Assembly: GCF_012910905.1 (NCBI RefSeq)
Contig: NZ_WTVN01000020.1
Span: 26,281 to 90,280 of the forward strand
DNA length: 64,000 nucleotides
Direction of reading: 5' to 3'
Source: Aromatoleum toluvorans
GTDB lineage: Bacteria > Pseudomonadota > Gammaproteobacteria > Burkholderiales > Rhodocyclaceae
Shown here piece by piece: positions 1 to 64,000 of this stretch. The notes under the pieces were generated by a model. It was not told the DNA's origin, ran no database searches, and saw nothing but the letters and a program-made list of their open reading frames with translations. Within the stretch, counting starts at the first letter, position 1; every line of letters begins with the position of its first letter. The translations under genes and the position numbers were made by a program.

Positions 1-255
1 GATCAGCGCAGCCGCTTCGCCCGCGTCTAGCAAATGATCGGCGGCGAACTGCTCCGTGCCGGTCACCTCGACGCACTCGAACAATCCGGACTCGCGCGCT
101 GAGAGAATGGCCCGAGCGCCGGGGCGCTGCGGATGGACGGTGCATTCGGCGAACACTTCGCCCGGCACCAGCACTTCGTCGAAATGGCGCGGCAGCAACC
201 GGAGCAGATCCAGTCGCGCCAATGCGATCAGCGGTCCGCTATCGGCGACGACCAT
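1..255 (-). CDS. PIN-domain toxin of a type II toxin-antitoxin module (partial, runs off left edge)
   Basis: Eighty-five codons are visible and the 3' end is outside the window. The protein opens MVVADSGPLIALARLDLL, the DUF3368-type PIN start with the first catalytic aspartate at residue 5 and a glutamate at residue 37 in VFAECT. PIN proteins are metal-dependent RNases, and as toxins they usually cut tRNA, rRNA or mRNA. The start overlaps the end of the antitoxin gene by 17 bp and has no ribosome-binding site of its own, so translation is probably coupled. The C-terminal acidic residues cannot be checked here, so activity is inferred from the family. Confidence 0.8.
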   Translation of the reverse strand, partial: MVVADSGPLIALARLDLLRLLPRHFDEVLVPGEVFAECTVHPQRPGARAILSARESGLFECVEVTGTEQFAADHLLDAGEAAALI

Positions 256-580
256 GATTCGCGATCACATCGAGCTCATCGTTGAGCTCGTCCGGCGTCT
301 GCTGGACGACCGCGACACCCGCGGCTCCCGTGCGTTCGATCATCTCCTCGATGCCCAGCCCGGCGAACTTCGCGGCCTGCGCCAGCGTCAGCGTGCCCTC
401 GTCGAACAGCTTGATCGCCAGCGACGTCCGCACGCCGCTTTCCAGCAAGGCATCGTCGAAGGGCACGGCAACGAAGACCGGGTTGCCGTGTTTGGTGACG
501 ACGGACAGCTTGCCCGCCTCGGCACCGCGGATCAGCTCCCCGGTGCGCTCGCGCAGGTCGCGGACGGTGAAGGTTTCCAT
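239..580 (-). CDS. Phd-like/UPF0175 antitoxin
   Basis: A 113-residue protein starting METFTVRDLRERTGELI. Residues 1-40 look like the Phd/YefM DNA-binding fold. The rest (LAIKLFDEGTLTLAQAAKFA onward) matches the UPF0175 pattern usually encoded beside DUF3368 PIN toxins. It should bind the toxin and repress its own operon. An ATG 18 bases upstream (598) is in frame, but only the 580 start has a good ribosome-binding site (GGAG six bases upstream). A perfect palindrome lies just ahead of it at 606-619. The pair lies directly downstream of cas6e, where cas1 and cas2 are normally found. Confidence 0.8.
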   Translation of the reverse strand: METFTVRDLRERTGELIRGAEAGKLSVVTKHGNPVFVAVPFDDALLESGVRTSLAIKLFDEGTLTLAQAAKFAGLGIEEMIERTGAAGVAVVQQTPDELNDELDVIANHGRRR

Positions 581-605
581 GGCGGGCTCCGGTCGCATGA
601 TTGTG

Positions 606-619
606 CTATCAAATGATAG
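606..619. promoter_or_regulatory. Palindromic operator candidate of the toxin-antitoxin module
   Basis: CTATCA-AA-TGATAG is a perfect 6-bp inverted repeat with a 2-bp centre, in the 45-bp gap between the cas6e stop and the antitoxin start. Phd-type antitoxins bind such short palindromes at their own promoters. Binding here is inferred from position and symmetry. Confidence 0.45.
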
Positions 620-625
620 AACAAA

Positions 626-1423
626 TCACTCGGCGCGACGGACGAGCAGCAGACCGCAACCGAAGGCTTTGGCCCGGCCTATGCCCGCGACGAGGGCTAG
701 CTGCAATTTTGCAGGGTCGGTCACCTCAACCATTCCCTCGTAGTCCACCGAAGAAAACTGGATTCTTCTTCCCCGATGTTCCAGGCGATGCTGCGTATAA
801 CCTGTCCAGTCGATGCTCGGTTCCAGTTCGCCGCTGAATCGGCTGAGTCTGTCGACGGAGCGCACGCCTGCTTCTCCCAGGCGCTTGGAGATCCATGTTC
901 GCGCCGCATTGTCGAGCGCATCCCATTGGGCCTGCTTGTGTTCGCTCGATCCGGATTCGGGTACGGGATGACGGCGCTTGGTCGCCATCAGCACGTCATG
1001 AAATCGCCGTCGGACGCGCTGAGGCTTCTCTTTCAGACCGGAGAGCGTTCTTTGGGCGTTGTAGCGTGCCAGCTCTGTGGAGCCTACCGCCTCGGCCGTT
1101 GCCTCGGTTGGGTTTGCGCGTAGTCGGAAGTGCAGCCGGTCCCCCGTATGCAGCGCCGGCGCAAAGGGTTTCGAGGCGACGTCCAGCAAGCCCGGTATCG
1201 ACCGTGGCTGGCGCTGCGAGACGACGTAGTATTCGGGCCAGTCGTTCGGGTCTCGCTCGGCACGGAAGACGAAGTCTCGCCGTGCTTCGGCATCGCCGGG
1301 GAACAGACGCCACATCATGGCATGGTCGATATAGGCGTCGCCGCAAGTAAGGCGCAGGAGTTCCCGCCGATCCAGCCCGGCGAGATCCAGGCGTACACGC
1401 GAGAAGTAATGGTGATCGCTCAC
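626..1423 (-). CDS. cas6e: Type I-E CRISPR endoribonuclease Cas6e (CasE)
   Basis: Cas6e cuts pre-crRNA on the 3' side of the repeat hairpin and stays on the crRNA as part of Cascade. The 265-residue protein has Y31 and H34 in AYIDHAMMWRLFPG, spaced like the catalytic tyrosine and histidine of the Thermus enzyme. It ends with the glycine-rich RNA-binding loop GIGRAKAFGCGLLLVRR. It is longer than the E. coli protein (199 residues). Its start overlaps the cas5e stop by four bases (ATGA), making it the last gene of the Cascade operon here. It would have to process both ordinary arrays and the mini-array at 5625-5704. Confidence 0.95.
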   Translation of the reverse strand: MSDHHYFSRVRLDLAGLDRRELLRLTCGDAYIDHAMMWRLFPGDAEARRDFVFRAERDPNDWPEYYVVSQRQPRSIPGLLDVASKPFAPALHTGDRLHFRLRANPTEATAEAVGSTELARYNAQRTLSGLKEKPQRVRRRFHDVLMATKRRHPVPESGSSEHKQAQWDALDNAARTWISKRLGEAGVRSVDRLSRFSGELEPSIDWTGYTQHRLEHRGRRIQFSSVDYEGMVEVTDPAKLQLALVAGIGRAKAFGCGLLLVRRAE

Positions 1424-2199
1424 GAAGCATCCTCCAGCCGCATGAATTCCTGTCTGGGAGAAAACTGCCAGCGACGGCGGGACGTGGGGGTGTCGTGCCG
1501 CGTCAGTGACATGGTCGCGGGGCTATCCGGGGCGAGCGCTTCGACGCCCCATGCTTCGTCCCAGTAGTACCGCGCTTGCCCGCTGCCGAGTTTCAGCCAG
1601 CGTTGTGCGATGTTGCTGGCGCGGGTTGCATCCTTGTCCAGTTCCGGGAACGGCGATGCGTCGAAGGCGTCGAGCGCGGATTTGAGGCTGTCGAATTCGG
1701 CGACTCGCGGCGCGAGCGGCGCCGACAGAGGGCAGGATTTCCGTCCGAGATACAGGGGAAATGCCGGATACCGCAACGCTTCGGTCAGCCGGCCGAGCGA
1801 CCAGGGGGCCTCGGGCGTCGTGCCCACTGCCACGGTGGCGAACGCGTCGCAGCGGTACTCGCGCGCAGACAGCAAAGTGCCGAGCTGCTCGCGAGTCGGC
1901 AGCGCGAGTTCCTGGCGGCGGGTTCGATAGGTCAGCTTCTTCAGTTGCGGGCCTGCTTGAACCGTGTGGTAATCGCGGAGCGGATGACCTGTAGCGTGCA
2001 GTTTGATGCCGAAGCGATAGCCGGCGTTGAGGCGTGCCTGGGCGTCGTCGTCTTCACGGCGCACCCCGAGCGCCGCGCCGAGCAGGCCGAGCAGCGCCGA
2101 GCGCGATGGCTGGCTGGCCGAGTGCCGTGATTCACCGACCGCGATTTCGCCCCAGCTTGCCATCGGCCCGTAGAGCCGGAAGACCAGGTACTCGGCCAT
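1420..2199 (-). CDS. cas5e: Type I-E Cascade subunit Cas5e (CasD)
   Basis: Cas5e caps the 5' handle of the crRNA in Cascade. The 259-residue protein starts MAEYLVFRLYGPMASWGEIA, the typical Cas5e N-terminus, followed by R-HSASQPSRSALLGLLGAALG. The start at 2199 lies two bases after the cas7e stop. A longer frame open to 2286 would extend into cas7e and is not needed. The 8-nt handle it would grip is retained in the first repeat of the mini-CRISPR (ATGGACCG). Confidence 0.95.
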   Translation of the reverse strand: MAEYLVFRLYGPMASWGEIAVGESRHSASQPSRSALLGLLGAALGVRREDDDAQARLNAGYRFGIKLHATGHPLRDYHTVQAGPQLKKLTYRTRRQELALPTREQLGTLLSAREYRCDAFATVAVGTTPEAPWSLGRLTEALRYPAFPLYLGRKSCPLSAPLAPRVAEFDSLKSALDAFDASPFPELDKDATRASNIAQRWLKLGSGQARYYWDEAWGVEALAPDSPATMSLTRHDTPTSRRRWQFSPRQEFMRLEDAS

Positions 2200-2201
2200 G
2201 T

Positions 2202-3239
2202 TCAGGCTCCGGCGACGAAGTCGACCAGTTCGGCCATGCTTCCCTCGCCCGCGAGGACATCGAACTGTTTGTGCGCATCGGCACACGGACCATAGACCTT
2301 GTCCATGTTGTCGCGAACCCTGATCAGTTCAGTGGTAGTCGCGTGGCCGTAGTCCCCGCCGTTGATCGGTTTCAGGAAGGCGAGCGACAGCGATCGCGGT
2401 TGGCGCTGTCCTTTCTCTGCCAGCGCGAAATGAGCGTAGGCGCGCGAGGCGAAGCTGTTCTGCTTGCCGGAGGGGCCGACCGTGAGCGCCGTCTCGGTCA
2501 GTGCGCGCAGTGCCCTCGCAGTCAGGGTCTCGTCGCCGCCCAGATTCTTCAGCAGCTGGTCGCGATCGATGCAGATGTATTGATAGAAAAGGGCCGACGC
2601 GAATCCGGCCTCGCCGACGTGGCCCGCGCCGGTCTCGTCACGCTGGTTGAGGTCGTCGACGGCCGTGAAGTAATCGTCTTCGACGGCCGACGCGTGCACG
2701 CCGAGCGCGTGCGCGACCTGCACCGCCGCTTCTCCGTTGCATTCCGGCCGGTCGGCGATCATGCGGCCGAACATTCCGATGTCTACCGCATATTGCGTGT
2801 GCAGCAGGCCGTCCAGCTCCTCGTCGGTCGGGGGACGTCTCTCGGAAATCAGGGTCCGGCTCAGGGCATTGAGAGTTTCGCGTTCTTCGGGGGAGACGTG
2901 CACCAGGGTTTCGGTTTCGAGCGGGTTGTCTTTCTTCGGTTTGCCGAAGACCGCCGTAATCTTCGCCGCCCAATCCCTGGCGTCGGACTCCTTGATGTCA
3001 CCCGCCACGAGCGCGTTGTAGGTTTCGGCCCCGAGGCGTTTGGTTCTCGTGCCGATGTGGCCGCTCAGCGCCGACTGGAATACGTCCGAGGTACGCCATG
3101 CGCGTTTGAGACTTTGCGACGAGACGCGAAGGCGTTCCGTGCCGCCGACCTTTGCCGTCTTGGGGCGGCCGAGATCGTCCCGATTGAGGTTGGAGGGCGG
3201 ATAGGCGACGAGCAGATGTAGCTGGATGAAACGGGTCAT
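2202..3239 (-). CDS. cas7e: Type I-E Cascade backbone subunit Cas7e (CasC)
   Basis: Cas7e forms the six-copy backbone along the crRNA and flips out every sixth spacer base. The 345-residue protein begins MTRFIQLHLLVAYPPSNLNR and continues RLRVSSQSLKRAWR, the hallmark Cas7e/Csd2 N-terminal motif with the RNA-binding arginines. Its length is close to E. coli CasC (363). It lies 36 bp after cse2 in the same operon. The six-base periodicity it imposes bears on reading the mini-CRISPR target at 5556-5577. Confidence 0.95.
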   Translation of the reverse strand: MTRFIQLHLLVAYPPSNLNRDDLGRPKTAKVGGTERLRVSSQSLKRAWRTSDVFQSALSGHIGTRTKRLGAETYNALVAGDIKESDARDWAAKITAVFGKPKKDNPLETETLVHVSPEERETLNALSRTLISERRPPTDEELDGLLHTQYAVDIGMFGRMIADRPECNGEAAVQVAHALGVHASAVEDDYFTAVDDLNQRDETGAGHVGEAGFASALFYQYICIDRDQLLKNLGGDETLTARALRALTETALTVGPSGKQNSFASRAYAHFALAEKGQRQPRSLSLAFLKPINGGDYGHATTTELIRVRDNMDKVYGPCADAHKQFDVLAGEGSMAELVDFVAGA

Positions 3240-3275
3240 ATGAGTCTCCCTTGCGTATGCAACATGTTCGCGATG

Positions 3276-3896
3276 TCAGGCGAGGTCCTTGTTCGATTCC
3301 AGATGCTTCGCCGCGGTGAAGTACTCGGTCGCCCAGCGAACGCGAAGGCGGTCCTTCGGCTTGCCGGGCTGATGGCCCCGGAATTCCCGCACCCAGGCCA
3401 GAAGATCGTCGGCCAGCATCACAACGTCGGCCTTCTTGCCGACGAGCTGAATCGCCCGTCGGCCGAGCTGAAAGAACTCGGCTTCGGTCGATGCGGTTTG
3501 CAGGCGCGCAAAACGCATGGCGCTCATGTGCGGCCGGTCAGCGTCGTTGGTTTCACCGAGCCGGGCGCCGAAGCTGGATCCATCCTTCAAGTCGGTTTCG
3601 ACATGGGCGAGCAGGCCGGCTACGAGCGCATACGCGGTGGCGTCGCCCTCGACGTAGGGCGTCTGCTTTCCTGCTTCGAGTGGCAGCAGCGCGTGAGCGA
3701 GGCGCACGAAGGCACCGAGCAGCAGTACCTGATCGGGAGTTTCGCAGCGACGCAATTCGGCCCGGTCGCGGCGGGTAAACATCGAGAACCTTTTATTCGG
3801 CTCGGGTTCGTCTTCGCTGTGCGGCTGCAACGCGTACCACCAGTTCCGAACGGTTTCGGCCTGGGCGGGAGACAGGAAGCGCAGTTTTTCGGTCAT
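3276..3896 (-). CDS. cse2: Type I-E Cascade small subunit Cse2 (CasB)
   Basis: Cse2 dimers form the belly of Cascade and stabilise the R-loop. The 206-residue helical protein starts MTEKLRFLSPAQAETVRNWW and has the family's RRDRAELRRCETPDQVLLL segment. It is somewhat longer than E. coli CasB (160). Its ATG overlaps the cse1 stop (ATGA), indicating translational coupling within the operon driven from the promoter at 5525-5553. Confidence 0.93.
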   Translation of the reverse strand: MTEKLRFLSPAQAETVRNWWYALQPHSEDEPEPNKRFSMFTRRDRAELRRCETPDQVLLLGAFVRLAHALLPLEAGKQTPYVEGDATAYALVAGLLAHVETDLKDGSSFGARLGETNDADRPHMSAMRFARLQTASTEAEFFQLGRRAIQLVGKKADVVMLADDLLAWVREFRGHQPGKPKDRLRVRWATEYFTAAKHLESNKDLA

Positions 3897-5488
3897 GCCG
3901 GCTCCTTCAGCTGTTCATTCACGAATTTCCACATCGCTCTCATCGGCTTGGCAGCGTTGAGCCACTTCGCCAGGTCGGCACGCGCCCTCACCGTTCGTTC
4001 GATGTCCCAGTCCTTTTCGTATTCGCCCGTCACCCAATCGTCGAACAGGTCGAGGGCAGTCTTCCGCACCGCACGCAGCCACGCGCGCTGCGTTGAAGCG
4101 AGAGGTACGGGCTCCAGACCTTCCGGCAGCGTCAGTGCGTCGAGGGCGCGGTAGAAGGTTGTCTCCGACGCCTGCCAGAAACTTTGTCCGATGGCCGGCT
4201 CATCCTTGAGATCGCCGGGGCGATCGGCCCAAGCCTTCTTCACATGTCCGGAAAGCAGCTTTGCCGCTTCTACCGCGACATCGAGCAGGTCGCGAACGTG
4301 GTGTCGGAACTCATTCTCACGGCCGCCTGGAGGCGAGTGGACCGGAAGCGTCGCGTCGTACCAGCAACGGGCTTTCATGTTGTCCATGTCGTACCCCGAA
4401 ACCCACAAACGCGGCTCGGGGCCGGGCGGGAGCAGGTCGCGTTTTTCCGTCAGGTAATGACGAACCACGCGTGCCGATTCGGGTTGGCGGTCGGCGTTGC
4501 CCATGACCAATCCGAGCCAGTGGCGATAGCCGATCCCGCCCTTCTGCCCCTTCATCGAGAGCGGCAGTTCCTTGTCTTTCGGATCGTGGTAGTACGGGGT
4601 CAGCGGGTGCTCCCAGCCGAGATAGTTGATGCCGTAGTTTCGGGTTCGGTAGCCGGTCAGCAGGCGTTCGGATGCTATTCCGCAGATATCGCAGTGGCCG
4701 GCGCGCACGCGCGTCCAGTCGAGGCGGATACGCCGCGGCATGCTCCAGTAAGCCTGCAACGGGTGGGCATCGTCGGGTGTAGTCTGCCCGTCCTTCCGTT
4801 CGCTGGTCCGCGTCGGGGCCAGCCACGGCAGGATGTCCGATCGCGCCTGGCCCGTGCAGGAACCGTTCAGTTGGGCGATCTTGTTCCGCGGGAGGACATT
4901 CAGCCACAGGCGGTGCCACAGGCTGGGTGGCGTTCCGTCGATTGCGGAGGGTACGAGGAGACAGGTCAGCGGTCCGCCTCCCCGGAGGGATACCCGGTGA
5001 CCGACGCCGCCAGAGGGCGCGTTAATTTGCAGGGCGTATAGCGCGATTGCTGCGCAAGCGGGACACATGGCTTCGACGCGATCCCGCTTGTTGAAGAAAT
5101 CGAGGTTGTCCCGAATGGTCTTGTCACCCGGGGCGTCGATGAGCAGTGAGGCGATCGGCTTTTCTTCGCCGTTGGGCAAGTCGAGATCCTGCATGAAGGC
5201 AGGGCCGTCGCCGTCGAGCACGAACGCATCGCGCCACGGAGCGAACGCAGCTTTCAGCGCGTTCTCGTCAGGAGGCGATTCCCAGTACTCCAGCCATTCG
5301 TCTTCGTCTTCCGGTGCGAAGGTGGTTTGCAGGAGGCCGATGAGAAACTGGTAGAGCGCGGAACGGAAGTCGGGACGGGCGGCAACGATGTCAATGAGGT
5401 CCGGGCGCGCGATAGCTGTGGGCGAATGACCCTCCGCTTTCTCGGTGCGGTCCAAGAGCGGCAAGAGATTCAGCTCAATGAGTGTCAT
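3893..5488 (-). CDS. cse1: Type I-E Cascade large subunit Cse1 (Cas8e/CasA)
   Basis: Cse1 recognises the PAM and recruits Cas3. The 531-residue protein starts MTLIELNLLPLLDRTEK. It carries the CPAC (about residue 142) and CDIC cysteine pairs and the glycine-rich GGVGHRVSLRGGGPLTCLL loop region of the family. A GAGG ribosome-binding site sits six bases before the ATG. It is the first gene of the cse1-cse2-cas7e-cas5e-cas6e operon and has its own promoter. The short match to the mini-CRISPR spacer lies immediately upstream of that promoter. Confidence 0.95.
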   Translation of the reverse strand: MTLIELNLLPLLDRTEKAEGHSPTAIARPDLIDIVAARPDFRSALYQFLIGLLQTTFAPEDEDEWLEYWESPPDENALKAAFAPWRDAFVLDGDGPAFMQDLDLPNGEEKPIASLLIDAPGDKTIRDNLDFFNKRDRVEAMCPACAAIALYALQINAPSGGVGHRVSLRGGGPLTCLLVPSAIDGTPPSLWHRLWLNVLPRNKIAQLNGSCTGQARSDILPWLAPTRTSERKDGQTTPDDAHPLQAYWSMPRRIRLDWTRVRAGHCDICGIASERLLTGYRTRNYGINYLGWEHPLTPYYHDPKDKELPLSMKGQKGGIGYRHWLGLVMGNADRQPESARVVRHYLTEKRDLLPPGPEPRLWVSGYDMDNMKARCWYDATLPVHSPPGGRENEFRHHVRDLLDVAVEAAKLLSGHVKKAWADRPGDLKDEPAIGQSFWQASETTFYRALDALTLPEGLEPVPLASTQRAWLRAVRKTALDLFDDWVTGEYEKDWDIERTVRARADLAKWLNAAKPMRAMWKFVNEQLKEPA

Positions 5489-5524
5489 CGGCGACCTCGA
5501 ATGTTATGTCGTAACGATAGCTGC

Positions 5525-5553
5525 ATCGTATTCGTTTGGGTTATGCGAGTCAA
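5525..5553 (-). promoter_or_regulatory. Sigma-70 promoter of the cse1 (Cascade) operon
   Basis: On the minus strand TTGACT (5553-5548) and TACGAT (5530-5525) are separated by exactly 17 bp. This predicts transcription starting near 5518 and a leader of about 30 bases before the cse1 ATG. It is the best-matching promoter in the cas3-cse1 gap, and shows that Cascade expression need not depend on read-through from cas3. Confidence 0.65.
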
Positions 5554-5555
5554 CT

Positions 5556-5580
5556 TCACGTACACAGACTCATCAAGTTT
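5556..5580 (-). promoter_or_regulatory. Partial protospacer for the mini-CRISPR guide, abutting the cse1 -35 box
   Basis: Minus-strand bases 5577-5567 read CTTGATGAGTC. The spacer of the mini-CRISPR begins CTTGAAGAGTC, so only position 6 differs. Over the full 22 bases 16 match, with mismatches at positions 6, 12, 14, 15, 18 and 22. Positions 6, 12 and 18 are bases that Cascade leaves unpaired. The flanking PAM is AAA (5580-5578), an AA-type PAM. The site ends three bases from the -35 hexamer, so bound Cascade should block RNA polymerase. The mismatched distal half would disfavour Cas3 cleavage. Confidence 0.65.
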
Positions 5581-5585
5581 AATTT

Positions 5586-5614
5586 TTGTGGATTCGCCGA
5601 TCCGATGCTACAGT
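5586..5614 (+). promoter_or_regulatory. Promoter candidate for the mini-CRISPR guide RNA
   Basis: TTGTGG (5586-5591) and an extended -10, TGC-TACAGT (5606-5614), are spaced by 17 bp. The predicted start is near 5621, four bases before the first degenerate repeat. It is divergent from the cse1 promoter, and the proposed Cascade binding site lies between the two. The -35 is weak, while the extended -10 TG compensates. Confidence 0.45.
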
Positions 5615-5624
5615 CGTATGTCCA

Positions 5625-5704
5625 TTTGTTCCCCTCTTATTGGGGATGGACCGCTTGAAGAGTCGGGTTAAGTGGGAGTTCCCCACGTTCGTGGGGACGG
5701 CATA
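5625..5704 (+). CRISPR. Two-repeat degenerate mini-CRISPR, candidate Cas-regulating guide (CreR/CreA-like)
   Basis: First repeat-like unit, 5625-5653: TTCCCC, a 7-base centre, GGGG, then ATGGACCG, which resembles the 8-nt type I-E 5' handle. Its inner stem is eroded and one base is missing. The spacer, 5654-5675, is 22 bases against the usual 32. The second unit, 5676-5704, begins GAGTTCCCCACGTTCGTGG with a clean 6-bp stem (5681-5686 with 5691-5696), but its handle portion (CGGCATA) has decayed. Each unit keeps only the half needed to make one guide. Known CreA and CreR guides of other CRISPR types show this pattern of repeat decay. The spacer seed matches the cse1 promoter region. Confidence 0.75.
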
Positions 5705-5721
5705 GGCAGTGCCTTCGGCAA

Positions 5722-5750
5722 ACCGGACCTCGTTCGCTGCGAGGTCCGGT
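5722..5750. terminator. Strong hairpin between cas3 and the mini-CRISPR
   Basis: ACCGGACCTCG (5722-5732) pairs perfectly with CGAGGTCCGGT (5740-5750) across a 7-base loop. Neither side has a long T tract (minus strand: TTTG), so termination may be partial or factor-assisted. It lies 24 bp after the cas3 stop and 18 bp after the mini-CRISPR, so it could end both converging transcripts. Confidence 0.5.
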
Positions 5751-5773
5751 CTCCCGGATCGATCGTGCGAGGC

Positions 5774-8503
5774 TCATTTTTCGGCTCGTTTCGTCTCGAG
5801 GCCCAGACGGGCGTCGTAGTGCACTTCCACTTTTTCTCCTTTCAGATTCAGCCCCTCCGCATGTCCGACTTCGCCGTCGCACTCCACCGGCAGGATGTCG
5901 GCGTATTTCAGGAAGCGATGCGTCTGCTTCAGCGCCTCGATTCCACTTCCGAAACGGGCGATCCATTCGCTGGCAAGGCAGTCGAGCCGTCGTGCGGGCA
6001 CCTTCACTGCACTCGCCGCCCAGGGGTGGGCGTGTCCGGCCGCCCACGGCCGCAATCCGCTGGCGTCTGCCACTGCTAACACGAATTCGCGGTCCTCGTC
6101 GCCGAGACGCGTCGGCTTGTCTTCCTCGCGATCCCAGCGGCCGGCTTCCTGGCAGTAGCCTTGGCCGAAATCGAGGGTGTTCGTGTTCGCGAGGGTTCGG
6201 TCGCCGATGGCTTCGCCCTGCTTTTTCAACGATGCGTCTTGCAGGCCCGGCGGTATGTCGAGTTCGGCGTCCGGCCCGTACACGGCTTCGATCAGCGTTC
6301 GGGCGCCTTCCGGCATGACGATGGCGCCGGTTGTCGCGAGGATTCGTTGCGTCAGCCATAGACGGCCGGTATCGGCATACACCCGCGATGCGCGCGGAAA
6401 GGGGCCGCGGTGCCAGTCGGCGGCGGGGTCGGCGTCGAATTCCGGGGCCAGAACGATGAGCTCCGGCGCCGGTCGCCCTTCGATGTCGGACGGATTTCCC
6501 GATGCGTCGCGGGTATGCCGGTGCAGACGGCCGGCGCGCTGGATCAGGAGATCGACCGGCGCGAGATCCGAAATCATGACGTCCGCGTCGCAATCGACCG
6601 ACTGCTCCATGACTTGCGATGAGACCACGATTCGGGCGTGACGGGAGTCGCTGTCGGAGTCCTTTCCGAGCACGTCGAGTACGTGGTCCTCGATCACGAG
6701 CCGGTCGGCGAGGGCGTAGCGGCTATGGAAGAGTGTCAGACGCGCGACGTCGATGCCCTCTGTTTGCCGCAAGCGTTCCCAGGCGTCGCGGGCATCGTCC
6801 ACGGTGTTGCGAATCCACACAACACATTGTCCGGCCGCCGCCGCACCGCGAATGCGGCGAATGACCTCGTCAAGGTCATGCAGAAACCGCACCTGGACCC
6901 GACGTGCGACTTCCGGCCTGGTACCGACTGGAGTGCGCGAAACTCCACCTTCATGGACATGGGTGACGAGAGGATAAGGCGCCGCTTCTTCCTCCCCGTC
7001 TTCGCAGGATGTGCGAAGGCCGCGCCGGAATGCGCCGACCAAGATACTGCGGAGCTCCGCAGGCAAGGTGGCGGAGAGGAGGACGGCGCTGCCGCCTTGG
7101 CGTGCGTGCTGTTCGAGGAGGACCTGGAGAAGCCGTCCGGTGTAAGCGTCATAGGCATGGACTTCATCCGCCACCAGTACCTTGCCTTGCAGGCCGAGCA
7201 GTCGCAACGACTGGTGCTGCGCCGGCAGGGCCGCGAGGAGCGCCTGATCGAGCGTGCCGACGCCGACATTGGCCAGCAGCGCTTTCTTGTTCGAGTCGGC
7301 GATCCATGCGGTGCAAAGCGCGCTGGCCGTGGCCTCACGGCTGTCGTAATCGCGGTCGGCCGGCTGGACCGGAAGGATGCTGGCGCTGAAGTCATCGACC
7401 AGCTCGCGTGCCCCGTGGGCCAGTACGAGTGACGGAGCCGGACGAGGACGGAAGAAACGGCGGTAGACGGTGCCGACCCTACGGTACATCTGGTTAGACG
7501 TCGCCATTGTCGGCAGTCCGAAATACAGGCCGCTCCCTTGGCCGCTTGTCATCAACCGGTGTGCGAAGATCAGCGCCGCCTCGGTCTTGCCGGCCCCGGT
7601 GACGTCTTCCAGGAGGATCAGCTGAGGACCGCGGGCGAGCGGCGTTTCGGCCGCAAACTGCTGCAAGGGGGTGGGCGGAGTCAGGTAGCTGAACAACGCT
7701 TGGGCCGATGCGAAAGGAGCCACTTGGGCCAGATTGAGACCGATCTGTTCAAGCGCCTTTTCTGCTTGCGGAAGGGCATGGTCGTGCCAGTAACGTTCAA
7801 GCGGAAGCGGTTCGGCAAGATACGGGAAGCAGGTTTGACTCGAACCGACCCAATCCGAAAGGACTGCGAAACCCGCCAACTGCCAGGATGCATCGTACAG
7901 CGCCTGCTTGAGCGAGCCGTCCGGTTCCGGTAGCCCCTCTGGTAGAAGGAATTCGGCAAGGTCGGCGACGAAACGGGCTGCAGCGACGAGGTCTTCCTCG
8001 TGGAAGTAGAAATCGGGTTCGATCGGCAATGTTCCGTCGGTCTCCCGGGGCGGGACGCCATGATGGCCGGTGGTGGCGCGCAACCACGTCAGCCACGCCG
8101 AGTTCTTCGGTGCAGGCAGACGCGGTAGGGCTATCTGCTGCCGAATCCGCGATTTCCACGCAACCCAGCCGAGCGTGTCGTGACGTATGCCGTTGCCGTA
8201 GCGATAGCGGGGGTTCGGGGAGACCAGCGTAGCGTTGGCGAAGCTCACCTGATTCTGAAAGCCGCGCGCAAATTTTCCGAGATCGTGGAGCGCAAGGAAG
8301 AACACGGCCAAGGCGTCGTGTTGATCCGGCTCGAGTTGTGTGGTCGCGAACCAACGGTCGAGGATGATTCGCTGTTTGCGTAGCAGTACTGCGCCGACGG
8401 CCGCCACATCCAGGCAGTGATACGGCAGCAAGTGATATCCGGCCCCGTCTCCGTCCTGCGGTCGCGCCTTGCCCCAGTACCGAAAGTATTCCGGATCGCT
8501 CAT
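5774..8503 (-). CDS. cas3: CRISPR-associated helicase/nuclease Cas3 (type I-E)
   Basis: Cas3 unwinds and degrades DNA marked by Cascade. The 909-residue protein has an N-terminal HD nuclease (H29 in PYHCLDVA; H73-D74 in ALHDLGKF) and an SF2 helicase. The helicase shows Walker A VTGAGKTEAALIFAHRL near residue 305, DEVH in VADEVHAYD near 446, LLSATLP, and motif VI IQRAGRLHRH. All catalytic motifs appear intact, and the length matches the family (about 890). It is separated from cse1 by 285 bp with a hairpin and a separate cse1 promoter, and follows the WYL regulator by 49 bp. Confidence 0.96.
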   Translation of the reverse strand: MSDPEYFRYWGKARPQDGDGAGYHLLPYHCLDVAAVGAVLLRKQRIILDRWFATTQLEPDQHDALAVFFLALHDLGKFARGFQNQVSFANATLVSPNPRYRYGNGIRHDTLGWVAWKSRIRQQIALPRLPAPKNSAWLTWLRATTGHHGVPPRETDGTLPIEPDFYFHEEDLVAAARFVADLAEFLLPEGLPEPDGSLKQALYDASWQLAGFAVLSDWVGSSQTCFPYLAEPLPLERYWHDHALPQAEKALEQIGLNLAQVAPFASAQALFSYLTPPTPLQQFAAETPLARGPQLILLEDVTGAGKTEAALIFAHRLMTSGQGSGLYFGLPTMATSNQMYRRVGTVYRRFFRPRPAPSLVLAHGARELVDDFSASILPVQPADRDYDSREATASALCTAWIADSNKKALLANVGVGTLDQALLAALPAQHQSLRLLGLQGKVLVADEVHAYDAYTGRLLQVLLEQHARQGGSAVLLSATLPAELRSILVGAFRRGLRTSCEDGEEEAAPYPLVTHVHEGGVSRTPVGTRPEVARRVQVRFLHDLDEVIRRIRGAAAAGQCVVWIRNTVDDARDAWERLRQTEGIDVARLTLFHSRYALADRLVIEDHVLDVLGKDSDSDSRHARIVVSSQVMEQSVDCDADVMISDLAPVDLLIQRAGRLHRHTRDASGNPSDIEGRPAPELIVLAPEFDADPAADWHRGPFPRASRVYADTGRLWLTQRILATTGAIVMPEGARTLIEAVYGPDAELDIPPGLQDASLKKQGEAIGDRTLANTNTLDFGQGYCQEAGRWDREEDKPTRLGDEDREFVLAVADASGLRPWAAGHAHPWAASAVKVPARRLDCLASEWIARFGSGIEALKQTHRFLKYADILPVECDGEVGHAEGLNLKGEKVEVHYDARLGLETKRAEK

Positions 8504-8552
8504 CGGGCCCGTCCCTCAATCTCGTTGGCGTCCATTGTCGGACTTGCCGGGC

Positions 8553-9554
8553 TCACCGGATGAGCCTCTCGCGATCATCCTTTTTGTATTTCTCCATCAT
8601 CCCTGCCACCTCCGCCGCCACCACCCGCCGCAACCCCTCCGGCCCCAGCACCTCGCAATGCGTCCCGTGCTTCAGCACATCCATCATCAGTTCCCGGTGA
8701 TCGGCATACGGCACTTCGAGCACGTAGCTGCCATCCGCCTCGAATGCGCCGCGCTGCTGAGGGTGCCAGTGTTCGGTCGCGACCCAGCGTGCCCGTTCCG
8801 CCGAGAAGCGCAGCCGCGCCCACTGCAATTCATTGCCGGCGAAGATGCCGTAACCGGGGCCGAGGACGGTGTCGAGGGTCTGGTTGGGAATGTCTTTCGC
8901 TACGGTGTCGAGGAGTTCGACCTGACGGATGCTGTCGACGGCGAAGTTGCGCAGTGCGCCGCGCAGGTGGCACCAGGCGTCGAGGTACCAGTTTTCGCGG
9001 TAATGGACGAGGCGTTGCGGCGAGATTTCGCGCGTCGTCTCGGCGTCGCGGCCGCGGGCGTAGTAGCGGATGGCGAGGCGCTTGCGGCGCAGCAGTGCGG
9101 AGCCGATGTTCTCGAAGTGGGCGAGCTTGAGGCTGCGCTTGCCGATGCCGACGATCAGCACGCGGCGGCGGATTTCGTCGGCGGGATGGTCGGTGGCGCC
9201 CAACAGCTTGTTGAGGCGGGCAACGAGCGGCTGCACGTGCGGGGCGAGGAGGCCGCCGGGGTCGAGGTTGGCGAGGAGATGCTGCATCGTCAGCAGCGCG
9301 TGGATTTCCTTGTCGGAGAACCACAGGCCGGGCAGTTCGTACTGCGCGCCGCTGGTCAGGCGAGGATCGAGACGGTAGCCGCCGAGCTCGGGGTCCCACG
9401 CGATCGGGATGTTCATGACATTGCGCAGGAAGGCGATGTCGCGCTTGAGGGTGGCCGGGGAGACCTCGAGCGTTTCCAGCAGCATGCGGCGGCTCACGGA
9501 GCGCCGTTCGTCGAGGAACTTGCGGATGCGGATGATGCGGTCGGTCTGGCTCAC
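8553..9554 (-). CDS. WYL-domain transcriptional regulator upstream of cas3
   Basis: A 333-residue protein with an N-terminal winged helix (RRMLLETLEVSPATLKRDIAF) and a WYL ligand-binding domain (IRYYARGRDAETTREISPQRL, then RENWYLDAWCHLRGALRNF). A GTG at 9554 has a GAGG site six bases upstream. The longer TTG reading from 9581 would overlap a possible -10 (TATGAT, 9586-9581), so 9554 is preferred. WYL proteins are recurrent regulators of CRISPR-Cas and other defence loci. The 49-bp gap to cas3 suggests co-transcription and a role in controlling cas3 or the whole locus. Confidence 0.85.
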   Translation of the reverse strand: MSQTDRIIRIRKFLDERRSVSRRMLLETLEVSPATLKRDIAFLRNVMNIPIAWDPELGGYRLDPRLTSGAQYELPGLWFSDKEIHALLTMQHLLANLDPGGLLAPHVQPLVARLNKLLGATDHPADEIRRRVLIVGIGKRSLKLAHFENIGSALLRRKRLAIRYYARGRDAETTREISPQRLVHYRENWYLDAWCHLRGALRNFAVDSIRQVELLDTVAKDIPNQTLDTVLGPGYGIFAGNELQWARLRFSAERARWVATEHWHPQQRGAFEADGSYVLEVPYADHRELMMDVLKHGTHCEVLGPEGLRRVVAAEVAGMMEKYKKDDRERLIR

Positions 9555-9673
9555 TGCAGCCTCGGGGGTGACGTGACGCAATCATAGCGATCACGCCCCC
9601 CGCGAGGCGGTGAAGAATGCCCTTGTCTTGGTTGAACGGCTGCGAGCGGCGCAGCGCGCGGTTCGCTATCCGC

Positions 9674-10483
9674 TCAGGGCTCGGTCTTTCCCAGCCGTGC
9701 CGAAATCGCCTTCGCGCACGCGCGCAGCTTCGTCGCCACCGCGCCGTCCCATGCCGGATCGAAGCTCGCGGCGGGGCCCATCGCGGTGATCGCCAGGGCG
9801 AGGTGGCCGTTATGGTCGAAAACCGGGGCGGTGAAGGCGTTGATGCCGGGGATCGGCTTGCCGAGGGCGCGGGCGAGGCGCTCGCGGCGGATCTCGGCGA
9901 ACTCGGCTTCGAGCTGTTCGCGCGTGAGGGCCTGGCGGGCGAATTCGTCCTCAATGAGGGCGGTCGTCTGGCGTGCGGGGAGGAAGGCGGCGAAGGTGCG
10001 GCCGGTGGCGGAGGTGAGGAGGTCCATGACCGTGCCGACGCGCATGTTCACATGCACCTGCCGGCTGCATTCCTCGATGCTGACGATGGTCGGGCCGTGG
10101 TTGCCCCATACGGCGACCGCGACGTTCTGCTGGATCTCGTCCGAGAGCCGTGCTGCCTCGGGCGTCGCGACGCGCAGCGGGTTCACGCCGTGCAGCGCCG
10201 ACAGGCCCATCTGCAGCGCGAAGGCGCCCAGCCCGTAGCGGCCGGTCACCGGGTCCTGCTCGATGAGGCCGAGCTTGCCGAAGCTCACGAGGTAGGGGTG
10301 GGCCTTGGCCGGCGGCATGCCCGCCTCGCGGGCGAGGTCCTTGAGGATCATCGGCGCATCGTGACGGACCAGCGCCTGCAGTAGTGCGCCGCCGACTTCG
10401 ATCGACTGGATGCCGCGCCGGTCGCCGCTCTTCCCGCTCGGGCGCTCTTCGAGTGTTTCGTTGTCCAATCTGTTGTCTCCCAT
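9674..10483 (-). CDS. IclR-family transcriptional regulator
   Basis: Reading from the ATG at 10483 gives 269 residues. The N-terminal helix-turn-helix contains GIQSIEVGGALLQALVRHDA and MILKDLAREAGMPPAKAHPY. The C-terminal IclR effector domain includes SIEECSRQVHVNMRVGTVMD and a GINAFTAPVFDHNGHLALAI segment. It is transcribed divergently from the flavin hydroxylase operon, whose promoter carries two dyads, so it is probably that operon's regulator. The phenolic effector is unknown. An in-frame ATG at 10543 would add a poorly conserved tail and lies close to the divergent promoter. Confidence 0.9.
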   Translation of the reverse strand: MGDNRLDNETLEERPSGKSGDRRGIQSIEVGGALLQALVRHDAPMILKDLAREAGMPPAKAHPYLVSFGKLGLIEQDPVTGRYGLGAFALQMGLSALHGVNPLRVATPEAARLSDEIQQNVAVAVWGNHGPTIVSIEECSRQVHVNMRVGTVMDLLTSATGRTFAAFLPARQTTALIEDEFARQALTREQLEAEFAEIRRERLARALGKPIPGINAFTAPVFDHNGHLALAITAMGPAASFDPAWDGAVATKLRACAKAISARLGKTEP

Positions 10484-10526
10484 GAGGGCGAATCTTAGCA
10501 GCTGTGGGGGCGCTGCATTCTGCGTG

Positions 10527-10551
10527 CAATTCAACGATAGCAAATGAATTG
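10527..10551. promoter_or_regulatory. Inverted repeat, candidate IclR operator
   Basis: CAATTCA (10527-10533) and TGAATTG (10545-10551) form a 7-bp dyad with an 11-bp spacer. The right arm overlaps the -35 of the promoter at 10549-10577. A second perfect dyad, GGATGA-T-TCATCC, lies at 10574-10586 over the -10 and start region. Both are placed to control the hydroxylase operon. Confidence 0.45.
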
Positions 10552-10577
10552 ACGATTAACAAATAAGCATCTAGGAT
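10549..10577 (+). promoter_or_regulatory. Promoter of the flavin hydroxylase operon
   Basis: TTGACG (10549-10554) and TAGGAT (10572-10577) are separated by exactly 17 bp. The predicted start is near 10584, giving a leader of about 98 bases with a GGAGGAGAGG ribosome-binding site before the GTG start at 10682. Confidence 0.55.
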
Positions 10578-10681
10578 GATTCATCCCTGCGCGTTGCAGG
10601 ACGGATGCGATAGAAAAACCACCGGGGACACGCCCGACAGAAGGCGGCGCCGGCAGATGCGACATCGAGGAGGAGAGGCCC

Positions 10682-12349
10682 GTGCTGAGCTCGTACCAGT
10701 ACCCGAAGTTCGAGTACCGCCGCCCGCCGGAGATTGCCGAACGACGCGACGGACGCCATCCGGTGGTGGTCGTCGGCGCCGGTCCCGTGGGGCTCGCGGC
10801 GGCGATCGATCTCGCGATCCACGGCGTGCCGGTGGTGCTGCTCGACAACGACGACACGGTGTCGATCGGTTCGCGCGGCGTGTGCTACGCGAAGCGTGCG
10901 CTGGAAATCATGGACCGTCTCGGCTGCGCCGAGGAGATGGTACGGAAGGGCGTGTCGTGGAACGTCGGCCGCACCTTCTTCCGCGAGCAGGAGGTGTTCA
11001 ACTTCAACCTCTGTCCCGAGCCGGACCACCACCGCCCGGGCATGATCAACCTGCAGCAGTACTACCTCGAGGAATACCTCGTGCGCCGCGCGCAGGCCTT
11101 GCCGAACATCGACCTGCGCTGGAAGAACAACGTGATCGCCGTGACCGATCACGGCGAGCGCGTCAGCCTGCGCGTCGAGACGCCCGACGGCGCCTATGGC
11201 ATCGACACCGACTGGCTGGTCGTTGCCGACGGTGCGCGCAGTCCGATCCGCCACATGATGGGGCTCGACATCGAAGGCAGGATCTTCATGGACCGCTTCC
11301 TGATCGCCGACGTCGTGATGAAGGCGGACTACCCGACCGAGCGCTGGTTCTGGTTCGACCCGCCCTTCCACCCGAACCAGTCGGTGCTGCTGCACCGCCA
11401 GGCCGACAACGTGTGGCGCATCGACTTCCAGCTCGGCTGGAACGTCGACCCGGAGGAAGAGAAGAAGCCCGAGAAGGTGATCCCGCGCATCCGGGCGATG
11501 CTCGGCGAGCAGCGCGAGTTCGAGCTCGAATGGGTCAGCGTCTATACCTTCCAGTGCCGCCGCATGCACGAATTCCGCCACGGGCGGCTGCTCTTCACCG
11601 GCGACGCCGCGCACCAGGTTTCGCCCTTCGGCGCGCGCGGCGCGAACTCCGGCATCCAGGACAGCGACAACCTCGTGTGGAAGCTCAAGCTCGTGCTGGA
11701 CGGCAGGGCGCCGGCGCGGCTCCTCGACACCTACTCCGAGGAGCGCGTCGTCGCCGCCGACGAGAACATCATGAACTCGACGCGTTCGACCGATTTCATC
11801 ACGCCGAAGAGCGCGACCAGCCGGACCTTCCGCAACGCCGTGCTGGGGCTCGCGAAGGACTACCCCTTCGCGCGCGCGCTGGTGAATTCGGGGCGGCTGT
11901 CGGTGCCGAGTTTCCTCACCGCTTCGCGCCTCAACACGCCCGACGCGGAAGCCTTCGCCGGCAACATGGTGCCCGGCGCGCCGATGGACGACGCGCCGGT
12001 CGAGAGCGCGGGCGGCGAGCAGTGGCTGCTGCAGGCGGCGGGCAACCGCTTCCAGCTGCTGTACTGCATGCCGGACGCGGCGGATGTCGATGTCGCCACC
12101 GCCACGGCATTCGCGGCGCTCGCCGCAGGTGCGATTGCGGTCGAGATCCTGGTTGTCGCCGAGCGGGGCACGGCGCCGGGCGGGCTGAAGACGCTGCTCG
12201 ACGCGAAGGGGCGCATCCGCGAGCGCTACGACCTCAAGCCCGGCACGACCTACCTGATCCGCCCCGACCAGCACGTCGCCGCGCGCTGGCGCGGCTTCGA
12301 CGTCACCGCGGTGCGCGCCGCCCTGGCGCGCGCGACCTGCAATGCCTGA
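10682..12349 (+). CDS. FAD-dependent aromatic hydroxylase, MhaA/MhpA-like
   Basis: A 555-residue flavoprotein monooxygenase. It has the FAD dinucleotide fold VVVVGAGPVGLAAAIDLA near residue 35, the mid-chain DG motif VVADGARSPIRHMMG, and GDAAHQVSPFGARGANSGI, which contacts the FAD ribityl chain. It should hydroxylate a phenolic acid using NAD(P)H and O2. The following small protein and maleylacetoacetate isomerase suggest 3-hydroxyphenylacetate 6-hydroxylase (MhaA of Pseudomonas putida, which forms homogentisate). A 3-hydroxyphenylpropionate or hydroxybenzoate hydroxylase is possible. Start is GTG after a strong ribosome-binding site. Confidence 0.85.
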   Translation: MLSSYQYPKFEYRRPPEIAERRDGRHPVVVVGAGPVGLAAAIDLAIHGVPVVLLDNDDTVSIGSRGVCYAKRALEIMDRLGCAEEMVRKGVSWNVGRTFFREQEVFNFNLCPEPDHHRPGMINLQQYYLEEYLVRRAQALPNIDLRWKNNVIAVTDHGERVSLRVETPDGAYGIDTDWLVVADGARSPIRHMMGLDIEGRIFMDRFLIADVVMKADYPTERWFWFDPPFHPNQSVLLHRQADNVWRIDFQLGWNVDPEEEKKPEKVIPRIRAMLGEQREFELEWVSVYTFQCRRMHEFRHGRLLFTGDAAHQVSPFGARGANSGIQDSDNLVWKLKLVLDGRAPARLLDTYSEERVVAADENIMNSTRSTDFITPKSATSRTFRNAVLGLAKDYPFARALVNSGRLSVPSFLTASRLNTPDAEAFAGNMVPGAPMDDAPVESAGGEQWLLQAAGNRFQLLYCMPDAADVDVATATAFAALAAGAIAVEILVVAERGTAPGGLKTLLDAKGRIRERYDLKPGTTYLIRPDQHVAARWRGFDVTAVRAALARATCNA

Positions 12350-12361
12350 AGGACTGCAGCC

Positions 12362-12586
12362 ATGAGCCTCAACACCGACCCCAACTTCTTCACCCCCGGC
12401 AAGCGCTATTTCCGCAGCTTTTCGCCCGGCGACGACTTCTACGAGGCGCTGATCGACACGCACCGCGACCTCACCGACGAACAGAGCGCGATGGTCAATG
12501 CGCGCCTGATCCTGCTGCTGGCGAACCACATCGGCGACATCTCGGTGCTGCGCGAGGCGATGCGGGTCGCCCGCGAGGGGGTGTGA
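12362..12586 (+). CDS. Small DUF2783 protein, possible hydroxylase coupling partner (MhaB-like)
   Basis: A 74-residue protein, MSLNTDPNFFTPGKRYFRSF onward, matching the DUF2783 pattern of small proteins encoded after flavin hydroxylases. It follows the hydroxylase by 12 bp. In the P. putida MhaAB enzyme a small second protein prevents uncoupled NADH oxidation. I infer the same job here from size and position, and have not aligned the two. Confidence 0.75.
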   Translation: MSLNTDPNFFTPGKRYFRSFSPGDDFYEALIDTHRDLTDEQSAMVNARLILLLANHIGDISVLREAMRVAREGV

Positions 12587-12591
12587 CGGCG

Positions 12592-13236
12592 ATGAAGCTC
12601 TACACCTATTTCCGCAGCTCCGCCGCGTACCGCGTGCGCATCGCCCTCAATCTGAAGGGCCTCCCCTGCGAATCCGTGCCAATCCATCTGGTGAAGGACG
12701 GCGGCCAGCACCGCAAGCCGGAATACCTCGCGCTGAACCCCGCCGGACTCGTGCCCGCGCTCGACGACGACGGCCGGCTGCTGACGCAGTCGCTCGCGAT
12801 CATCGAATACCTCGACGAGACGCATCCCGAGCCGCCGCTGCTGCCCGCCGATGCGCCGGGCCGTGCGCGCGCGCGCGCCCTCGCGCAGGCGATCGCGTGC
12901 GACATCCACCCGCTCAACAACCTGCGCGTGCTGCAATACCTGAAGCACGAGCTGGGCGTCGACGACGCGCACAAGGACGCGTGGTACCGTCACTGGGTCG
13001 AGGTCGGCCTTGCGGCGGTCGAAGCGACGCTCGTGCACGATGCGCGCACCGGCCGCTTCTGCCACGGCGACACGCCCGGCCTCGCGGACTGCTGCCTCGT
13101 GCCGCAGGTGTTCAACGCGCGGCGTTTCGGCGCGAAGCTCGACGGGATGCCGACGATCCTGCGCATCGCGGCCGCGTGCGACGAGCTCGAGGCGTTCCGT
13201 CAGGCCGCGCCCGGCAGGCAACCCGACGCGGAATAG
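12592..13236 (+). CDS. maiA: Maleylacetoacetate isomerase (zeta-class GST)
   Basis: A 214-residue zeta-class glutathione transferase. It opens MKLYTYFRSSAAYRVRIALN, with the SSAAYRVRIAL active-site motif that binds glutathione, followed by NPAGLVPAL and QSLAIIEYLDE. It isomerises maleylacetoacetate to fumarylacetoacetate in the homogentisate pathway. Maleylpyruvate isomerase of the gentisate pathway belongs to the same class and is the main alternative. It starts five bases after the DUF2783 stop, so it is co-translated with the hydroxylase genes. Homogentisate dioxygenase and fumarylacetoacetase are not in the window. Confidence 0.88.
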   Translation: MKLYTYFRSSAAYRVRIALNLKGLPCESVPIHLVKDGGQHRKPEYLALNPAGLVPALDDDGRLLTQSLAIIEYLDETHPEPPLLPADAPGRARARALAQAIACDIHPLNNLRVLQYLKHELGVDDAHKDAWYRHWVEVGLAAVEATLVHDARTGRFCHGDTPGLADCCLVPQVFNARRFGAKLDGMPTILRIAAACDELEAFRQAAPGRQPDAE

Positions 13237-13340
13237 ATGCGCCTGCATATTGGGTGATATCAAATAATATTAAATATGTGGGATCCGCGCCCGGCGCACC
13301 GAGCGCTACGCCCGGGAACCCGTTTTTCTCCAACTGCACG

Positions 13341-14549
13341 ATGAACGCTGCTCCTTCGCTGACGCTCGCCATCCTCGTCACCGCGCTGGTCGCGCTCGGC
13401 CCGCTGTCGACCGACTTCTACCTGCCGGCGCTGCCGGCGATCACGACGGCGCTGGTGACCGACGTCGCGCACACGCAGCTCACGCTGTCGGTCTACCTGT
13501 CCGGCTTCGCGGTCGGGCAACTCGCCTACGGCCCGCTGTCGGACCGCTACGGCCGGCGGCCGGCGCTGCTCTTCGGCATTGCGGTGTACCTCGTCGCGTC
13601 GATCGCCTGCATCTTCGCAGCCTCGATCGAGGCGCTGATCGTCGCCCGCTTCCTGCAGGCGCTTGGCGCCTGTGCGGGGCCGGTGCTCGGGCGGGCGGTC
13701 GTGCGCGACGTCTATGGCCCGCACGACTCCGCGCGCATGCTCTCCTACGTCGGCACCGCGATGGCGCTGGCGCCGCTTGTCGGGCCGATGCTGGGCGGCT
13801 GGCTCACGGTATGGTCGGGCTGGCGCGCGACGTTCGTCTTCCTGGCGGTCTATTCGGCGCTCCTGTGGGGCGCGACTGCGCTCCTGCTGCGCGAGACCAA
13901 TCCCCACCTGAACCCGTCGGCCGGGCGGCCCGCCGAGATGTTGACGAACTTCGCGACGCTGCTGCGCGACCGCCGCTACCGCGGCGTGCTGATGTGCAAC
14001 GCGCTCGCCTACGCGGGCCTCTTCGCCTTCATCTCGGGCGCGTCCTTCGTCTTCATCGGCATGTTCGGCTTCACGCCGCAGGAGATGGGCCTTGCGTTCG
14101 GCCTGATGGTGTCGGGCTACATGTCCGGGACGACGGCTTCCGGCAGGCTGTCGCGCCGCCTCGGGCCGGAGCGCCTGATGCGCAACGGCGCGCTGCTCGG
14201 CGTCGCGGCCGGAGGCACGATGCTGGGCCTCGCGCTCGGCGGCGTGCACCACCCGCTCGCGGTAATGCTGCCGATGTGGTTCTCGGCCTGCTCGATCGGC
14301 CTCGTGATGCCCAACGCCGCCGCGATCGGCCTGGCGCCCTATCCGCACATGGCCGGCTCCGCGGCCTCGCTGATGGGCTGCTCGCAGATGGGACTCGCGG
14401 CGCTCGCAGGCGTGTTCGTCGGCCATTCGCTCGCCGGCTCGGTGGTGCCGATGGCGTTCGTGATCGCCGCCACCGCCCTCGGCAGCCTCGCGAGCTACGT
14501 GTTCTGGGTACGGCGTCCCGCGCCGGCAGTCTGTGCCGGTGAGAGCTGA
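13341..14549 (+). CDS. Bcr/CflA-family MFS efflux transporter
   Basis: A 402-residue protein with about 12 hydrophobic segments. The MFS signature GPLSDRYGRRPALLFG lies between helices 2 and 3, and LGACAGPVLGRAVVRDVYG is typical of the Bcr/CflA drug-resistance family. The N-terminal STDFYLPALPAI is diagnostic for Bcr/CflA. The 104-bp gap from maiA contains an AT-rich stretch (13246-13278) with no clear promoter. It may export aromatic acids or drugs. The ATG at 13341 has no evident ribosome-binding site, while the frame stays open far upstream. Confidence 0.88.
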   Translation: MNAAPSLTLAILVTALVALGPLSTDFYLPALPAITTALVTDVAHTQLTLSVYLSGFAVGQLAYGPLSDRYGRRPALLFGIAVYLVASIACIFAASIEALIVARFLQALGACAGPVLGRAVVRDVYGPHDSARMLSYVGTAMALAPLVGPMLGGWLTVWSGWRATFVFLAVYSALLWGATALLLRETNPHLNPSAGRPAEMLTNFATLLRDRRYRGVLMCNALAYAGLFAFISGASFVFIGMFGFTPQEMGLAFGLMVSGYMSGTTASGRLSRRLGPERLMRNGALLGVAAGGTMLGLALGGVHHPLAVMLPMWFSACSIGLVMPNAAAIGLAPYPHMAGSAASLMGCSQMGLAALAGVFVGHSLAGSVVPMAFVIAATALGSLASYVFWVRRPAPAVCAGES

Positions 14550-14565
14550 GCCCCGGCCGTCGCGC

Positions 14566-14901
14566 TCACACGCCCCAGGTCACCGGCACGCCTTCCTTGT
14601 GCGACAGCTGCAGCAGGTCCAGCAGCGGCCACGCGCGCTGCGCGAGGCTCACCGGCGCGGCCATGCCGTGGCGCTCGGGATCGGGGGCGTCCTCGTCGTC
14701 ATCCTGCGCAGCGGTCTTGTGGCGCGCCTTCTCTTCGTCGATGGTCGCGCGCAGGCGCGCGATCGCGTCGGGCAGCTGCGCGACGGTGACGATGCCCTTC
14801 GCGTCCTGCGGATCCTTGCCGAGGATCGCGACGAGCCGCTTCGCGATGTCGCCGAACATGATGACGTCGGCGCCCGCGGCCGACTTGAACGTGATCAGCA
14901 T
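14566..14901 (-). CDS. DUF1840 protein
   Basis: A 111-residue protein, MLITFKSAAGADVIMFGDIA onward, ending LLQLSHKEGVPVTWGV, as in the betaproteobacterial DUF1840 family. The function is unknown. The middle is acidic (DDDEDAPDPER) and probably flexible. It lies 11 bp after hpt on the same strand and is probably co-transcribed with it. Confidence 0.85.
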   Translation of the reverse strand: MLITFKSAAGADVIMFGDIAKRLVAILGKDPQDAKGIVTVAQLPDAIARLRATIDEEKARHKTAAQDDDEDAPDPERHGMAAPVSLAQRAWPLLDLLQLSHKEGVPVTWGV

Positions 14902-14912
14902 GGTTGCCGTCC

Positions 14913-15470
14913 TCAGAGTCCCTTCACCGCGTAGATGCCCGGCGCGTTGCGCCAGTAGCCCTTGTAGTCCATGCCGCAGCCGAACAGGAAGCGGTCGGCG
15001 ACGTCCAGCCCGGTGAAGTCCGCGCGCATGCCCGGATAGGCCTTGCGGTCGTGGAGCTTGTGCGTGAGCACCGCCGAGCGCACCTCCGAGGCCCCTTCGC
15101 CTTTCAGGTATTCGAGGATCGCGTGCAGCGTGTGACCCTCGTCGAGGATGTCGTCGAGCACCAGCACCGCGCGCCCGCGCAGGTCCTGCGTCGGCCGCAT
15201 GCGCCAGTCGAGGTTCGCGCCCTTCAGCGCGTGGCCGTAGCGCGTCGCGTGCAGATAGGCGAGTTCGAGCGGGAAGGGCAGGCGCGGCAGGATCTGACCA
15301 GCCAGGATCATGCCGCCGTTCATCACGACGTACACGATCGGGTTCCTGTCGCGCATCTGCGCGGTGATTTCCGCCGCCATGCGGTCCAGCGCCGCATTCA
15401 CCGTGGCGCCGTCGGCCAGGCAATCGGCCTCTTCGCGCACGCGGATGATTTCATCCAGATCGACCGCCAT
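14913..15470 (-). CDS. hpt: Hypoxanthine-guanine phosphoribosyltransferase
   Basis: A 185-residue type I phosphoribosyltransferase. The PRPP-binding motif VLVLDDILDEGHTL is near residue 105, with a hydrophobic IVYVVMNGGMILAG strand before it. It salvages hypoxanthine and guanine to IMP and GMP with PRPP. The start at 15470 (MAVDLDEIIRVREEAD) has an AGGAG site; an upstream ATG at 15494 would add eight residues without one. HGPRTs of this type are encoded next to DUF1840 here. Confidence 0.88.
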   Translation of the reverse strand: MAVDLDEIIRVREEADCLADGATVNAALDRMAAEITAQMRDRNPIVYVVMNGGMILAGQILPRLPFPLELAYLHATRYGHALKGANLDWRMRPTQDLRGRAVLVLDDILDEGHTLHAILEYLKGEGASEVRSAVLTHKLHDRKAYPGMRADFTGLDVADRFLFGCGMDYKGYWRNAPGIYAVKGL

Positions 15471-15597
15471 CGCGCCTCTCCTGCTGTCGTTCAAAAGGAA
15501 CGAATTCTACCGGAGGGTTTGCCCTGCGTCCTTGCGTTGGACCGGCCCGGCGCCGTCGCGTTGCACGGCGCAACACGCGCCCGCCGGCCGCGCGGCG

Positions 15598-15915
15598 TCA
15601 GTTGGCGAAGCGCCTCAGGAAGCCGAGCAGCGGCTCGATCCCGCGGCCGAGCTTGCGATACAGCATCCAGCCCAGCCACGCGCGACGTGCCACGCGCAGC
15701 GCCAGGCGCGGCCGGAAGAACGCAATCGCGATCGCCAGCGCGGACAGCAGCGGCACATGCTCGCGCAGTCCGTGCGCGCGGTCGCGGGCACGGTCGACGA
15801 CGTCGAGCAGGGATTCGACGCGTTCGAGGCCGGCGACGAAGGCTTCGCGCTGGCGTTCCGCGGCGAACTGCAGGCGCTGCTTCTTCAGCGCCAGTTCGAG
15901 CTGCCGCGGATTCAT
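15598..15915 (-). CDS. YqjK-like small protein
   Basis: A 105-residue basic protein, MNPRQLELALKKQRLQFAAE onward, with one hydrophobic stretch (VPLLSALAIAIAFFRPRLAL) and a basic C-terminus. The N-terminal helix pattern matches YqjK-like proteins encoded after YqjD and YqjE. Its start overlaps the preceding gene by four bases. The function of the trio is thought to involve inner-membrane association, in E. coli partly with ribosomes (YqjD). Confidence 0.7.
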   Translation of the reverse strand: MNPRQLELALKKQRLQFAAERQREAFVAGLERVESLLDVVDRARDRAHGLREHVPLLSALAIAIAFFRPRLALRVARRAWLGWMLYRKLGRGIEPLLGFLRRFAN

Positions 15916-16295
15916 TCGCGCGGCCGCAGCGCGTCGCGGTCGCGCGCGAGCTCGCCCAGGCTCGCCGCGAACAGGCGGCTCCCGCGCTTGATCTCGCGTG
16001 CCGCATTGCGCGCCGTCAAGACCCCGGCCCCGAGCAAGGCGACCATGCCCAAGCCCAGCGCGAGCAGGCGATGACCCTCCCAGAACAGGACCGTGAGGAA
16101 CACCGCCAGGAACACGACACCGAAGCCGAGAAACACCGCGCTCAACAGGATGTTGAAGAGCAGGGCGGCGAGGCGCAGCTTCTCTTCCTGCGCCTCGACG
16201 GCGAGCAACTCCAGCCGCGTCTGCGCGGTCGCGAGACCGGCATCCAGGAAGCCGCGCAGGCTTCCCGCAAGGCGTTGCTGGCGTTCCTCGGCCAC
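15912..16295 (-). CDS. YqjE/phage-holin-superfamily membrane protein
   Basis: A 127-residue protein with an amphipathic N-terminus (MAEERQQRLAGSLRGFLDAG) and two membrane segments (AALLFNILLSAVFLGFGVVF and LLALGLGMVALLGAGVL). This is the layout of YqjE (Phage_holin_3_6 superfamily). It sits between the YqjD-like and YqjK-like genes in one operon. It is not a phage gene here. Confidence 0.8.
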   Translation of the reverse strand: MAEERQQRLAGSLRGFLDAGLATAQTRLELLAVEAQEEKLRLAALLFNILLSAVFLGFGVVFLAVFLTVLFWEGHRLLALGLGMVALLGAGVLTARNAAREIKRGSRLFAASLGELARDRDALRPRE

Positions 16296-16298
16296 GGC

Positions 16299-16610
16299 TC
16301 AGCGACGGCCGGCCAGCAGTCCCAGCAGGAAGGCGACGCCGGCGGCGATGCCGACCGACTGCCACGGATTCTTCTGCACGTAGTCGTCGGTCGCGTTGGC
16401 GACCTTCTTGGCCCGCTCCACGGCTGCGGCTTCCAGGTCGGCAATGCGGTCCTTGGCGGCCAGCATCCGGTCGCCGAGGCGGCCGCGGACTTCGCTCAGC
16501 TTGTCGCCCGCCTGGCCCGCGGTCAGCTTCAGCAGCTCCTCTGCGTCGCTGATCACCACCTTGAAGTCGGAAACGAGCTTGTCGCGAGAAACGTCGGCAT
16601 CGTGGGACAT
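16299..16610 (-). CDS. DUF883/ElaB-YqjD family membrane-anchored protein
   Basis: A 103-residue protein with a long helical, probably coiled N-terminal part (DKLVSDFKVVISDAEELLKL) and a C-terminal tail anchor (NPWQSVGIAAGVAFLLGLLA) ending GRR, the hallmark of ElaB/YqjD/DUF883. In E. coli YqjD binds stationary-phase ribosomes at the membrane. It is the first gene of a three-gene operon. Confidence 0.88.
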   Translation of the reverse strand: MSHDADVSRDKLVSDFKVVISDAEELLKLTAGQAGDKLSEVRGRLGDRMLAAKDRIADLEAAAVERAKKVANATDDYVQKNPWQSVGIAAGVAFLLGLLAGRR

Positions 16611-16744
16611 TCTTCAACCCTCCGTATGGGGTGGGAGCGCGACATGGCGCGCGTGCGCAGACTCGAAATCAGGCTAACCCCATTCGCGGCCGAAGGCAAA
16701 TGCTAAAGGCGTATCGCCGTGACGCGGTGGCGCACCGGCCGGAA

Positions 16745-17527
16745 TCAGGCGGACCAGTCGTAGTCGATGGTCAGCGGGGCGTGGTCGGAGAAGCGCTGAT
16801 CCTTGTAGATCCGTGCCTCGCGCGCCGTCGCGGCAAGGGCCGGCGTCGCGAGCTGGTAGTCCAGGCGCCAGCCCACGTTCTTCGCCCAGGCCTGGCCGCG
16901 GTTCGACCACCACGTGTAGCAGGCGTCGGTCGTGTCCGGGTACAGGCGCCGGTAGACGTCGACCCAGCCCTGACCGTTGAGCACGCGCGTCATCCACGCG
17001 CGCTCCTCGGGCAGGAAGCCCGAGTTCTTCTGGTTCGATTTCCAGTTCCTGAGGTCGATTTCCTGGTGCGCGATGTTCCAGTCGCCGCAGATCACGACCT
17101 CGCGTCCGCTCGCGTGGAGCCTCTCCATGTGCGGCAGGAAGCGCTCCATGAAGCTGAACTTGATCTGCTGGCGCTCCTCGGAGCTCGATCCCGACGGCAG
17201 GTACAGCGACACGACCGACAGCTGGCCGAAATCGAGCTGCAGGAAGCGTCCCTCGGCGTCGATGTCGGCAATGCCGAGGCCTTCGACGACACGGTCGGGC
17301 GTGCGCCGCGCGTACAGTCCCACGCCGCTGTAGCCCTTTTTCTCCGCGTGGTGGAAATAGCCGGTGTAGCCCGCCGGCGCGCGCATCGCCTCGCTCAGGT
17401 CGCCCGCCTGCGCCTTCAGTTCCTGCAGGCACACGATGTCCGCGTCCTGCGCGGCGAGCCAGTCGAGGAAGCCTTTGGTCGTCGCCGAGCGGATGCCGTT
17501 GAGGTTTAGGGTGATGATGCGTAACAT
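16745..17527 (-). CDS. xthA: Exodeoxyribonuclease III
   Basis: A 260-residue AP endonuclease/3' exonuclease of the EEP superfamily. It starts MLRIITLNLNGIRSATTKGF, with CLQELKAQ (metal-binding Glu), YSGVGLYAR, CGDWNIAHQEIDL, and the C-terminal RIDYQL-like WRLDYQLATP and FSDHAPLTIDYDW. It repairs abasic and oxidised DNA. It is divergent from pyrE with only 32 bp between the start codons, so the two share a compact promoter region. Confidence 0.95.
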   Translation of the reverse strand: MLRIITLNLNGIRSATTKGFLDWLAAQDADIVCLQELKAQAGDLSEAMRAPAGYTGYFHHAEKKGYSGVGLYARRTPDRVVEGLGIADIDAEGRFLQLDFGQLSVVSLYLPSGSSSEERQQIKFSFMERFLPHMERLHASGREVVICGDWNIAHQEIDLRNWKSNQKNSGFLPEERAWMTRVLNGQGWVDVYRRLYPDTTDACYTWWSNRGQAWAKNVGWRLDYQLATPALAATAREARIYKDQRFSDHAPLTIDYDWSA

Positions 17528-17559
17528 TCGGCCGGATAACCCAGAACTGGATGTAAAGC

Positions 17560-18207
17560 GTGGATTTTAGCCGGGATTTCATCGCGCTGGCCTGCGACAA
17601 GGGCGTGCTGCGATTCGGGTCCTTCGTGACCAAGGCGGGGCGCAACTCGCCGTATTTCTTCAACGCCGGGCTGTTCGACGACGGCGCCTCGTTCCGCGAG
17701 CTGTGCGGCTTCTACGCGCGCGCGATCGTGGCCGCGGGCGTGCCGTGCGACATGCTCTTCGGGCCGGCCTACAAGGGCATCCCGCTGGTCGCCGGCGTCG
17801 CGATCCGCCTGGCGGAACAGGGTGTGAACCTGCCCTTCGCATTCAATCGCAAGGAAGCCAAGGACCACGGCGAAGGCGGCACGCTCGTCGGGGCGCCGCT
17901 CAAGGGGCGGGTGCTGATTCTCGACGACGTGATCTCGGCCGGCACCTCGGTGCGCGAGTCGGTGGACATCATCCGCGGCGCGGGCGCCGAAGCGGCCGGT
18001 GTCGTCATCGCGCTCGACCGCATGGAACGCGGCAAGGGCGAGAAATCGGCGGTGCAGGAAGTGCGCGAATCCTTCGGCATCCCCGTCGTCGCCGTCGCGA
18101 CGCTGGAAGACCTCATCGGCTACCTGGGCGACAGCCCGGAGCTGGCCGCCAACCTCGACGCCGTGCAGGCATACCGGAAGACCTATGGCATCGCGACGCA
18201 GCCTTGA
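17560..18207 (+). CDS. pyrE: Orotate phosphoribosyltransferase
   Basis: A 215-residue enzyme that makes OMP from orotate and PRPP in pyrimidine synthesis. It has [20 protein letters not shown] at the N-terminus, the flexible loop [15 protein letters not shown], and the PRPP motif [20 protein letters not shown]. The start codon is GTG at 17560. The end overlaps the next gene by 23 bp. Confidence 0.96.
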
Positions 18208-18814
18208 GCTCCTCACGGCGCTTCTGCTGGGCCTGACGCTGGCGAACACGGCCGGTGCGAAGGTGTATTGCTGCGAGGACGCCGAGGGCCGGCGCCAGTG
18301 CGGTGATGTGCTGCCGCAGGCGTGCTACGGCCGCTCGTATCGCGAGATGGGGCCGCAGGGCACGATCAAGCGGCAGGTTTCCGCGCCCCTGAGCGCGGAC
18401 GAGATCGCCCGGCGCAACGCGGCGGAGCAGCAGAAGAAGGACGACGAGCTGCGCCAGGCCAAGCAGCGCCGCTTCGACCAGGCCCTGCTGGAGACTTACG
18501 CGAGCGTCGATGACCTCGACCGCCGCCGCGACCGCGAGATCGGCGACATCGAACGCGCCATCGACGAGGCGCGCAAGCGCGACAAGGAGTTGCGCACGAA
18601 GCGCCAGCGCTTCGAGAAGGACGCCGAGTTCTACAAGGGGCGCGACCTGCCGCGCGACCTCGCCGCCAACCTGCGGTCGATCGACAGCGAACTCGCGTCG
18701 CAGAACAAAACCATCGAGGAAAAGACACGCGCGCTCGACGCGACGCGCGCGCGCTTCGAGGCCGACCGTGCCCGTTATCTCGAACTGAGCAGCGCCGCCG
18801 CGAAGCAGCGCTGA
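18185..18814 (+). CDS. Exported coiled-coil protein of unknown function
   Basis: A 209-residue protein with a signal peptide ([19 protein letters not shown]) and then [20 protein letters not shown] with four cysteines. A long charged helical region follows (about residues 75-200, rich in R, K, E, D). It resembles the conserved betaproteobacterial periplasmic protein often next to pyrE. Function is unknown. It overlaps pyrE by 23 bp, so it is probably translated from the same message, and is followed by a hairpin. Confidence 0.75.
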
Positions 18815-18823
18815 CGTGCCGGA

Positions 18824-18847
18824 ACGCCGGCCGTTTTTGGCCGGCGT
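18824..18847 (+). terminator. Intergenic hairpin after the pyrE operon
   Basis: ACGCCGGCC (18824-18832) pairs with GGCCGGCGT (18839-18847); the T tract forms the 6-base loop instead of a tail. It lies ten bases after the stop of the coiled-coil gene and may act as a weak terminator or 3'-end protector. Confidence 0.4.
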
Positions 18848-18922
18848 GCGGACCGCAGATTTCGTTCGCGAGGATTGCAGTCCGGCGCGCGCCGCGCGGT
18901 CCGTGGTGATTCAGGAGTGGTC

Positions 18923-20998
18923 ATGAGTAATGCTGCCAGCAAGGTCGTCCGCGCCGCCTGTCCACACGACTGTCCCGACACCTGCGCGATGGAGGTCACC
19001 GTCGAGGGCGGCCGCGCAACGAAGATCCGCGGCGCCGACGACCTGCCGTTCACGAACGGCGCGCTGTGCACCAAGGTCGCGCACTACCTCGAACGCGTGT
19101 ATTCCGACCAGCGCCTGCTGCACCCGATGAAGCGCGTCGGCCGCAAGGGCGAGGGGCGCTTCGAGCGCATCTCGTGGGACGAGGCGCTCGGCACCATCGC
19201 GGAGAAATTCGCCGCAATCGCGGCCGACGACCCGCGCGCGATCCTGCCCTACAGCTACGCCGGCACGATGGGCCTGGTGCAGGGCGAGAGCATGGACCGC
19301 CGCTTCTTCCATCGCCTCGGCGCGTCGCTCCTCGATCGCACGATCTGCGCCTCGGCCGGCGCGGCGGGCTGGAAGGCGACGATGGGCGCTTCGGTCGGGA
19401 TGGACCCGGAAGCGATCGTCGACGCGAAGCTGATCCTGATCTGGGGCGGCAACCCGGTCGTCTCCAACCTGCACGGCTGGCGCTACATCCAGGAGGCCAG
19501 GCGGCGCGGCGCGAAGCTCGTGTGCATCGACCCGTGGCGCTCGCAGACGGCCGAGAAGTGCGATGTCCACCTCGCACCGTGGCCCGGCACCGACGGCGCG
19601 CTGGCGCTGGCGATGATGCAGGTGCTGATCGCCGACGGCCTGATCGACCGCGACTACGTCGCCGCGCACACCGTGGGCTTCGACGCGCTCGCCGAACGCG
19701 TGAAGGCCTTCACGCCGGAATGGGCGGCGCCGCTGACGGGCCTGCCGGCCGACGCGATCCGCAGCCTCGCGCGCGAGTATGGCAGCACGCAACCCGCGGC
19801 GATCCGCTTGAACTACGGCCTCAACCGCTGTGCGGGCGGCGCGACGGTGATGCGCAACATCGCCTGCCTGCCGGCGCTCACCGGTGCGTGGCGGCACCCC
19901 GCGGGCGGTGCGCTGCTGTCGACCTCGGGCAACTTCCCGGTCGACCAGCAGGCGCTGGAACGCCCGGACCTCTACACGGCGCACCACGCCCGCCCGCCAC
20001 GCACGATCAACATGGCGACGATCGGTGACGCGCTCCTCACCGCAGACGAGCCGCCGATCCGCGCGCTGTACGTGTACAACTCCAACCCGGTCGCGGTCGC
20101 CCCCAACGGCACGCGCGTGCGCGAAGGGTTCGCGCGCGAGGATCTCTTCTGCGTCGTGCACGAGCTGTTCCAGACCGACACCGCCGATTACGCGGACATC
20201 CTCCTGCCCGCCACGAGCCAGCTCGAGCACCGTGACGTGCACAAGGCCTACGGCCACCTCTACGCGCTGACGAACGAGCCGGCGATCGCGCCGCTCGGCG
20301 AGGCGAAGCCCAACAGCGAGGTGTTCCGCCTGCTCGCCGCGCGGCTCGGCTTCACCGATGCGGCGCTGTGCGAGTCCGACGACGACATCGCCGCGCAGGC
20401 CTTCCGCCGCCGCGACAACCGCGCGTTCGGCCTCGACCCCGAGACGCTGCGCGCAAAGGGCTGGGCGCGCCTCAACCTGCCGCGCCCCTTCGCGCCCTTC
20501 GCGAAAGGCGATTTCCCGACGCCTTCGGGCAAGTGCGAGTTCTACTCGGAATCGCTTGCGCAGCGCGGCTTCGACCCGCTGCCGTGCTGGGTGCCGCCGC
20601 ACGAGTCGCCGGTCAGCAATCCCGCGCTCGCCGCACGCTACCCGCTGGCGATGATCTCGCCGCCGGCGCGCAACTTCCTCAACAGCAGCTTCGCCAACCT
20701 GCCGCGCTTTCGCGAGCAGGAGGGTGGGCCGAAGCTCGAGCTCCACCCCGACGACGCCGCACGGCGCGGCATCACTGCGGGCGAGCGCCTGCGCATCTTC
20801 AACGACCGCGGCGCCTTTCACGCGCAGGCGGTCGTCACCGAGCGCGTGCGGCCGGGCGTCGTCGTGTGTCCGTCGGTGTGGTGGCGCAAGCTCTCGGGTG
20901 ACGGCGAAAACGCCAACGCGGTGACGTCGCCGGCGCTGACCGACATCGGCGGCGGACCGACCTTCTACGACTGCCTCGTCGAGGTGGCGAAAGCATGA
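18923..20998 (+). CDS. Molybdopterin-dependent oxidoreductase (DMSO reductase superfamily)
   Basis: A 691-residue cytoplasmic-type enzyme without a Tat signal. The N-terminal [4Fe-4S] motif CPHDCPDTC (about residues 13-21) ends with a fourth cysteine in GALCTKVAHY. Other markers are LILIWGGNPVVSNLHG, RLNYGLNRCAGGATVMRNIA, and a molydopterin-dinucleotide-binding C-terminus (FNDRGAFHAQAVVTERVRPG VVV-type). It belongs to the formate dehydrogenase/BisC-like group; the substrate cannot be told from sequence. AGGAG precedes the ATG at 18923. The stop overlaps the start of the sirtuin gene. Confidence 0.88.
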   Translation: MSNAASKVVRAACPHDCPDTCAMEVTVEGGRATKIRGADDLPFTNGALCTKVAHYLERVYSDQRLLHPMKRVGRKGEGRFERISWDEALGTIAEKFAAIAADDPRAILPYSYAGTMGLVQGESMDRRFFHRLGASLLDRTICASAGAAGWKATMGASVGMDPEAIVDAKLILIWGGNPVVSNLHGWRYIQEARRRGAKLVCIDPWRSQTAEKCDVHLAPWPGTDGALALAMMQVLIADGLIDRDYVAAHTVGFDALAERVKAFTPEWAAPLTGLPADAIRSLAREYGSTQPAAIRLNYGLNRCAGGATVMRNIACLPALTGAWRHPAGGALLSTSGNFPVDQQALERPDLYTAHHARPPRTINMATIGDALLTADEPPIRALYVYNSNPVAVAPNGTRVREGFAREDLFCVVHELFQTDTADYADILLPATSQLEHRDVHKAYGHLYALTNEPAIAPLGEAKPNSEVFRLLAARLGFTDAALCESDDDIAAQAFRRRDNRAFGLDPETLRAKGWARLNLPRPFAPFAKGDFPTPSGKCEFYSESLAQRGFDPLPCWVPPHESPVSNPALAARYPLAMISPPARNFLNSSFANLPRFREQEGGPKLELHPDDAARRGITAGERLRIFNDRGAFHAQAVVTERVRPGVVVCPSVWWRKLSGDGENANAVTSPALTDIGGGPTFYDCLVEVAKA

Positions 20999-21795
20999 GC
21001 ACCGCCGAAGCCAAAGCCGAAACCGAGACCCTGGATCGTGTCGCGCAGCTCATCGCCGACGCCGGACGCATCCTCTTCATCACCGGCGCCGGCATGTCGG
21101 CCGACTCCGGGCTGCCGACCTATCGCGGCATCGGCGGGCTGTATCACGAGCGCCTCACCGACGAAGGGCTGACGATCGAGGAGGCGCTGTCGGGCGAAAT
21201 GATGAACCGCCGCCCCGACATCGCGTGGAAGTACATCGCGCAGATCGAAGCCAACTGCCGCGGTGCCCAGCCCAACATCGCGCACCGCATCATCGCCGCG
21301 CTGGAGCACGAGAAACCCGGCGTATGGGTGCTCACGCAGAACGTCGACGGCCTGCACTGCGATGCCGGCTCGCGCAACCTGATCGAGATCCACGGCACCG
21401 TGCATCACCTGCGCTGCATGGAGTGCAGCCACCAGCGCAGCGTCACCGACTACGCCGGCCTGCAGCTGCCGCCCCCGTGCCCGAAGTGCGGCGGCGTGCT
21501 GCGGCCCGACGTCGTGTTGTTCGACGAGATGCTGCCCGAGGAGGGGCTGCACCGGCTCGAGACGCTGATCGCGGACGGCGTCGACCTGATCGTCTCGATC
21601 GGCACGACGAGCGTCTTCCCCTACATCTCGGGGCCGGTATGGTGGGCGCGCGAGGTCGGCGTGCCCAGCGTCGAGATCAATCCGGGCGAGACCGAAGTCA
21701 GCGACATCGTCACCCACCGCCTGCGCCTGCGTGCCGCCGAGGCGATGCCGGAGCTGTGGCGGCGGCTGCATCCGGAGCGACCGCTGGAGGATTAG
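20995..21795 (+). CDS. Sir2-family NAD-dependent protein deacylase
   Basis: A 266-residue sirtuin. It has ITGAGMSADSGLPTYRG (NAD binding), TQNVDGLH, the catalytic histidine in IEIHGTVHHLRC, and a zinc site with two cysteine pairs (CMEC, CPKC). GTTSVFPYISGPVWWA replaces the more usual GTSL motif. The ATG overlaps the molybdoenzyme stop by four bases, so both are made from one message. Deacylation targets are unknown. Confidence 0.92.
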   Translation: MSTAEAKAETETLDRVAQLIADAGRILFITGAGMSADSGLPTYRGIGGLYHERLTDEGLTIEEALSGEMMNRRPDIAWKYIAQIEANCRGAQPNIAHRIIAALEHEKPGVWVLTQNVDGLHCDAGSRNLIEIHGTVHHLRCMECSHQRSVTDYAGLQLPPPCPKCGGVLRPDVVLFDEMLPEEGLHRLETLIADGVDLIVSIGTTSVFPYISGPVWWAREVGVPSVEINPGETEVSDIVTHRLRLRAAEAMPELWRRLHPERPLED

Positions 21796-21871
21796 CGGAT
21801 GGCGCGGCGGTGTAACGCGGCGACGCAGAGTACCTGAATTCTGCATCGCCGGTTCCTGGCTGGCGGCGTGT

Positions 21872-24800
21872 CTACAGGAGTACCCGCTCGATGCCGCCGC
21901 TGTTGGCGCGCTGCACGTACTCCGGCATCCAGTTCTCGCCGAGCACGTGTTTGGCGATCTCGACGACGATGTAGTCGGCCTCGACCCCGCCTGCGTCGTT
22001 CGTGTAGCGATGCAGGCCCTGCAGGCAGGACGGGCAGGAGGTCAGGATCTTGACCGGGTCGTGGCCGCCGTCGCGCAGCGCCGCCGCGCCCTTCTCGATC
22101 TCCTGCTGCTTGCGGAAACGCACCTGGGTCGAGATGTCGGGGCGGGCGACCGCGAGGGTGCCCGATTCGCCGCAGCAGCGGTCGCTCAGATCGACGCGCG
22201 TGCCCATCAGCTCGTTCGCGACCTTGATGCCCGAATGCACCTTCATCGGCGTGTGGCAGGGCTCGTGGTACATGTACTTCGTGCCGGTGATGCCTTCGAG
22301 CTTGACGCCCTTCTCCATCAGGTACTCGTGGATGTCGAGCAGGCGGCAGCCGGGGAAGATCTTCTCGAACTGGTACTTCTGCAGCTGGTCCATGCACGTG
22401 CCGCAGGACACGATCACGGTCTTGATGTCGAGGTAGTTGAGCGTGTTGGCGACACGGTGGAAGAGCACGCGGTTGTCCGTCGTGATCTGCTGGCCCTTGT
22501 CCTCCTCGCCGGCAGCGGTCTGCGGGTAGCCGCAGCAGAGATACCCGGGCGGCAGCACCGTCGTCGCGCCCACCTGGTACAGCATCGCCTGCGTCGCCAG
22601 TCCCACCTGGCTGAAGAGGCGCTCCGAGCCGCAGCCGGGGAAGTAGAACACGGCTTCGGATTCGTCGCGCTTCACTTGCGGGTTGCGGATCACCGGGATG
22701 ACCTTGTCGTCTTCGATGTCGAGCAGCGCGCGGCTGGTGCGTTTCGGCAGGTTGCCGGGCATCGGCTTGTTGATGAAGTGGATCACCTGCGCCTTGATCG
22801 GCGGCTTGCCCAGCGTCGCGGGCGGCGCCTTCACCTGCGACTGGATCAGCCCCAGCGACTTGCCGACCTTGTGCGCGAAGCGCTGCGCCTTGTAGCCGAG
22901 GTCGATCATGCCGCTGCGGATCAGCTTGATCGTCGCCGGGTCCTTCGCGGTGAGGAAGGCCATCGCCGCGGCCTTGCCGGGGTTGAAGCTCTTCTTGCCC
23001 TGCTTGCGCAGCAGGTTTCTCATCTTGATCGACACGTCGCCGAAGTCGATGTCGACCGGGCAGGGCTTCTCGCACTTGTGGCACACCGTGCAGTGGTCCG
23101 CGACGTCCTCGAACTCGGCCCAGTGCGCGAGCGACACGCCACGCCTCGTCTGCTCCTCGTAGAGCATCGCCTCGATCAGCAGCGAGGTGCTGAGGATCTT
23201 GTTGCGCGGGCTGTACAGCAGGTTCGCGCGCGGCACGTGCGTCGAGCACACCGGCTTGCACTTGCCGCAGCGCAGGCAGTCCTTGATGTCGTGCGCGATG
23301 TCGCCGATCTCGGTCTGCTCCATGATCAGCGATTCGTGGCCCATCAGGTTGAAGCTGGGCGTGTAGGCGTTGTGGAGGTTGCCGCCGCGCTGCAGCTTGC
23401 CGCGGTTGAAGCGGCCCTCCGGGTCGACCTTCTGCTTGTAGGCCCAGAAGTTCGCCATCTCCTCGTCGGTGAGGTAGTCGAGCTTGGTGATGCCGATGCC
23501 GTGCTCGCCCGAGATCACGCCGTCGAGCGAGCGCGCCAGCGCCATGATGCGGTCGACCGCGCGGTTGGCGGTCTGCAGCATGTCGTAGTGGTCGGAGTTC
23601 ACCGGGATGTTGGTGTGCACGTTGCCGTCGCCGGCGTGCATGTGCAGCGCGACGAAGACACGCCCGCGCAGCACTTCCTGGTGCACTTCCTCGATGCGCG
23701 CGAGCACCTGGCGGAACACCACGCCGTCGAAGATCTTGTCGAGGCGCGGCTTGAGCTCGCTCTTCCACGAGGTGCGGACGGAGTAGTCCTGCAGGCGGTG
23801 GAAGAGCCTCGGGTTCGCCGCGCGGTTCGTCAGTTCGCCGGGATGCACGCCGAACTCGGCGAACTGCGCCTCGGCCTCGGCGAGCGGCAGGTCGAGGTGG
23901 TCGAGCAGCCACTGCCAGCGGCGGCGCACGCTCGCGATGTAGTCGAGCGCGGCCTGGCGGCGGTCGCCGATGAGTTCGTCGCTGGAGAGGTTCGCGTCGC
24001 CCTGGTCGAGCGGCAGCTCGCCCTGCAGGAATTCGGACAGCGCGTCGCACAGTTCGAGCTTGTTCTGCGTGGAGAGCTCGATGTTGATGCGCTCGATGCC
24101 GTCGCAGTAGTCGCCCATGCGCGGCAGCGGGATCACGACGTCCTCGTTCACCTTGAACGCGTTGGTGTGGCGCGAGATCGCCGCGGTGCGCGAGCGGTCG
24201 AGCCAGAAGCGCTTGCGTTGTTCCGGGCTCACCGCGATGAAGCCTTCGGCGGCACGCACGTTGCACATGCGCACGACTTCCGAGGCCGCGGTCATCACCG
24301 AGGCCTCGTCGTGGCCGACGATGTCGCCGATCAGCACCATCTTCGGCCGGCCGTGGCGCTTCGCCTTGGTCGTGTAGCCGACCGCCTTCACGTAGCGTTC
24401 GTCGAGGTGTTCGAGGCCGGCGAGCTGCACGCCGAGGCGGTTGCCTTCGGCGCCCGGCTTGAACCAGTCGGTGATCTCGACGATCGCCGGCACCGCTTCG
24501 CGCACCTGGCCGAAGAATTCGAGGCACACCGTGCGCGTCACCGGCGGCATCTTGTGCAGCACCCAGCGCGCAGCGACGATCAGGCCGTCCGTGCCTTCCT
24601 TCTGCACGCCCGGCACGCCGCCGAGGAACTTGTCGGTGACGTCCTTGCCGAGGCCGGTCTTGCGGCACGAGGCGCCCGGCATCGTCAGGGTCTCCTCGCC
24701 CAGCAGCGCGTAGCTCTTTGCGTCGAAGCGGCGCAGGCGGAAATGCACCGTCTCCTGATCGTGGATCTTGCCGAAGTTGTGGTCGAGGCGTTCGACTTCG

Positions 24801-25759
24801 AGCCAGTTGCCGTCCGGCGTGACCATCTTCCACCACGCCAGGTTGTCGAGCGCCGTGCCCCACAGCACGGCCTTTTTGCCGCCGGCGTTCATCGCGATGT
24901 TGCCGCCGATGCACGACGCGGACGCCGAGGTCGGGTCGACCGCGAACACGCGCCCCGCGAGGCCCGCGGCTTCCGACACGCGCTCGGTGACGACGCCCGC
25001 GCCGGTGCGGATCGTCATGTAGGGCAGCGTCGGCTTGCCGTCGAGGCCGGGCAGCAGCGTTTCCTCGACCGCGCCGATGTCGATCAGCTTCTCGGTGTTG
25101 ATCACCACCGAGCGCGCATCGAGCGGCACGGCGCCGCCGGTGTAGCCGGTGCCGCCGCCGCGCGGGATGATCGTGAGGCCCAGCTCGATGCAGCTCTTCA
25201 CCAGCGGCGCCATCTCCTCTTCGGTATCGGGGCAGAGGACGACGAAGGGGTATTCGACGCGCCAGTCGGTCGCGTCGGTGACGTGCGAGACGCGCGCGTG
25301 GCCGTCGAAGCAGATGTTGTCGCGCCGGGTGTGGCGGGCGAGCGCCTTGAGCGTCTTCCTGCGCAGCGCCTCGGTGTCGGTGAAGAAGGCGGCGAAGCGG
25401 TCGACGGCGGCATGCGCGACGACGACGAGGCTCGCGACCTTCTCGCTGCGTTCCGGGTCTTCACCCGCGCTCTCCTCGCGGCGCTTCTCGACTTCGCGCA
25501 GCCGGTGGCGCAGCGCCTCGATCAGCGCGTTGCGCCGCTCGGGGTTTTCGAGGAGGTCGTCCTGCAGGTAGGGGTTGCGCTGCACGACCCAGATGTCGCC
25601 CAGCACCTCGTACAGCATCCGCGCCGAACGCCCGGTCACGCGTTCCTCGCGCAGCGCGTTCAGCGCTTGCCACGCCTCGTCGCCGAGCAGGCGGATGACG
25701 ATCTCGCGGTCGGAGAACGACGTGTAGTTGTAGGGAATCTCGCGCAGGCGTTGGGTCAT
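21872..25759 (-). CDS. Large FAD/Fe-S dehydrogenase (DUF3683; D-2-hydroxyacid type)
   Basis: A 1295-residue fusion. Residues 1-170 are the DUF3683 extension. A VAO-type FAD domain follows ([13 protein letters not shown] near 200-209, then [13 protein letters not shown] and [13 protein letters not shown] typical of the FAD-oxidase C domain). Two [4Fe-4S] clusters lie near 830 ([11 protein letters not shown]) and 896 ([14 protein letters not shown]), and CCG cysteine-rich repeats near the C-terminus (YLCCGYP, SCGTC, RCCGESG). It resembles D-lactate, glycolate or D-2-hydroxyglutarate dehydrogenases that pass electrons to the respiratory chain. A TACAAT -10 candidate lies at 25800-25795. ATG 25759 is preferred over the upstream 25816. 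Confidence 0.88.
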
Positions 25760-25904
25760 GAGATGTTCCGGTACCGGACAGCAGTGAACCGCAAATTGTA
25801 ACTTACTGCGGTGCAATAGAAGGCTTCTTTAAGCCCTTGAAGCCCGTAGGGGCTTGATTTTGCGGGGTGTCGGCGTGGATGAGACAGGCGCAGGCCGGGA
25901 AGAT

Positions 25905-26264
25905 TCAGTTCTGCTGCGACACCGCCGCGACGAGGGCGATTTCGACGCGCCAGCCGGCGCGGGCGAGCGCGGCGACCTGCACGCAGGCGCGCGAGGGCGC
26001 CGTGCCGGCGGGCAGCCACGCGTCCCACACGGCGTTCATGGCGTCGTAGTCGGCCATGTCGGTGAGGTAGATCGTCGCCGACAGCAGGCGGTCGCGCGCG
26101 CTGCCGGCCTGGGCGAGCAGGCGGTCGAAGCTCGCGAGGATCTCGCGCGTCTGCGTGGCGGCGTCGGCGTCCTCGCTGGCGGGGACTTCGACGATCCAGG
26201 CGGTGCCGTTGTGAATGACGATATCGGAGTAGCGGGCGGTGGTGCCGTGACGTTGGATGCTCAT
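25905..26264 (-). CDS. RidA/YjgF-family protein
   Basis: A 119-residue protein starting MSIQRHGTTARYSDIVIHNG. It has the family's LLSATIYLTDMADYDAMNAVWDAW and the conserved arginine in SRACVQVAAL. Canonical RidA hydrolyses reactive enamines and imines, but several subfamilies exist and this one is not assigned. It lies 15 bp after the VTT-domain gene. Confidence 0.9.
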   Translation of the reverse strand: MSIQRHGTTARYSDIVIHNGTAWIVEVPASEDADAATQTREILASFDRLLAQAGSARDRLLSATIYLTDMADYDAMNAVWDAWLPAGTAPSRACVQVAALARAGWRVEIALVAAVSQQN

Positions 26265-26279
26265 CGGAATGCGGGAGGT

Positions 26280-26699
26280 TCAGGTGACGGAAAAGGCGAT
26301 CAGCGCGTAGCGTAGCAGCTTGCCGAGCCCCATCCACAGCAGGCAGGGCAGCCAGGCGAGGCGCAGCCAGCCGGCGGCGGCGCACAGCGCGTCGCCGAAG
26401 ACGGGCGCCCATGACAGCAGCAGCGCCGGTGCGCCGTGACGGCGCACCCAGTCGAGGCGGGTGGTGTCGGCGCGTTGCGGCAGCAGGCGTGCGAGGCCCC
26501 AGGTGCTCATGCCGCCCAGCGTGTTGCCGAGCGTCGCGAGCGCGAGCGCGGGGGCGAGCTGCTCCGGGCGCAGCTTCAGCACGCCGGCGAGCACCAGCTC
26601 GGAGCCGCCCGGCAGCAGCGTCGCGGACAGGAAGCTCGCGAGGAAGAGGGCGGCCAGCCCGCCGTCGGGGCCGGGGTCGATCAGGGCAAGGAAGTCCAT
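26280..26699 (-). CDS. YqaA-like VTT/DedA-family membrane protein
   Basis: A 139-residue membrane protein with LFLASFLSATLLPGGSELVL, the SxxxxPGxSE pattern of small VTT/SNARE-associated proteins such as YqaA, then LGNTLGGMSTWGLARLLP. DedA-superfamily proteins are implicated in lipid flipping. ATG at 26699 is chosen because the frame upstream lacks family character. Confidence 0.85.
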   Translation of the reverse strand: MDFLALIDPGPDGGLAALFLASFLSATLLPGGSELVLAGVLKLRPEQLAPALALATLGNTLGGMSTWGLARLLPQRADTTRLDWVRRHGAPALLLSWAPVFGDALCAAAGWLRLAWLPCLLWMGLGKLLRYALIAFSVT

Positions 26700-26742
26700 C
26701 TGCGGCGCTGCGGACGGTGGCGCCCGCAGCGTAGGCGGGCGG

Positions 26743-27600
26743 TTACACGATCTCGATGAACACCAGCTCGGGCTCGATTTCGTTCGCGACGAAGCCGCAG
26801 CCGATGCGGCCGCTGCCCGTGAGCACGATCTCCGCCCCCTTGATGCAGCGCTCGGTGCCGCCGTCCTCGGCGAAGTAGGTGCCATTGGTGCTCTGGTCGA
26901 TCAGCACGAAGCCCTCGCGCCGGCGTTCGATGCGCGCGTGCTGGCGCGAGGCGCGCGGGTCGGCGATCACGACATCGTTGCCGAGTTCGCGCCCGAACAG
27001 CACGACCGGCCGTGATTCGTCGACGACCAGCGTTTCCTCGCCGTGGCGCACGCACGCGCGTTGCATGATCGGCCGCTCGGCCGGCCGCTCGACCGGCACC
27101 GAGGCAGGCTGGCGCGCGATCGTGAAGGCGGTGAAGCCCAGTCCGGCGAGGGCGGGATCGCGCGAGGGCGCGGCGGCCACGAACTGGCGCGAGGCCGATG
27201 ACAACCGGGCGACGACGGCTTCGCTCGCCAGCGCCTGCCCCGGCTTGGCGATTTCGGCCAGGTGCAGGGCGCCGACTTCGGCTTCGCCCGATTCGTCCGC
27301 GCCGAAGTGCAGGCCGACGCAGATCGTCATGCGCAGGCCGCGCAGCGGCGGCAGGCTCTGCACGCGCTCGAGCATTTCGCAACTGGCGGAGATGGCATCG
27401 TCGGTGCGCGGGAACACGGCGCGGATGCGTGCGCTACCGCGGCGCAGCGCCGTGCCGCCCTTCGCCTCGATCGCGCGGTCGACGCGATTCAGGCAGCGTT
27501 CCAGCGCGTGTTTCGCCTCTGCGGCGTCCAGGGCGTCGGTGAGGCGATCGACCCCGGGGATCTCGGCGACGAGGACGCACACATTGTTCGGCTGGGCCAT
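26743..27600 (-). CDS. Degenerate class III cyclase-like/FHA fusion protein
   Basis: A 285-residue protein. Residues 5-150 resemble an adenylate/guanylate cyclase homology domain. The two metal-binding aspartates are replaced (E13 in LVAEIPGVD; S56 in GSARIRAVFP), so cyclase activity is unlikely. Residues 205-270 form an FHA phosphothreonine-binding domain (VVLFGRELGNDVVIADPRAS, RQHARIE, STNGTYF). It may sense phosphoproteins or act as a scaffold. The ATG at 27600 has an AGG site close upstream. There is no serine/threonine kinase gene nearby. Confidence 0.8.
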   Translation of the reverse strand: MAQPNNVCVLVAEIPGVDRLTDALDAAEAKHALERCLNRVDRAIEAKGGTALRRGSARIRAVFPRTDDAISASCEMLERVQSLPPLRGLRMTICVGLHFGADESGEAEVGALHLAEIAKPGQALASEAVVARLSSASRQFVAAAPSRDPALAGLGFTAFTIARQPASVPVERPAERPIMQRACVRHGEETLVVDESRPVVLFGRELGNDVVIADPRASRQHARIERRREGFVLIDQSTNGTYFAEDGGTERCIKGAEIVLTGSGRIGCGFVANEIEPELVFIEIV

Positions 27601-27724
27601 GACCTGTGTTTCCTTGCTGTGGCGGTTCGGCTGCGGGGCAGCCGGGCGATGCATGAGCGGTATTCTCCGGGCCGGATGATGATCGTCAACCGGCGCCGAC
27701 GGCGCAAGCTGTCGTCATGGGCGC

Positions 27725-28684
27725 TCAGCCCTCGTCCGTGAAGTCGCTTACGATGGAAATGACATTGTTCTTGAGCGGCAGTTCGGGGCGGTCGAAGGCG
27801 ATGTCGCCCTCGGCGACCGGCGTGTCGCGCGTCAGGCTGCGGAAATCGAACAGCGTGTTGTCCGCGAGGTGCGAAGGCACGACCTGGGTCATCGCGGTCG
27901 CGATCGACTCGATACGCCCCGGGAACTCGCGCCCCCAGGCCTGCAGCATGTTCTTGATCTGCTTGCGCTGCGCGTTCTCCTGCGAGCCGCACAGGTTGCA
28001 CGGGATGATGGGGAAATCCATCGTGCGCGCGAAGCGGGCGATGTCGTTCTCGGTGCAGTAGGCGAGCGGGCGGATTACGACGTGCTCGCCGTTGTCGCTG
28101 ACGAGCTTCGGAGGCATCGACTTCAGCTTGCCGCCGAAGAACATGTTGAGGAACAGCGTCTCGATCATGTCGTCGCGGTGGTGGCCGAGCGCGATGCGCG
28201 TCGCGCCGATCTCCTTCGCGACGCGGTAGATGATGCCGCGGCGCAGGCGCGAGCACAGCGAGCAGGTGGTCTTGCCCTCGGGGATCTTGTCCTTGACGAT
28301 CGAGTAGGTGTCCTCGGTGACGATGCGGTACTCGATGCCGATCGACTCGAAGTAGGCCGGCAGCACGTCGGCGGGAAAGCCCGGCTGCTTCTGGTCGAGG
28401 TTCATCGCGACGATGCGGAAATCCACCGGCGCGCGCTCGCGCAGCGCCATCAGGCAGGACAGCAGCGTGTAGGAGTCCTTGCCGCCCGAGACGCACACGA
28501 GCACGGTGTCGCCTTCGCCGATCATGTTGAAGTCCGCGATCGCCTTGCCGACGCTGCGCTCGAGCTTCTTCTTCAGGCGCAGGAAGGTGTTGGAGAAGCG
28601 CGCATCGCTGGCGACGGCGGAGGGGCCGGGGAGGGCGTCGGCGGGCGGGAGGGCTGCCTCGGTGGCAGCGGTGGGGGCGTTCAC
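27725..28684 (-). CDS. ttcA: tRNA 2-thiocytidine synthetase TtcA
   Basis: A 319-residue PP-loop ATPase that makes 2-thiocytidine at position 32 of certain tRNAs. It carries [13 protein letters not shown] (PP-loop) and two CxxC pairs (CSLC, CNLC) that hold the Fe-S cluster. [20 protein letters not shown] is family-specific. A GTG at 28684 has an AGGA site seven bases upstream and is preferred over the in-frame TTG at 28702. Confidence 0.95.
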
Positions 28685-28741
28685 GGCGGAATCCTGCGAC
28701 AAAAACGAGCGGAATTATACCTTTCGGCAGAGTGCGTCAGC

Positions 28742-29488
28742 TCAGAGATGCGCGCTGCGGCCGCCGTCGACGGCGAGGATCTGCCCGGTGATGTAGGGCG
28801 CGTCGAGCAGCAGGAAGCGCACCGTGCGGGCGATGTCGGCGGGGCTGCCGGGACGGCCCAGCAGCGTGTGGCGCACGATCTCGTCCCGTTCGGCGGTGGT
28901 GAACTGGCCGTCCTCGGGCCAGTCGACCGGGCCGGGCGACACGCCGTTCACGCGCACCTCGGGTGCGAGCTCGATCGCCAGGGCCCGGGTCAGGCCCAGC
29001 AGGCCGGCCTTCGCCGCGCAGTACAGCGGGTAATGGCGCAGGGGGCGCTCGGCGTGGATGTCGACGATGTTCACGATCGCGCCGCGCGCCGCGCGCAGTG
29101 CCGGCGCGAGGGCCTGCGACAGGAACAGCGGGCCTTTCAGGTTCGAGCCGATGAGGTCGGTCCACGCCGCCGCGTCGATCCGGCCGATCGGCGTCGCGAA
29201 GAAGCTCGAGGCGTTGTTCACCAGCGCGTCGAGGCGGCCGTGGCGCGCCAGCAGCGCGTCGGCGAGCGCCTCGGGGGCGCCGTCGTCCTTCAGGTCGGCG
29301 CGTACGGTCGAGGCCGAATCCGGGCGCGTGCGGTTCAGGTCGGCGGCGAGCGCTTCGGCGTCGGCCGACGAGCTGCGGTAGTGCAGCACGACGTCGGCAC
29401 CGCCGGCGTGCAGCGTGCGCGCGATGTCGGCGCCGACGCGCCGCGCGGCGCCGGTGATGAGGATGACGGGTCGATCTTGTGCGTTCAT
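28742..29488 (-). CDS. Pteridine reductase-like SDR (FolM/PTR1 type)
   Basis: A 248-residue short-chain dehydrogenase. VILITGAARRVGADIARTL has the TGAARRVG form of pteridine reductases, DALVNNASSFFATPIG follows, and the catalytic YCAAKAG has Tyr and Lys four apart. It probably reduces dihydrofolate, dihydromonapterin or biopterin with NADPH. It is divergent from the MidA-like gene and 57 bp upstream of ttcA on the same strand. Confidence 0.87.
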   Translation of the reverse strand: MNAQDRPVILITGAARRVGADIARTLHAGGADVVLHYRSSSADAEALAADLNRTRPDSASTVRADLKDDGAPEALADALLARHGRLDALVNNASSFFATPIGRIDAAAWTDLIGSNLKGPLFLSQALAPALRAARGAIVNIVDIHAERPLRHYPLYCAAKAGLLGLTRALAIELAPEVRVNGVSPGPVDWPEDGQFTTAERDEIVRHTLLGRPGSPADIARTVRFLLLDAPYITGQILAVDGGRSAHL

Positions 29489-29583
29489 CTTGAGCTGCGT
29501 TTCAGAATGCCCTGGTGCGGCACCGCGGGCATGGGGACTGCGGTGTGCCGGTTAGAATACGCGTTTTCCGTTTCACTTCGCCC

Positions 29584-30744
29584 ATGTCCCTTCCCGAACC
29601 TTCGGCCGACGCGCTCGACCAGAGCACGCGCCTACTCCGTACGATCACCGCCGCCATTGCCGAAGCGGGCGGCTGGATCCCGTTCTCGCGTTACATGGAA
29701 CTGGCGCTCTACGCGCCCGGCCTCGGGTATTACAGCGGCGGGGCGCGAAAGTTCGGTCCCGGCGGCGACTTCATCACGTCGCCGGAGCTCACGCCGCTAT
29801 TCGGCCAGGCGCTCGCGGCGCAGGTCGAGCAGGTGATGCGCGCAGCCGCGCCGCACGTGATCGAGGTCGGCGCCGGCACGGGGCTGCTCGCCGCCGACCT
29901 GCTGCTCGAACTCGAGCGCCGCGGCTGCGTGCCGGAAAGCTACGGCATCCTCGAGGTCTCGGGCGAACTGCGCGAGCGCCAGTTCGACACGCTGGCGGCG
30001 AAGGCGCCGCATCTCGCGTCGCGCGTCCAATGGCTCGATGCGCTGCCCGAGCGCTTCGCCGGCGCGGTGGTCGCGAACGAGGTGCTCGACGTGATGCCGG
30101 TGCATCTGGTCGCGACGCGCGGCGATGCCCTGTTCGAGCGTGGCGTCGCGGTCGACGACCAGGGCGTGCTGCGCTGGGCCGATTCGCCCGCCACCGGGGC
30201 GGTCGCCGGGGCCGCCGCGGCACTCGATCTGCCGCGCGCGGACAGCGCCGAGTATGTTACCGAGATCAACCTGGCCGCGCGCGCGTGGATCGGCGAATGG
30301 GCCGCGCGGCTCGAACGCGGCGCGCTGCTGCTGATCGACTACGGCTATCCGCGCGCCGAGTACTACCTGCCCTCGCGTTCGAGCGGCACGCTGCTGTGCT
30401 ACTACCGCCACAACGCGCATGCCGACCCCTTCCTGTGGCCGGGGCTCAACGACATCACCGCCTTCGTCGATTTCACCGCGGCCGCCGAAGCCGCCTTCGA
30501 CGCCGGGCTGGACGTGATGGGCTACACGAACCAGGCGGCCTTCCTGTTCAACTGCGGGGTGCTGGAGTGCCTCGCGCGGCGCGCGCCGGAGGAAAGCGCC
30601 GATTACATCCGCGCCGCACGCGCGGTGCAGCGCCTGACGACGCCGCAGGAGATGGGGGAACTGTTCAAGGTGCTCGCGCTGGGGCGCGGCATCGACGAAC
30701 CCTTGCTGGGTTTCATGCGCGGCGACCGCCTGCACGCGCTGTAG
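29584..30744 (+). CDS. MidA/NDUFAF7-family SAM-dependent methyltransferase
   Basis: A 386-residue protein starting MSLPEPSADALDQSTRLL. It has the family block IPFSRYMELALYAPGLGYYS, GDFITSPELTPLFGQALAAQ, a SAM-binding VIEVGAGTGLLAADLL, and ANEVLDVMPV. Mitochondrial NDUFAF7 methylates an arginine of complex I; the bacterial substrate is not established. The product LLIDYGYPRAEYYLP is also typical. Alone on the plus strand. Confidence 0.92.
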   Translation: MSLPEPSADALDQSTRLLRTITAAIAEAGGWIPFSRYMELALYAPGLGYYSGGARKFGPGGDFITSPELTPLFGQALAAQVEQVMRAAAPHVIEVGAGTGLLAADLLLELERRGCVPESYGILEVSGELRERQFDTLAAKAPHLASRVQWLDALPERFAGAVVANEVLDVMPVHLVATRGDALFERGVAVDDQGVLRWADSPATGAVAGAAAALDLPRADSAEYVTEINLAARAWIGEWAARLERGALLLIDYGYPRAEYYLPSRSSGTLLCYYRHNAHADPFLWPGLNDITAFVDFTAAAEAAFDAGLDVMGYTNQAAFLFNCGVLECLARRAPEESADYIRAARAVQRLTTPQEMGELFKVLALGRGIDEPLLGFMRGDRLHAL

Positions 30745-30834
30745 CGGCATGAGTCAGGCCGCCCGCGCGTCCCGGCGCGGGAAATCCGGCGCGCGCGCCG
30801 TCCCCACCGGCCGCGCGCGCAACACCTGCGTCGT

Positions 30835-31035
30835 TCATTCCTGGTAGCGGTACACCGCTGCGAGGAAACTCTCGACGTCGATCGCCGGCGTGTCCGGGGC
30901 GTGCTCGACTTCGTGCAGTTGCGCTGCGACTTCCGGCTGCGGCGGCAGCCAGTTCGCGTTCAGCACCTCGTCGCCGTACTCTTCCGGCGGCTCCGCGATC
31001 GCCTTGCCCGTCGTCATGTCCATGATGGTCACCAT
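30835..31035 (-). CDS. Small acidic protein of unknown function
   Basis: A 66-residue protein, MVTIMDMTTGKAIAEPPEEY onward, rich in Glu and Asp. A strong ribosome-binding site (GGAGG five bases before the ATG) and sensible codon use support it. I recognise no family. It stands alone between the methyltransferase (convergent end) and a region with a large inverted repeat at 31145-31186. Confidence 0.6.
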   Translation of the reverse strand: MVTIMDMTTGKAIAEPPEEYGDEVLNANWLPPQPEVAAQLHEVEHAPDTPAIDVESFLAAVYRYQE

Positions 31036-31144
31036 GTTGGCCTCCGCTTCGTGCTCGGGTGATCGGCTTTCCGGGTGATTTATCGGCAGCCGTCTCCGAT
31101 TCCTGAACCCTGTGCTCCGTATGTGCGGACGTACGTCTGGTTTT

Positions 31145-31186
31145 CAACTTCGGCGCGTCGCGGAACCGGGCGCTGCGCCGAAGTTG
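31145..31186. repeat. Long perfect inverted repeat in intergenic DNA
   Basis: CAACTTCGGCGC (31145-31156) and GCGCCGAAGTTG (31175-31186) are perfect 12-bp arms with an 18-bp GC-rich loop, between the alpha/beta hydrolase stop and the small acidic protein start. No T tract follows on either strand, so a simple terminator is unlikely. It could be an mRNA 3'-end structure or a dispersed palindromic element. Confidence 0.7.
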
Positions 31187-31253
31187 CCGGGGATGCCTCC
31201 TCGCATCCTTGCTTTCATCATGAATGGGAATGAGCACGATTTCCAGTGCGGGA

Positions 31254-32060
31254 TCAAACAATTTGTGTCGGAAGCCACGCGGCGATGTGGTCGGCGACCG
31301 TGCGCCAGTCCTGCTCCAGCATCACCCCGTGCCCGAGGCCGGGGAAGATGTGCGCGGGCGTGCCGTAGGTTGCCGCGGTCATGGATACCTGCGCGGGCGG
31401 AATGAGGTGGTCGTGCTCCGCGCCGAGGATCAGCATCGGCGGGCGGTGCATGCGGGTGGGCTGGGGCAGGTTGAACAGCGTCATGTCCCAGATCGCGCGG
31501 TGGGACTCCGGCTGGCACTGGCGGTAGTAGCGCATCAGCGCGTCGTCGGCGATGGGCTGGTGGAACAGCGCCTCGCGCAGGCTCTCGGGCTCGGGGTGGC
31601 CGCCGTTGAGCATGGCGTTGAGGTCGTTGACGAGATTGGGGCGGCTGAACATCAGCCCGAGCGCCGAGCCCATGAGCCCCTGCGGCGGCACCGAGCACAG
31701 CAGCACGGCGGCCGGCACGCCGGCGCGTTCCAGGTATTTCTGCACGATCATGCCGCCCATCGAATGGCCGATCAGCACCGGTTCGGCCGGAAGTCTTGAA
31801 ACAACTTGGGCGACGTCGCGCACGTAGTCGTCGATCGAATGCGTGTCGAGCGCGGCGCGCTTGCGGCTGCCGCCGTGCCCCGACAGCGAAACCGCGTAAC
31901 AGGAATAGCCGGCGTCGGCGAAATACGGCATGAAGTGCTCGTCCCAGCACCACGCCCCGGTGTAGGCGCCGTGGATGAACAGCAGCGGCGTTGCGAACGC
32001 CGGCTTGCCTGCCGGGCTGCGTGCGAGGACTTCGAGGTCTCCGAAGCGGTGGGCGTTCAT
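31254..32060 (-). CDS. Alpha/beta-fold hydrolase
   Basis: A 268-residue hydrolase. The nucleophile elbow GHSMGG is near residue 98, the oxyanion-hole HGAY segment in LLFIHGAYTGAWCWDEHFM, the acid in LILGAEHDHLIPP and the histidine in FPGLGHGVMLEQDW. The catalytic triad is complete. The substrate is unknown; esterases and C-C hydrolases share this fold. It is monocistronic. Confidence 0.88.
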   Translation of the reverse strand: MNAHRFGDLEVLARSPAGKPAFATPLLFIHGAYTGAWCWDEHFMPYFADAGYSCYAVSLSGHGGSRKRAALDTHSIDDYVRDVAQVVSRLPAEPVLIGHSMGGMIVQKYLERAGVPAAVLLCSVPPQGLMGSALGLMFSRPNLVNDLNAMLNGGHPEPESLREALFHQPIADDALMRYYRQCQPESHRAIWDMTLFNLPQPTRMHRPPMLILGAEHDHLIPPAQVSMTAATYGTPAHIFPGLGHGVMLEQDWRTVADHIAAWLPTQIV

Positions 32061-32275
32061 GCGCGAACCCCCGTCGTGCCGGGCGCGGACGAAAGGGGCG
32101 CAGGTACGAGCGCGGGGAGCGGGAAGGCGGCGTCACGTCGGGTGGACATCGGTCGGAGAGGGTGGTCGGTCATTCTTGGCATCGTGTTGTCGGAAATGAC
32201 GCCGCCGCGCGCGGACTGCACATTGCGAGCGCGCGGCGGGCCGGGTCTAATGTCCGCTTTTGCGCTGGAGCGGCC

Positions 32276-32470
32276 GTGCTGAAGTGGGTCGTGGTGGTCG
32301 TCCTGATGGTGCTGGTCACCGGCCTGTTCCGGCCCGGGCTGACGCGTCTGCGCTTCGGTCATCTGCCCGGGGACCTGCATTTTCGTCTGTTCGGACGCCC
32401 TTTCCATTTGCCATTTACCAGCACGATCCTGTTGTCGCTCCTCGCGTGGGCGATTTTGAGAGTTTTGTGA
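32276..32470 (+). CDS. DUF2905 small membrane protein
   Basis: A 64-residue protein with two hydrophobic segments around RLRFGHLPGDLHFRLFGRPF, the DUF2905 core. Function is unknown. The start is GTG with GGAG six bases upstream. Its stop is 21 bp from the cca stop (convergent). The 215-bp stretch upstream holds no other recognisable element. Confidence 0.82.
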   Translation: MLKWVVVVVLMVLVTGLFRPGLTRLRFGHLPGDLHFRLFGRPFHLPFTSTILLSLLAWAILRVL

Positions 32471-32491
32471 CTGCGCGCGGTACCGATCGTT

Positions 32492-33742
32492 TCATTCGGT
32501 CCCCGGTTTCCGGTCGGCAGCCGGGCGGGGCGCGGCGGACAGCGCCTTGACGGCAGCGACGCGGGCGGCGTGCACGCGCTGCGGAATCTGTGCCTTGTCG
32601 GTGCAGGCGCGTGCGATCGCGCCGGCGTCGATGCCCTGGATCGCGGCGAGCGCAGCGCGCCAGCGGTCCGCGCGCGGCGCATAGGGGGCCTCGCGGCCGG
32701 GGCGGCCGTGGTAGTCGCAGGCCGCGGCTTCCAGCAGCAGCGCGAACCGCTCGGGCCGGCGCAGCGCGTCGGCCGTTTCGAGCGCCTTGACGATGGTTTC
32801 CGGGCGTAATTTCGCCACTTGATGGAGGATGCCGTGCTCGCGCGCGAAGATCACCGCGAGGTCGCGGCAGTCGACCGGCGCGCGCAGGCGCTCGGACACC
32901 GCGCGCGCGCGGGTGGCGCTCTTCGCTTCGTGGCCGTAGTGGTGCGGCAGGATGTCGGCGGGCGTGTCGCCCTTGCCGAGGTCATGCATCAGGCAGGCCC
33001 AGCGCACGGCGAGCGGCTGCCGCGTTTTCGCCGCGTAGTCGAGCACCAGCAGCACGTGCTCGCCGGTGTCGACCTCGGGGTGGTGCTCCACCGGTTGCGG
33101 CACGCCGAACAGGCGCTCGACTTCCGGCAGGATGCGCGCGAGCGCGCCGCAGTCGCGCAGCACGCGCAGCATGCGCGAGGGGCGGTCTTCCATCAGCCCG
33201 CGCGCGAGCTCCTGCCACACGCGTTCGGCGACGAGGTGGTCGACCTCGCCGTTGTCGACCATCGTGCGCATCAGTGCGAGCGTCTCGGGTGCCACGCTGA
33301 AATCGCCGAAGCGTGCGGCGAAGCGCGCGACGCGCAGGATGCGCACCGGGTCCTCGGCGAAGGCGGGGCTCACGTGGCGGAACACGCGTGCGGCGAGATC
33401 GGCCTGGCCGCCGTAGGGGTCGATCAGCGTGCCGTCCTCGTCCGCGGCGATCGCGTTGATCGTGAGGTCGCGCCGCAGCAGGTCGTCTTCCAGCGTGACG
33501 TCCGGCGCCGTGTGCACGACGAAGCCGGTGTAGCCGCGCCCGCTCTTGCGCTCGGTGCGCGCGAGCGCGTATTCCTCGTTGGTCTGCGGATGCAGGAAGA
33601 CCGGGAAATCCTTGCCTACCGGGCGGAAACCGCGCGCGATCATCTCGTCGGGCGTTGCCCCGACGACGACCCAGTCGCGGTCCTGCACCGGCAGGCCAAG
33701 CAGGCGGTCGCGTACCGCCCCGCCGACAACATAGCAGCGCAT
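32492..33742 (-). CDS. cca: CCA-adding tRNA nucleotidyltransferase (multifunctional)
   Basis: A 416-residue enzyme that builds or repairs the 3' CCA of tRNAs. It begins MRCYVVGGAVRDRLLGLPVQ, has the nucleotidyltransferase acids in VQDRDWVVVG, RRDLTINAIA, and EDPVRILRVARFAARF. A C-terminal HD domain (HLLVLD-type EHVLLVLD, CLMHDLGKGDTP) gives the phosphatase/phosphodiesterase activity of gammaproteobacterial-type enzymes. The ATG overlaps the GST stop (TGATG). Confidence 0.95.
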   Translation of the reverse strand: MRCYVVGGAVRDRLLGLPVQDRDWVVVGATPDEMIARGFRPVGKDFPVFLHPQTNEEYALARTERKSGRGYTGFVVHTAPDVTLEDDLLRRDLTINAIAADEDGTLIDPYGGQADLAARVFRHVSPAFAEDPVRILRVARFAARFGDFSVAPETLALMRTMVDNGEVDHLVAERVWQELARGLMEDRPSRMLRVLRDCGALARILPEVERLFGVPQPVEHHPEVDTGEHVLLVLDYAAKTRQPLAVRWACLMHDLGKGDTPADILPHHYGHEAKSATRARAVSERLRAPVDCRDLAVIFAREHGILHQVAKLRPETIVKALETADALRRPERFALLLEAAACDYHGRPGREAPYAPRADRWRAALAAIQGIDAGAIARACTDKAQIPQRVHAARVAAVKALSAAPRPAADRKPGTE

Positions 33743-34398
33743 CAGCCGTACAGGTCCTCGGCAGGGATGGATTCGCTCTCCGCGCGTGCCGCGGCCTCCC
33801 ACTCCTGCATGGCCGGGTGCGCGAGCATCGCCGCGAGGTATTCGCCGGCCGCGCCGGCGGGTTGCACGCCGTAGGTCTTGAAGCGGAAGCAGATCGGCCC
33901 GTACATCGCGTCGGCGATCGAGAAGGCGCCGAATAGGTAGGGGCCGCCCGCATTCGCCTTCGTGCCGAAGCGCGCGCGACAGTCGTTCCAGATCGCTTCG
34001 ATGCGTGCGATGTTGGCATCGACCGCGGGCGTGTGGCCCTTGCCGGTGTAGTCCTTGCGGATGTTCATCGGCATGGCCTGGCGCAGGTCCTGGAAGCTCG
34101 AGTGCATCTCCGCGCTGATCGCGCGCGCCACCGCGCGTGCGGCGGAATCGGCCGGCCACAGGCCGGGCGCCTTCTCGGCCAGGTATTCGCACACCGCGAG
34201 TGAGTCCCACACCGCGACGCCGTGGTCGATCAGGCAGGGCACCTTGCCCGAGGGCGAGTGCTGCAGGATGCGTTCGCGGCTGCCCTCGGTGAAGAGGGGG
34301 ATGCGGATCTCCTCGAAAACCTGTCCGCTGGCGCGGGCTGCGAGCCAGGGGCGCAGGGACCAGGATGAATAATTCTTGTTGCCGATGATCAGTTTCAT
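33742..34398 (-). CDS. Glutathione S-transferase family protein
   Basis: A 218-residue GST. It starts MKLIIGNKNYSSWSLRPWLA with the serine-type active-site motif, then SPSGKVPCLIDHGVAVWDSL, which binds glutathione. It is of the YfcF/GstN-like group; the substrate is unknown. The start at 34398 has a GGAG site, and the frame upstream to 34494 lacks similarity. It overlaps cca by one base and follows the NDUFA9-like gene by 43 bp. Confidence 0.9.
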   Translation of the reverse strand: MKLIIGNKNYSSWSLRPWLAARASGQVFEEIRIPLFTEGSRERILQHSPSGKVPCLIDHGVAVWDSLAVCEYLAEKAPGLWPADSAARAVARAISAEMHSSFQDLRQAMPMNIRKDYTGKGHTPAVDANIARIEAIWNDCRARFGTKANAGGPYLFGAFSIADAMYGPICFRFKTYGVQPAGAAGEYLAAMLAHPAMQEWEAAARAESESIPAEDLYG

Positions 34399-34441
34399 GC
34401 GCTCGTCTCCGTAGGGTGCTGCTCGGTGCTGCGGAAAAAGC

Positions 34442-35410
34442 TCAGCCGTGGCGCGGGCGGCGCGCACGGCTGCGCATCGGGTAGTAGCGGGCACGCTGGT
34501 GGCGGTCGCCGATCCAGGTCGGCGCGAGCGCCTCGAGCCCGGCCGGCGTCATGCCGAAGGGCAGCGGGGCGCCGCTGGCGACGTTGTCGACGCGCATCGA
34601 GCGCACGTTGTCGCGGCTCATCAGCGGCCGTGGCGCGAGCTCCATCAGCCTGGCCTGCAGCATCGCGAGCCATTCCGGCAGGCCGATCACCGGACGCGGC
34701 TGGCCCGACAGCTCGGTGACATACTCGACGAGTTCGCGCAGCGTGTAGATCCCGGGCCCCGCGAGCTCGAAGGTCTGGCGGGGCGCCGACGGCTCGGTCA
34801 GGCAGCGCCACACGACTTCGGCAACGTCCCCGACATGCACCGGCTGGAAGCGCGCATCGGCGCCGGCGAGCGGCAGCACCGGAAAACGCTGCGCGAGGCG
34901 CACGAACATGTTGAGGAAGCTGTCCTCGCGACCGAAGATGACCGACGGGCGCAGGATGGTCCACGCCGGCGCGTCGCCCGTCGCGTGGATCGCTTCCTCG
35001 CCGGCGGCCTTCGAGCGCTGGTATTCGGACGGGCCGTTCGCCGACGCGCCCAGCGCGCTGACGTGGACGAGGCGCGCGACCCCGGCCGCCTGGCAGGCGG
35101 CGACGATCCTGCGCGGAAGCTCGACGTGGGCGCGCGCGAAATCCGGCCCCCAGGGGTTGCCCGGGCGCGAATGCAGGATGCCGACGAGATTGACCACGGC
35201 ATCCGCGCCGGTGAAGAGCCGCGACAGCGTGGCGGGGTCATGGACGTCCGCCTCGACGACCTCGACCGTCGGGATCAGCAGCAACTCGCCTGCGTGGATA
35301 TAACGCCGCGTCGGCACCAGCACGCCGATGTTCTCGCGCGACAGACGGTTCGCAATGACGCGGCCCACAAAGCCGGAGCCGCCGACGAGTACGACGCGTT
35401 CCATTTTCAT
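34442..35410 (-). CDS. NDUFA9-like NAD(P)-binding protein (atypical SDR)
   Basis: A 322-residue Rossmann protein. It has VVLVGGSGFVGRVIANRLSR, then VVNLVGILHSR and VHVSALGASANGPSEYQRSK with the Tyr-x3-Lys pair. The pattern matches the complex I NDUFA9 family of atypical short-chain dehydrogenases in proteobacteria. The role in bacteria is uncertain; no nuo genes are nearby. An alternative ATG lies two codons in (MERVVLVGG). Confidence 0.87.
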   Translation of the reverse strand: MKMERVVLVGGSGFVGRVIANRLSRENIGVLVPTRRYIHAGELLLIPTVEVVEADVHDPATLSRLFTGADAVVNLVGILHSRPGNPWGPDFARAHVELPRRIVAACQAAGVARLVHVSALGASANGPSEYQRSKAAGEEAIHATGDAPAWTILRPSVIFGREDSFLNMFVRLAQRFPVLPLAGADARFQPVHVGDVAEVVWRCLTEPSAPRQTFELAGPGIYTLRELVEYVTELSGQPRPVIGLPEWLAMLQARLMELAPRPLMSRDNVRSMRVDNVASGAPLPFGMTPAGLEALAPTWIGDRHQRARYYPMRSRARRPRHG

Positions 35411-35441
35411 GTTGCTGCCTCCCTGCGAGGACTTGCGGGTT

Positions 35442-35480
35442 TAGTGTCCCGATTTCACGAACCTGCAACCCGGGACACTA
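35442..35480. repeat. Inverted repeat straddling the slt stop codon
   Basis: TAGTGTCCCG (35442-35451) and CGGGACACTA (35471-35480) are perfect 10-bp arms around a 19-bp centre. The right arm includes the stop codon of the lytic transglycosylase gene. In the minus-strand message it forms a hairpin between that gene and the NDUFA9-like gene. It lacks a T tail. Confidence 0.65.
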
Positions 35481-37409
35481 GCGTTCCGTGGCGAGCCGCG
35501 GCGAGATCGTCCCGAGCCGGGCCTTCAGTGACTGCGGCTTCGCCTCCAGCATCGCCGCATAAATGACGGCGTTGGCCATGACCTTCTTCACATAGTCGCG
35601 GGTCTCGTCGAAGGGGATCGTCTCTGCATAGATCGCACCTTCGAGCGGACGTTCGTCACGCCATTTGCGTGCGCGCCCCGGTCCGGCATTGTAGCCGGCC
35701 GATGCCAGCACCGGATGCTCGTCGAGGTCCTCGAGGATCAGGCGCATATAGCTCGTGCCCAGCAGCACGTTGGTGTCGGGGTCGGTCAGCATGCCCTGGT
35801 GATAGCCGGAGAGGCCGATCTTGCGCGCGACCCACTTGCCCGTGGCGGGCATCACCTGCATCAGGCCCTGGGCGCCGGAGCTCGAGCGCGCCGGCGCGAT
35901 GAAGCGGCTTTCCTGGCGCATCAGGCCATACACCCAGGCCATGTCGAGGCCCTGCTGGCGCACCTGCGGTTCGATCAGCTGGCGGTAGGGCGTGAGGAAG
36001 CGCAGGTCGTAGTTCGCCTGCGGATCGGTGCGCTCGGCGGTGTTGATCGCGCGGTCGTAGATCTCGTTGCGCAGCGCGAGGCGTGCCGCCGCGATCAGGA
36101 AGCCGTCGTCCTGGCCGCGCAGCGACCAGTTCCATTCGCGCATGCCCTCGGTGCGCATCTCGAGCCGGTACAGCGCGAGCGCGCGGCGCAGGCCCGGGTC
36201 GGCGTCGACGCGCGCGGTGTCCTCGGTGGTGACGTTGCCGTTGCGCACGGGGGGCGCGAACGGACTGCCCAGCTCTTCGGCGGCCAGCATGCCGTAGAAA
36301 TTCGGCAGCGTCGCGATGCGTCCGTACAGCGCCGCGGCTTCCGCGGGACGGCTCTGCGCGGCGTGCGCGCGGCCGAGCCAGTAGGTCCATTCCGGCTGCG
36401 CCTGTTCGGCCGTGGTCATGCCTTCGATCGCCGCCTGCACGCCGCGCCAGTCCTCGACACGCAGCTCGGCGCGGACCCGCCATGCGCGCTGTTCGGCGCT
36501 CATCGGCGTCTTGCCGGCGGCGCGGAACCAGCGCACGGCGCCGGGGGCACCCTGCAGCGAGCCGTGGTGGCCGAGCACCGCGTAGACATACGCCCGCTCG
36601 TCCGCGCCGAGCCGCTCCTCGAAGCGCGCAAAGCGCGCGTAGGCGGAGGACGCGTCCTCGCGCGCGATGCGCACGAGCGCGGCCAGCGCGAGCTCGCGGC
36701 CGGCCCGCGAGACGGCGAAGTTCGGCGGCAGGCGGTCGAGCCACGCGGCCGGGCTCTTCAGCATGCGGTCGAAGTCGGCGAGCGCAGGCGCGTCGGCGGC
36801 ATTCATCCACGACAGGGTGGTGCGCGCATTCGACGGGCTGCGGCTGTCGATCTGGCGCCGCGCCCGCCACCACAGGTCATCGCTGCCGAGGTGGCCGGCC
36901 TGCGCCAGCGTGCGGAACACCGGCTCGCAGGCAGTGTGGCTGTCGGCGAGTTCCATCCAGCGCGTGCGCACTTCGTCGAGCACCGTGAGGTCGCCCAGTT
37001 CGAGCCGGGCGTTGCGCTGCAGGCAGCGCAATTCGGCGTCGGGCTCGCGCAGGTCCGGATAGACCTTGAGGAAGCCGCTCCAGTCGTACTCGCGTGCCAT
37101 GCGCCGCAGCCAGTCGCTGCGCAGGCGCTCGGCGAGCACGCTGTCGGCTTCGCGCAGCAGGAATTCGTTGAGTTCGTTGACCGGCGGGGCTTCCGGGCGA
37201 CCGAGGATGTTCACGAGCCGCCAGTAGCGCACGTAGGGATCGAGCACGTGCGGCTCGCGCTCCGCGGCGAGCCGCTCCAGCGTCGCGCGGTCACCGCTGC
37301 GCACCGCGTCGCGCGCCGCGAGGATGCGGTCGTCACCGCCCTGCCCGTGGGCTCCCTGCGTCAGGCTCGCCAGCACCAGTGCCAGCGCGGCCCACAAACC
37401 CTTTGCCAT
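35478..37409 (-). CDS. slt: Soluble lytic murein transglycosylase
   Basis: A 643-residue periplasmic enzyme. A signal peptide (LWAALALVLASLTQGAHG) is followed by the alpha-superhelical U domain. The C-terminal SLT domain has the catalytic glutamate in LMRQESRFIAPARSSSGAQG, and GLMQVMPATG and ASAGYNAGPGRARKW. It cleaves the glycan strand to 1,6-anhydroMurNAc products. The length matches Slt70. It is divergent from the 5-FTHF cyclo-ligase gene with 39 bp between the starts. Confidence 0.95.
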   Translation of the reverse strand: MAKGLWAALALVLASLTQGAHGQGGDDRILAARDAVRSGDRATLERLAAEREPHVLDPYVRYWRLVNILGRPEAPPVNELNEFLLREADSVLAERLRSDWLRRMAREYDWSGFLKVYPDLREPDAELRCLQRNARLELGDLTVLDEVRTRWMELADSHTACEPVFRTLAQAGHLGSDDLWWRARRQIDSRSPSNARTTLSWMNAADAPALADFDRMLKSPAAWLDRLPPNFAVSRAGRELALAALVRIAREDASSAYARFARFEERLGADERAYVYAVLGHHGSLQGAPGAVRWFRAAGKTPMSAEQRAWRVRAELRVEDWRGVQAAIEGMTTAEQAQPEWTYWLGRAHAAQSRPAEAAALYGRIATLPNFYGMLAAEELGSPFAPPVRNGNVTTEDTARVDADPGLRRALALYRLEMRTEGMREWNWSLRGQDDGFLIAAARLALRNEIYDRAINTAERTDPQANYDLRFLTPYRQLIEPQVRQQGLDMAWVYGLMRQESRFIAPARSSSGAQGLMQVMPATGKWVARKIGLSGYHQGMLTDPDTNVLLGTSYMRLILEDLDEHPVLASAGYNAGPGRARKWRDERPLEGAIYAETIPFDETRDYVKKVMANAVIYAAMLEAKPQSLKARLGTISPRLATER

Positions 37410-37448
37410 CCCTTAACATCCCCTTTCAATCTACCCGACCATACCACA

Positions 37449-38066
37449 GTGAATCACGCCCACGCACCCGAATCCGCCTCCGACATCGACCCGGCCGAGC
37501 AGCGCCGCGCGCTGCGTGCCCGCACGATCGCCGCACGCCAGGCGCTCACGGCGACGCACCGCACGGCGCTGATGCGCCACTTCGAGGTGCATCTCTCCGA
37601 ACTCGTCGCGCGCCTCGCACCGACCACGTTGGGCTTCTGCTGGCCCTACCGAGGCGAGCCCGACCTGCGCGCCTGGGTCGCACACTGGCTGGCGGCCGAT
37701 GCGTCGCGCGTCGCCGTGCTGCCCGTCGTGCCGCATCAGGCGGGGCCGATGGTGTTCCGCCGCTGGGTACCGGGGATGGAGATGCCGCTCGACCGCCACG
37801 GCATCCCGCATCCCGCCGACGGCGATCCCGTGGTCCCCGATGTCATCCTCGTGCCGTGCAATGCCTTCGATGCCGCCGGCTACCGGGTCGGCTACGGCGG
37901 CGGATACTTCGACCGCACGCTGGCGGTGATGAATCCCGTCGCGGTGGGCCTGGGCTTCGAGTTCGCCCGCGTCGACGACGTCCGGCCGCAGCCGTACGAC
38001 CGCCCGATGGACTGGATCGTCACCGAGGCCGGCGCTTTCGCCGCTCAGCCGAGGAACATGCGGTAG
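37449..38066 (+). CDS. fau: 5-formyltetrahydrofolate cyclo-ligase
   Basis: A 205-residue enzyme that converts 5-formyl-THF to 5,10-methenyl-THF with ATP. It has the diagnostic RVGYGGGYFDRTLAVM and VPCNAFDAAG segments, and LRARTIAARQAL near the start. The start codon is GTG at 37449. Its 3' end overlaps the 3' end of ilvA by 22 bp (convergent). Confidence 0.9.
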   Translation: MNHAHAPESASDIDPAEQRRALRARTIAARQALTATHRTALMRHFEVHLSELVARLAPTTLGFCWPYRGEPDLRAWVAHWLAADASRVAVLPVVPHQAGPMVFRRWVPGMEMPLDRHGIPHPADGDPVVPDVILVPCNAFDAAGYRVGYGGGYFDRTLAVMNPVAVGLGFEFARVDDVRPQPYDRPMDWIVTEAGAFAAQPRNMR

Positions 38067-39565
38067 GCGGGGTTGGCCGACTCGTCCGCGTAGTCGTAGC
38101 CGAGCCGGTCGAGGAAGTCCTGGAAGGCGCCCTTGTCCTCGGGCGGCACCTGCATGCCGACCAGCACGCGGCCGGAATCCGAGCCGTGGTTGCGGTAGTG
38201 GAACAGGCTGATGTTCCAGTCCGAATGCAGGCTAGTGAGGAAATTCATCAGCGCGCCCGGGCGCTCGGGGAATTCGAAGCGGTACACCAGCTCGTTGTTC
38301 ACGTGCGGCGCGCGCCCGCCGACCATGTAGCGGATGTGGCTCTTCGCCATCTCGTCGTCGGTCAGGTCCACCGCGGGCAGTTCGTGGCGCTCCAGCATCT
38401 CGATGATGCGTGTGGCCTCGGCGCGGTTATGCACCGCGACGCCGACGAAGATGTGCGCCTGCTGCGCGTCGGCGTAGCGGTAGTTGAATTCGGTGATGTG
38501 GCGGTTGCCGATCAGGCTGCAGAACTTGCGGAAGGAGCCCGGGCGTTCCGGGATCGTCACCGCGAACACGGCCTCGCGCTGCTCGCCGACCTCGGCGCGC
38601 TCGGCGACGAAGCGCAGGCGGTCGAAGTTCATGTTCGCGCCGGAGGCGACCGCGACGAGGCTCTTGCCGTGCAGGTTGTGGCGCTTGGCGTACTCCTTCG
38701 CGCCGGCCACCGCGAGGGCGCCCGAGGGCTCGAGGATGGAGCGCGTGTCCTCGAACACGTCCTTGAGCGCAGCGCAGATCGCGTCGTTGTCGACCAGGAT
38801 CATCTCGTCGACGTACTGCTGGCACAGGCGGAAGGTCTCCTCGCCGACCTGCTTCACCGCGGTGCCGTCGGCGAACAGCCCGACCTGATCGAGCGCGACA
38901 CGCCGGCCCTCGGCGAGCGAGCGCGTCATCGCGTCGGCGTCCACGGTCTCGACGCCGACGATCTTCGTTTCCGGGCGCAGGCGCTTGATGTAGGCCGCGA
39001 CGCCGGCGATCAGGCCGCCGCCGCCGACGGCGCAGAACACCGCGTGGATGGGATCCGGGTGCGCGCGCAGGATCTCCATGCCGATCGTGCCCTGGCCGGC
39101 GATCACGTCCGGGTCGTCGTAGGGATGGACGAAGGTCAGCTTTTCGGCCTTCTCGAGCTCGACCGCATGGGCGTAGGCATCGGAATACGAGTCGCCCGCG
39201 AGCACCACCTCGCCGCCGCGCGCCTTGACCGCGTCGATCTTGATCTGCGGCGTCGAAGTCGGCATCACGATCACCGCGCGCACGCCCATCTTCTGCGCCG
39301 ACAGTGCGACCCCCTGGGCGTGGTTGCCGGCCGACGCGCAGATCACGCCGCGCTTCAGCGCCGGCGGCGACAGGCGCGCCATCTTGTTGTACGCGCCGCG
39401 CAGCTTGAAGCTGAACACCGGCTGCATGTCCTCGCGCTTCAGGTAGATGCGGTTATGCACGCGTTCCGAGAGGTTCGTGGCGAGGTCGAGCGGGGTCTCC
39501 TCGGCCACGTCGTAGACGCGGGCATTGAGGATCTTTTCCAGGTAATCGGGGGCTGCGGCGGTCAT
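38045..39565 (-). CDS. ilvA: Threonine ammonia-lyase, biosynthetic
   Basis: A 506-residue PLP enzyme that deaminates threonine to 2-oxobutanoate for isoleucine synthesis. The PLP lysine is in FSFKLRGAYNKMARL, and the glycine loop is CAVGGGGLIAGVA. Two ACT-like regulatory domains fill the C-terminus (about residues 330-506: AVFAVTIPERPGSFRKFCSL and YRFEFPERPGALMNFL), as in the feedback-inhibited biosynthetic form. It follows hprK at 88 bp. Confidence 0.95.
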   Translation of the reverse strand: MTAAAPDYLEKILNARVYDVAEETPLDLATNLSERVHNRIYLKREDMQPVFSFKLRGAYNKMARLSPPALKRGVICASAGNHAQGVALSAQKMGVRAVIVMPTSTPQIKIDAVKARGGEVVLAGDSYSDAYAHAVELEKAEKLTFVHPYDDPDVIAGQGTIGMEILRAHPDPIHAVFCAVGGGGLIAGVAAYIKRLRPETKIVGVETVDADAMTRSLAEGRRVALDQVGLFADGTAVKQVGEETFRLCQQYVDEMILVDNDAICAALKDVFEDTRSILEPSGALAVAGAKEYAKRHNLHGKSLVAVASGANMNFDRLRFVAERAEVGEQREAVFAVTIPERPGSFRKFCSLIGNRHITEFNYRYADAQQAHIFVGVAVHNRAEATRIIEMLERHELPAVDLTDDEMAKSHIRYMVGGRAPHVNNELVYRFEFPERPGALMNFLTSLHSDWNISLFHYRNHGSDSGRVLVGMQVPPEDKGAFQDFLDRLGYDYADESANPAYRMFLG

Positions 39566-39653
39566 GAAGGGAAGCCTGTGCGGGGAGGCGCAAAGACAAC
39601 GAGCGTATCAGCCGATGCCGCAGTGCGGCAAGAGCCCTGCGGGCGGAGGGTGA

Positions 39654-40595
39654 TCAGAGGGTTTCGCCGTCGGCGTCGAGCAGGCGTTGCTGGCGGTCGA
39701 TGAATTCCTGTGTCGAATCGATGCCGCGCAGCTGCAGGATGGTCGAGCGCACGGCGGCTTCGAGCAGCACCGCGATGTTGCGCCCGGCGGCGACCGGCAG
39801 GGTCGTGCGGATCACCTGCACGCCGAGGATGTCCTGCGTCTCGCGGTGCACCGGCAGGCGCGAGGGGTCGGACTGGCCCGGCAGGCGGCGTTCGAGATGC
39901 ACGATCAGGCGCAGGCGCATCTTGCGCCGGCACGCGGTCTCGCCGAAGATCGTGCGGATGTTGAGGATGCCCAGCCCGCGCACCTCGATGAAGTCCTTGA
40001 GCATGTCCGGGCAGCGCCCTTCGAGCACGGTCGGGGCGATGCGCGAGAACTCGACGATGTCGTCGGCGACGAGGCCGTGGCCGCGCGAGATCAGCTCCAG
40101 CGCGAGCTCGGACTTGCCGGCGCCAGAGCTGCCTGTGATGAACACGCCGATGCCCAGCACGTCCATGAACACGCCGTGCAGGGACACCTTTTCGGCCAGT
40201 TCGCGCGACATGTAGAGGCGCAGCTGGTCGATCACGCTCGCCGACGGCTGCGGCGTCGTGATCAGCGCGACGTCGGCGTACTCGCAGATGCCGCGCAGCA
40301 GCTCGGGAATCGCGCAGCCGTCGGCGACGATGATCGCCGGGGGGCGTGCGCCGATGATCTCGGTGAGGTGGTGGGCGACCTTGTCGCTCGAGTGGCGGCT
40401 GGCCCACGCGAGTTCGGCGGCACCCAGGATCTGGATGCGCGTCGGGTGGATGAGGTTCAGGTGGCCGACGAGGTCGGCCGGCCAGATGCGTTCTTCGTTG
40501 ACCGAAATGACCCGGTCGAGCCGGCCGCTGACGTGGGTCAGCTCCAGCTGTTCCCGGTGCAGGTCATACAGCCGCGCGACGCTGGTCTGCCGCAT
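39654..40595 (-). CDS. hprK: HPr kinase/phosphorylase
   Basis: A 313-residue bifunctional kinase/phosphorylase acting on the regulatory serine of HPr-type proteins. Walker A ITGSSGAGKSELALELI lies near residue 155, and the HPrK signature EVRGLGILNIRTIFGE follows. Its ATG lies 32 bp inside ptsN, so the two are translationally linked. The usual neighbour rapZ is absent downstream; ilvA is there instead. Confidence 0.95.
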   Translation of the reverse strand: MRQTSVARLYDLHREQLELTHVSGRLDRVISVNEERIWPADLVGHLNLIHPTRIQILGAAELAWASRHSSDKVAHHLTEIIGARPPAIIVADGCAIPELLRGICEYADVALITTPQPSASVIDQLRLYMSRELAEKVSLHGVFMDVLGIGVFITGSSGAGKSELALELISRGHGLVADDIVEFSRIAPTVLEGRCPDMLKDFIEVRGLGILNIRTIFGETACRRKMRLRLIVHLERRLPGQSDPSRLPVHRETQDILGVQVIRTTLPVAAGRNIAVLLEAAVRSTILQLRGIDSTQEFIDRQQRLLDADGETL

Positions 40596-41049
40596 GCGGG
40601 CCCCAGGAGGCGAACAGCGAATGGATGGTCGCGGAGTCGGGCGCGTTCTGCAGCTGGTCGCGGAAATCGCGGTCGCTGAACATCTGCGCGAGCTCGGACA
40701 GCAGCTGCAGGTGGGTTTCGTTGGCCTGTTCGGGCACCAGCAGCACGAACAGCATGGTCACGGGGCGGCCGTCGGGCGCGTCGAACTGCACCGGGGTCGA
40801 CAGGCGCAGGAAGGCTCCGGCGGCGTCCTTCAGGCCCTTGATGCGGCCGTGGGGAATGGCGATGCCCTGGCCCAATCCGGTCGAGCCGAGGCGCTCGCGC
40901 GAGAACAGGCTGTCGAAGACGACGCTGCGGGCAATGCCCTGATTGTTCTCGAACAGGAGTCCGGCTTGTTCGAAGACGCGTTTCTTGCTGCTCGCGTCCA
41001 GATCGATGACCACGTTCGAGGAGGGCAGGAGTTCGGCGATGAGGCTCAT
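40564..41049 (-). CDS. ptsN: Nitrogen-regulatory PTS IIA protein
   Basis: A 161-residue EIIA-Ntr. The phosphorylated histidine is in GQGIAIPHGRIKGL, and VFLLVPEQ-like FVLLVPEQANETHLQLLSEL is conserved. It is part of the PTS-Ntr phosphorelay influencing K+ and nitrogen or carbon balance. The start MSLIAELLP at 41049 is preferred over 41061. A TATAAT -10 lies at 41151-41146 with no clear -35, so a separate promoter is possible. Confidence 0.94.
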   Translation of the reverse strand: MSLIAELLPSSNVVIDLDASSKKRVFEQAGLLFENNQGIARSVVFDSLFSRERLGSTGLGQGIAIPHGRIKGLKDAAGAFLRLSTPVQFDAPDGRPVTMLFVLLVPEQANETHLQLLSELAQMFSDRDFRDQLQNAPDSATIHSLFASWGPHAADQRRAAV

Positions 41050-41185
41050 GCGGATCACCACCTGCGCGACAGGGCCCTTGCCGCTGCCGGGATGGTGCGG
41101 GAGGAGGCTCGGGGTGTGCGGCAGGCGCGGGTTGAAAACGCGCGAATTATAAACACACCCCGGACCCCCGGTGCGAGTTAAACGA

Positions 41186-41512
41186 TCACAGTTCGGTCGG
41201 TTGCTGATGCTTCAGCGTGTCGTGGCCGTGGTCGTGGTTCTTGCCCTTGTACTTGAGGACCTGGCGGTCGAGCTTGTCGGCCATGCTGTCGATGGCGGCG
41301 TACATGTCGGCATCATCGCTTTCGACATAGATGTCCTTGCCGCGCACATGCAGGGTCACTTCGGCCTTCTGCCGCAGTTTCTCCACCGACAGGATCACGC
41401 TGACGCTGGTCACGTTGTCGAAGTGGCGGATGACGCGGTCAAGCTTGGTGTTCACGTACTCGCGGATCGCGGGAGTGACTTCGACGTGATGTCCGGTGAT
41501 GGTGAGATTCAT
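41186..41512 (-). CDS. hpf: Ribosome hibernation-promoting factor (short form)
   Basis: A 108-residue sigma-54 modulation/S30EA-type protein starting MNLTITGHHVEVTPAIREYV, with the RNA-binding KAEVTLHVRGKDIYVESDDA strand and AAIDSMADKLDRQVLKYKGK helix. Short HPF promotes 100S ribosome dimers with RMF or acts alone in related species. It follows rpoN by 17 bp, the standard arrangement. Confidence 0.94.
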   Translation of the reverse strand: MNLTITGHHVEVTPAIREYVNTKLDRVIRHFDNVTSVSVILSVEKLRQKAEVTLHVRGKDIYVESDDADMYAAIDSMADKLDRQVLKYKGKNHDHGHDTLKHQQPTEL

Positions 41513-41529
41513 GATGTTTCCTCGTATTG

Positions 41530-42975
41530 TCAGATCGTCTTGCGCAGGCTGACCGGCGGAATATTCAGGGATTCGCGATACTTGGCAATCGTCCGCCGCG
41601 CTACCACGATACCCTGTTGACCGAGCAATTCGGCAATTTTCGCGTCGGACAGGGGTTTTTTCCTGTCTTCGGCCTCCACCAGCTGGCGAATCAGTGCGCG
41701 AATCGCCGTGGAGGATGCCGCCCCACCGGTGTCGGTGGCAACGTGACTGCCGAAAAAGTACTTCAACTCGAATACGCCACGCGGTGTGGCCATGAACTTC
41801 TGCGTTGTGACTCGCGAGACCGTCGATTCGTGCAGCTCGAGCTGGTCCGCGATCTCCCTCAACGTCAAAGGTCGCATCGCCACATCGCCATAATCGAAGA
41901 ACTGTCGCTGCTGGTCAACGATGGCCTGCGAAACCCGCAGGATCGTGTCGAAACGCTGCTGTACGTTCTTGATCAGCCAGCGCGCTTCCTGCAGCTGGCT
42001 GGTGAGTGCGCCGCCCGATCCGCGGTTCTGCTGCAGGATGCTCGCATAGAGCGAATTGATGCGCAGCTTGGGCATCGCCTCGGGGTTGAGCGAAACCGTC
42101 CAGCGGCCGCGCAGCTTGCGCACGATGACGTCCGGCAGGATGTAGCGCGTCTCCTGCACCGAGTGCTGCGAACCCGGGTGGGGGTCGAGGCTGCAGATCA
42201 GCGCGTGCGCGGCGCGCAGCGCGTCGTCGTCGCAGCCGGTGGCGCGCTTGATGCGCACGAAGTTGCGCTCGGCGAGCAGGTCGAGGTATTCGTCGACGAT
42301 CCTGAGCGCGAGGTCGCGCGTCGCCCCCCGGGACATCGCCCTGAGCTGCAGGCTCAGGCATTCCTGCGGATTGCGCGCGCCGATGCCGGCCGGGTCGAGG
42401 TGCTGCACGTGGCGCAGTGCGATGGCCAGGTCGTCGAGGTCGTATTCGAGTTCCGGCGGCAGCAGCGGCAGCAGTTCCTCGAGCGACTGGTTGAGGTAGC
42501 CGTCCTCGTCGAGGGCCTCGATGAGGAAGCGCACGAGCGCGCGGTCGCGATCGGACAGCGGCGAGAGGCTCACCTGCTGGTCGAGGTGGTCGCGCAGGCT
42601 GGTGCCGGCGGCCTGCAGCTCCTGGAAGTCGGTGTCGTCGTCATCGTCGCGGTTCGACGAGCCGCTGCTCGCGCTCGACCATTCGCCGGCCTCGTCGAAA
42701 TTGGCCGGTTCGCTCTCGCCCTGCGGCTCCTCGCCGGCGGCAGGGGCTTCCGCCTGGCTGCCGGAATCGGTGGTGCTGCTCGAAGCCGGCGCCGCGCCGG
42801 GCGCAAAGTCGCTGCCGTCGCCGTCCTCGCGTTCGAGCATGGGGTTTTCGAGGAGGAAGCGTTCCAGCTCCTGGTTCAGCTCCAGCGTGGACAGCTGCAG
42901 CAGCTTGATCGATTGCTGCAGCTGCGGCGTCAGCGTGAGGTGCTGGGAGATCTTGAGCTGGAGGGACGGTTTCAT
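41530..42975 (-). CDS. rpoN: RNA polymerase sigma-54 factor
   Basis: A 481-residue sigma-54. Region I is the glutamine- and leucine-rich LTLTPQLQQSIKLLQLSTLE. Region II is acidic (about residues 47-110), with the core-binding region next. A helix-turn-helix (LHESTVSRVTTQKFM) and the RpoN box ARRTIAKYRESL are at the C-terminus. It directs transcription of nitrogen, aromatic and motility genes with AAA+ activators. It is the central gene of the lptB-rpoN-hpf-ptsN-hprK block. Confidence 0.97.
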   Translation of the reverse strand: MKPSLQLKISQHLTLTPQLQQSIKLLQLSTLELNQELERFLLENPMLEREDGDGSDFAPGAAPASSSTTDSGSQAEAPAAGEEPQGESEPANFDEAGEWSSASSGSSNRDDDDDTDFQELQAAGTSLRDHLDQQVSLSPLSDRDRALVRFLIEALDEDGYLNQSLEELLPLLPPELEYDLDDLAIALRHVQHLDPAGIGARNPQECLSLQLRAMSRGATRDLALRIVDEYLDLLAERNFVRIKRATGCDDDALRAAHALICSLDPHPGSQHSVQETRYILPDVIVRKLRGRWTVSLNPEAMPKLRINSLYASILQQNRGSGGALTSQLQEARWLIKNVQQRFDTILRVSQAIVDQQRQFFDYGDVAMRPLTLREIADQLELHESTVSRVTTQKFMATPRGVFELKYFFGSHVATDTGGAASSTAIRALIRQLVEAEDRKKPLSDAKIAELLGQQGIVVARRTIAKYRESLNIPPVSLRKTI

Positions 42976-42996
42976 GGCGCTGCTTCGGCTGGTGGC

Positions 42997-43719
42997 TCAG
43001 AGACGGAAATGCTCGCCGAGATAGACGCGGCGAACCTGTTCGTTGGCGACGATGTCGTCCGGGCGCCCGCTGGCGAGCACGCGCCCTTCGCTGATGATGT
43101 AGGCGCGGTTGCAGATGCCCAGCGTCTCGCGCACGTTGTGGTCGGTGATCAGCACGCCGATGCCGCGGTCGCGCAGGAAGCGGATGATCTTCTGGATGTC
43201 GAGCACCGCGATCGGGTCGACCCCCGCGAAGGGTTCGTCGAGCAGGATCAGGCGCGGGTCGGTCGCCAGCGCGCGGGCGATCTCGCAGCGGCGGCGCTCG
43301 CCGCCGGACAGCGAGACGGCGGTGTTGTCGCGCAGGTGGGCGATGCCGAGCTCGTCGAGCAGCTCTTCGAGGCGCTCGTCGATGCGGTCGCGGCCGAGAC
43401 CCTGCAGCTCCAGCACGGCGCGGATGTTCTCGGCGACGGTGAGCTTGCGGAAGACGCTCATTTCCTGCGGCAGGTACGAGAGGCCGAGGCGCGCGCGCGA
43501 ATGCACGGGCAGATGCGTGAGCTCGGCATCGTCCAGGCGGATGTCGCCGCCGTCGGCGCGCACCAGCCCGACGATCATGTAGAAACAGGTCGTCTTGCCG
43601 GCGCCGTTGGGCCCGAGCAGGCCGACGACTTCGCCGCTGCCGACCTCGAAGCCGACGTCGTGCACGACGGTGCGTGCCTTGTAGCGCTTCTGCAGTCCGG
43701 CGACCTTAAGCAGATTCAT
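42997..43719 (-). CDS. lptB: LPS export ABC ATPase LptB
   Basis: A 240-residue ATPase that powers LPS extraction with LptFG. It has Walker [20 protein letters not shown], signature [15 protein letters not shown] and Walker [17 protein letters not shown], the last typical of LptB. Its start overlaps the end of recX by 14 bp. lptA and lptC, which usually precede it, are not here. Confidence 0.95.
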
Positions 43720-44155
43720 CGGGATTCTCTTTCAATATCTTGCGGATCACGTCGGTGCCGAAGCCGCGGCTTTGCAGGAAGCGCGCCTGCCGCGCCCATT
43801 CGCGCGCATCGGCCGGTGGAACGCCGAACTTGCCGCGCCACACGGCCCGGGCGCGCTCGGCGTCGTCCTCGCCCGCTTCCGTGGCGATGGCCGCTTCGAT
43901 TGTGTCGCGCGCCACGCCGCGCCGCGCGAGCTCGCTACGCAGGCACGACGTGCCGAAGCGTGCGGCCTTGCCGCGCACCCACGCTTCGGCGAAGCGGTCG
44001 TCGCTGAGCAGTCCGAGTTCGCTGATGCGGTCGAGCACGTCGCCGATCTCTTCGGCCGAGCCGTGCGGGGCGAGCTTGCGGGCGAGTTCCGCGCGCGAGT
44101 GGTCCCGCCGCGCGAGGTGCCGCAACGCGCGTTCCCGCAGGCCGGTCTCCGCCAT
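43706..44155 (-). CDS. recX: RecA regulator RecX
   Basis: A 149-residue helical protein that limits RecA filament growth. It has the three-helix repeat pattern ([40 protein letters not shown] and [19 protein letters not shown]). It follows recA by 14 bp and overlaps lptB. Confidence 0.93.
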
Positions 44156-44169
44156 GGGCGAGGCCGGCG

Positions 44170-45204
<1,035 letters not shown>

Positions 45205-45289
45205 GTCCTGTCCTTTCAAAACGTTGGGGAATTATGGCACAGAGATTGCTGGAGTGTTGCAGCTCGTCCGTGTAACGGCCGGAAAATGA

Positions 45290-45778
45290 TTATGTCATCA
45301 ATCCGGCGAGCGCGCGGATCACCGCCTGGCGCCGGATCGAGGTGCGATCACCGGCGAAATGGACGGTGTCGCTGCGCAGCTTTCCGTCGCGTTCCCCCCA
45401 GGCGAAACACACCATGCCGACCGGCTTGGCCACCGTGCCGCCGCCCGGGCCCGCGACGCCCGAGACGGCGAGCGCGAAGCGGGCGCGGCTGCGCGCGAGG
45501 GCGCCGGTGACCATCTCGCGCACGGTCTCCTCGCTGACGGCGCCGTTGCGGGCGAGGGTCGCGGCGGCGACGCCGAGGAGATCCTGCTTGGCCTCGTTGG
45601 AATAGGTCACGAAGCCGCAGTCGAACCAGCCGGAGCTGCCGGCGGTGGCGGTCACGGTCTGGGCGACCCAGCCGCCGGTGCAGGATTCCGCGCAGGCGAG
45701 GGTGGCGCCGCGTGCGGCGAGCCAGTCGCCGACCCGGCGCGACAGCGCTTCGAGTTCGTCATCGGGCATGGAGGTCAT
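45290..45778 (-). CDS. pncC: Nicotinamide-nucleotide amidase (CinA C-terminal family)
   Basis: A 162-residue enzyme that deamidates NMN to nicotinate mononucleotide. It has the conserved CAESCTGGWVAQTVTATAGSS and SGVAGPGGGTVAKPVGMVCF. The N-terminal CinA domain is absent, as in E. coli YgaD/PncC. Its ATG at 45778 overlaps the pgpA stop; another in-frame ATG lies at 45769. Confidence 0.93.
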   Translation of the reverse strand: MTSMPDDELEALSRRVGDWLAARGATLACAESCTGGWVAQTVTATAGSSGWFDCGFVTYSNEAKQDLLGVAAATLARNGAVSEETVREMVTGALARSRARFALAVSGVAGPGGGTVAKPVGMVCFAWGERDGKLRSDTVHFAGDRTSIRRQAVIRALAGLMT

Positions 45779-46254
45779 CCGAGAAAACGTTTGAGTATCG
45801 CGAGGGCGAGGATCGCGTAACCGGCGGCGATGAGGTCGTCCAGCATCACGCCGAAGCCGCCGCCGACGCGGCTGTCGGCCCAGCGGATGGGCTGCGGCTT
45901 GACGATGTCGAAGAAGCGGAACAGCACGAAGGCGATGGCCTGCCAGGTGAAGCCCGGCGGCGCGAAGAACAGCACGAGCCAGAAGGCGACGATCTCGTCC
46001 CACACGATGGCGCCGTGGTCGGGAACGCCGAGGGCGCGGCCGGTGCGGTCCGCGGCGAGGATGCCGGCGACAAAGAAGCTCGTGAGCAGCGCGAGGAAGA
46101 CGAAGTCGGAAATCGGCGTGCGCAGCAGCGGGAAGAGCAGCCAGGCCGCGAGCGTGCCGAAGGTGCCCGGCGCGCGCGGGGCGAGGCCGGAGCCGAACCC
46201 CAGCGCGATGAAGTGGGCCGGGTGGCTCAGGAGCAGGCGGAAGGTGGGGCGCAT
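45775..46254 (-). CDS. pgpA: Phosphatidylglycerophosphatase A
   Basis: A 159-residue membrane enzyme that makes phosphatidylglycerol from PGP. It has GFGSGLAPRAPGTFGTLAAW, the acidic DHGAIVWDEIVAFW, and KPQPIRWADSRVGGGFGVML with DD, the PgpA motifs. It lies between thiL and pncC, the usual order, overlapping pncC by four bases. Confidence 0.94.
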   Translation of the reverse strand: MRPTFRLLLSHPAHFIALGFGSGLAPRAPGTFGTLAAWLLFPLLRTPISDFVFLALLTSFFVAGILAADRTGRALGVPDHGAIVWDEIVAFWLVLFFAPPGFTWQAIAFVLFRFFDIVKPQPIRWADSRVGGGFGVMLDDLIAAGYAILALAILKRFLG

Positions 46255-46275
46255 GGATGGCCTTCGAGGCGAAGA

Positions 46276-47235
46276 TCAGGCGAAATGGTCGTAGCCGCTG
46301 TGGGCCGTGGGGTGTTCGCGCCCGTCCGCTTCGCGCAGCAGCAGCTCGCCCGCATTGGCGGAGATGCGGCCGATGCGGCAAAGCGGCAGGCCATGTTCCT
46401 GCGCGAGCGCGGCGAGGCGGTCGCGCCGTGCCGGGGGCGCGGTGAACAGGAGCTCGTAGTCGTCGCCGCCGGACAGCAGGCAGCGGCGCGCCAGCGCATC
46501 GTCGGCGCCCAGCGCATGCAGCGCGGCGAGCGGCAGGGCGGCGACGTCGACGCGCGCGCCGCAGCCGGAGCATTCGAGGATGTGGCCGAGGTCGCCGAGC
46601 AGGCCGTCGGACACGTCGAGCATGGCGCCGGCGACGCCGCGCAGGGCCTGTCCGAAGGCGACGCGCGGCTGCGGGCGGTGCAGCGCGGCGAGACAGGTGC
46701 GCGCGGCATCCGGGCCGAGCGCGACTTTATTGCGCAGGTGCGCGAGTCCGAGCGCGGCCTGCCCGGGCGTGCCGGTGATCCACAGGTCGTCGCCTGCGCG
46801 CGCGCCGCTGCGCGTGATCGCGCCGCCGGCCGGGACTTCGCCGAAGATCGTGACGCACAGGTTGAGCGGCCCGCGCGTGGTGTCGCCGCCGGCGAGGTCG
46901 ACGCCGAAGGCGTCGGCGCAGGCGAAGAAGCCGCGCGCGAAGGCGTCGATCCAGGTTTCGTCGGCGGCCGGCAGCGCCAGCGCCAGCACGGCCCAGCGCG
47001 GTTCGGCGCCCATCGCGGCGAGATCGGAGACGTTCACCGCGAGCGTTTTCCAGCCGAGTGCTTCGGGGTCGGTGTCGGCAAAGAAATGCGTGCCGGCGAC
47101 CAGCATGTCGGTCGACACCGCGAGCTGCATGCCGGGGCGCGGCGCGAGCAGTGCCGCGTCGTCGCCCACCGCGAGATCGGTGTGGCGCGCGGGGCGGGTG
47201 AAGTGGCGACGAATCAGGTCGAACTCGGAGGGCAT
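46276..47235 (-). CDS. thiL: Thiamine-monophosphate kinase
   Basis: A 319-residue kinase making thiamine diphosphate from TMP. It has FDLIRRHFTR, GDDAALLAP (metal and ATP), the substrate segment STDMLVAGTHFFADTDPEAL, NVSDLAAMGAEP, and GGDTTRGP and SGGDDYELLFT. The ATG at 47235 begins MPSEFDLIRRH. First gene of thiL-pgpA-pncC. Confidence 0.95.
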   Translation of the reverse strand: MPSEFDLIRRHFTRPARHTDLAVGDDAALLAPRPGMQLAVSTDMLVAGTHFFADTDPEALGWKTLAVNVSDLAAMGAEPRWAVLALALPAADETWIDAFARGFFACADAFGVDLAGGDTTRGPLNLCVTIFGEVPAGGAITRSGARAGDDLWITGTPGQAALGLAHLRNKVALGPDAARTCLAALHRPQPRVAFGQALRGVAGAMLDVSDGLLGDLGHILECSGCGARVDVAALPLAALHALGADDALARRCLLSGGDDYELLFTAPPARRDRLAALAQEHGLPLCRIGRISANAGELLLREADGREHPTAHSGYDHFA

Positions 47236-47342
47236 GGGCGGTATGCGGCGCGGTGGATCGCGCGCAAGCTTACCGCAGGCCGGTCCGGTGCGACCAATCG
47301 TGCATGTGACGGATGTCCTTGCCGGCCACCTGCGGCGCCGGC

Positions 47343-48272
47343 CTAGGGCCGGATGCCGGAGCGTTTGAGCAGCAGCGCGACTTCGCCGACGATGCCGCGG
47401 CGGAAGGCGAGCACGCACACGACGAAGATCGCACCGGTCAGCACGGTGACCCACTGGCCCAGTTCCGCACCGTAGTTCTGCAGGCTGACGAGGACGGTTG
47501 CGCCGACGATGGGGCCGAAGACCGTGCCGACGCCGCCCAGCAGCGTCATCAGCACGACTTCGCCGGACATGTGCCAGTGCACGTCGGTGAGCGACGCGAG
47601 CTGGAACACCAGGGTCTTGGTCGCGCCGGCGAGGCCGGCAAGTGCGGCCGAGAGCACGAAGGCGAGCAGCTTGTAGCGGTCGACGTCGTAGCCGAGCGAG
47701 ATCGCGCGCGGCTCGTTCTCGCGGATCGCCTTCAGGACCTGGCCGAAGGGCGAGTCGATCGCGCGGTCGATGACCCAGAAGCCGAACAGGAACACCGCGA
47801 GCACGAAGAAATACATGTTCATCGTGTCGGAGAGGTCGAGGAAGCCGAGCAGATGGCCGCGCGGAATGCCCTGCATGCCGTCCTCGCCGCCGGTGAAGGG
47901 AAACTGCAGCGCGAGGAAATACACGAGCTGCGCGAGCGCGAGCGTGATCATCGCGAAGTAGATGCCGGCCCGACGGATCGCGAGGCTGCCGAAGATGAAG
48001 CCCAGCACCGCGGCGCCGGCCGTGCCGGCGAGGAGGCCCAGTTCAGGGGGCATTCCGAGGCCCTGCACGGTGTAGGCGCAGAGGTAACCGGCCGAGCCGA
48101 GGAAGGCGGCGTGGCCGAAGGACAGCAGGCCGGTGTAGCCGAGCAGCAGGTTGAAGGCGCAGGCGAACAGCGCGAAGCACAGGATCTTCATCACCAGCAC
48201 GGGATAGACGACGAAGGGCGCGATCAGCCCGAGCAGGAGCAGCACGATCCAGCCGATGTGTTTGCCTTTCAT
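47343..48272 (-). CDS. livM: Branched-chain amino acid ABC permease LivM
   Basis: A 309-residue permease with about nine hydrophobic segments. CAFNLLLGYTGLLSFGHAAF is the family signature, and AIRENEPRAISLGYDVDRYK is the EAA-like cytoplasmic loop that contacts the ATPases. Last gene of the livGFKHM operon. The substrate may be a branched-chain amino acid or an aromatic or fatty acid, given the neighbouring acyl-CoA ligase. Confidence 0.93.
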   Translation of the reverse strand: MKGKHIGWIVLLLLGLIAPFVVYPVLVMKILCFALFACAFNLLLGYTGLLSFGHAAFLGSAGYLCAYTVQGLGMPPELGLLAGTAGAAVLGFIFGSLAIRRAGIYFAMITLALAQLVYFLALQFPFTGGEDGMQGIPRGHLLGFLDLSDTMNMYFFVLAVFLFGFWVIDRAIDSPFGQVLKAIRENEPRAISLGYDVDRYKLLAFVLSAALAGLAGATKTLVFQLASLTDVHWHMSGEVVLMTLLGGVGTVFGPIVGATVLVSLQNYGAELGQWVTVLTGAIFVVCVLAFRRGIVGEVALLLKRSGIRP

Positions 48273-48336
48273 GGAGCGATTCCCGGAGCGGCGGCGCCGT
48301 GCGCCGGAATGGTCGGGTAGGCGGGATGCATGACGG

Positions 48337-49221
48337 TCAGCGCTCCCGTCCGAAGAGTCCGGCCGGCCGCAGCAGCAGCACGATGCCCATGATGACGAAG
48401 ATCACGACCGCGGAGGCCTCCGGGTAGAACACGCGCGTCAGCCCTTCGACCAGACCCAGTCCGAGGCCGGTGACGATGGAGCCCATGATCGAGCCCATGC
48501 CACCGATGACGACCACCGCGAACACGACGATGATGAGGTTGGAGCCCATCACCGGGTTCACCTGGAACACCGGCGCCGCGAGCACGCCGGCGAAGGCCGC
48601 GAGCGCGACGCCGAAGCCGTAGGTGAGCGTGATCATCAGCGGCACGTTGATGCCGAAGGCCTGCAGCAGCTGCGCGTTCTCGGTGCCCGCGCGCAGGTAG
48701 GAGCCGAGCTTGGTGCGCTCGATGACGAACCAGCTGCCGAAGCACACGACCAGCGACACCGCGACGACCCAGGCGCGGTACTTGGGCAGGAACATGAAGC
48801 CGAGGTTGAAGCCGCCTGACAGCAGTTCGGGGACGGGGTAGCTCTCGCCGGAGATGCCGAAGCGGTAGCGGAACAGCCCCTCGATGATCAGCGCGAGGCC
48901 GAAGGTGAGCAGCAGCCCGTACAGGTGGTCGAGCTTGTACAGGTGCTTGAGCATCGTGCGCTCGATCAGCATCCCGACCGCGCCGACGACGACGGGGACG
49001 GCGACCAGCGCGACCCAGTAGTTGAGTCCGAGCCAGGTCAGGCCGATCCACGCGCCGAAGGCCCCCATCATGTACAGCGCGCCGTGCGCGAAGTTGATGA
49101 TGTTGAGCAGGCCGAAGATGATCGCCAGCCCGAGGCTGAGGATCGCGTAGAACGAGCCGTTGATGAGCCCGATCAGCAACTGCCCCATCAGGGCCTGGAT
49201 CGGGATGCCGAAAATGTCCAT
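48337..49221 (-). CDS. livH: Branched-chain amino acid ABC permease LivH
   Basis: A 294-residue permease with about eight hydrophobic segments. It has SFYAILSLGLAIIFGLLNII and NFAHGALYMMGAF at the N-terminus and the EAA-like loop GTENAQLLQAFGINVPLMIT. It lies 86 bp after livK, a gap holding a strong hairpin at 49250-49286, and 64 bp before livM. Confidence 0.93.
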   Translation of the reverse strand: MDIFGIPIQALMGQLLIGLINGSFYAILSLGLAIIFGLLNIINFAHGALYMMGAFGAWIGLTWLGLNYWVALVAVPVVVGAVGMLIERTMLKHLYKLDHLYGLLLTFGLALIIEGLFRYRFGISGESYPVPELLSGGFNLGFMFLPKYRAWVVAVSLVVCFGSWFVIERTKLGSYLRAGTENAQLLQAFGINVPLMITLTYGFGVALAAFAGVLAAPVFQVNPVMGSNLIIVVFAVVVIGGMGSIMGSIVTGLGLGLVEGLTRVFYPEASAVVIFVIMGIVLLLRPAGLFGRER

Positions 49222-49249
49222 GGTCTCGTGCTCGGGTATCGGTGCCGCC

Positions 49250-49286
49250 CGCGGGATCGTGCGCGCGTGGCGCTCACGATCCCGCG
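49250..49286 (-). repeat. Strong hairpin between livK and livH
   Basis: CGCGGGATCGTG (49250-49261) and CACGATCCCGCG (49275-49286) are perfect 12-bp arms around a 13-bp loop. There is no T tail. In binding-protein transport operons such hairpins commonly protect the 3' end of the binding-protein message and reduce permease expression. Confidence 0.65.
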
Positions 49287-49307
49287 GTCATGGCCGGGCT
49301 GGCGTGC

Positions 49308-50525
49308 CTACTTCTTGACCAGCGGGCACTTGCTCTCGGACAGCGGGATATAGGCCTCGTCGCCGGGGATCACCTCGCGGATGTGGTAGTAGTCCCACGG
49401 ATACTTCGACTCGGACGGCTTCTTCACCTGCGCGAGGTACATGTCATGCACCATGCGGCCGTCGACGCGCACCTTGCCGTTCTTCGCGAAGAAGTCGTTC
49501 ACCGGCATCTCGCGCATCTTCGCCATCACCGCCTTGGCCTCGTCGGTGCCGGCGGCCTTGATCGCCTTCAGGTAGTGATAGACGGCAGAATAGTCGCCCG
49601 CCTGCACCATCGTCGGCATGCGCTTCATGCGCTCGAAGTAGCGCTTCGACCAGGCGCGCGTCTCGTCGTTGCGGTCCCAGTAGAAGCCGGTCGTCAGATA
49701 CATGCCCTGGGTGGCATCGAGGCCGAGGCTATGCACGTCCGAGATGAACATCAGCAGGCCCGCGAGCGACTGCTTGGGCGTGATGCCGAACTCCTTGGCC
49801 TGCTTGATCGAGTTGATCGTGTCCGCCCCCGCGTTCGCGAGGCCGATCACCTGCGCGCCCGAGGCCTGCGCGCTCAGCAGGAAGGACGAGAAGTCGCTGC
49901 CCGGGAAGGGATGGCGCACGCTGCCGAGCACCTTGCCGCCGCTTTTCGTCACGACGTCCGAGGTGTTCTTCTCGAGCGAGTGGCCGAAGGCGTAGTCGGC
50001 GGTGATGAAATACCAGCTCTTGCCGCCCTGCTTGACCACCGCGCGCGCGGTGCCAACCGGCAGCGCGTAGGTGTCGTAGGCCCAGTGCACGGTGGTGTCG
50101 TTGCACTGCTCGTTGGTGATCGGCGTCGAGCCGGCGCCGTTCACGAGCGAGACGCGGTTCTTTTCGTTGGCGACCTTCATCACCGCGAGCGCGGTCGAGG
50201 TCGTCACGAGGTCGACGATCGCGTCGACCTTCGCGGTGTCGATCCACTCGCGCGCCTTGTTCGCCGAGATGTCGGCCTTGTTCTGGTGGTCGGCGGAGAT
50301 CACCTCGATCTTGAAGTCGGGCTTCTCCTTCGCGATGAAGTCCTCGACCGCCATCTTGGTCGCCTCGACGGCGCCGGGGCCCGACAGGTCCGAATAGGTG
50401 CCCGACATGTCGGTAAGCACGCCCAGCTTCACGATGGCGTCACTGACGTTCGTCGCCGCGGGCGACAGCGCCGGCGCCATGGCGACCGCCGCTGCGACCG
50501 CCGAACCCAGAATCTTGCGCTTCAT
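49308..50525 (-). CDS. livK: Branched-chain amino acid-type ABC substrate-binding protein
   Basis: A 405-residue periplasmic protein with signal peptide (KILGSAVAAAVAMAPALSPA). It has the Peripla_BP_6 (LivJ-type) pattern IVKLGVLTDMSGTYSDLSGP, ADHQNKADISANKAREWIDT and NGAGSTPITNEQCND. Relatives annotated as Leu/Ile/Val binders often take up aromatic or other organic acids; the ligand is not fixed by sequence. The start at 50525 has a GAGGAGGAGAGAGG site. Confidence 0.93.
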   Translation of the reverse strand: MKRKILGSAVAAAVAMAPALSPAATNVSDAIVKLGVLTDMSGTYSDLSGPGAVEATKMAVEDFIAKEKPDFKIEVISADHQNKADISANKAREWIDTAKVDAIVDLVTTSTALAVMKVANEKNRVSLVNGAGSTPITNEQCNDTTVHWAYDTYALPVGTARAVVKQGGKSWYFITADYAFGHSLEKNTSDVVTKSGGKVLGSVRHPFPGSDFSSFLLSAQASGAQVIGLANAGADTINSIKQAKEFGITPKQSLAGLLMFISDVHSLGLDATQGMYLTTGFYWDRNDETRAWSKRYFERMKRMPTMVQAGDYSAVYHYLKAIKAAGTDEAKAVMAKMREMPVNDFFAKNGKVRVDGRMVHDMYLAQVKKPSESKYPWDYYHIREVIPGDEAYIPLSESKCPLVKK

Positions 50526-50554
50526 CCTCTCTCCTCCTCTTATGTGCCGTCGGT

Positions 50555-51283
50555 TCAAACGCCCAGCAGTTTCTGCAGCAGGGGCATCTTCGAGTCGAGT
50601 TCGTCCTTGCGCACCATCTCGACGATGCGCCCGTGTTCGATGATGTAGTGGCGGTCCGCGAGCGGCGCCGCAAAGCGGAAATTCTGCTCGACCAGGATGA
50701 TCGTCAGGCCCTTCTCCTTGAGCTGGGCGATGACGCGGCCGAGTGCCTGCACGATCACCGGCGCGAGCCCCTCGGTGATCTCGTCGAGCAGCAGCAGGCG
50801 CGCACCGGTGCGCAGGATGCGCGCCATCGCGAGCATCTGCTGCTCGCCGCCCGACAGCCGGCTGCCGGGGCTGTTGCGGCGCTCCTCGAGGTTGGGGAAC
50901 ATCCCGTAGATCTCGTCGAGCGACATCCCGGCGCTATTCACGGCGGGCGGCAGCAGCAGGTTCTCCTCGGTCGACAGGCTCGCGTAGATGCCGCGCTCCT
51001 CGGGGCAGTAGCCGATGCCCAGGTGCGCGATGCGGTGCGTCGGCAGGTCGATGACCTGGCGGCCGTTGATCATGATCGAGCCGCTGCGCCTGCCGACCAG
51101 GCCCAGGATGGCCTTCAGCGTGGTCGTGCGGCCGGCGCCGTTGCGCCCCAGCAGCGTCACCAGCTCGCCGCGGTTCACCTGGAAATCGATGCCGTGCAGG
51201 ATGTGCGACTCGCCATAGAAGGCGTGCAGGTCGTTCACCCGCAGCATCTCGGAATCGGGACGGAATGCGCTCGCGTTAGCCAT
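50555..51283 (-). CDS. livF: Branched-chain amino acid ABC ATPase LivF (Walker A Lys to Arg)
   Basis: A 242-residue ATPase. The ATP-binding loop reads LLGRNGAGRTTTLKAILG, with arginine (codon CGC) in place of the usual Walker A lysine. Signature LSGGEQQMLAMARIL and Walker B LLLLDEITEGLAP are normal. Some LivF relatives are known to carry this change, so the protein may work in a pair where LivG provides the main hydrolysis site. Its start overlaps livG by 8 bp. Confidence 0.92.
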   Translation of the reverse strand: MANASAFRPDSEMLRVNDLHAFYGESHILHGIDFQVNRGELVTLLGRNGAGRTTTLKAILGLVGRRSGSIMINGRQVIDLPTHRIAHLGIGYCPEERGIYASLSTEENLLLPPAVNSAGMSLDEIYGMFPNLEERRNSPGSRLSGGEQQMLAMARILRTGARLLLLDEITEGLAPVIVQALGRVIAQLKEKGLTIILVEQNFRFAAPLADRHYIIEHGRIVEMVRKDELDSKMPLLQKLLGV

Positions 51284-52031
51284 GTGCGGTACCCATGTAG
51301 GCCTCCAGCACGCGCGGATCGGCCGACACCACCTCGTACGGCCCCTCCGCGAGCACGGCGCCGCGCTGCAGCACGGTGATCGTGTCGCAAAGGTGCGAGA
51401 CGACACCGAGGTTGTGCTCGACCATCAGCACCGTGCGGTTCGCCGCGACGCGCTTGATGAGGTCGGAGACGCGTCCGACGTCCTCGTGCCCCATGCCCTG
51501 CGTGGGCTCGTCGAGCAGCATCAGCTCCGGCTCCAGTGCGAGCGTCGTCGCGATCTCCAGCGCGCGCTTGCGCCCGTAGGGCAGTTCCACCGTCACGGTG
51601 TCGGCGAAGGACTGCAGGTCGACCGATTCCAGCAGTTCCATCGCCCGCCCGTTGAGCACGTCGAGGCTGCTGGCCGAGCGCCAGAAGTGGAAGCTCGTGC
51701 CGAGCTTGCGCTGCAGCGCGACGCGCACGTTCTCGAGCACCGACAGGTGCGGGAACACCGCCGAGATCTGGAAGGAGCGCACGACGCCGCGGCGCGCGAT
51801 CTGTGCGGATTTTTCGGGCGTGATGTCGACGCCGTTGAAGTGGATCGTGCCGCGCGTCGGGGTGAGGAACTTGGTCAGCAGGTTGAAGACGGTCGTCTTG
51901 CCCGCGCCGTTGGGGCCGATCAGAGCATGGATCGTCCCGCGCTGCACCTGCAGATTGACCTTGTCGACCGCAACGAACCCCTTGAACTCCTTGGTCAGGT
52001 CACGGGTTTGAAGGATGTAGTCCGTGCTCAT
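51276..52031 (-). CDS. livG: Branched-chain amino acid ABC ATPase LivG
   Basis: A 251-residue ATPase. It has Walker [21 protein letters not shown], the LivG-typical RRGVVRSFQISAVFPHLSVL, a signature-like LPYGRKRALEIATTLAL in place of LSGGQ, Walker B LMLLDEPTQGMGHED, and VLMVEHNLGVVSHLCD. First gene of livGFKHM, with a promoter candidate at 52151-52178. Confidence 0.94.
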   Translation of the reverse strand: MSTDYILQTRDLTKEFKGFVAVDKVNLQVQRGTIHALIGPNGAGKTTVFNLLTKFLTPTRGTIHFNGVDITPEKSAQIARRGVVRSFQISAVFPHLSVLENVRVALQRKLGTSFHFWRSASSLDVLNGRAMELLESVDLQSFADTVTVELPYGRKRALEIATTLALEPELMLLDEPTQGMGHEDVGRVSDLIKRVAANRTVLMVEHNLGVVSHLCDTITVLQRGAVLAEGPYEVVSADPRVLEAYMGTAHG

Positions 52032-52150
52032 CGCGTCTGTCAGGTCCTGCCTCTCTGAAGGTCGAAGCTGAAACTGCGGCCGGGGTTGCCGGCTGAAACA
52101 CGTGCCGCGGGCTGGGCGGCAAGCGGCGATTAATATCCGTGCTGCATCAA

Positions 52151-52178
52151 TATGTATTCTTGATCGCGCTCGGGTCAA
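52151..52178 (-). promoter_or_regulatory. Promoter candidate of the liv operon
   Basis: On the minus strand TTGACC (52178-52173) and TACATA (52156-52151) are 16 bp apart. This predicts a start near 52144 and a leader of about 113 bases before livG. It lies beyond the terminator of the acyl-CoA ligase, so the transporter has its own promoter. Confidence 0.45.
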
Positions 52179-52188
52179 AGCTAACACC

Positions 52189-52212
52189 CATGCATCGGAG
52201 CGTCAATGCATG
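52189..52212. promoter_or_regulatory. Inverted repeat, operator candidate upstream of liv promoter
   Basis: CATGCAT (52189-52195) and ATGCATG (52206-52212) form a perfect 7-bp dyad with a 10-bp spacer, 11 bp upstream of the liv -35 box. The geometry (one helical turn and a half between centres) suits a dimeric regulator. The regulator is unknown. Confidence 0.4.
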
Positions 52213-52264
52213 CGGACTAGGGGTGAACCCGCATGGCTGCTCGATCTGCGGGCGGACGGGGCAA

Positions 52265-52299
52265 GAAAAAAGCCGCCGTCGCTGGCGCAACGGCGGCTT
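52265..52299 (-). terminator. Rho-independent terminator of the acyl-CoA ligase gene
   Basis: On the minus strand AAGCCGCCGT and ACGGCGGCTT (10-bp perfect arms, 52299-52290 and 52279-52270) are followed by a T tract (complement of the A run at 52265-52271). It sits 28 bp after the ligase stop. Confidence 0.85.
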
Positions 52300-52326
52300 C
52301 CCCGGATGCGATCCGGTCGTCGTGGA

Positions 52327-53967
52327 TTACTCGATCGCGGACGTCGACTTCGCCTGCTCGCGCAGCACGAATTTCTGGATCTTGCCGGTCGAGGTCTTGG
52401 GCAGCACGCAGAACTCGATGTACTTCGGCACCTTGTAGCGTGCGAGGTGCTCGCGGCAGTGCGCGATGATGTCGTCGGCCGTCACCGCAACGCCCTCCTT
52501 GACCTCGATATAGGCCGCCGGCACCTCGCCCCACTTCGGGTCGGGCTTCGCGACCACGGCCGCGGTCATCACGGCCGGGTGACGGTACAGCACGTCCTCG
52601 ACCTCCAGCGACGAGATGTTCTCGCCGCCCGAGATGATCACGTCCTTGGAGCGGTCCTTGATCTTGACGTAGCCATCCGGCTGCATCACGCCCAGGTCGC
52701 CGGTGTGGAACCAGCCGCCGGCGAAGGCTTCCTCGCTCGCCTTTTCGTTCTTCAGGTAGCCCTTCATCACGAGGTTGCCGCGGAACATCAGCTCGCCCAT
52801 CGTCTCGCCGTCGGCCGGCACGGGTTCCATCGTTTCCGGATTGAGCACCGTGATCGCCTGCTGCATGTGGTAGCTCACGCCCTGGCGGCCGTTGCGCTCG
52901 GCGCGGCGGTCGATCGGCAGATCGTTCCACTCGGGGTGCTTCGCGCACACCGAGGCGGGGCCGTAGGTCTCGGTCAGGCCATACACGTGGGTGATGTCGA
53001 AGCCGATGCGCTCCATGCCCTCGATGATCGCGGCCGGGGGCGCAGCGCCGGCGACCAGGGCCGACACCTTGTGCTCGATGCCCGCGCGCATGCCTTCGGG
53101 GGCGTTGATCAGCATGCCGTGCACGATCGGCGCGCCGCAGAAGTGGGTCACCGTGTGCTTGCGGATCAGCTCGCAGATCAGCGCGACGTCGACCTTGCGC
53201 AGACAGACGTTTACGCCCGCATTGGCGGCCATCGTCCACGGGAAGCACCAGCCGTTGCAGTGGAACATCGGCAGCGTCCACAGGTACACCGAATGCTGCG
53301 GCATGCCCCAGCTGATGATGTTCGACGCCGCGTTGAGGTAGGCGCCGCGGTGGTGGTACACGACCCCCTTCGGGTTGCCGGTCGTGCCCGACGTGTAGTT
53401 CAGCGCGATCGCGTCCCACTCGTCCCGCGGCAGCTGCCACTCATAATTCGGATCGCCGCCGGCGATGAAGTCCTCGTACTCGATCTCGCCGCAGCGCTCG
53501 GTGCCGGGGTATTCGGCATCCAGCGCATCGATGACCAGCGGCTTCGGCCCCTCGAGCCGTTCGAGCGCGGGACGGACGATGGCCGCGAACTCGGGGTCGG
53601 TGATCAGCACCTTCGCTTCGCCATGCGTCAGCATGAAGGCGATCGCATCCGGGTCGAGGCGCGTGTTCAGCGTGTTCAGGACCGCGCCGGTCATCGGCAC
53701 GCCGAAATGTGCCTCGTACATCGCCGGCACGTTGGGCAGCATCACCGCGACGGTGTCGCCGCGGCCGATGCCTTTCTGCACCAGCGCGCTCGCGAGCCGG
53801 CGGCAGCGCTCGTAGGTCTGCGCCCAGGTGAACGAGCGGGCGCCGTGCACCACCGACGTACGCTGCGGATACACGTAGGCCGAGCGCTCGAGAAAGCTCA
53901 GGGGCGAGAGCGGCACGTAGTTCGCCGCGTTCTTGCCCAGGCCTTGGTCATATGGACTGTTCGACAC
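52327..53967 (-). CDS. Acyl-CoA ligase (AMP-forming), medium-chain fatty acid type
   Basis: A 546-residue ANL-superfamily enzyme. It has the P-loop LNYTSGTTGNPKGVVYHHRG, the A5 VYGLTETYGP, GWFHTGDLGVMQPDGYVKIK with the RSKDVIISGGENIS hinge, and the catalytic lysine in KTSTGKIQK. It activates a carboxylic acid to its CoA thioester. The sequence resembles AlkK-like medium-chain ligases; aromatic substrates are possible next to a liv-type transporter. It ends with a clear terminator. Confidence 0.92.
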   Translation of the reverse strand: MSNSPYDQGLGKNAANYVPLSPLSFLERSAYVYPQRTSVVHGARSFTWAQTYERCRRLASALVQKGIGRGDTVAVMLPNVPAMYEAHFGVPMTGAVLNTLNTRLDPDAIAFMLTHGEAKVLITDPEFAAIVRPALERLEGPKPLVIDALDAEYPGTERCGEIEYEDFIAGGDPNYEWQLPRDEWDAIALNYTSGTTGNPKGVVYHHRGAYLNAASNIISWGMPQHSVYLWTLPMFHCNGWCFPWTMAANAGVNVCLRKVDVALICELIRKHTVTHFCGAPIVHGMLINAPEGMRAGIEHKVSALVAGAAPPAAIIEGMERIGFDITHVYGLTETYGPASVCAKHPEWNDLPIDRRAERNGRQGVSYHMQQAITVLNPETMEPVPADGETMGELMFRGNLVMKGYLKNEKASEEAFAGGWFHTGDLGVMQPDGYVKIKDRSKDVIISGGENISSLEVEDVLYRHPAVMTAAVVAKPDPKWGEVPAAYIEVKEGVAVTADDIIAHCREHLARYKVPKYIEFCVLPKTSTGKIQKFVLREQAKSTSAIE

Positions 53968-54161
53968 GATTTTCCTCTTTGTTGGAATAGTTGATCGATG
54001 ACGCCGTCACCGGCGCCGGTCCGAAGGGGCCGCCGGTTGCCGGCCGCCCCGTGTCCTGTCGCTGTCCTGTAGCAGATGGGCGCAAATGTACCCAAATCCG
54101 CCGGACCCGCCAAACGCTTCCGCCCCGAACCGGGCGCTGCTCGGGCCGAGCCGGAACACGC

Positions 54162-55835
54162 TCAGTCGCGAGGGGGCGCGAAGTTGCGTGCAAAGTTGCG
54201 CGCGAACTCGTCGCCGCTCACGGCCTCGCCGAACAGATGCCCCTGGAATTCGTCGCAGCCCTGCTCGCGCAGGAACTTCGCCTGGGCTTCCGTCTCCACC
54301 CCTTCCGCGATCACGCGCAGGCCCAGCGTATGGGCGACGCCGAGCACCGTGCGCACGATCGTGTCATTGCCCTGGTCGCTGCCGATGCCGCTCACGAAGC
54401 TGCGGTCGATGTTGAGCTTCGAGATCGGCAGCGTCTTGAGGTTTCCGAGCGGCGAGAAGCCGGTGCCGAAGCCGTCGATCGACAGCCGGATGCCCATGCG
54501 GTCCAGCGCCTCGAGGGCCGGGACGACGTACGCGACATCCGACAGCACCGATTCGCGGAACTCGAACTCCAGGGTGCGGGGCGAAATGCCTGCTTCGGCA
54601 ACGAGGGCGGCAATGCTGTCGACGAAATCGATGCGTGCCAGCTGGCGCGCCGAAATGTTGATCGAGAGCACCGGCGGCGCAATGCCTGCCGCCTGCCAGG
54701 CCGCCTGCTGGGCGAAGGCCTTGCGCATCACCCATTCGCCGAGCGGATGGATGAGGCCGTTGTCCTCGGCGATCGGGACGAAGTGTTCGGGATCGACGAC
54801 CCCCAGCTCGGGGTCGGTCCAGCGCACCAGCGCCTCGACGCCGACCACCGCGCCGCCCGAAACATCGAACTGCGGCTGGAAGTGCAGTTCCAGCGCGTTG
54901 TTGGCGATGGCGCGGCGCAACTGGCGTTCGATGGCGGCGCGCTCGTTGGCGAAGGCGGTCATTTCTGCCGAGTAGAAGTGGTAGCCGTGGCGCTGCTGGG
55001 CGCGCGCCTGCAGCATCGCGGCGTCGGCCGCGGTCGCGAGGTCGTCGAGCGTGTAGCCGTCCAGCGGGTACAGGCTGATGCCGACGCTGGCGGTCGCGTA
55101 GACGTCGCGTCCGTCCACCGCGAGCGGCTGTTCGAGCGCCGCGAGCAGCTGGTCGGCGGTCACGCTGGCGTCGCGCGGGCCGTCGATGCCTTCGATCAGG
55201 ACCAGGAACTCGTTCTCGCCGTAGCGTGCGATCGTGTCCGTCTCGCGCACGTGCGCGGCGAGGCGCTGCGCCGCGCCGATCAGGAAGGCGTCGTTCGGCA
55301 CCTTGCCCTGCGGCGTCGCCTCGATCATGAGCACCGCAAGCTGGCGCGCGTCACGCAGGGTGCGCCGCGCCGCCTGCTCGAAGCGGTCGCGCAGCAGCAT
55401 CCTGTTCGGCAGCCGCGTCAGCGGATCGTGGTAGGCGAGATCGCGCAGCTTCTCCTGCTCCGCCATGATGTGGGAAATGTCGGTAAATACGCCGACGTAG
55501 TTCAGGACCCCGCCGGCCTCGTCCCGCACGGTGCTGATCGACAGCCACTCCGGATAGACTTCGCCGTTCTTGCGGCGGTTCCAGATCTCGCCCTGCCAGC
55601 GCCCCTCGTCCTGCAACGCGAGCCACATGCGCGCATAGAACTCGCGCCCGTGCCGTCCCGACTGCAGTATCGCCGGCGTGCAGCCCACGGCCTCGCTCGC
55701 GGTGTAGCCGGTCAGTGCGGTGAATGCGCCGTTCACCGCCAGGATGCGTCCCTGAGGATCGGTGATCGCGATGCCCTCCGCCGCGTTCCGGAAGACGATG
55801 TGGGCAAGTTGTTCGGTGTCCTGGATGGCCGTCAT
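54162..55835 (-). CDS. PAS-GGDEF-EAL protein with degenerate active sites
   Basis: A 557-residue protein. A PAS domain (residues 10-125) is followed by a GGDEF domain whose signature reads GENEF (206-210), so cyclase activity is unlikely. The EAL domain (about 300-550) keeps EAL (334-336), N393, E428 and E511. However, the DDFGTG motif is D454-G455-FGTG and the lysine of LKID is N475, both catalytic-site positions. It may bind c-di-GMP or act as a regulator instead of turning it over. No transmembrane segment. The start at 55835 is chosen over 55853. Confidence 0.9.
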   Translation of the reverse strand: MTAIQDTEQLAHIVFRNAAEGIAITDPQGRILAVNGAFTALTGYTASEAVGCTPAILQSGRHGREFYARMWLALQDEGRWQGEIWNRRKNGEVYPEWLSISTVRDEAGGVLNYVGVFTDISHIMAEQEKLRDLAYHDPLTRLPNRMLLRDRFEQAARRTLRDARQLAVLMIEATPQGKVPNDAFLIGAAQRLAAHVRETDTIARYGENEFLVLIEGIDGPRDASVTADQLLAALEQPLAVDGRDVYATASVGISLYPLDGYTLDDLATAADAAMLQARAQQRHGYHFYSAEMTAFANERAAIERQLRRAIANNALELHFQPQFDVSGGAVVGVEALVRWTDPELGVVDPEHFVPIAEDNGLIHPLGEWVMRKAFAQQAAWQAAGIAPPVLSINISARQLARIDFVDSIAALVAEAGISPRTLEFEFRESVLSDVAYVVPALEALDRMGIRLSIDGFGTGFSPLGNLKTLPISKLNIDRSFVSGIGSDQGNDTIVRTVLGVAHTLGLRVIAEGVETEAQAKFLREQGCDEFQGHLFGEAVSGDEFARNFARNFAPPRD

Positions 55836-55942
55836 GATCCGCCTCTCGTGCACATCCGCACATTATGCCGAATGCGACGAGGGCGGGATTTGCTTAAGGT
55901 CATGTGCCGGCATCGAGCTGCGGGAGCCCGGCCGCGAAAAGC

Positions 55943-55970
55943 AAAAAGGCCAGCTGCGGAAGCTGGCCTT
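55943..55970 (-). terminator. Rho-independent terminator after the tRNA-Lys genes
   Basis: On the minus strand GGCCAGCT, a TCCGC loop and AGCTGGCC (arms 55968-55961 and 55955-55948) are followed by TTTTT (complement of 55943-55947). It lies nine bases after the encoded CCA of the second tRNA. Confidence 0.85.
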
Positions 55971-55978
55971 TCAGTGTC

Positions 55979-56054
<76 letters not shown>

Positions 56055-56083
56055 TTGTTCTGCCGGAAATTTCCACCTTGCGG

Positions 56084-56159
56084 TGGTAGGCCGTGCTGGA
56101 TTCGAACCAGCGACCAACGGATTAAAAGTCCGCTGCTCTACCAACTGAGCTAACGACCC
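56084..56159 (-). tRNA. tRNA-Lys (anticodon TTT)
   Basis: Seventy-six bases including an encoded CCA (56086-56084). The acceptor GGGTCGT pairs with ACGGCCT with a terminal G-U. The anticodon loop CTTTTAA gives TTT at 56126-56124. The D and T arms are standard. It is first of a tandem pair with tRNA-Lys(CTT). Confidence 0.95.
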
Positions 56160-56228
56160 CCGTGCAGAAGGACCCGAATTTTATGCAAGGGTTCGGGCCC
56201 CGTCAAGCAAATTGCAGCATGAATTGTG

Positions 56229-57215
56229 TCATCCGACGCCGAACAGACGGCGGAACCCCGCTCCGAGGGATGCCATGAAGCCGCCGGCCTTGTCTGCGAC
56301 GGCGGCTTCGGCTTGGGGCGCCACTTTCTGCACGTCGGACATGAAGGCTTCGATGGTGCCGGCGGACGTCGCTTCGACGGTGTGGCGGAAGGTCAGCGCG
56401 GGGTCGTTCGCCAGCGCTTGGTGCTTGCGCAGGGCGGACTGGAGCACGATCTTGAGGTAGCCGGTGCGGATGGGTTTCGGGACGAAGCGGTAGATCTGGC
56501 CCTGGTTGATCAGCGTCGTGATCGTGTCGGCGTCGCTCTCGGCAGTGAGCATGACGGTGACGATCTCGGGGTGCTTGCTCTTCATCAGGCGTACGAGGCG
56601 CGTCGCATCGATCGAACCGACGCGCGTCTCGGAGATGATCACCGACACCGCCTCGGAGTTGAGGATGCCCACCGCGTCGGCGAGGTTGCGTGTGTAGGAC
56701 ACGCGGGCGCTGGCGCCGACGAGCTCCGATACGGCACGGCCCATCTCGGGATCGTCGTCGATGACGAGGATGCGTTCGCCGTTGGCGACGAGGGGCGCTT
56801 CCTCGGAGACGTCGGTGGCGTCTTCGTCGGTTGGCTGCGTCTTGGCGATCGTGATGGCCTGGGCGACCACCTTGGGAAGTTCGGCGATGTTCCACGGCTT
56901 GTTGATGAAGCGGAACACTTCGCTTTCATTCACCGAACGCACGATGGCCTGCATGTCCGAGTAGCCGGTGAGCAGGATGCGCATCGTGCGCGGCGACAGC
57001 TGCCGGACTTCGCGCAGGACTTCGACGCCGGTCATCCCGGGCATGCGCTGGTCGCTGATGATGACATCGAAGTCGTGCTGCTTCACGAGTTCGAGCGCTT
57101 CTGCGCCGCTCGTTGCGGTGAACACTTCGAACTGCTTCTGCAGCAGCCACTGCAGGGAGCGGACGATGCCCGGTTCGTCATCGACGCAGAGCACCTTGCC
57201 GGCCAGTCTTTTCAT
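56229..57215 (-). CDS. Response regulator with two receiver domains, the second a pseudo-receiver
   Basis: A 328-residue protein. The first receiver (residues 5-120) has D12-D13, the phosphorylated D55 in VIISDQRMPGMTG, T83 and K106. The second (148-265) has DDD at 153-155, but E196 replaces the phospho-aspartate in VIISETRVG. The C-terminus (about 266-328) carries no recognised output domain. It is immediately downstream of the sensor kinase (19 bp) and probably receives phosphate from it. Output is unknown, possibly through protein contacts. Confidence 0.9.
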   Translation of the reverse strand: MKRLAGKVLCVDDEPGIVRSLQWLLQKQFEVFTATSGAEALELVKQHDFDVIISDQRMPGMTGVEVLREVRQLSPRTMRILLTGYSDMQAIVRSVNESEVFRFINKPWNIAELPKVVAQAITIAKTQPTDEDATDVSEEAPLVANGERILVIDDDPEMGRAVSELVGASARVSYTRNLADAVGILNSEAVSVIISETRVGSIDATRLVRLMKSKHPEIVTVMLTAESDADTITTLINQGQIYRFVPKPIRTGYLKIVLQSALRKHQALANDPALTFRHTVEATSAGTIEAFMSDVQKVAPQAEAAVADKAGGFMASLGAGFRRLFGVG

Positions 57216-57234
57216 GTCGTTCTCCGGGCTCCCG

Positions 57235-59034
57235 TCAGGCGGCCTTTGCCAGAGGCTCGCTCAGGCGTATCGGCAGGGTCACCGTGAAGGTCGTGCCGAC
57301 ACCCGCGCGGGTGCTGACGCTGATGTCGCCACCGTGTTCGGTGACGATGTTGCGCGCAATGGCCAGTCCCAGGCCGGTGCCTTCGCCGGCGGGCTTGGTC
57401 GTGTAATAGAGGTCGAAGATATTCGGCAGGACGTGCTCGGGGATGCCGCTGCCGTTGTCCTGGATTTCGATGCGGACCTTGTCGTCGTCGGCAAGGCTGC
57501 GGATGCGGATGCGCCCGGGGCCGTCGATGGCCTGTGCCGCGTTGTTGATCAGGTTGAGGAAGACCTGGTTGAGCTGTGAGGGGTTGCACTCCACGCTGGG
57601 CAGTTCGCCGTATTCCTCGACGAGTTCGATGTTCTTGGGGAGCACCGTCTGCGCGATGTAGGCGACCGTGTGCAGGGACTTGTTGAGGTCCGCGTTGGTC
57701 GTCGCGGCGCGGTCGAGGCGGGTGAAGTCGCGCAGGTGCACGACGAGTTCGGACATCTGGTCGATGCCGCCGAGGACGTCCTTGAGCATTTCCTGCAGCA
57801 TCGAGACGTCGACGTTGCCGTCCTGCAGCTTGTCGAGATTGGCCTTGAGTTGCGCGACCTTGAGCGTGACCTTGTCGCCCTCGACGTCCTCGAGGATGGA
57901 CGACAGCTTGCCGGCGACCTTCATCGGCAGTTCCATGCTCTGCAGCGCATCCTTGACCATCAGGATGTTGTTCTGCGAGAACGCGAGCGGGGTGTTGAGC
58001 TGGTGGGCGACACCGGCGACCATCTGGCCGAGCGAGGCCATCTTCTCGGATTGGGCGAGCTGCTGGTGGGTGTGGGCGCGGTCGGCTTCCTGTTGCTGGA
58101 TGATCTTCTCGGCGCGGCGCACGATCGCGAGCAGCGCCGCGAAGAGCAGCGCGAGGAGGAGGCCGATCGTCGCGAACTGCCGGTAGGAGGTGGCGTCGAC
58201 GGCCGCCTGGTTCTCGACCGCCGCTGCCTCCAGCTTGGTCTGGTTGGCGCTGGCGGTGCTGCGGATCTGTTCGGAAGTCTGCTGGATCTGCTTCAGGAAG
58301 GGCGTCACGTCCGAATACACCTCGAAGACGCCGACGATGCGCGAGCTGCCCGGGTCGAGGACGGGCAGGTAGCTGCTGATCAGGTCGCGGTTCTCGACGA
58401 CGCCCTCGAAGGCGCTGAACTTGCCGCGGTGGGTGAGCTCGCTTTTCGGCACGCCGTCGAACGCGGCGCTGCGCCAGCCGGCGTTGGTGCTTTTGTCCTC
58501 GCCGATCTGGGCGTGCTCGGACGAGTACACCGTGACGCCGCGCAGGTCGAACACCTTGATCTTGAACACCGTGCTCTTCTTCATCGACGCGAACACCTTG
58601 GCATCGATCGCCTTGAAGTCGGGCAGGGCCATGATGCGCTTGCCGAGGTCGGTGAAGCAGGCCTTCTTCTCGGGTGGTGCGACCTTCTTGCCCTTGTCGT
58701 CGTCGACGTCGGCGATCTCCTGGCAGGCGCGCGCGTCGATCATCTGGACCTGGGCGACGAAGGGGGCGAAATCCTTGTCCCACAGTGCGTTCGCGAACAG
58801 GCGCGTGAGGTTGACGTTGCCGGCCTCGTGAATCGTCAGCAGGTCGCGACGGGCGGACTGTTCCTGCTGCTGCGCGAAGGACTGCTGCACTTCGTTGAAG
58901 AAGGTTCGCTGCTCGTCACCCGTGCGCTGGAAGAAATCCCCTTGCTGCCGTTCGAAATAGATCAGGCTCAGCGCGACAAGGCCGAACATGCCGAGGCTGG
59001 CGAGGGTGAAATACCGGACGAGTCGGAACTGCAT
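57235..59034 (-). CDS. Membrane-bound sensor histidine kinase
   Basis: A 599-residue kinase. Two membrane segments (about residues 6-27 and 291-312: FATIGLLLALLFAALLAIV) flank a periplasmic sensing region of about 260 residues. The phospho-acceptor histidine is in GVAHQLNTPLAF. The ATPase domain has NLINNAAQAI (N box), IEIQDNGSGIP (G1) and GEGTGLGLAIAR (G2). The ATG at 59034 has a GGAG site. A candidate FNR-type promoter lies upstream at 59073-59114. Confidence 0.93.
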   Translation of the reverse strand: MQFRLVRYFTLASLGMFGLVALSLIYFERQQGDFFQRTGDEQRTFFNEVQQSFAQQQEQSARRDLLTIHEAGNVNLTRLFANALWDKDFAPFVAQVQMIDARACQEIADVDDDKGKKVAPPEKKACFTDLGKRIMALPDFKAIDAKVFASMKKSTVFKIKVFDLRGVTVYSSEHAQIGEDKSTNAGWRSAAFDGVPKSELTHRGKFSAFEGVVENRDLISSYLPVLDPGSSRIVGVFEVYSDVTPFLKQIQQTSEQIRSTASANQTKLEAAAVENQAAVDATSYRQFATIGLLLALLFAALLAIVRRAEKIIQQQEADRAHTHQQLAQSEKMASLGQMVAGVAHQLNTPLAFSQNNILMVKDALQSMELPMKVAGKLSSILEDVEGDKVTLKVAQLKANLDKLQDGNVDVSMLQEMLKDVLGGIDQMSELVVHLRDFTRLDRAATTNADLNKSLHTVAYIAQTVLPKNIELVEEYGELPSVECNPSQLNQVFLNLINNAAQAIDGPGRIRIRSLADDDKVRIEIQDNGSGIPEHVLPNIFDLYYTTKPAGEGTGLGLAIARNIVTEHGGDISVSTRAGVGTTFTVTLPIRLSEPLAKAA

Positions 59035-59072
59035 GGAAAGGCTCCCGCAAGGACGCAAGGTCACAGCGGACG

Positions 59073-59114
59073 ATGTTACAAAACCTTTCTCGCGGCAGGG
59101 CTGACCTAGATCAA
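59073..59114 (-). promoter_or_regulatory. Candidate FNR/Anr-dependent promoter of the two-component operon
   Basis: The minus-strand sequence TTGATCTAGGTCAG (59114-59101) matches the FNR consensus TTGAT-N4-ATCAA at eight of ten specified bases. A -10 TAACAT lies at 59078-59073. The predicted start near 59066 places the FNR site at -41.5, the classical activating position. The leader is about 32 bases. Confidence 0.5.
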
Positions 59115-59214
59115 AGGGGCCCCGCCTGGGCGTCTATTGCGAATTGGATATCCCGATGAGAGTAGGAGTAATCCGGACGTCATCAGTCGCGTGCGCCCGC
59201 GCGACCTTCCAACT

Positions 59215-59898
59215 TTACGCGTAAGGCGTGGGATCGGGAACGCCCGCCGCGTCGAAGCCGGCCCGGCGCAGCCGGCAGGCATCGCATGCGCCGCACGCGC
59301 GCCCGTGGTCGTCGGCCTGGTAGCACGAGACCGTTTGGCTGTAGTCGACGCCCAGGGCGTTGCCGCGACGGATGATGTCGGCTTTCGACAGCGCGATCAG
59401 CGGGGCGTGGATCGTGAGGTGCGAACCTTCGACGCCGGTCTTGGTCGCGAGGTTCGCCATGGTTTCAAAGGCGGCGATGAACTCCGGACGGCAGTCGGGG
59501 TAGCCGGAGTAATCGACGGCATTGACGCCGACGAAGATGTCGTTCGCGCCGAGCACCTCGGCCCAGGCCAGCGCGATCGAGAGCATCACGGTGTTGCGCG
59601 CCGGGACGTAGGTGACGGGGATGCCGGCGGAGGCGCCTTCGACGGGAACGGGAATGTTCTCGTCGGTCAGCGCGGAGCCCCCGAACTGGCCGAGCTCGAC
59701 GCTGGCGACGCGGTGTTCGCGCGCGCCGAGCGCGGCGGCGACGCGCCGGGCGGCGTCGAGTTCGGCGGCATGGCGCTGGCCGTAGGCCACCGACAGCGCG
59801 TAGGTTTCGAAGCCCATGTCGCGCGCGATCGCGAGGCAGGTGGCGGAGTCCAGGCCGCCGGACAGCAGGATGACGGCGCGCTTGGGGTGGTGGTTCAT
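59215..59898 (-). CDS. queC: 7-cyano-7-deazaguanine synthase QueC
   Basis: A 227-residue PP-loop ATPase converting CDG to preQ0 in queuosine synthesis. It has [57 protein letters not shown], and a zinc site [15 protein letters not shown]. It follows queE by 49 bp. Confidence 0.96.
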
Positions 59899-59947
59899 GG
59901 CGTGGGGTTCCGGAGGATACGGTGGGCGAAGGCGCGGCCCGGGACGC

Positions 59948-60610
59948 TCAGCGTCCGCGCGCGTCGTTCCAGAGAATCTTGTGCAGCTGCAGCTGGAAGC
60001 GCACCGGCAGGCGGTCGCGGACGATCCACTCGGCGAGCGTGGTGGGGTCGAGGCGCCCCTGCACCGGCGACAGCAGCACCGTGCACCGGTCGGCGAGCGC
60101 GTGCAGCGCGATCTGCGCCTTGGCCCAGGCGTAGTCGGCCTCGTCGGCGAGCACGATCTTGATTTCGTCGTGGGCCGTCAGGTGTGCAAGGTTCTCCCAG
60201 CGGTTGCGCGAGACTTCGCCCGAACCGGGGGCCTTGAGGTCCATGATGCGCGACACGCGCGGGTCGACGCCCGCGATGTCGAGCGCGCCGCTGGTTTCGA
60301 GCGACACCGAGAAACCGCCGTCGCACAGCGCGGCGAGCAGCGCGAGGCAGGATTTCTGCGCGAGCGGCTCTCCGCCCGTGACGCAGACGTGGCGGATCCC
60401 GAGGGCGGCGACCGCGGCGCACACGTCCGCGAGGCTGCGGCTCTCGCCGCCCTGGAAGGCGTACTCGGTGTCGCACCAGCTGCAGCGCAGCGGGCAGCCG
60501 GTCAGGCGCACGAAGACCGTGGGCAGGCCGACGCGCGTCGATTCGCCCTGGAGCGAGGCGAAGATTTCGGTAATCCGCAGCTTGAGGGCTGCGGTGTCAG
60601 GCTGGGTCAT
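59948..60610 (-). CDS. queE: 7-carboxy-7-deazaguanine synthase QueE
   Basis: A 220-residue radical SAM enzyme. It starts with [20 protein letters not shown], then the cluster motif [23 protein letters not shown] and LETSGA. It rearranges CPH4 to CDG in preQ0 synthesis. It lies 7 bp after cpoB and shares a transcript with queC. Confidence 0.95.
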
Positions 60611-60617
60611 GCGAACT

Positions 60618-61352
60618 TCAAGGCTTGCGGGCGAGCCGCTGCTTCGCGGCCTTGCCGGCCGAGCTCTCGGGGAAGCGCTCGACGAGCTTCTTCAGTGTGT
60701 CCTGCGACGACTTGGCGTCGCCGAGCGCCTGCTGGCTGTTGGCGATGCCGAGCATGGCGTCGGGCGCGACCGGGTCGTTCGGCCAGTTTGCCAGCACCGT
60801 CTTGAAGTAGTTGTTGGCGACCGCGACTTCCTTCGCTTGCAGCGCGGCATTGCCGGCCCAGAAATGCGCTCCGGGCAGCACGGTGCTGCGCGGGTAGCGC
60901 TTGATGAACTGGTCGAAGGCGGCCTGTGCGTCCTTGTATTTGCCGTCCTTCAGCAGGTTCAGGGCGGCTTCATAGTCGCGCGATTCGGCCGCGGGGTCCG
61001 CTGCGGGGGCCTGCGCTTCGGGCGCGGCGGCAGCCGATGTGGCCTCGAGCTTGCGTACGCGGCTGTCGAGGTCCACGTAGAAGTCGCGCTGGCGCTGCTT
61101 CAGCGATTCGATCTCGTGCAGCAGGACTTCGAGCTGTCCGTGGAGCTTCGAGACTTCGGTGCGGAGCAGCTCGTTCTGGTTCGACAGTTCGAGCTGTCCG
61201 CGACTGCTTTCCTCCAGCCGCTCGACGCGGGGGGTGAGCTCCGTGCGCAGATTGATGATTGCGCGCCGTGCCTCGTCGTCGTCAAACAGCGCGTGTGACG
61301 GCGCGATGTACGAGAGCGAGGCGAGGACTGCGAGCGGCAGGAGGCGCTTCAT
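60618..61352 (-). CDS. cpoB: Cell division coordinator CpoB (YbgF)
   Basis: A 244-residue periplasmic protein with signal peptide (LLPLAVLASLSYIAPSHALF), an N-terminal coiled coil (about 25-100) and C-terminal TPR repeats (YEAALNLLKDGKYKDAQAAF, GAHFWAGNAALQAKEVAVAN). CpoB links Tol-Pal constriction with PBP1b. Its ATG overlaps the pal stop (TGATG). Confidence 0.93.
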   Translation of the reverse strand: MKRLLPLAVLASLSYIAPSHALFDDDEARRAIINLRTELTPRVERLEESSRGQLELSNQNELLRTEVSKLHGQLEVLLHEIESLKQRQRDFYVDLDSRVRKLEATSAAAAPEAQAPAADPAAESRDYEAALNLLKDGKYKDAQAAFDQFIKRYPRSTVLPGAHFWAGNAALQAKEVAVANNYFKTVLANWPNDPVAPDAMLGIANSQQALGDAKSSQDTLKKLVERFPESSAGKAAKQRLARKP

Positions 61353-61885
61353 CAGAATTCGCCCGAGTAGAGCATGTCACCGCGGCGGTTCTGCGCGTAG
61401 CAGGATTCCGTCGCTTCCGTGCAGCGCGGCTTTTCCTCGCCGAGGCTGACGGATTCGATCTGCGCTTCCTTGGCGCCGAGCAGGCTCAGGGCCTTGCGCA
61501 CGGCGTCGGCACGCTTCTGGCCGAGGGCGAGGTTGTATTCGCGGCTGCCGCGCTCGTCGGCGTTACCCTGGATGAGCATCTTCATCGTCGGGTTCTGGAC
61601 GAGGAACTTGGCGTGCGCTTCGACCAGCGGACGGAATTCGTCCTTCACGACGTAGCTGTCGAAATCGAACATCACGCTGCGCTTGGACAGGATGTTCTTC
61701 GGATCGGTCAGCGCGGCGATGCCGGAGCCCGAGGCGCTCGGGGCGGTCACGGTGGCGACGCCGGAGCCATCGCCCTTGCTGCGCTCATCGACGGCCGCGC
61801 CGCCGGCGGGCTGGTCGAAGGTGCCGGTGCTGGAGCAAGCGGCGAGAAGGGTTGAAAGGAGGACGGGGACGAGCAGTTTTTTCAT
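61352..61885 (-). CDS. pal: Peptidoglycan-associated lipoprotein Pal
   Basis: A 177-residue outer-membrane lipoprotein. The lipobox is LLAACSS with the lipidated cysteine at 17. The OmpA-like domain has VMFDFDSYVVKDEFRPLVEA, GNADERGSREYNLALGQKRA, and the peptidoglycan-contacting D and R residues. It anchors the outer membrane to the wall and is pulled by TolB and TolA during division. Confidence 0.96.
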   Translation of the reverse strand: MKKLLVPVLLSTLLAACSSTGTFDQPAGGAAVDERSKGDGSGVATVTAPSASGSGIAALTDPKNILSKRSVMFDFDSYVVKDEFRPLVEAHAKFLVQNPTMKMLIQGNADERGSREYNLALGQKRADAVRKALSLLGAKEAQIESVSLGEEKPRCTEATESCYAQNRRGDMLYSGEF

Positions 61886-61935
61886 GGGGGTTCCTGATCT
61901 AACGAACAGTGTTGTTGCTTGCGGGAGGGAGGAAG

Positions 61936-63228
61936 TTACCGGATCTGCGGACCCCAGGAGGGTTCGCGGACATCGGCGGCCTGCACCGACAGGCGCTGCT
62001 TTACCCGGCCATCGGACGAAACTGCCGCAAGCACCCCCCGTCCGCCGGTTTCGGTGGCGTAGAGGATCATGCGGCCGTTGGGCGCGAAGCTGGGCGACTC
62101 GTCACGTGCCGAGTCGGTGAGGATCGTTGTCTGCTTGGTGGCGATGTCCATGATCGCCACCTGGAAGCGTCCGTTGTTGCGCGTGATGAAGGCGAGGTTC
62201 TTGCCGTCGGCCGAGGGGCGCGGCGTCACGTTGTAGCTGCCTTCGAAGCTGACGCGCTGGGCGCCGCCGCCGCTCGCGGACGCGCGGTAGATCTGCGGAC
62301 TGCCGCCGCGGTCGGAAGTGAAATAGATCCACTCGCCGTCGGGCGACCATGCGGGTTCGGTGTCGATGCCGGGCGAACTGGCGAGGCGGCGCACGCCCGA
62401 GCCGTCGGCGTTGAGGACGTACAGCTGCGACTGGCCGTCCTTCGTGAGCACGACGGCGAGGCGCTGGCCGTCCGGGGCCCAGGCGGGGGCGGAGTTGGAG
62501 CCCTTGAAGTTGGCGACGACCTGGCGCTGGCCGGTCGCGAGCGTATGCACGTAGACGACCGGCTTCTTGGCTTCGAAGGACACGTAGGCGAGGCGCTGGC
62601 CATCGGGCGCCCAGGCGGGCGAGATGATCGGTTCGCGCGATGCCAGGGCGGTCGCGGCGTTCATGCCGTCCGCGTCGGCGATCTGCAGTTCGTAGCGCGG
62701 CGCCGCGGTCGGGCCGCTCTTGACGACGTAGGCGATGCGGGTCGAGAAGTAGCCGGGCTGGCCGGTGAGCTTCTCATACACGAAGTCGGCGATCTTGTGG
62801 CCGATGGCGCGGTTCTGTGCCGGCGCCATGCGCATCGACAGGCCGCCCAGTTCGGTCTGCTTCTGGGTGTCGAAGAGGCGGAAGCGCACTTCGAAGCGCC
62901 CGTCGCCCTGCTGGTAGATGCTGCCGGTGAGCACCGCGTCGGCGCCGCGGCTGCGGACGGAGCCCATGTCCGGGATGGTGGTCACGGGGAAGGCGGCGAT
63001 GCCCATGTCGATGAGGCTGAAGAGCCCGCTGCGCTCCAGGTCGGCGCGCACGACGTCGGTGACGCCGCGCGGCAGGCTGCCTTCGTTCTCGAACACCGGG
63101 ATCGCGACCGGGAAGCGGCTGGCGCCGGCACCGGTGATCTCGATCGACAGCTGTGCCTGTGCGACAGCACTGACCAGGGCCAGCGTGGCCGCGAGCAGCA
63201 GGCGGTATGCAGAAAGAAGTTTTTTCAT
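61936..63228 (-). CDS. tolB: Tol-Pal translocation protein TolB
   Basis: A 430-residue periplasmic protein with signal peptide (LLAATLALVSAVAQA). The N-terminal domain contains ITGAGASRFPVAIPVFENEG, and the C-terminal six-bladed beta-propeller shows repeats such as SPAWAPDGQRLAYVSFE, APAWAPDGQRLAVVLTK and EPAWSPDGEWIYFTSDR. It links TolA and Pal. Between tolA and pal, in standard order. Confidence 0.96.
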   Translation of the reverse strand: MKKLLSAYRLLLAATLALVSAVAQAQLSIEITGAGASRFPVAIPVFENEGSLPRGVTDVVRADLERSGLFSLIDMGIAAFPVTTIPDMGSVRSRGADAVLTGSIYQQGDGRFEVRFRLFDTQKQTELGGLSMRMAPAQNRAIGHKIADFVYEKLTGQPGYFSTRIAYVVKSGPTAAPRYELQIADADGMNAATALASREPIISPAWAPDGQRLAYVSFEAKKPVVYVHTLATGQRQVVANFKGSNSAPAWAPDGQRLAVVLTKDGQSQLYVLNADGSGVRRLASSPGIDTEPAWSPDGEWIYFTSDRGGSPQIYRASASGGGAQRVSFEGSYNVTPRPSADGKNLAFITRNNGRFQVAIMDIATKQTTILTDSARDESPSFAPNGRMILYATETGGRGVLAAVSSDGRVKQRLSVQAADVREPSWGPQIR

Positions 63229-63312
63229 GGCTGGGGCTTGCCTAAACGCGAATTATAACGAATGGAGTCGAACGCGATGCGTAAAGATCTCAACTGATTC
63301 GATTGGGTTTCT

Positions 63313-64000
63313 TCATTCTTCCAGTGGCTTGAAGTGCAGTTCGAGGGTGCGTTCGAACATTTCCGGGTCCTTGGGCAGCGGCAGCGGGCTCGAGCGGCGG
63401 ATTGCGCGCTCGATGGCGTCGTCGAGCGAGGCGACGCCCGAGGAGCGCTTGAGCCGGATCGCGAGCACTTCGCCGCTCGGGAGCTGATCGACCTCGAACA
63501 CCGCCTCCGGGTTGCCGCTGAGGCCGGGCGGGCGCAGCAGGTTGCCGCGCACCTTGGTGCGGATGGCGTTCTGGTAGGCGTCGCCGACGGCCTTGCTGCG
63601 TGCGGCCGACGTGCGCGCGGCATCCTCGCGCATCATGCGTTCGATGTTGGCGCGGTCGCGCGTCTGGGCCGTTTCCTGGGCGAGCCTCTGCGTAAAGTAA
63701 TCGTCCTTGGGTGGCGCGACCGGCTTGGGCTCGGGCTTCGCTTCCGGCTTCTTCGGCTCCGGTTTCGGTTCGGGCTTCTTCGGCTCGGGCTTCTTCGGCT
63801 CGGGCTTGGGTTCCGGCTTGGGCTCAGGCTTCGGCGGCTTCTTGACCTCGGGGGCCTTGGTCGCGATGTCCGGTTTGGGCTCGTGTTTCACCTCGGGCGG
63901 CTTGGGCTCGGGTTTCGGTTCCGGCTTGGGCTGCGGCTTCGGCGGCTCGGGTTTGGGCTCCGGCTTCGGTTCGGGCTTGGGTACCACTGCGGGTGGTGGC
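63313..64000 (-). CDS. tolA: Tol system inner-membrane protein TolA (partial)
   Basis: The N-terminal part is cut off by the right edge. Visible are PPPAV, then a long Lys-Pro-Glu-rich periplasmic arm (about 63720-63985), a helical segment and the C-terminal TonB-like domain (YQNAIRTKVRGNLLRPPGLS, FEVDQLPSGEVLAIRLKRSS). It transmits proton-motive force from TolQR to TolB-Pal. It is followed by tolB, pal, cpoB. Confidence 0.93.
   Translation of the reverse strand, partial: PPPAVVPKPEPKPEPKPEPPKPQPKPEPKPEPKPPEVKHEPKPDIATKAPEVKKPPKPEPKPEPKPEPKKPEPKKPEPKPEPKKPEAKPEPKPVAPPKDDYFTQRLAQETAQTRDRANIERMMREDAARTSAARSKAVGDAYQNAIRTKVRGNLLRPPGLSGNPEAVFEVDQLPSGEVLAIRLKRSSGVASLDDAIERAIRRSSPLPLPKDPEMFERTLELHFKPLEE
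63720..63985 (-). repeat. Low-complexity KPEP-type repeat within tolA
   Basis: The coding sequence repeats short units such as KPEPKPEP and KKPEPKK, with runs of near-identical 12-18-bp DNA units (complement ccggcttcggttcgggcttg). It forms the extended rod that spans the periplasm in TolA and TonB. Length variation between strains is likely. Confidence 0.8.

Follow-up and report, generated by a model that had tools for sequence, protein, structure and literature searches.

The gap between cas3 and cas8e in the type I-E CRISPR-cas locus of Aromatoleum toluvorans contains a miniature CRISPR unit that, judged from its sequence, is very probably a CreR-type gene, the guide of which would be loaded into Cascade and repress the cascade operon with no recruitment of Cas3. 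Genes of this kind are already known, including in type I-E, and the unit appears to be a newly found, well-supported example. A CRISPR oddity thereby becomes a testable circuit in which guide, target and promoter are named to the base. The stretch of DNA analysed, referred to below as the window, is 64,000 nucleotides long.

Organization of the cas locus

According to the gene annotation, the window contains a type I-E cas locus on its minus strand, with the following genes.

5774..8503, minus strand: cas3
3893..5488, minus strand: cas8e (cse1; TIGR02547), the operon's leading gene, downstream of the predicted target promoter
626..3896, minus strand: the remaining Cascade genes cse2, cas7, cas5 and cas6e

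The cas3-cas8e gap is 285 bp long and holds the mini-CRISPR unit on the plus strand, antisense to the cas genes. cas1 and the long CRISPR array are located on the same contig, past the edge of the window. A pattern search of the whole genome for array repeats (up to 3 mismatches) gave 109 plus-strand matches, from which 102 full repeats were read; these 102 pattern-fitting repeats define the canonical array repeat of the genome, GCGTTCCCCACGGGCGTGGGGATGAACCG, and vary at the last base only. Phage matches to the array spacers, sought for reading the PAM, were not found. An Rfam search of window positions 1-20000 returned nothing at 5489-5773 and one sub-threshold match far from the gap. A Phd/UPF0175-like antitoxin and a DUF3368 (PIN-like) protein are encoded between cas6e and cas1 (window 239-598 and L125 9054-9536, both on the minus strand); a toxin-antitoxin-like pair is thus found inside the cas locus.

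Two half-repeats around a 22-nt guide

An earlier note on this DNA had described two type I-E repeat-like units, opposite in direction to the cas genes, around a 22-nt spacer between cas3 and cse1, and this arrangement was confirmed at 5625-5704.

5625..5653, plus strand: psiR1, first degenerate repeat, with the 5' handle at 5646-5653
5654..5675, plus strand: guide (spacer) of 22 nt, placed by the guide/target scan
5676..5704, plus strand: psiR2, second degenerate repeat, stem-loop retained and handle gone
5646..5696, plus strand: predicted mature guide RNA of 51 nt (8-nt handle, 22-nt guide and 21-nt 3' stem-loop), assuming a Cas6e cut at the stem base
5714..5758, no strand assigned: strong hairpin (z -5.0) located where cas3 and the guide gene converge; its core stem has 12 bp (5722-5733/5739-5750)

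The unit is not a canonical array. Its two full repeats are 9 and 8 edits away from the 29-nt array repeat, and its guide is 22 nt long, compared with the 32-nt spacers of a canonical array. An edit distance of 9 or less is reached at 52 end positions on both strands of this GC-rich window, and single-repeat similarity was dropped as evidence since edit distance alone does not pick out either unit. The ordered pair of halves, defined as a handle half with at least 11/12 matches followed at 15-40 nt by a stem half with at least 19/22, occurs once in the window (at 22-nt spacing) and in none of 20 simulated windows.

The two repeats have retained different parts. psiR1 keeps its final 12 nt (GGGGATGGACCG, 11/12 against the array repeat), including the eight-base handle ATGGACCG, which reads ATGAACCG in the array, and psiR2 keeps its initial 22 nt (GAGTTCCCCACGTTCGTGGGGA, 19/22). 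The predicted fold of psiR2 has a 7-bp stem and -12.7 kcal/mol, compared with -12.8 kcal/mol for the array repeat, whereas that of psiR1 is weak (-8.7 kcal/mol, 5-bp stem, 7-nt loop). The statement in the earlier note that the first unit keeps the handle and the second the stem-loop therefore holds, and its proposal of a selective decay preserving the function of a CreA- or CreR-like guide is supported; haloarchaeal creA has the same pattern according to excerpts of PMC9458426. Folding predictions for the 84-nt transcript show no psiR1 hairpin, and for the 51-nt product they pair the 5' end of the guide with the guide's own 3' end; both folds point to a possible hindrance to processing or loading. 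The hairpin at 5714-5758 is possibly the shared transcript end of cas3 and the guide gene. It has no T-run, and the tool scan reports no terminator.

A target beside the predicted cas8e promoter

The earlier note named no target for the spacer. We found one on the minus strand, beside the predicted promoter of cas8e.

5556..5577, minus strand: target (protospacer), 16/22 matches to the guide, 10/10 at positions 1-5 and 7-11
5578..5580, minus strand: PAM-side trinucleotide AAA
5525..5553, minus strand: predicted cas8e promoter TTGACT-17-TACGAT, the sole promoter-like site in a tool scan of 5440-5790
5555..5583, plus strand: possible guide-RNA promoter TTCACG-17-TTTAAT, overlying the target; best antisense-strand score, absent from the tool scan report
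5586..5614, plus strand: weak promoter of the earlier note, TTGTGG-17-TACAGT, 7/12 consensus matches by our own count

The target CTTGATGAGTCTGTGTACGTGA (minus strand, 5577-5556) faces the guide CTTGAAGAGTCGGGTTAAGTGG, with matches at positions 1-5, 7-11, 13, 16, 17 and 19-21 and mismatches at positions 6, 12, 14, 15, 18 and 22. Positions 6, 12 and 18 are the bases that are flipped out in Cascade. Among approximately 128,000 placements in the window, this one ranks at the top on both scores. In 4000 shuffles of the gap, none reached 16 of the 19 non-flipped positions (the maximum was 14) and one reached a 10/10 seed. The sequence AANCTTGANGAGTC, which comprises the seed and the AA flank, occurs only once in the 4.8-Mb genome, at the target site.

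The target sits 2 bp upstream of the predicted -35 box of cas8e, in the UP-element zone (roughly -38 to -59 relative to the predicted start). It is separated from the cas8e start by 68 nt, and a search of this leader for Shine-Dalgarno-led ORFs of 20-75 codons found none. On the guide strand, the tool scan found no promoter above its threshold in 5440-5790. The promoter-like element that the earlier note placed at 5586-5614 is indeed there, but it is weak and absent from the tool scan report.

Guide-target pairs in other Cas8e loci

Other Cas8e loci were scanned for a handle on the antisense strand followed by a 20-nt guide with at least 9/10 seed matches (positions 1-5 and 7-11) to a site with an AA flank in the same gap. 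The first set consisted of 94 loci (80 + 13 + 1), of which 3 were dropped with less than 200 nt upstream and 91 were used, the window included. The second set consisted of 39 loci, 36 of them usable, and includes near-copies of first-set loci (L128 of L058 and L129 of L075). Handle, guide and target were found together in 33/91 gaps of the first set (window included), compared with 3/455 in cross-gap controls, 1/91 with a reversed handle and 4/91 with the handle on the cas strand. The second set gave 12/36 positive gaps, two of which (L144 and L152) are one place, compared with 3/180 across gaps and 0/36 in each of the reversed-handle and wrong-strand controls. Guide-target pairs are thus present in the cas3-cas8e gap of about one third of the Cas8e loci sampled. 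At the scan thresholds no match was obtained in 58/91 gaps of the first set, 21 of which are less than 100 nt long, nor in 24/36 of the second. The guide sequences differ among loci and each fits its own gap, with 31 distinct guide starts among the 33. A search for handle, guide, seed and AA flank needs no repeat similarity, and could be extended to every type I-E locus as a way of telling regulators and toxin guards apart.

The scan itself selects for the seed and the AA flank, which leaves the third PAM base and positions 13, 14 and 6 as independent signals. The PAM trinucleotide is AAG in 29 of the 33 loci, AAA in 3 (window included) and AAC in 1; position 13 is matched in 30/33, position 14 is matched in 28/33 and position 6 is mismatched in 28/33. 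Behind the guide, all 33 loci have a hairpin with 5 bp or more, a count made with no control. We also scored promoters with weights of our own. The top-scoring cas-strand promoter overlies the target or is at most 10 nt away from it in 26/33 loci, where random placement would give 6.5; the top antisense promoter is likewise on or near it in 22/33. The distance from handle to hairpin is 24-26 nt in 11 of the 33 loci, 35-38 nt in 19 and 30 nt in 3. The two larger groups would imply guide lengths of about 20-22 and 32-34 nt, which are some 12 nt, or two Cas7 steps, apart.

The arrangements closest to that of the window are those of Pseudomonas lopnurensis (L033) and Stutzerimonas stutzeri (L037), with a cas-strand target 71 and 65 nt from cas8e, respectively, and with other guide sequences that fit their own targets. 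By eye, L034, a relative of L033, has retained both half-repeats and seems to have lost the target stretch, which would make it a natural target deletion. Also by eye, the gap of L037 reads like the start of a Phd-like antitoxin and that of L035 like a PIN-like ORF; protein toxin-antitoxin genes may often land beside such guides. An earlier survey based on hairpins (two-unit gaps in 28/91; own seed of at least 9 in 23/28, cross 62/2520) was replaced by the guide-target scan. In L075 and L088 its first handle was a false one, and it had missed L037, L052, L053, L077, L091, L095, L100 and L118. L034, L036 and L097, which were part of it, have no target with a seed of at least 9 and an AA flank and are uncounted in the guide-target scan.

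No unit was seen in L113, the closest locus of the same family with DNA found (59% Cas8e identity), where the gap is 150 nt and contains other palindromes, nor in L032 (56% identity), where it is 50 nt; the gap of L039 is 57 nt. Among 17 genomes of the same genus, a close Cas8e was found only in the window's own, with one other match at 28%. Close Cas8e relatives at 79-87% come from metagenomes and are known here without their DNA. The comparison of related type I-E gaps proposed in the earlier note was borne out over wider kin, where half-repeats with targets in their own gap recur (33/91 and 12/36), but the unit is missing from the 59% relative in the same family.

Short ORFs between target and cas8e

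Leader length differs widely among the 44 guide-target loci. The distance from target to cas8e is 65-105 nt in 12 loci and 124-129 nt in 6, with no short ORF in either group. It is at least 130 nt in 26 loci, 18 of which have a Shine-Dalgarno-led ORF of 20-75 codons, where the labels use Shine-Dalgarno and length only, with no control, longer leaders give more chance ORFs and several cases are doubtful. Under stricter settings, in first-set gaps of at least 180 nt, a hydrophobic ORF is present on the cas strand in 12 gaps and on the other strand in 1. Several of the short ORF products share a pattern like NSFSPxPxAVIxLALVLAIIxALKM. For 8 products tried, Pfam gave no family above cut-off, and a homologue search with one product (L049) found none.

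Upstream of cas8e, short ORFs (36-64 codons) whose products have a single predicted membrane span and the pattern ..SPxPxAVIxLALVLAIIxALKM are present in L059, which is a methanotroph locus with a long leader, and in L079, L053, L049, L090, L044, L042, L050, L063 and L066. In the first five of these the ORF is located between the guide's target and cas8e; in L042, L044, L050, L063 and L066 the guide-target scan found no pair. The ORFs with the shared pattern are candidates for Cascade-repressed toxins. Other short ORFs, cationic or hydrophobic and without the shared pattern, occupy the same place in L058, L095, L109, L087 and L100. By analogy with the Citrobacter case described below, we infer that the short ORFs would encode toxins.

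On a Cas8e tree of 43 rows built by a quick method, the state without room for an ORF requires 10 changes, of which starred branches force at least 8. Its clustering does not exceed that of shuffled labels, 192/500 of which gave a value as low. In this tree L049, L079 and L090 were set to the ORF-bearing state by hand although the Shine-Dalgarno and length scan gave none, L060, L094 and L111 were kept as long, and L128 was omitted, having the same guide and ORF as L058. The scattering of these changes suggests repeated swapping between regulator and toxin guard. We therefore tentatively suggest, at somewhat less than even chance, that the type I-E cas3-cas8e gap is a switchable slot, in which a guide circuit governs either cas8e alone (CreR) or first a membrane or cationic peptide acting as a Cascade-repressed toxin (CreTA), and that lineages have swapped between the two many times. 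If this is true, the window represents the toxin-free state, and L041, a partial row that is nearest to it in the tree with 64% over 351 columns, the state that bears an ORF.

Proposed mechanism and alternative readings

As a CreR-type gene, the guide gene would be transcribed and its RNA cut by Cas6e after both stems, giving the 51-nt RNA (8 + 22 + 21). Cascade loaded with this RNA would bind the target through the seed at positions 1-5 and 7-11. From there, some 38-59 bases ahead of the predicted start, it would block RNA polymerase at the -35/UP region, so that less of cas8e-cas6e is made. We propose that the interrupted pairing past position 11 would spare the target from cleavage. Repression would drop once Cascade is drawn off by array crRNAs or anti-CRISPR proteins, by which the cas genes are proposed to rise on demand. 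The circuit likely acts as a thermostat by which immunity is kept at a low setting, and since the possible guide promoter at 5555-5583 overlies the target, it may restrict the production of its guide as well. One point against the CreR reading is the PAM, AAA being the rarer type compared with AAG in 29/33 loci.

The guide could alternatively be a CreA antitoxin restraining a toxin in the gap, either a small RNA or a short ORF, with the cell dependent on Cascade. The gap, the strand order and the target position are the same as in the type I-E CreTA of Citrobacter rodentium, as far as excerpts of PMC12055562 describe it, and short ORFs do occur in the leaders of at least 130 nt in other guide-target loci (18/26 among the 44). 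We nevertheless regard this as unlikely for the window, whose 68-nt leader has no Shine-Dalgarno-led ORF of 20-75 codons; on the guide strand, inspection of 5584-5653 by eye showed 17-codon ORFs only, with no Shine-Dalgarno sequence and running into psiR1 and the guide. No toxin ORF is thus found under the targeted promoter within 5489-5653, a test that reaches ORFs and not a toxic RNA without one.

It is very improbable that the unit is the decayed end of an old array, functionless today. Divergence from the array repeat is seen in both units, neither of which stands out singly, but the decay spares precisely the parts that a guide RNA requires. A relic would be expected neither to have a spacer that matches the next promoter region with a 10/10 seed nor to have counterparts in other loci whose guides fit their own targets. 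That the guide acts mainly on its own promoter at 5555-5583, leaving cas8e little affected, is scarcely credible: the best antisense-strand promoter overlies the target in the window and is on or near it in 22/33 loci, but the tool scan reports the cas-strand promoter only, and in 26/33 loci the target has the top-scoring cas-strand promoter nearby.

Comparison with known systems

The earlier note had drawn its likeness to CreA and CreR from other CRISPR types; the likeness stands, but the kind is known for type I-E as well (excerpts of PMC13131331 and PMC12055562). In haloarchaeal creA, psiR1 retains the Cas5-binding handle and psiR2 has largely lost the Cas5-binding bases, according to excerpts of PMC9458426, and the CreA seed consists of nucleotides 1-5 and 7-11. 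As excerpts of PMC8501985 and PMC9458426 present it, haloarchaeal type I-B CreTA resembles the window unit in that psiR1 keeps the 5' handle and psiR2 the 3' handle and in its 1-5/7-11 seed; it differs in that it represses an RNA toxin, its Cas6 reads no repeat hairpin and it belongs to another subtype. For E. coli Cascade, excerpts of PMC5904413 report binding on seeds down to 5 bp with AAG, more matches at positions 7-9 at non-AAG sites, and a requirement of extensive pairing for interference.

Citrobacter rodentium, in the excerpted account of PMC12055562, has a type I-E CreTA in the cas3-casA gap, with a target overlapping the UP element of the toxin promoter. It resembles the window in having its guide gene on the opposite strand of the same gap and its target on the UP element of the gap promoter. 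It differs in its translated 96-bp toxin ORF downstream of the promoter, of which the window has none, and in its PAM, which is ATG there and AAA in the window.

CreRs (cas-regulating RNAs; Liu et al. 2023, Cell Host Microbe) are known here through excerpts of PMC13131331, PMC12948488 and PMC12737573. They have been reported for types I-B, I-E and V-A (PMC13131331), and in the logic described in PMC12737573 the repressor Cascade is drawn off by array crRNAs or anti-CRISPR proteins. Like the CreRs in these excerpts, the window unit is a mini-CRISPR at a cas locus with partial complementarity to a cas promoter and no toxin. It is a crRNA-like gene that has two degenerate repeats and lies apart from the array, next to the cas genes; it has partial seed complementarity at the predicted cas operon promoter beside a PAM, albeit AAA and not AAG; and no toxin gene (ORF) lies under the targeted promoter. 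Among the sequence features tested no difference from CreR was found, the published type I-E CreRs being compared by their excerpted descriptions only. Since each testable feature of a CreR is present and the toxin ORF of CreTA is absent, the window unit very probably belongs with CreR, a known kind.
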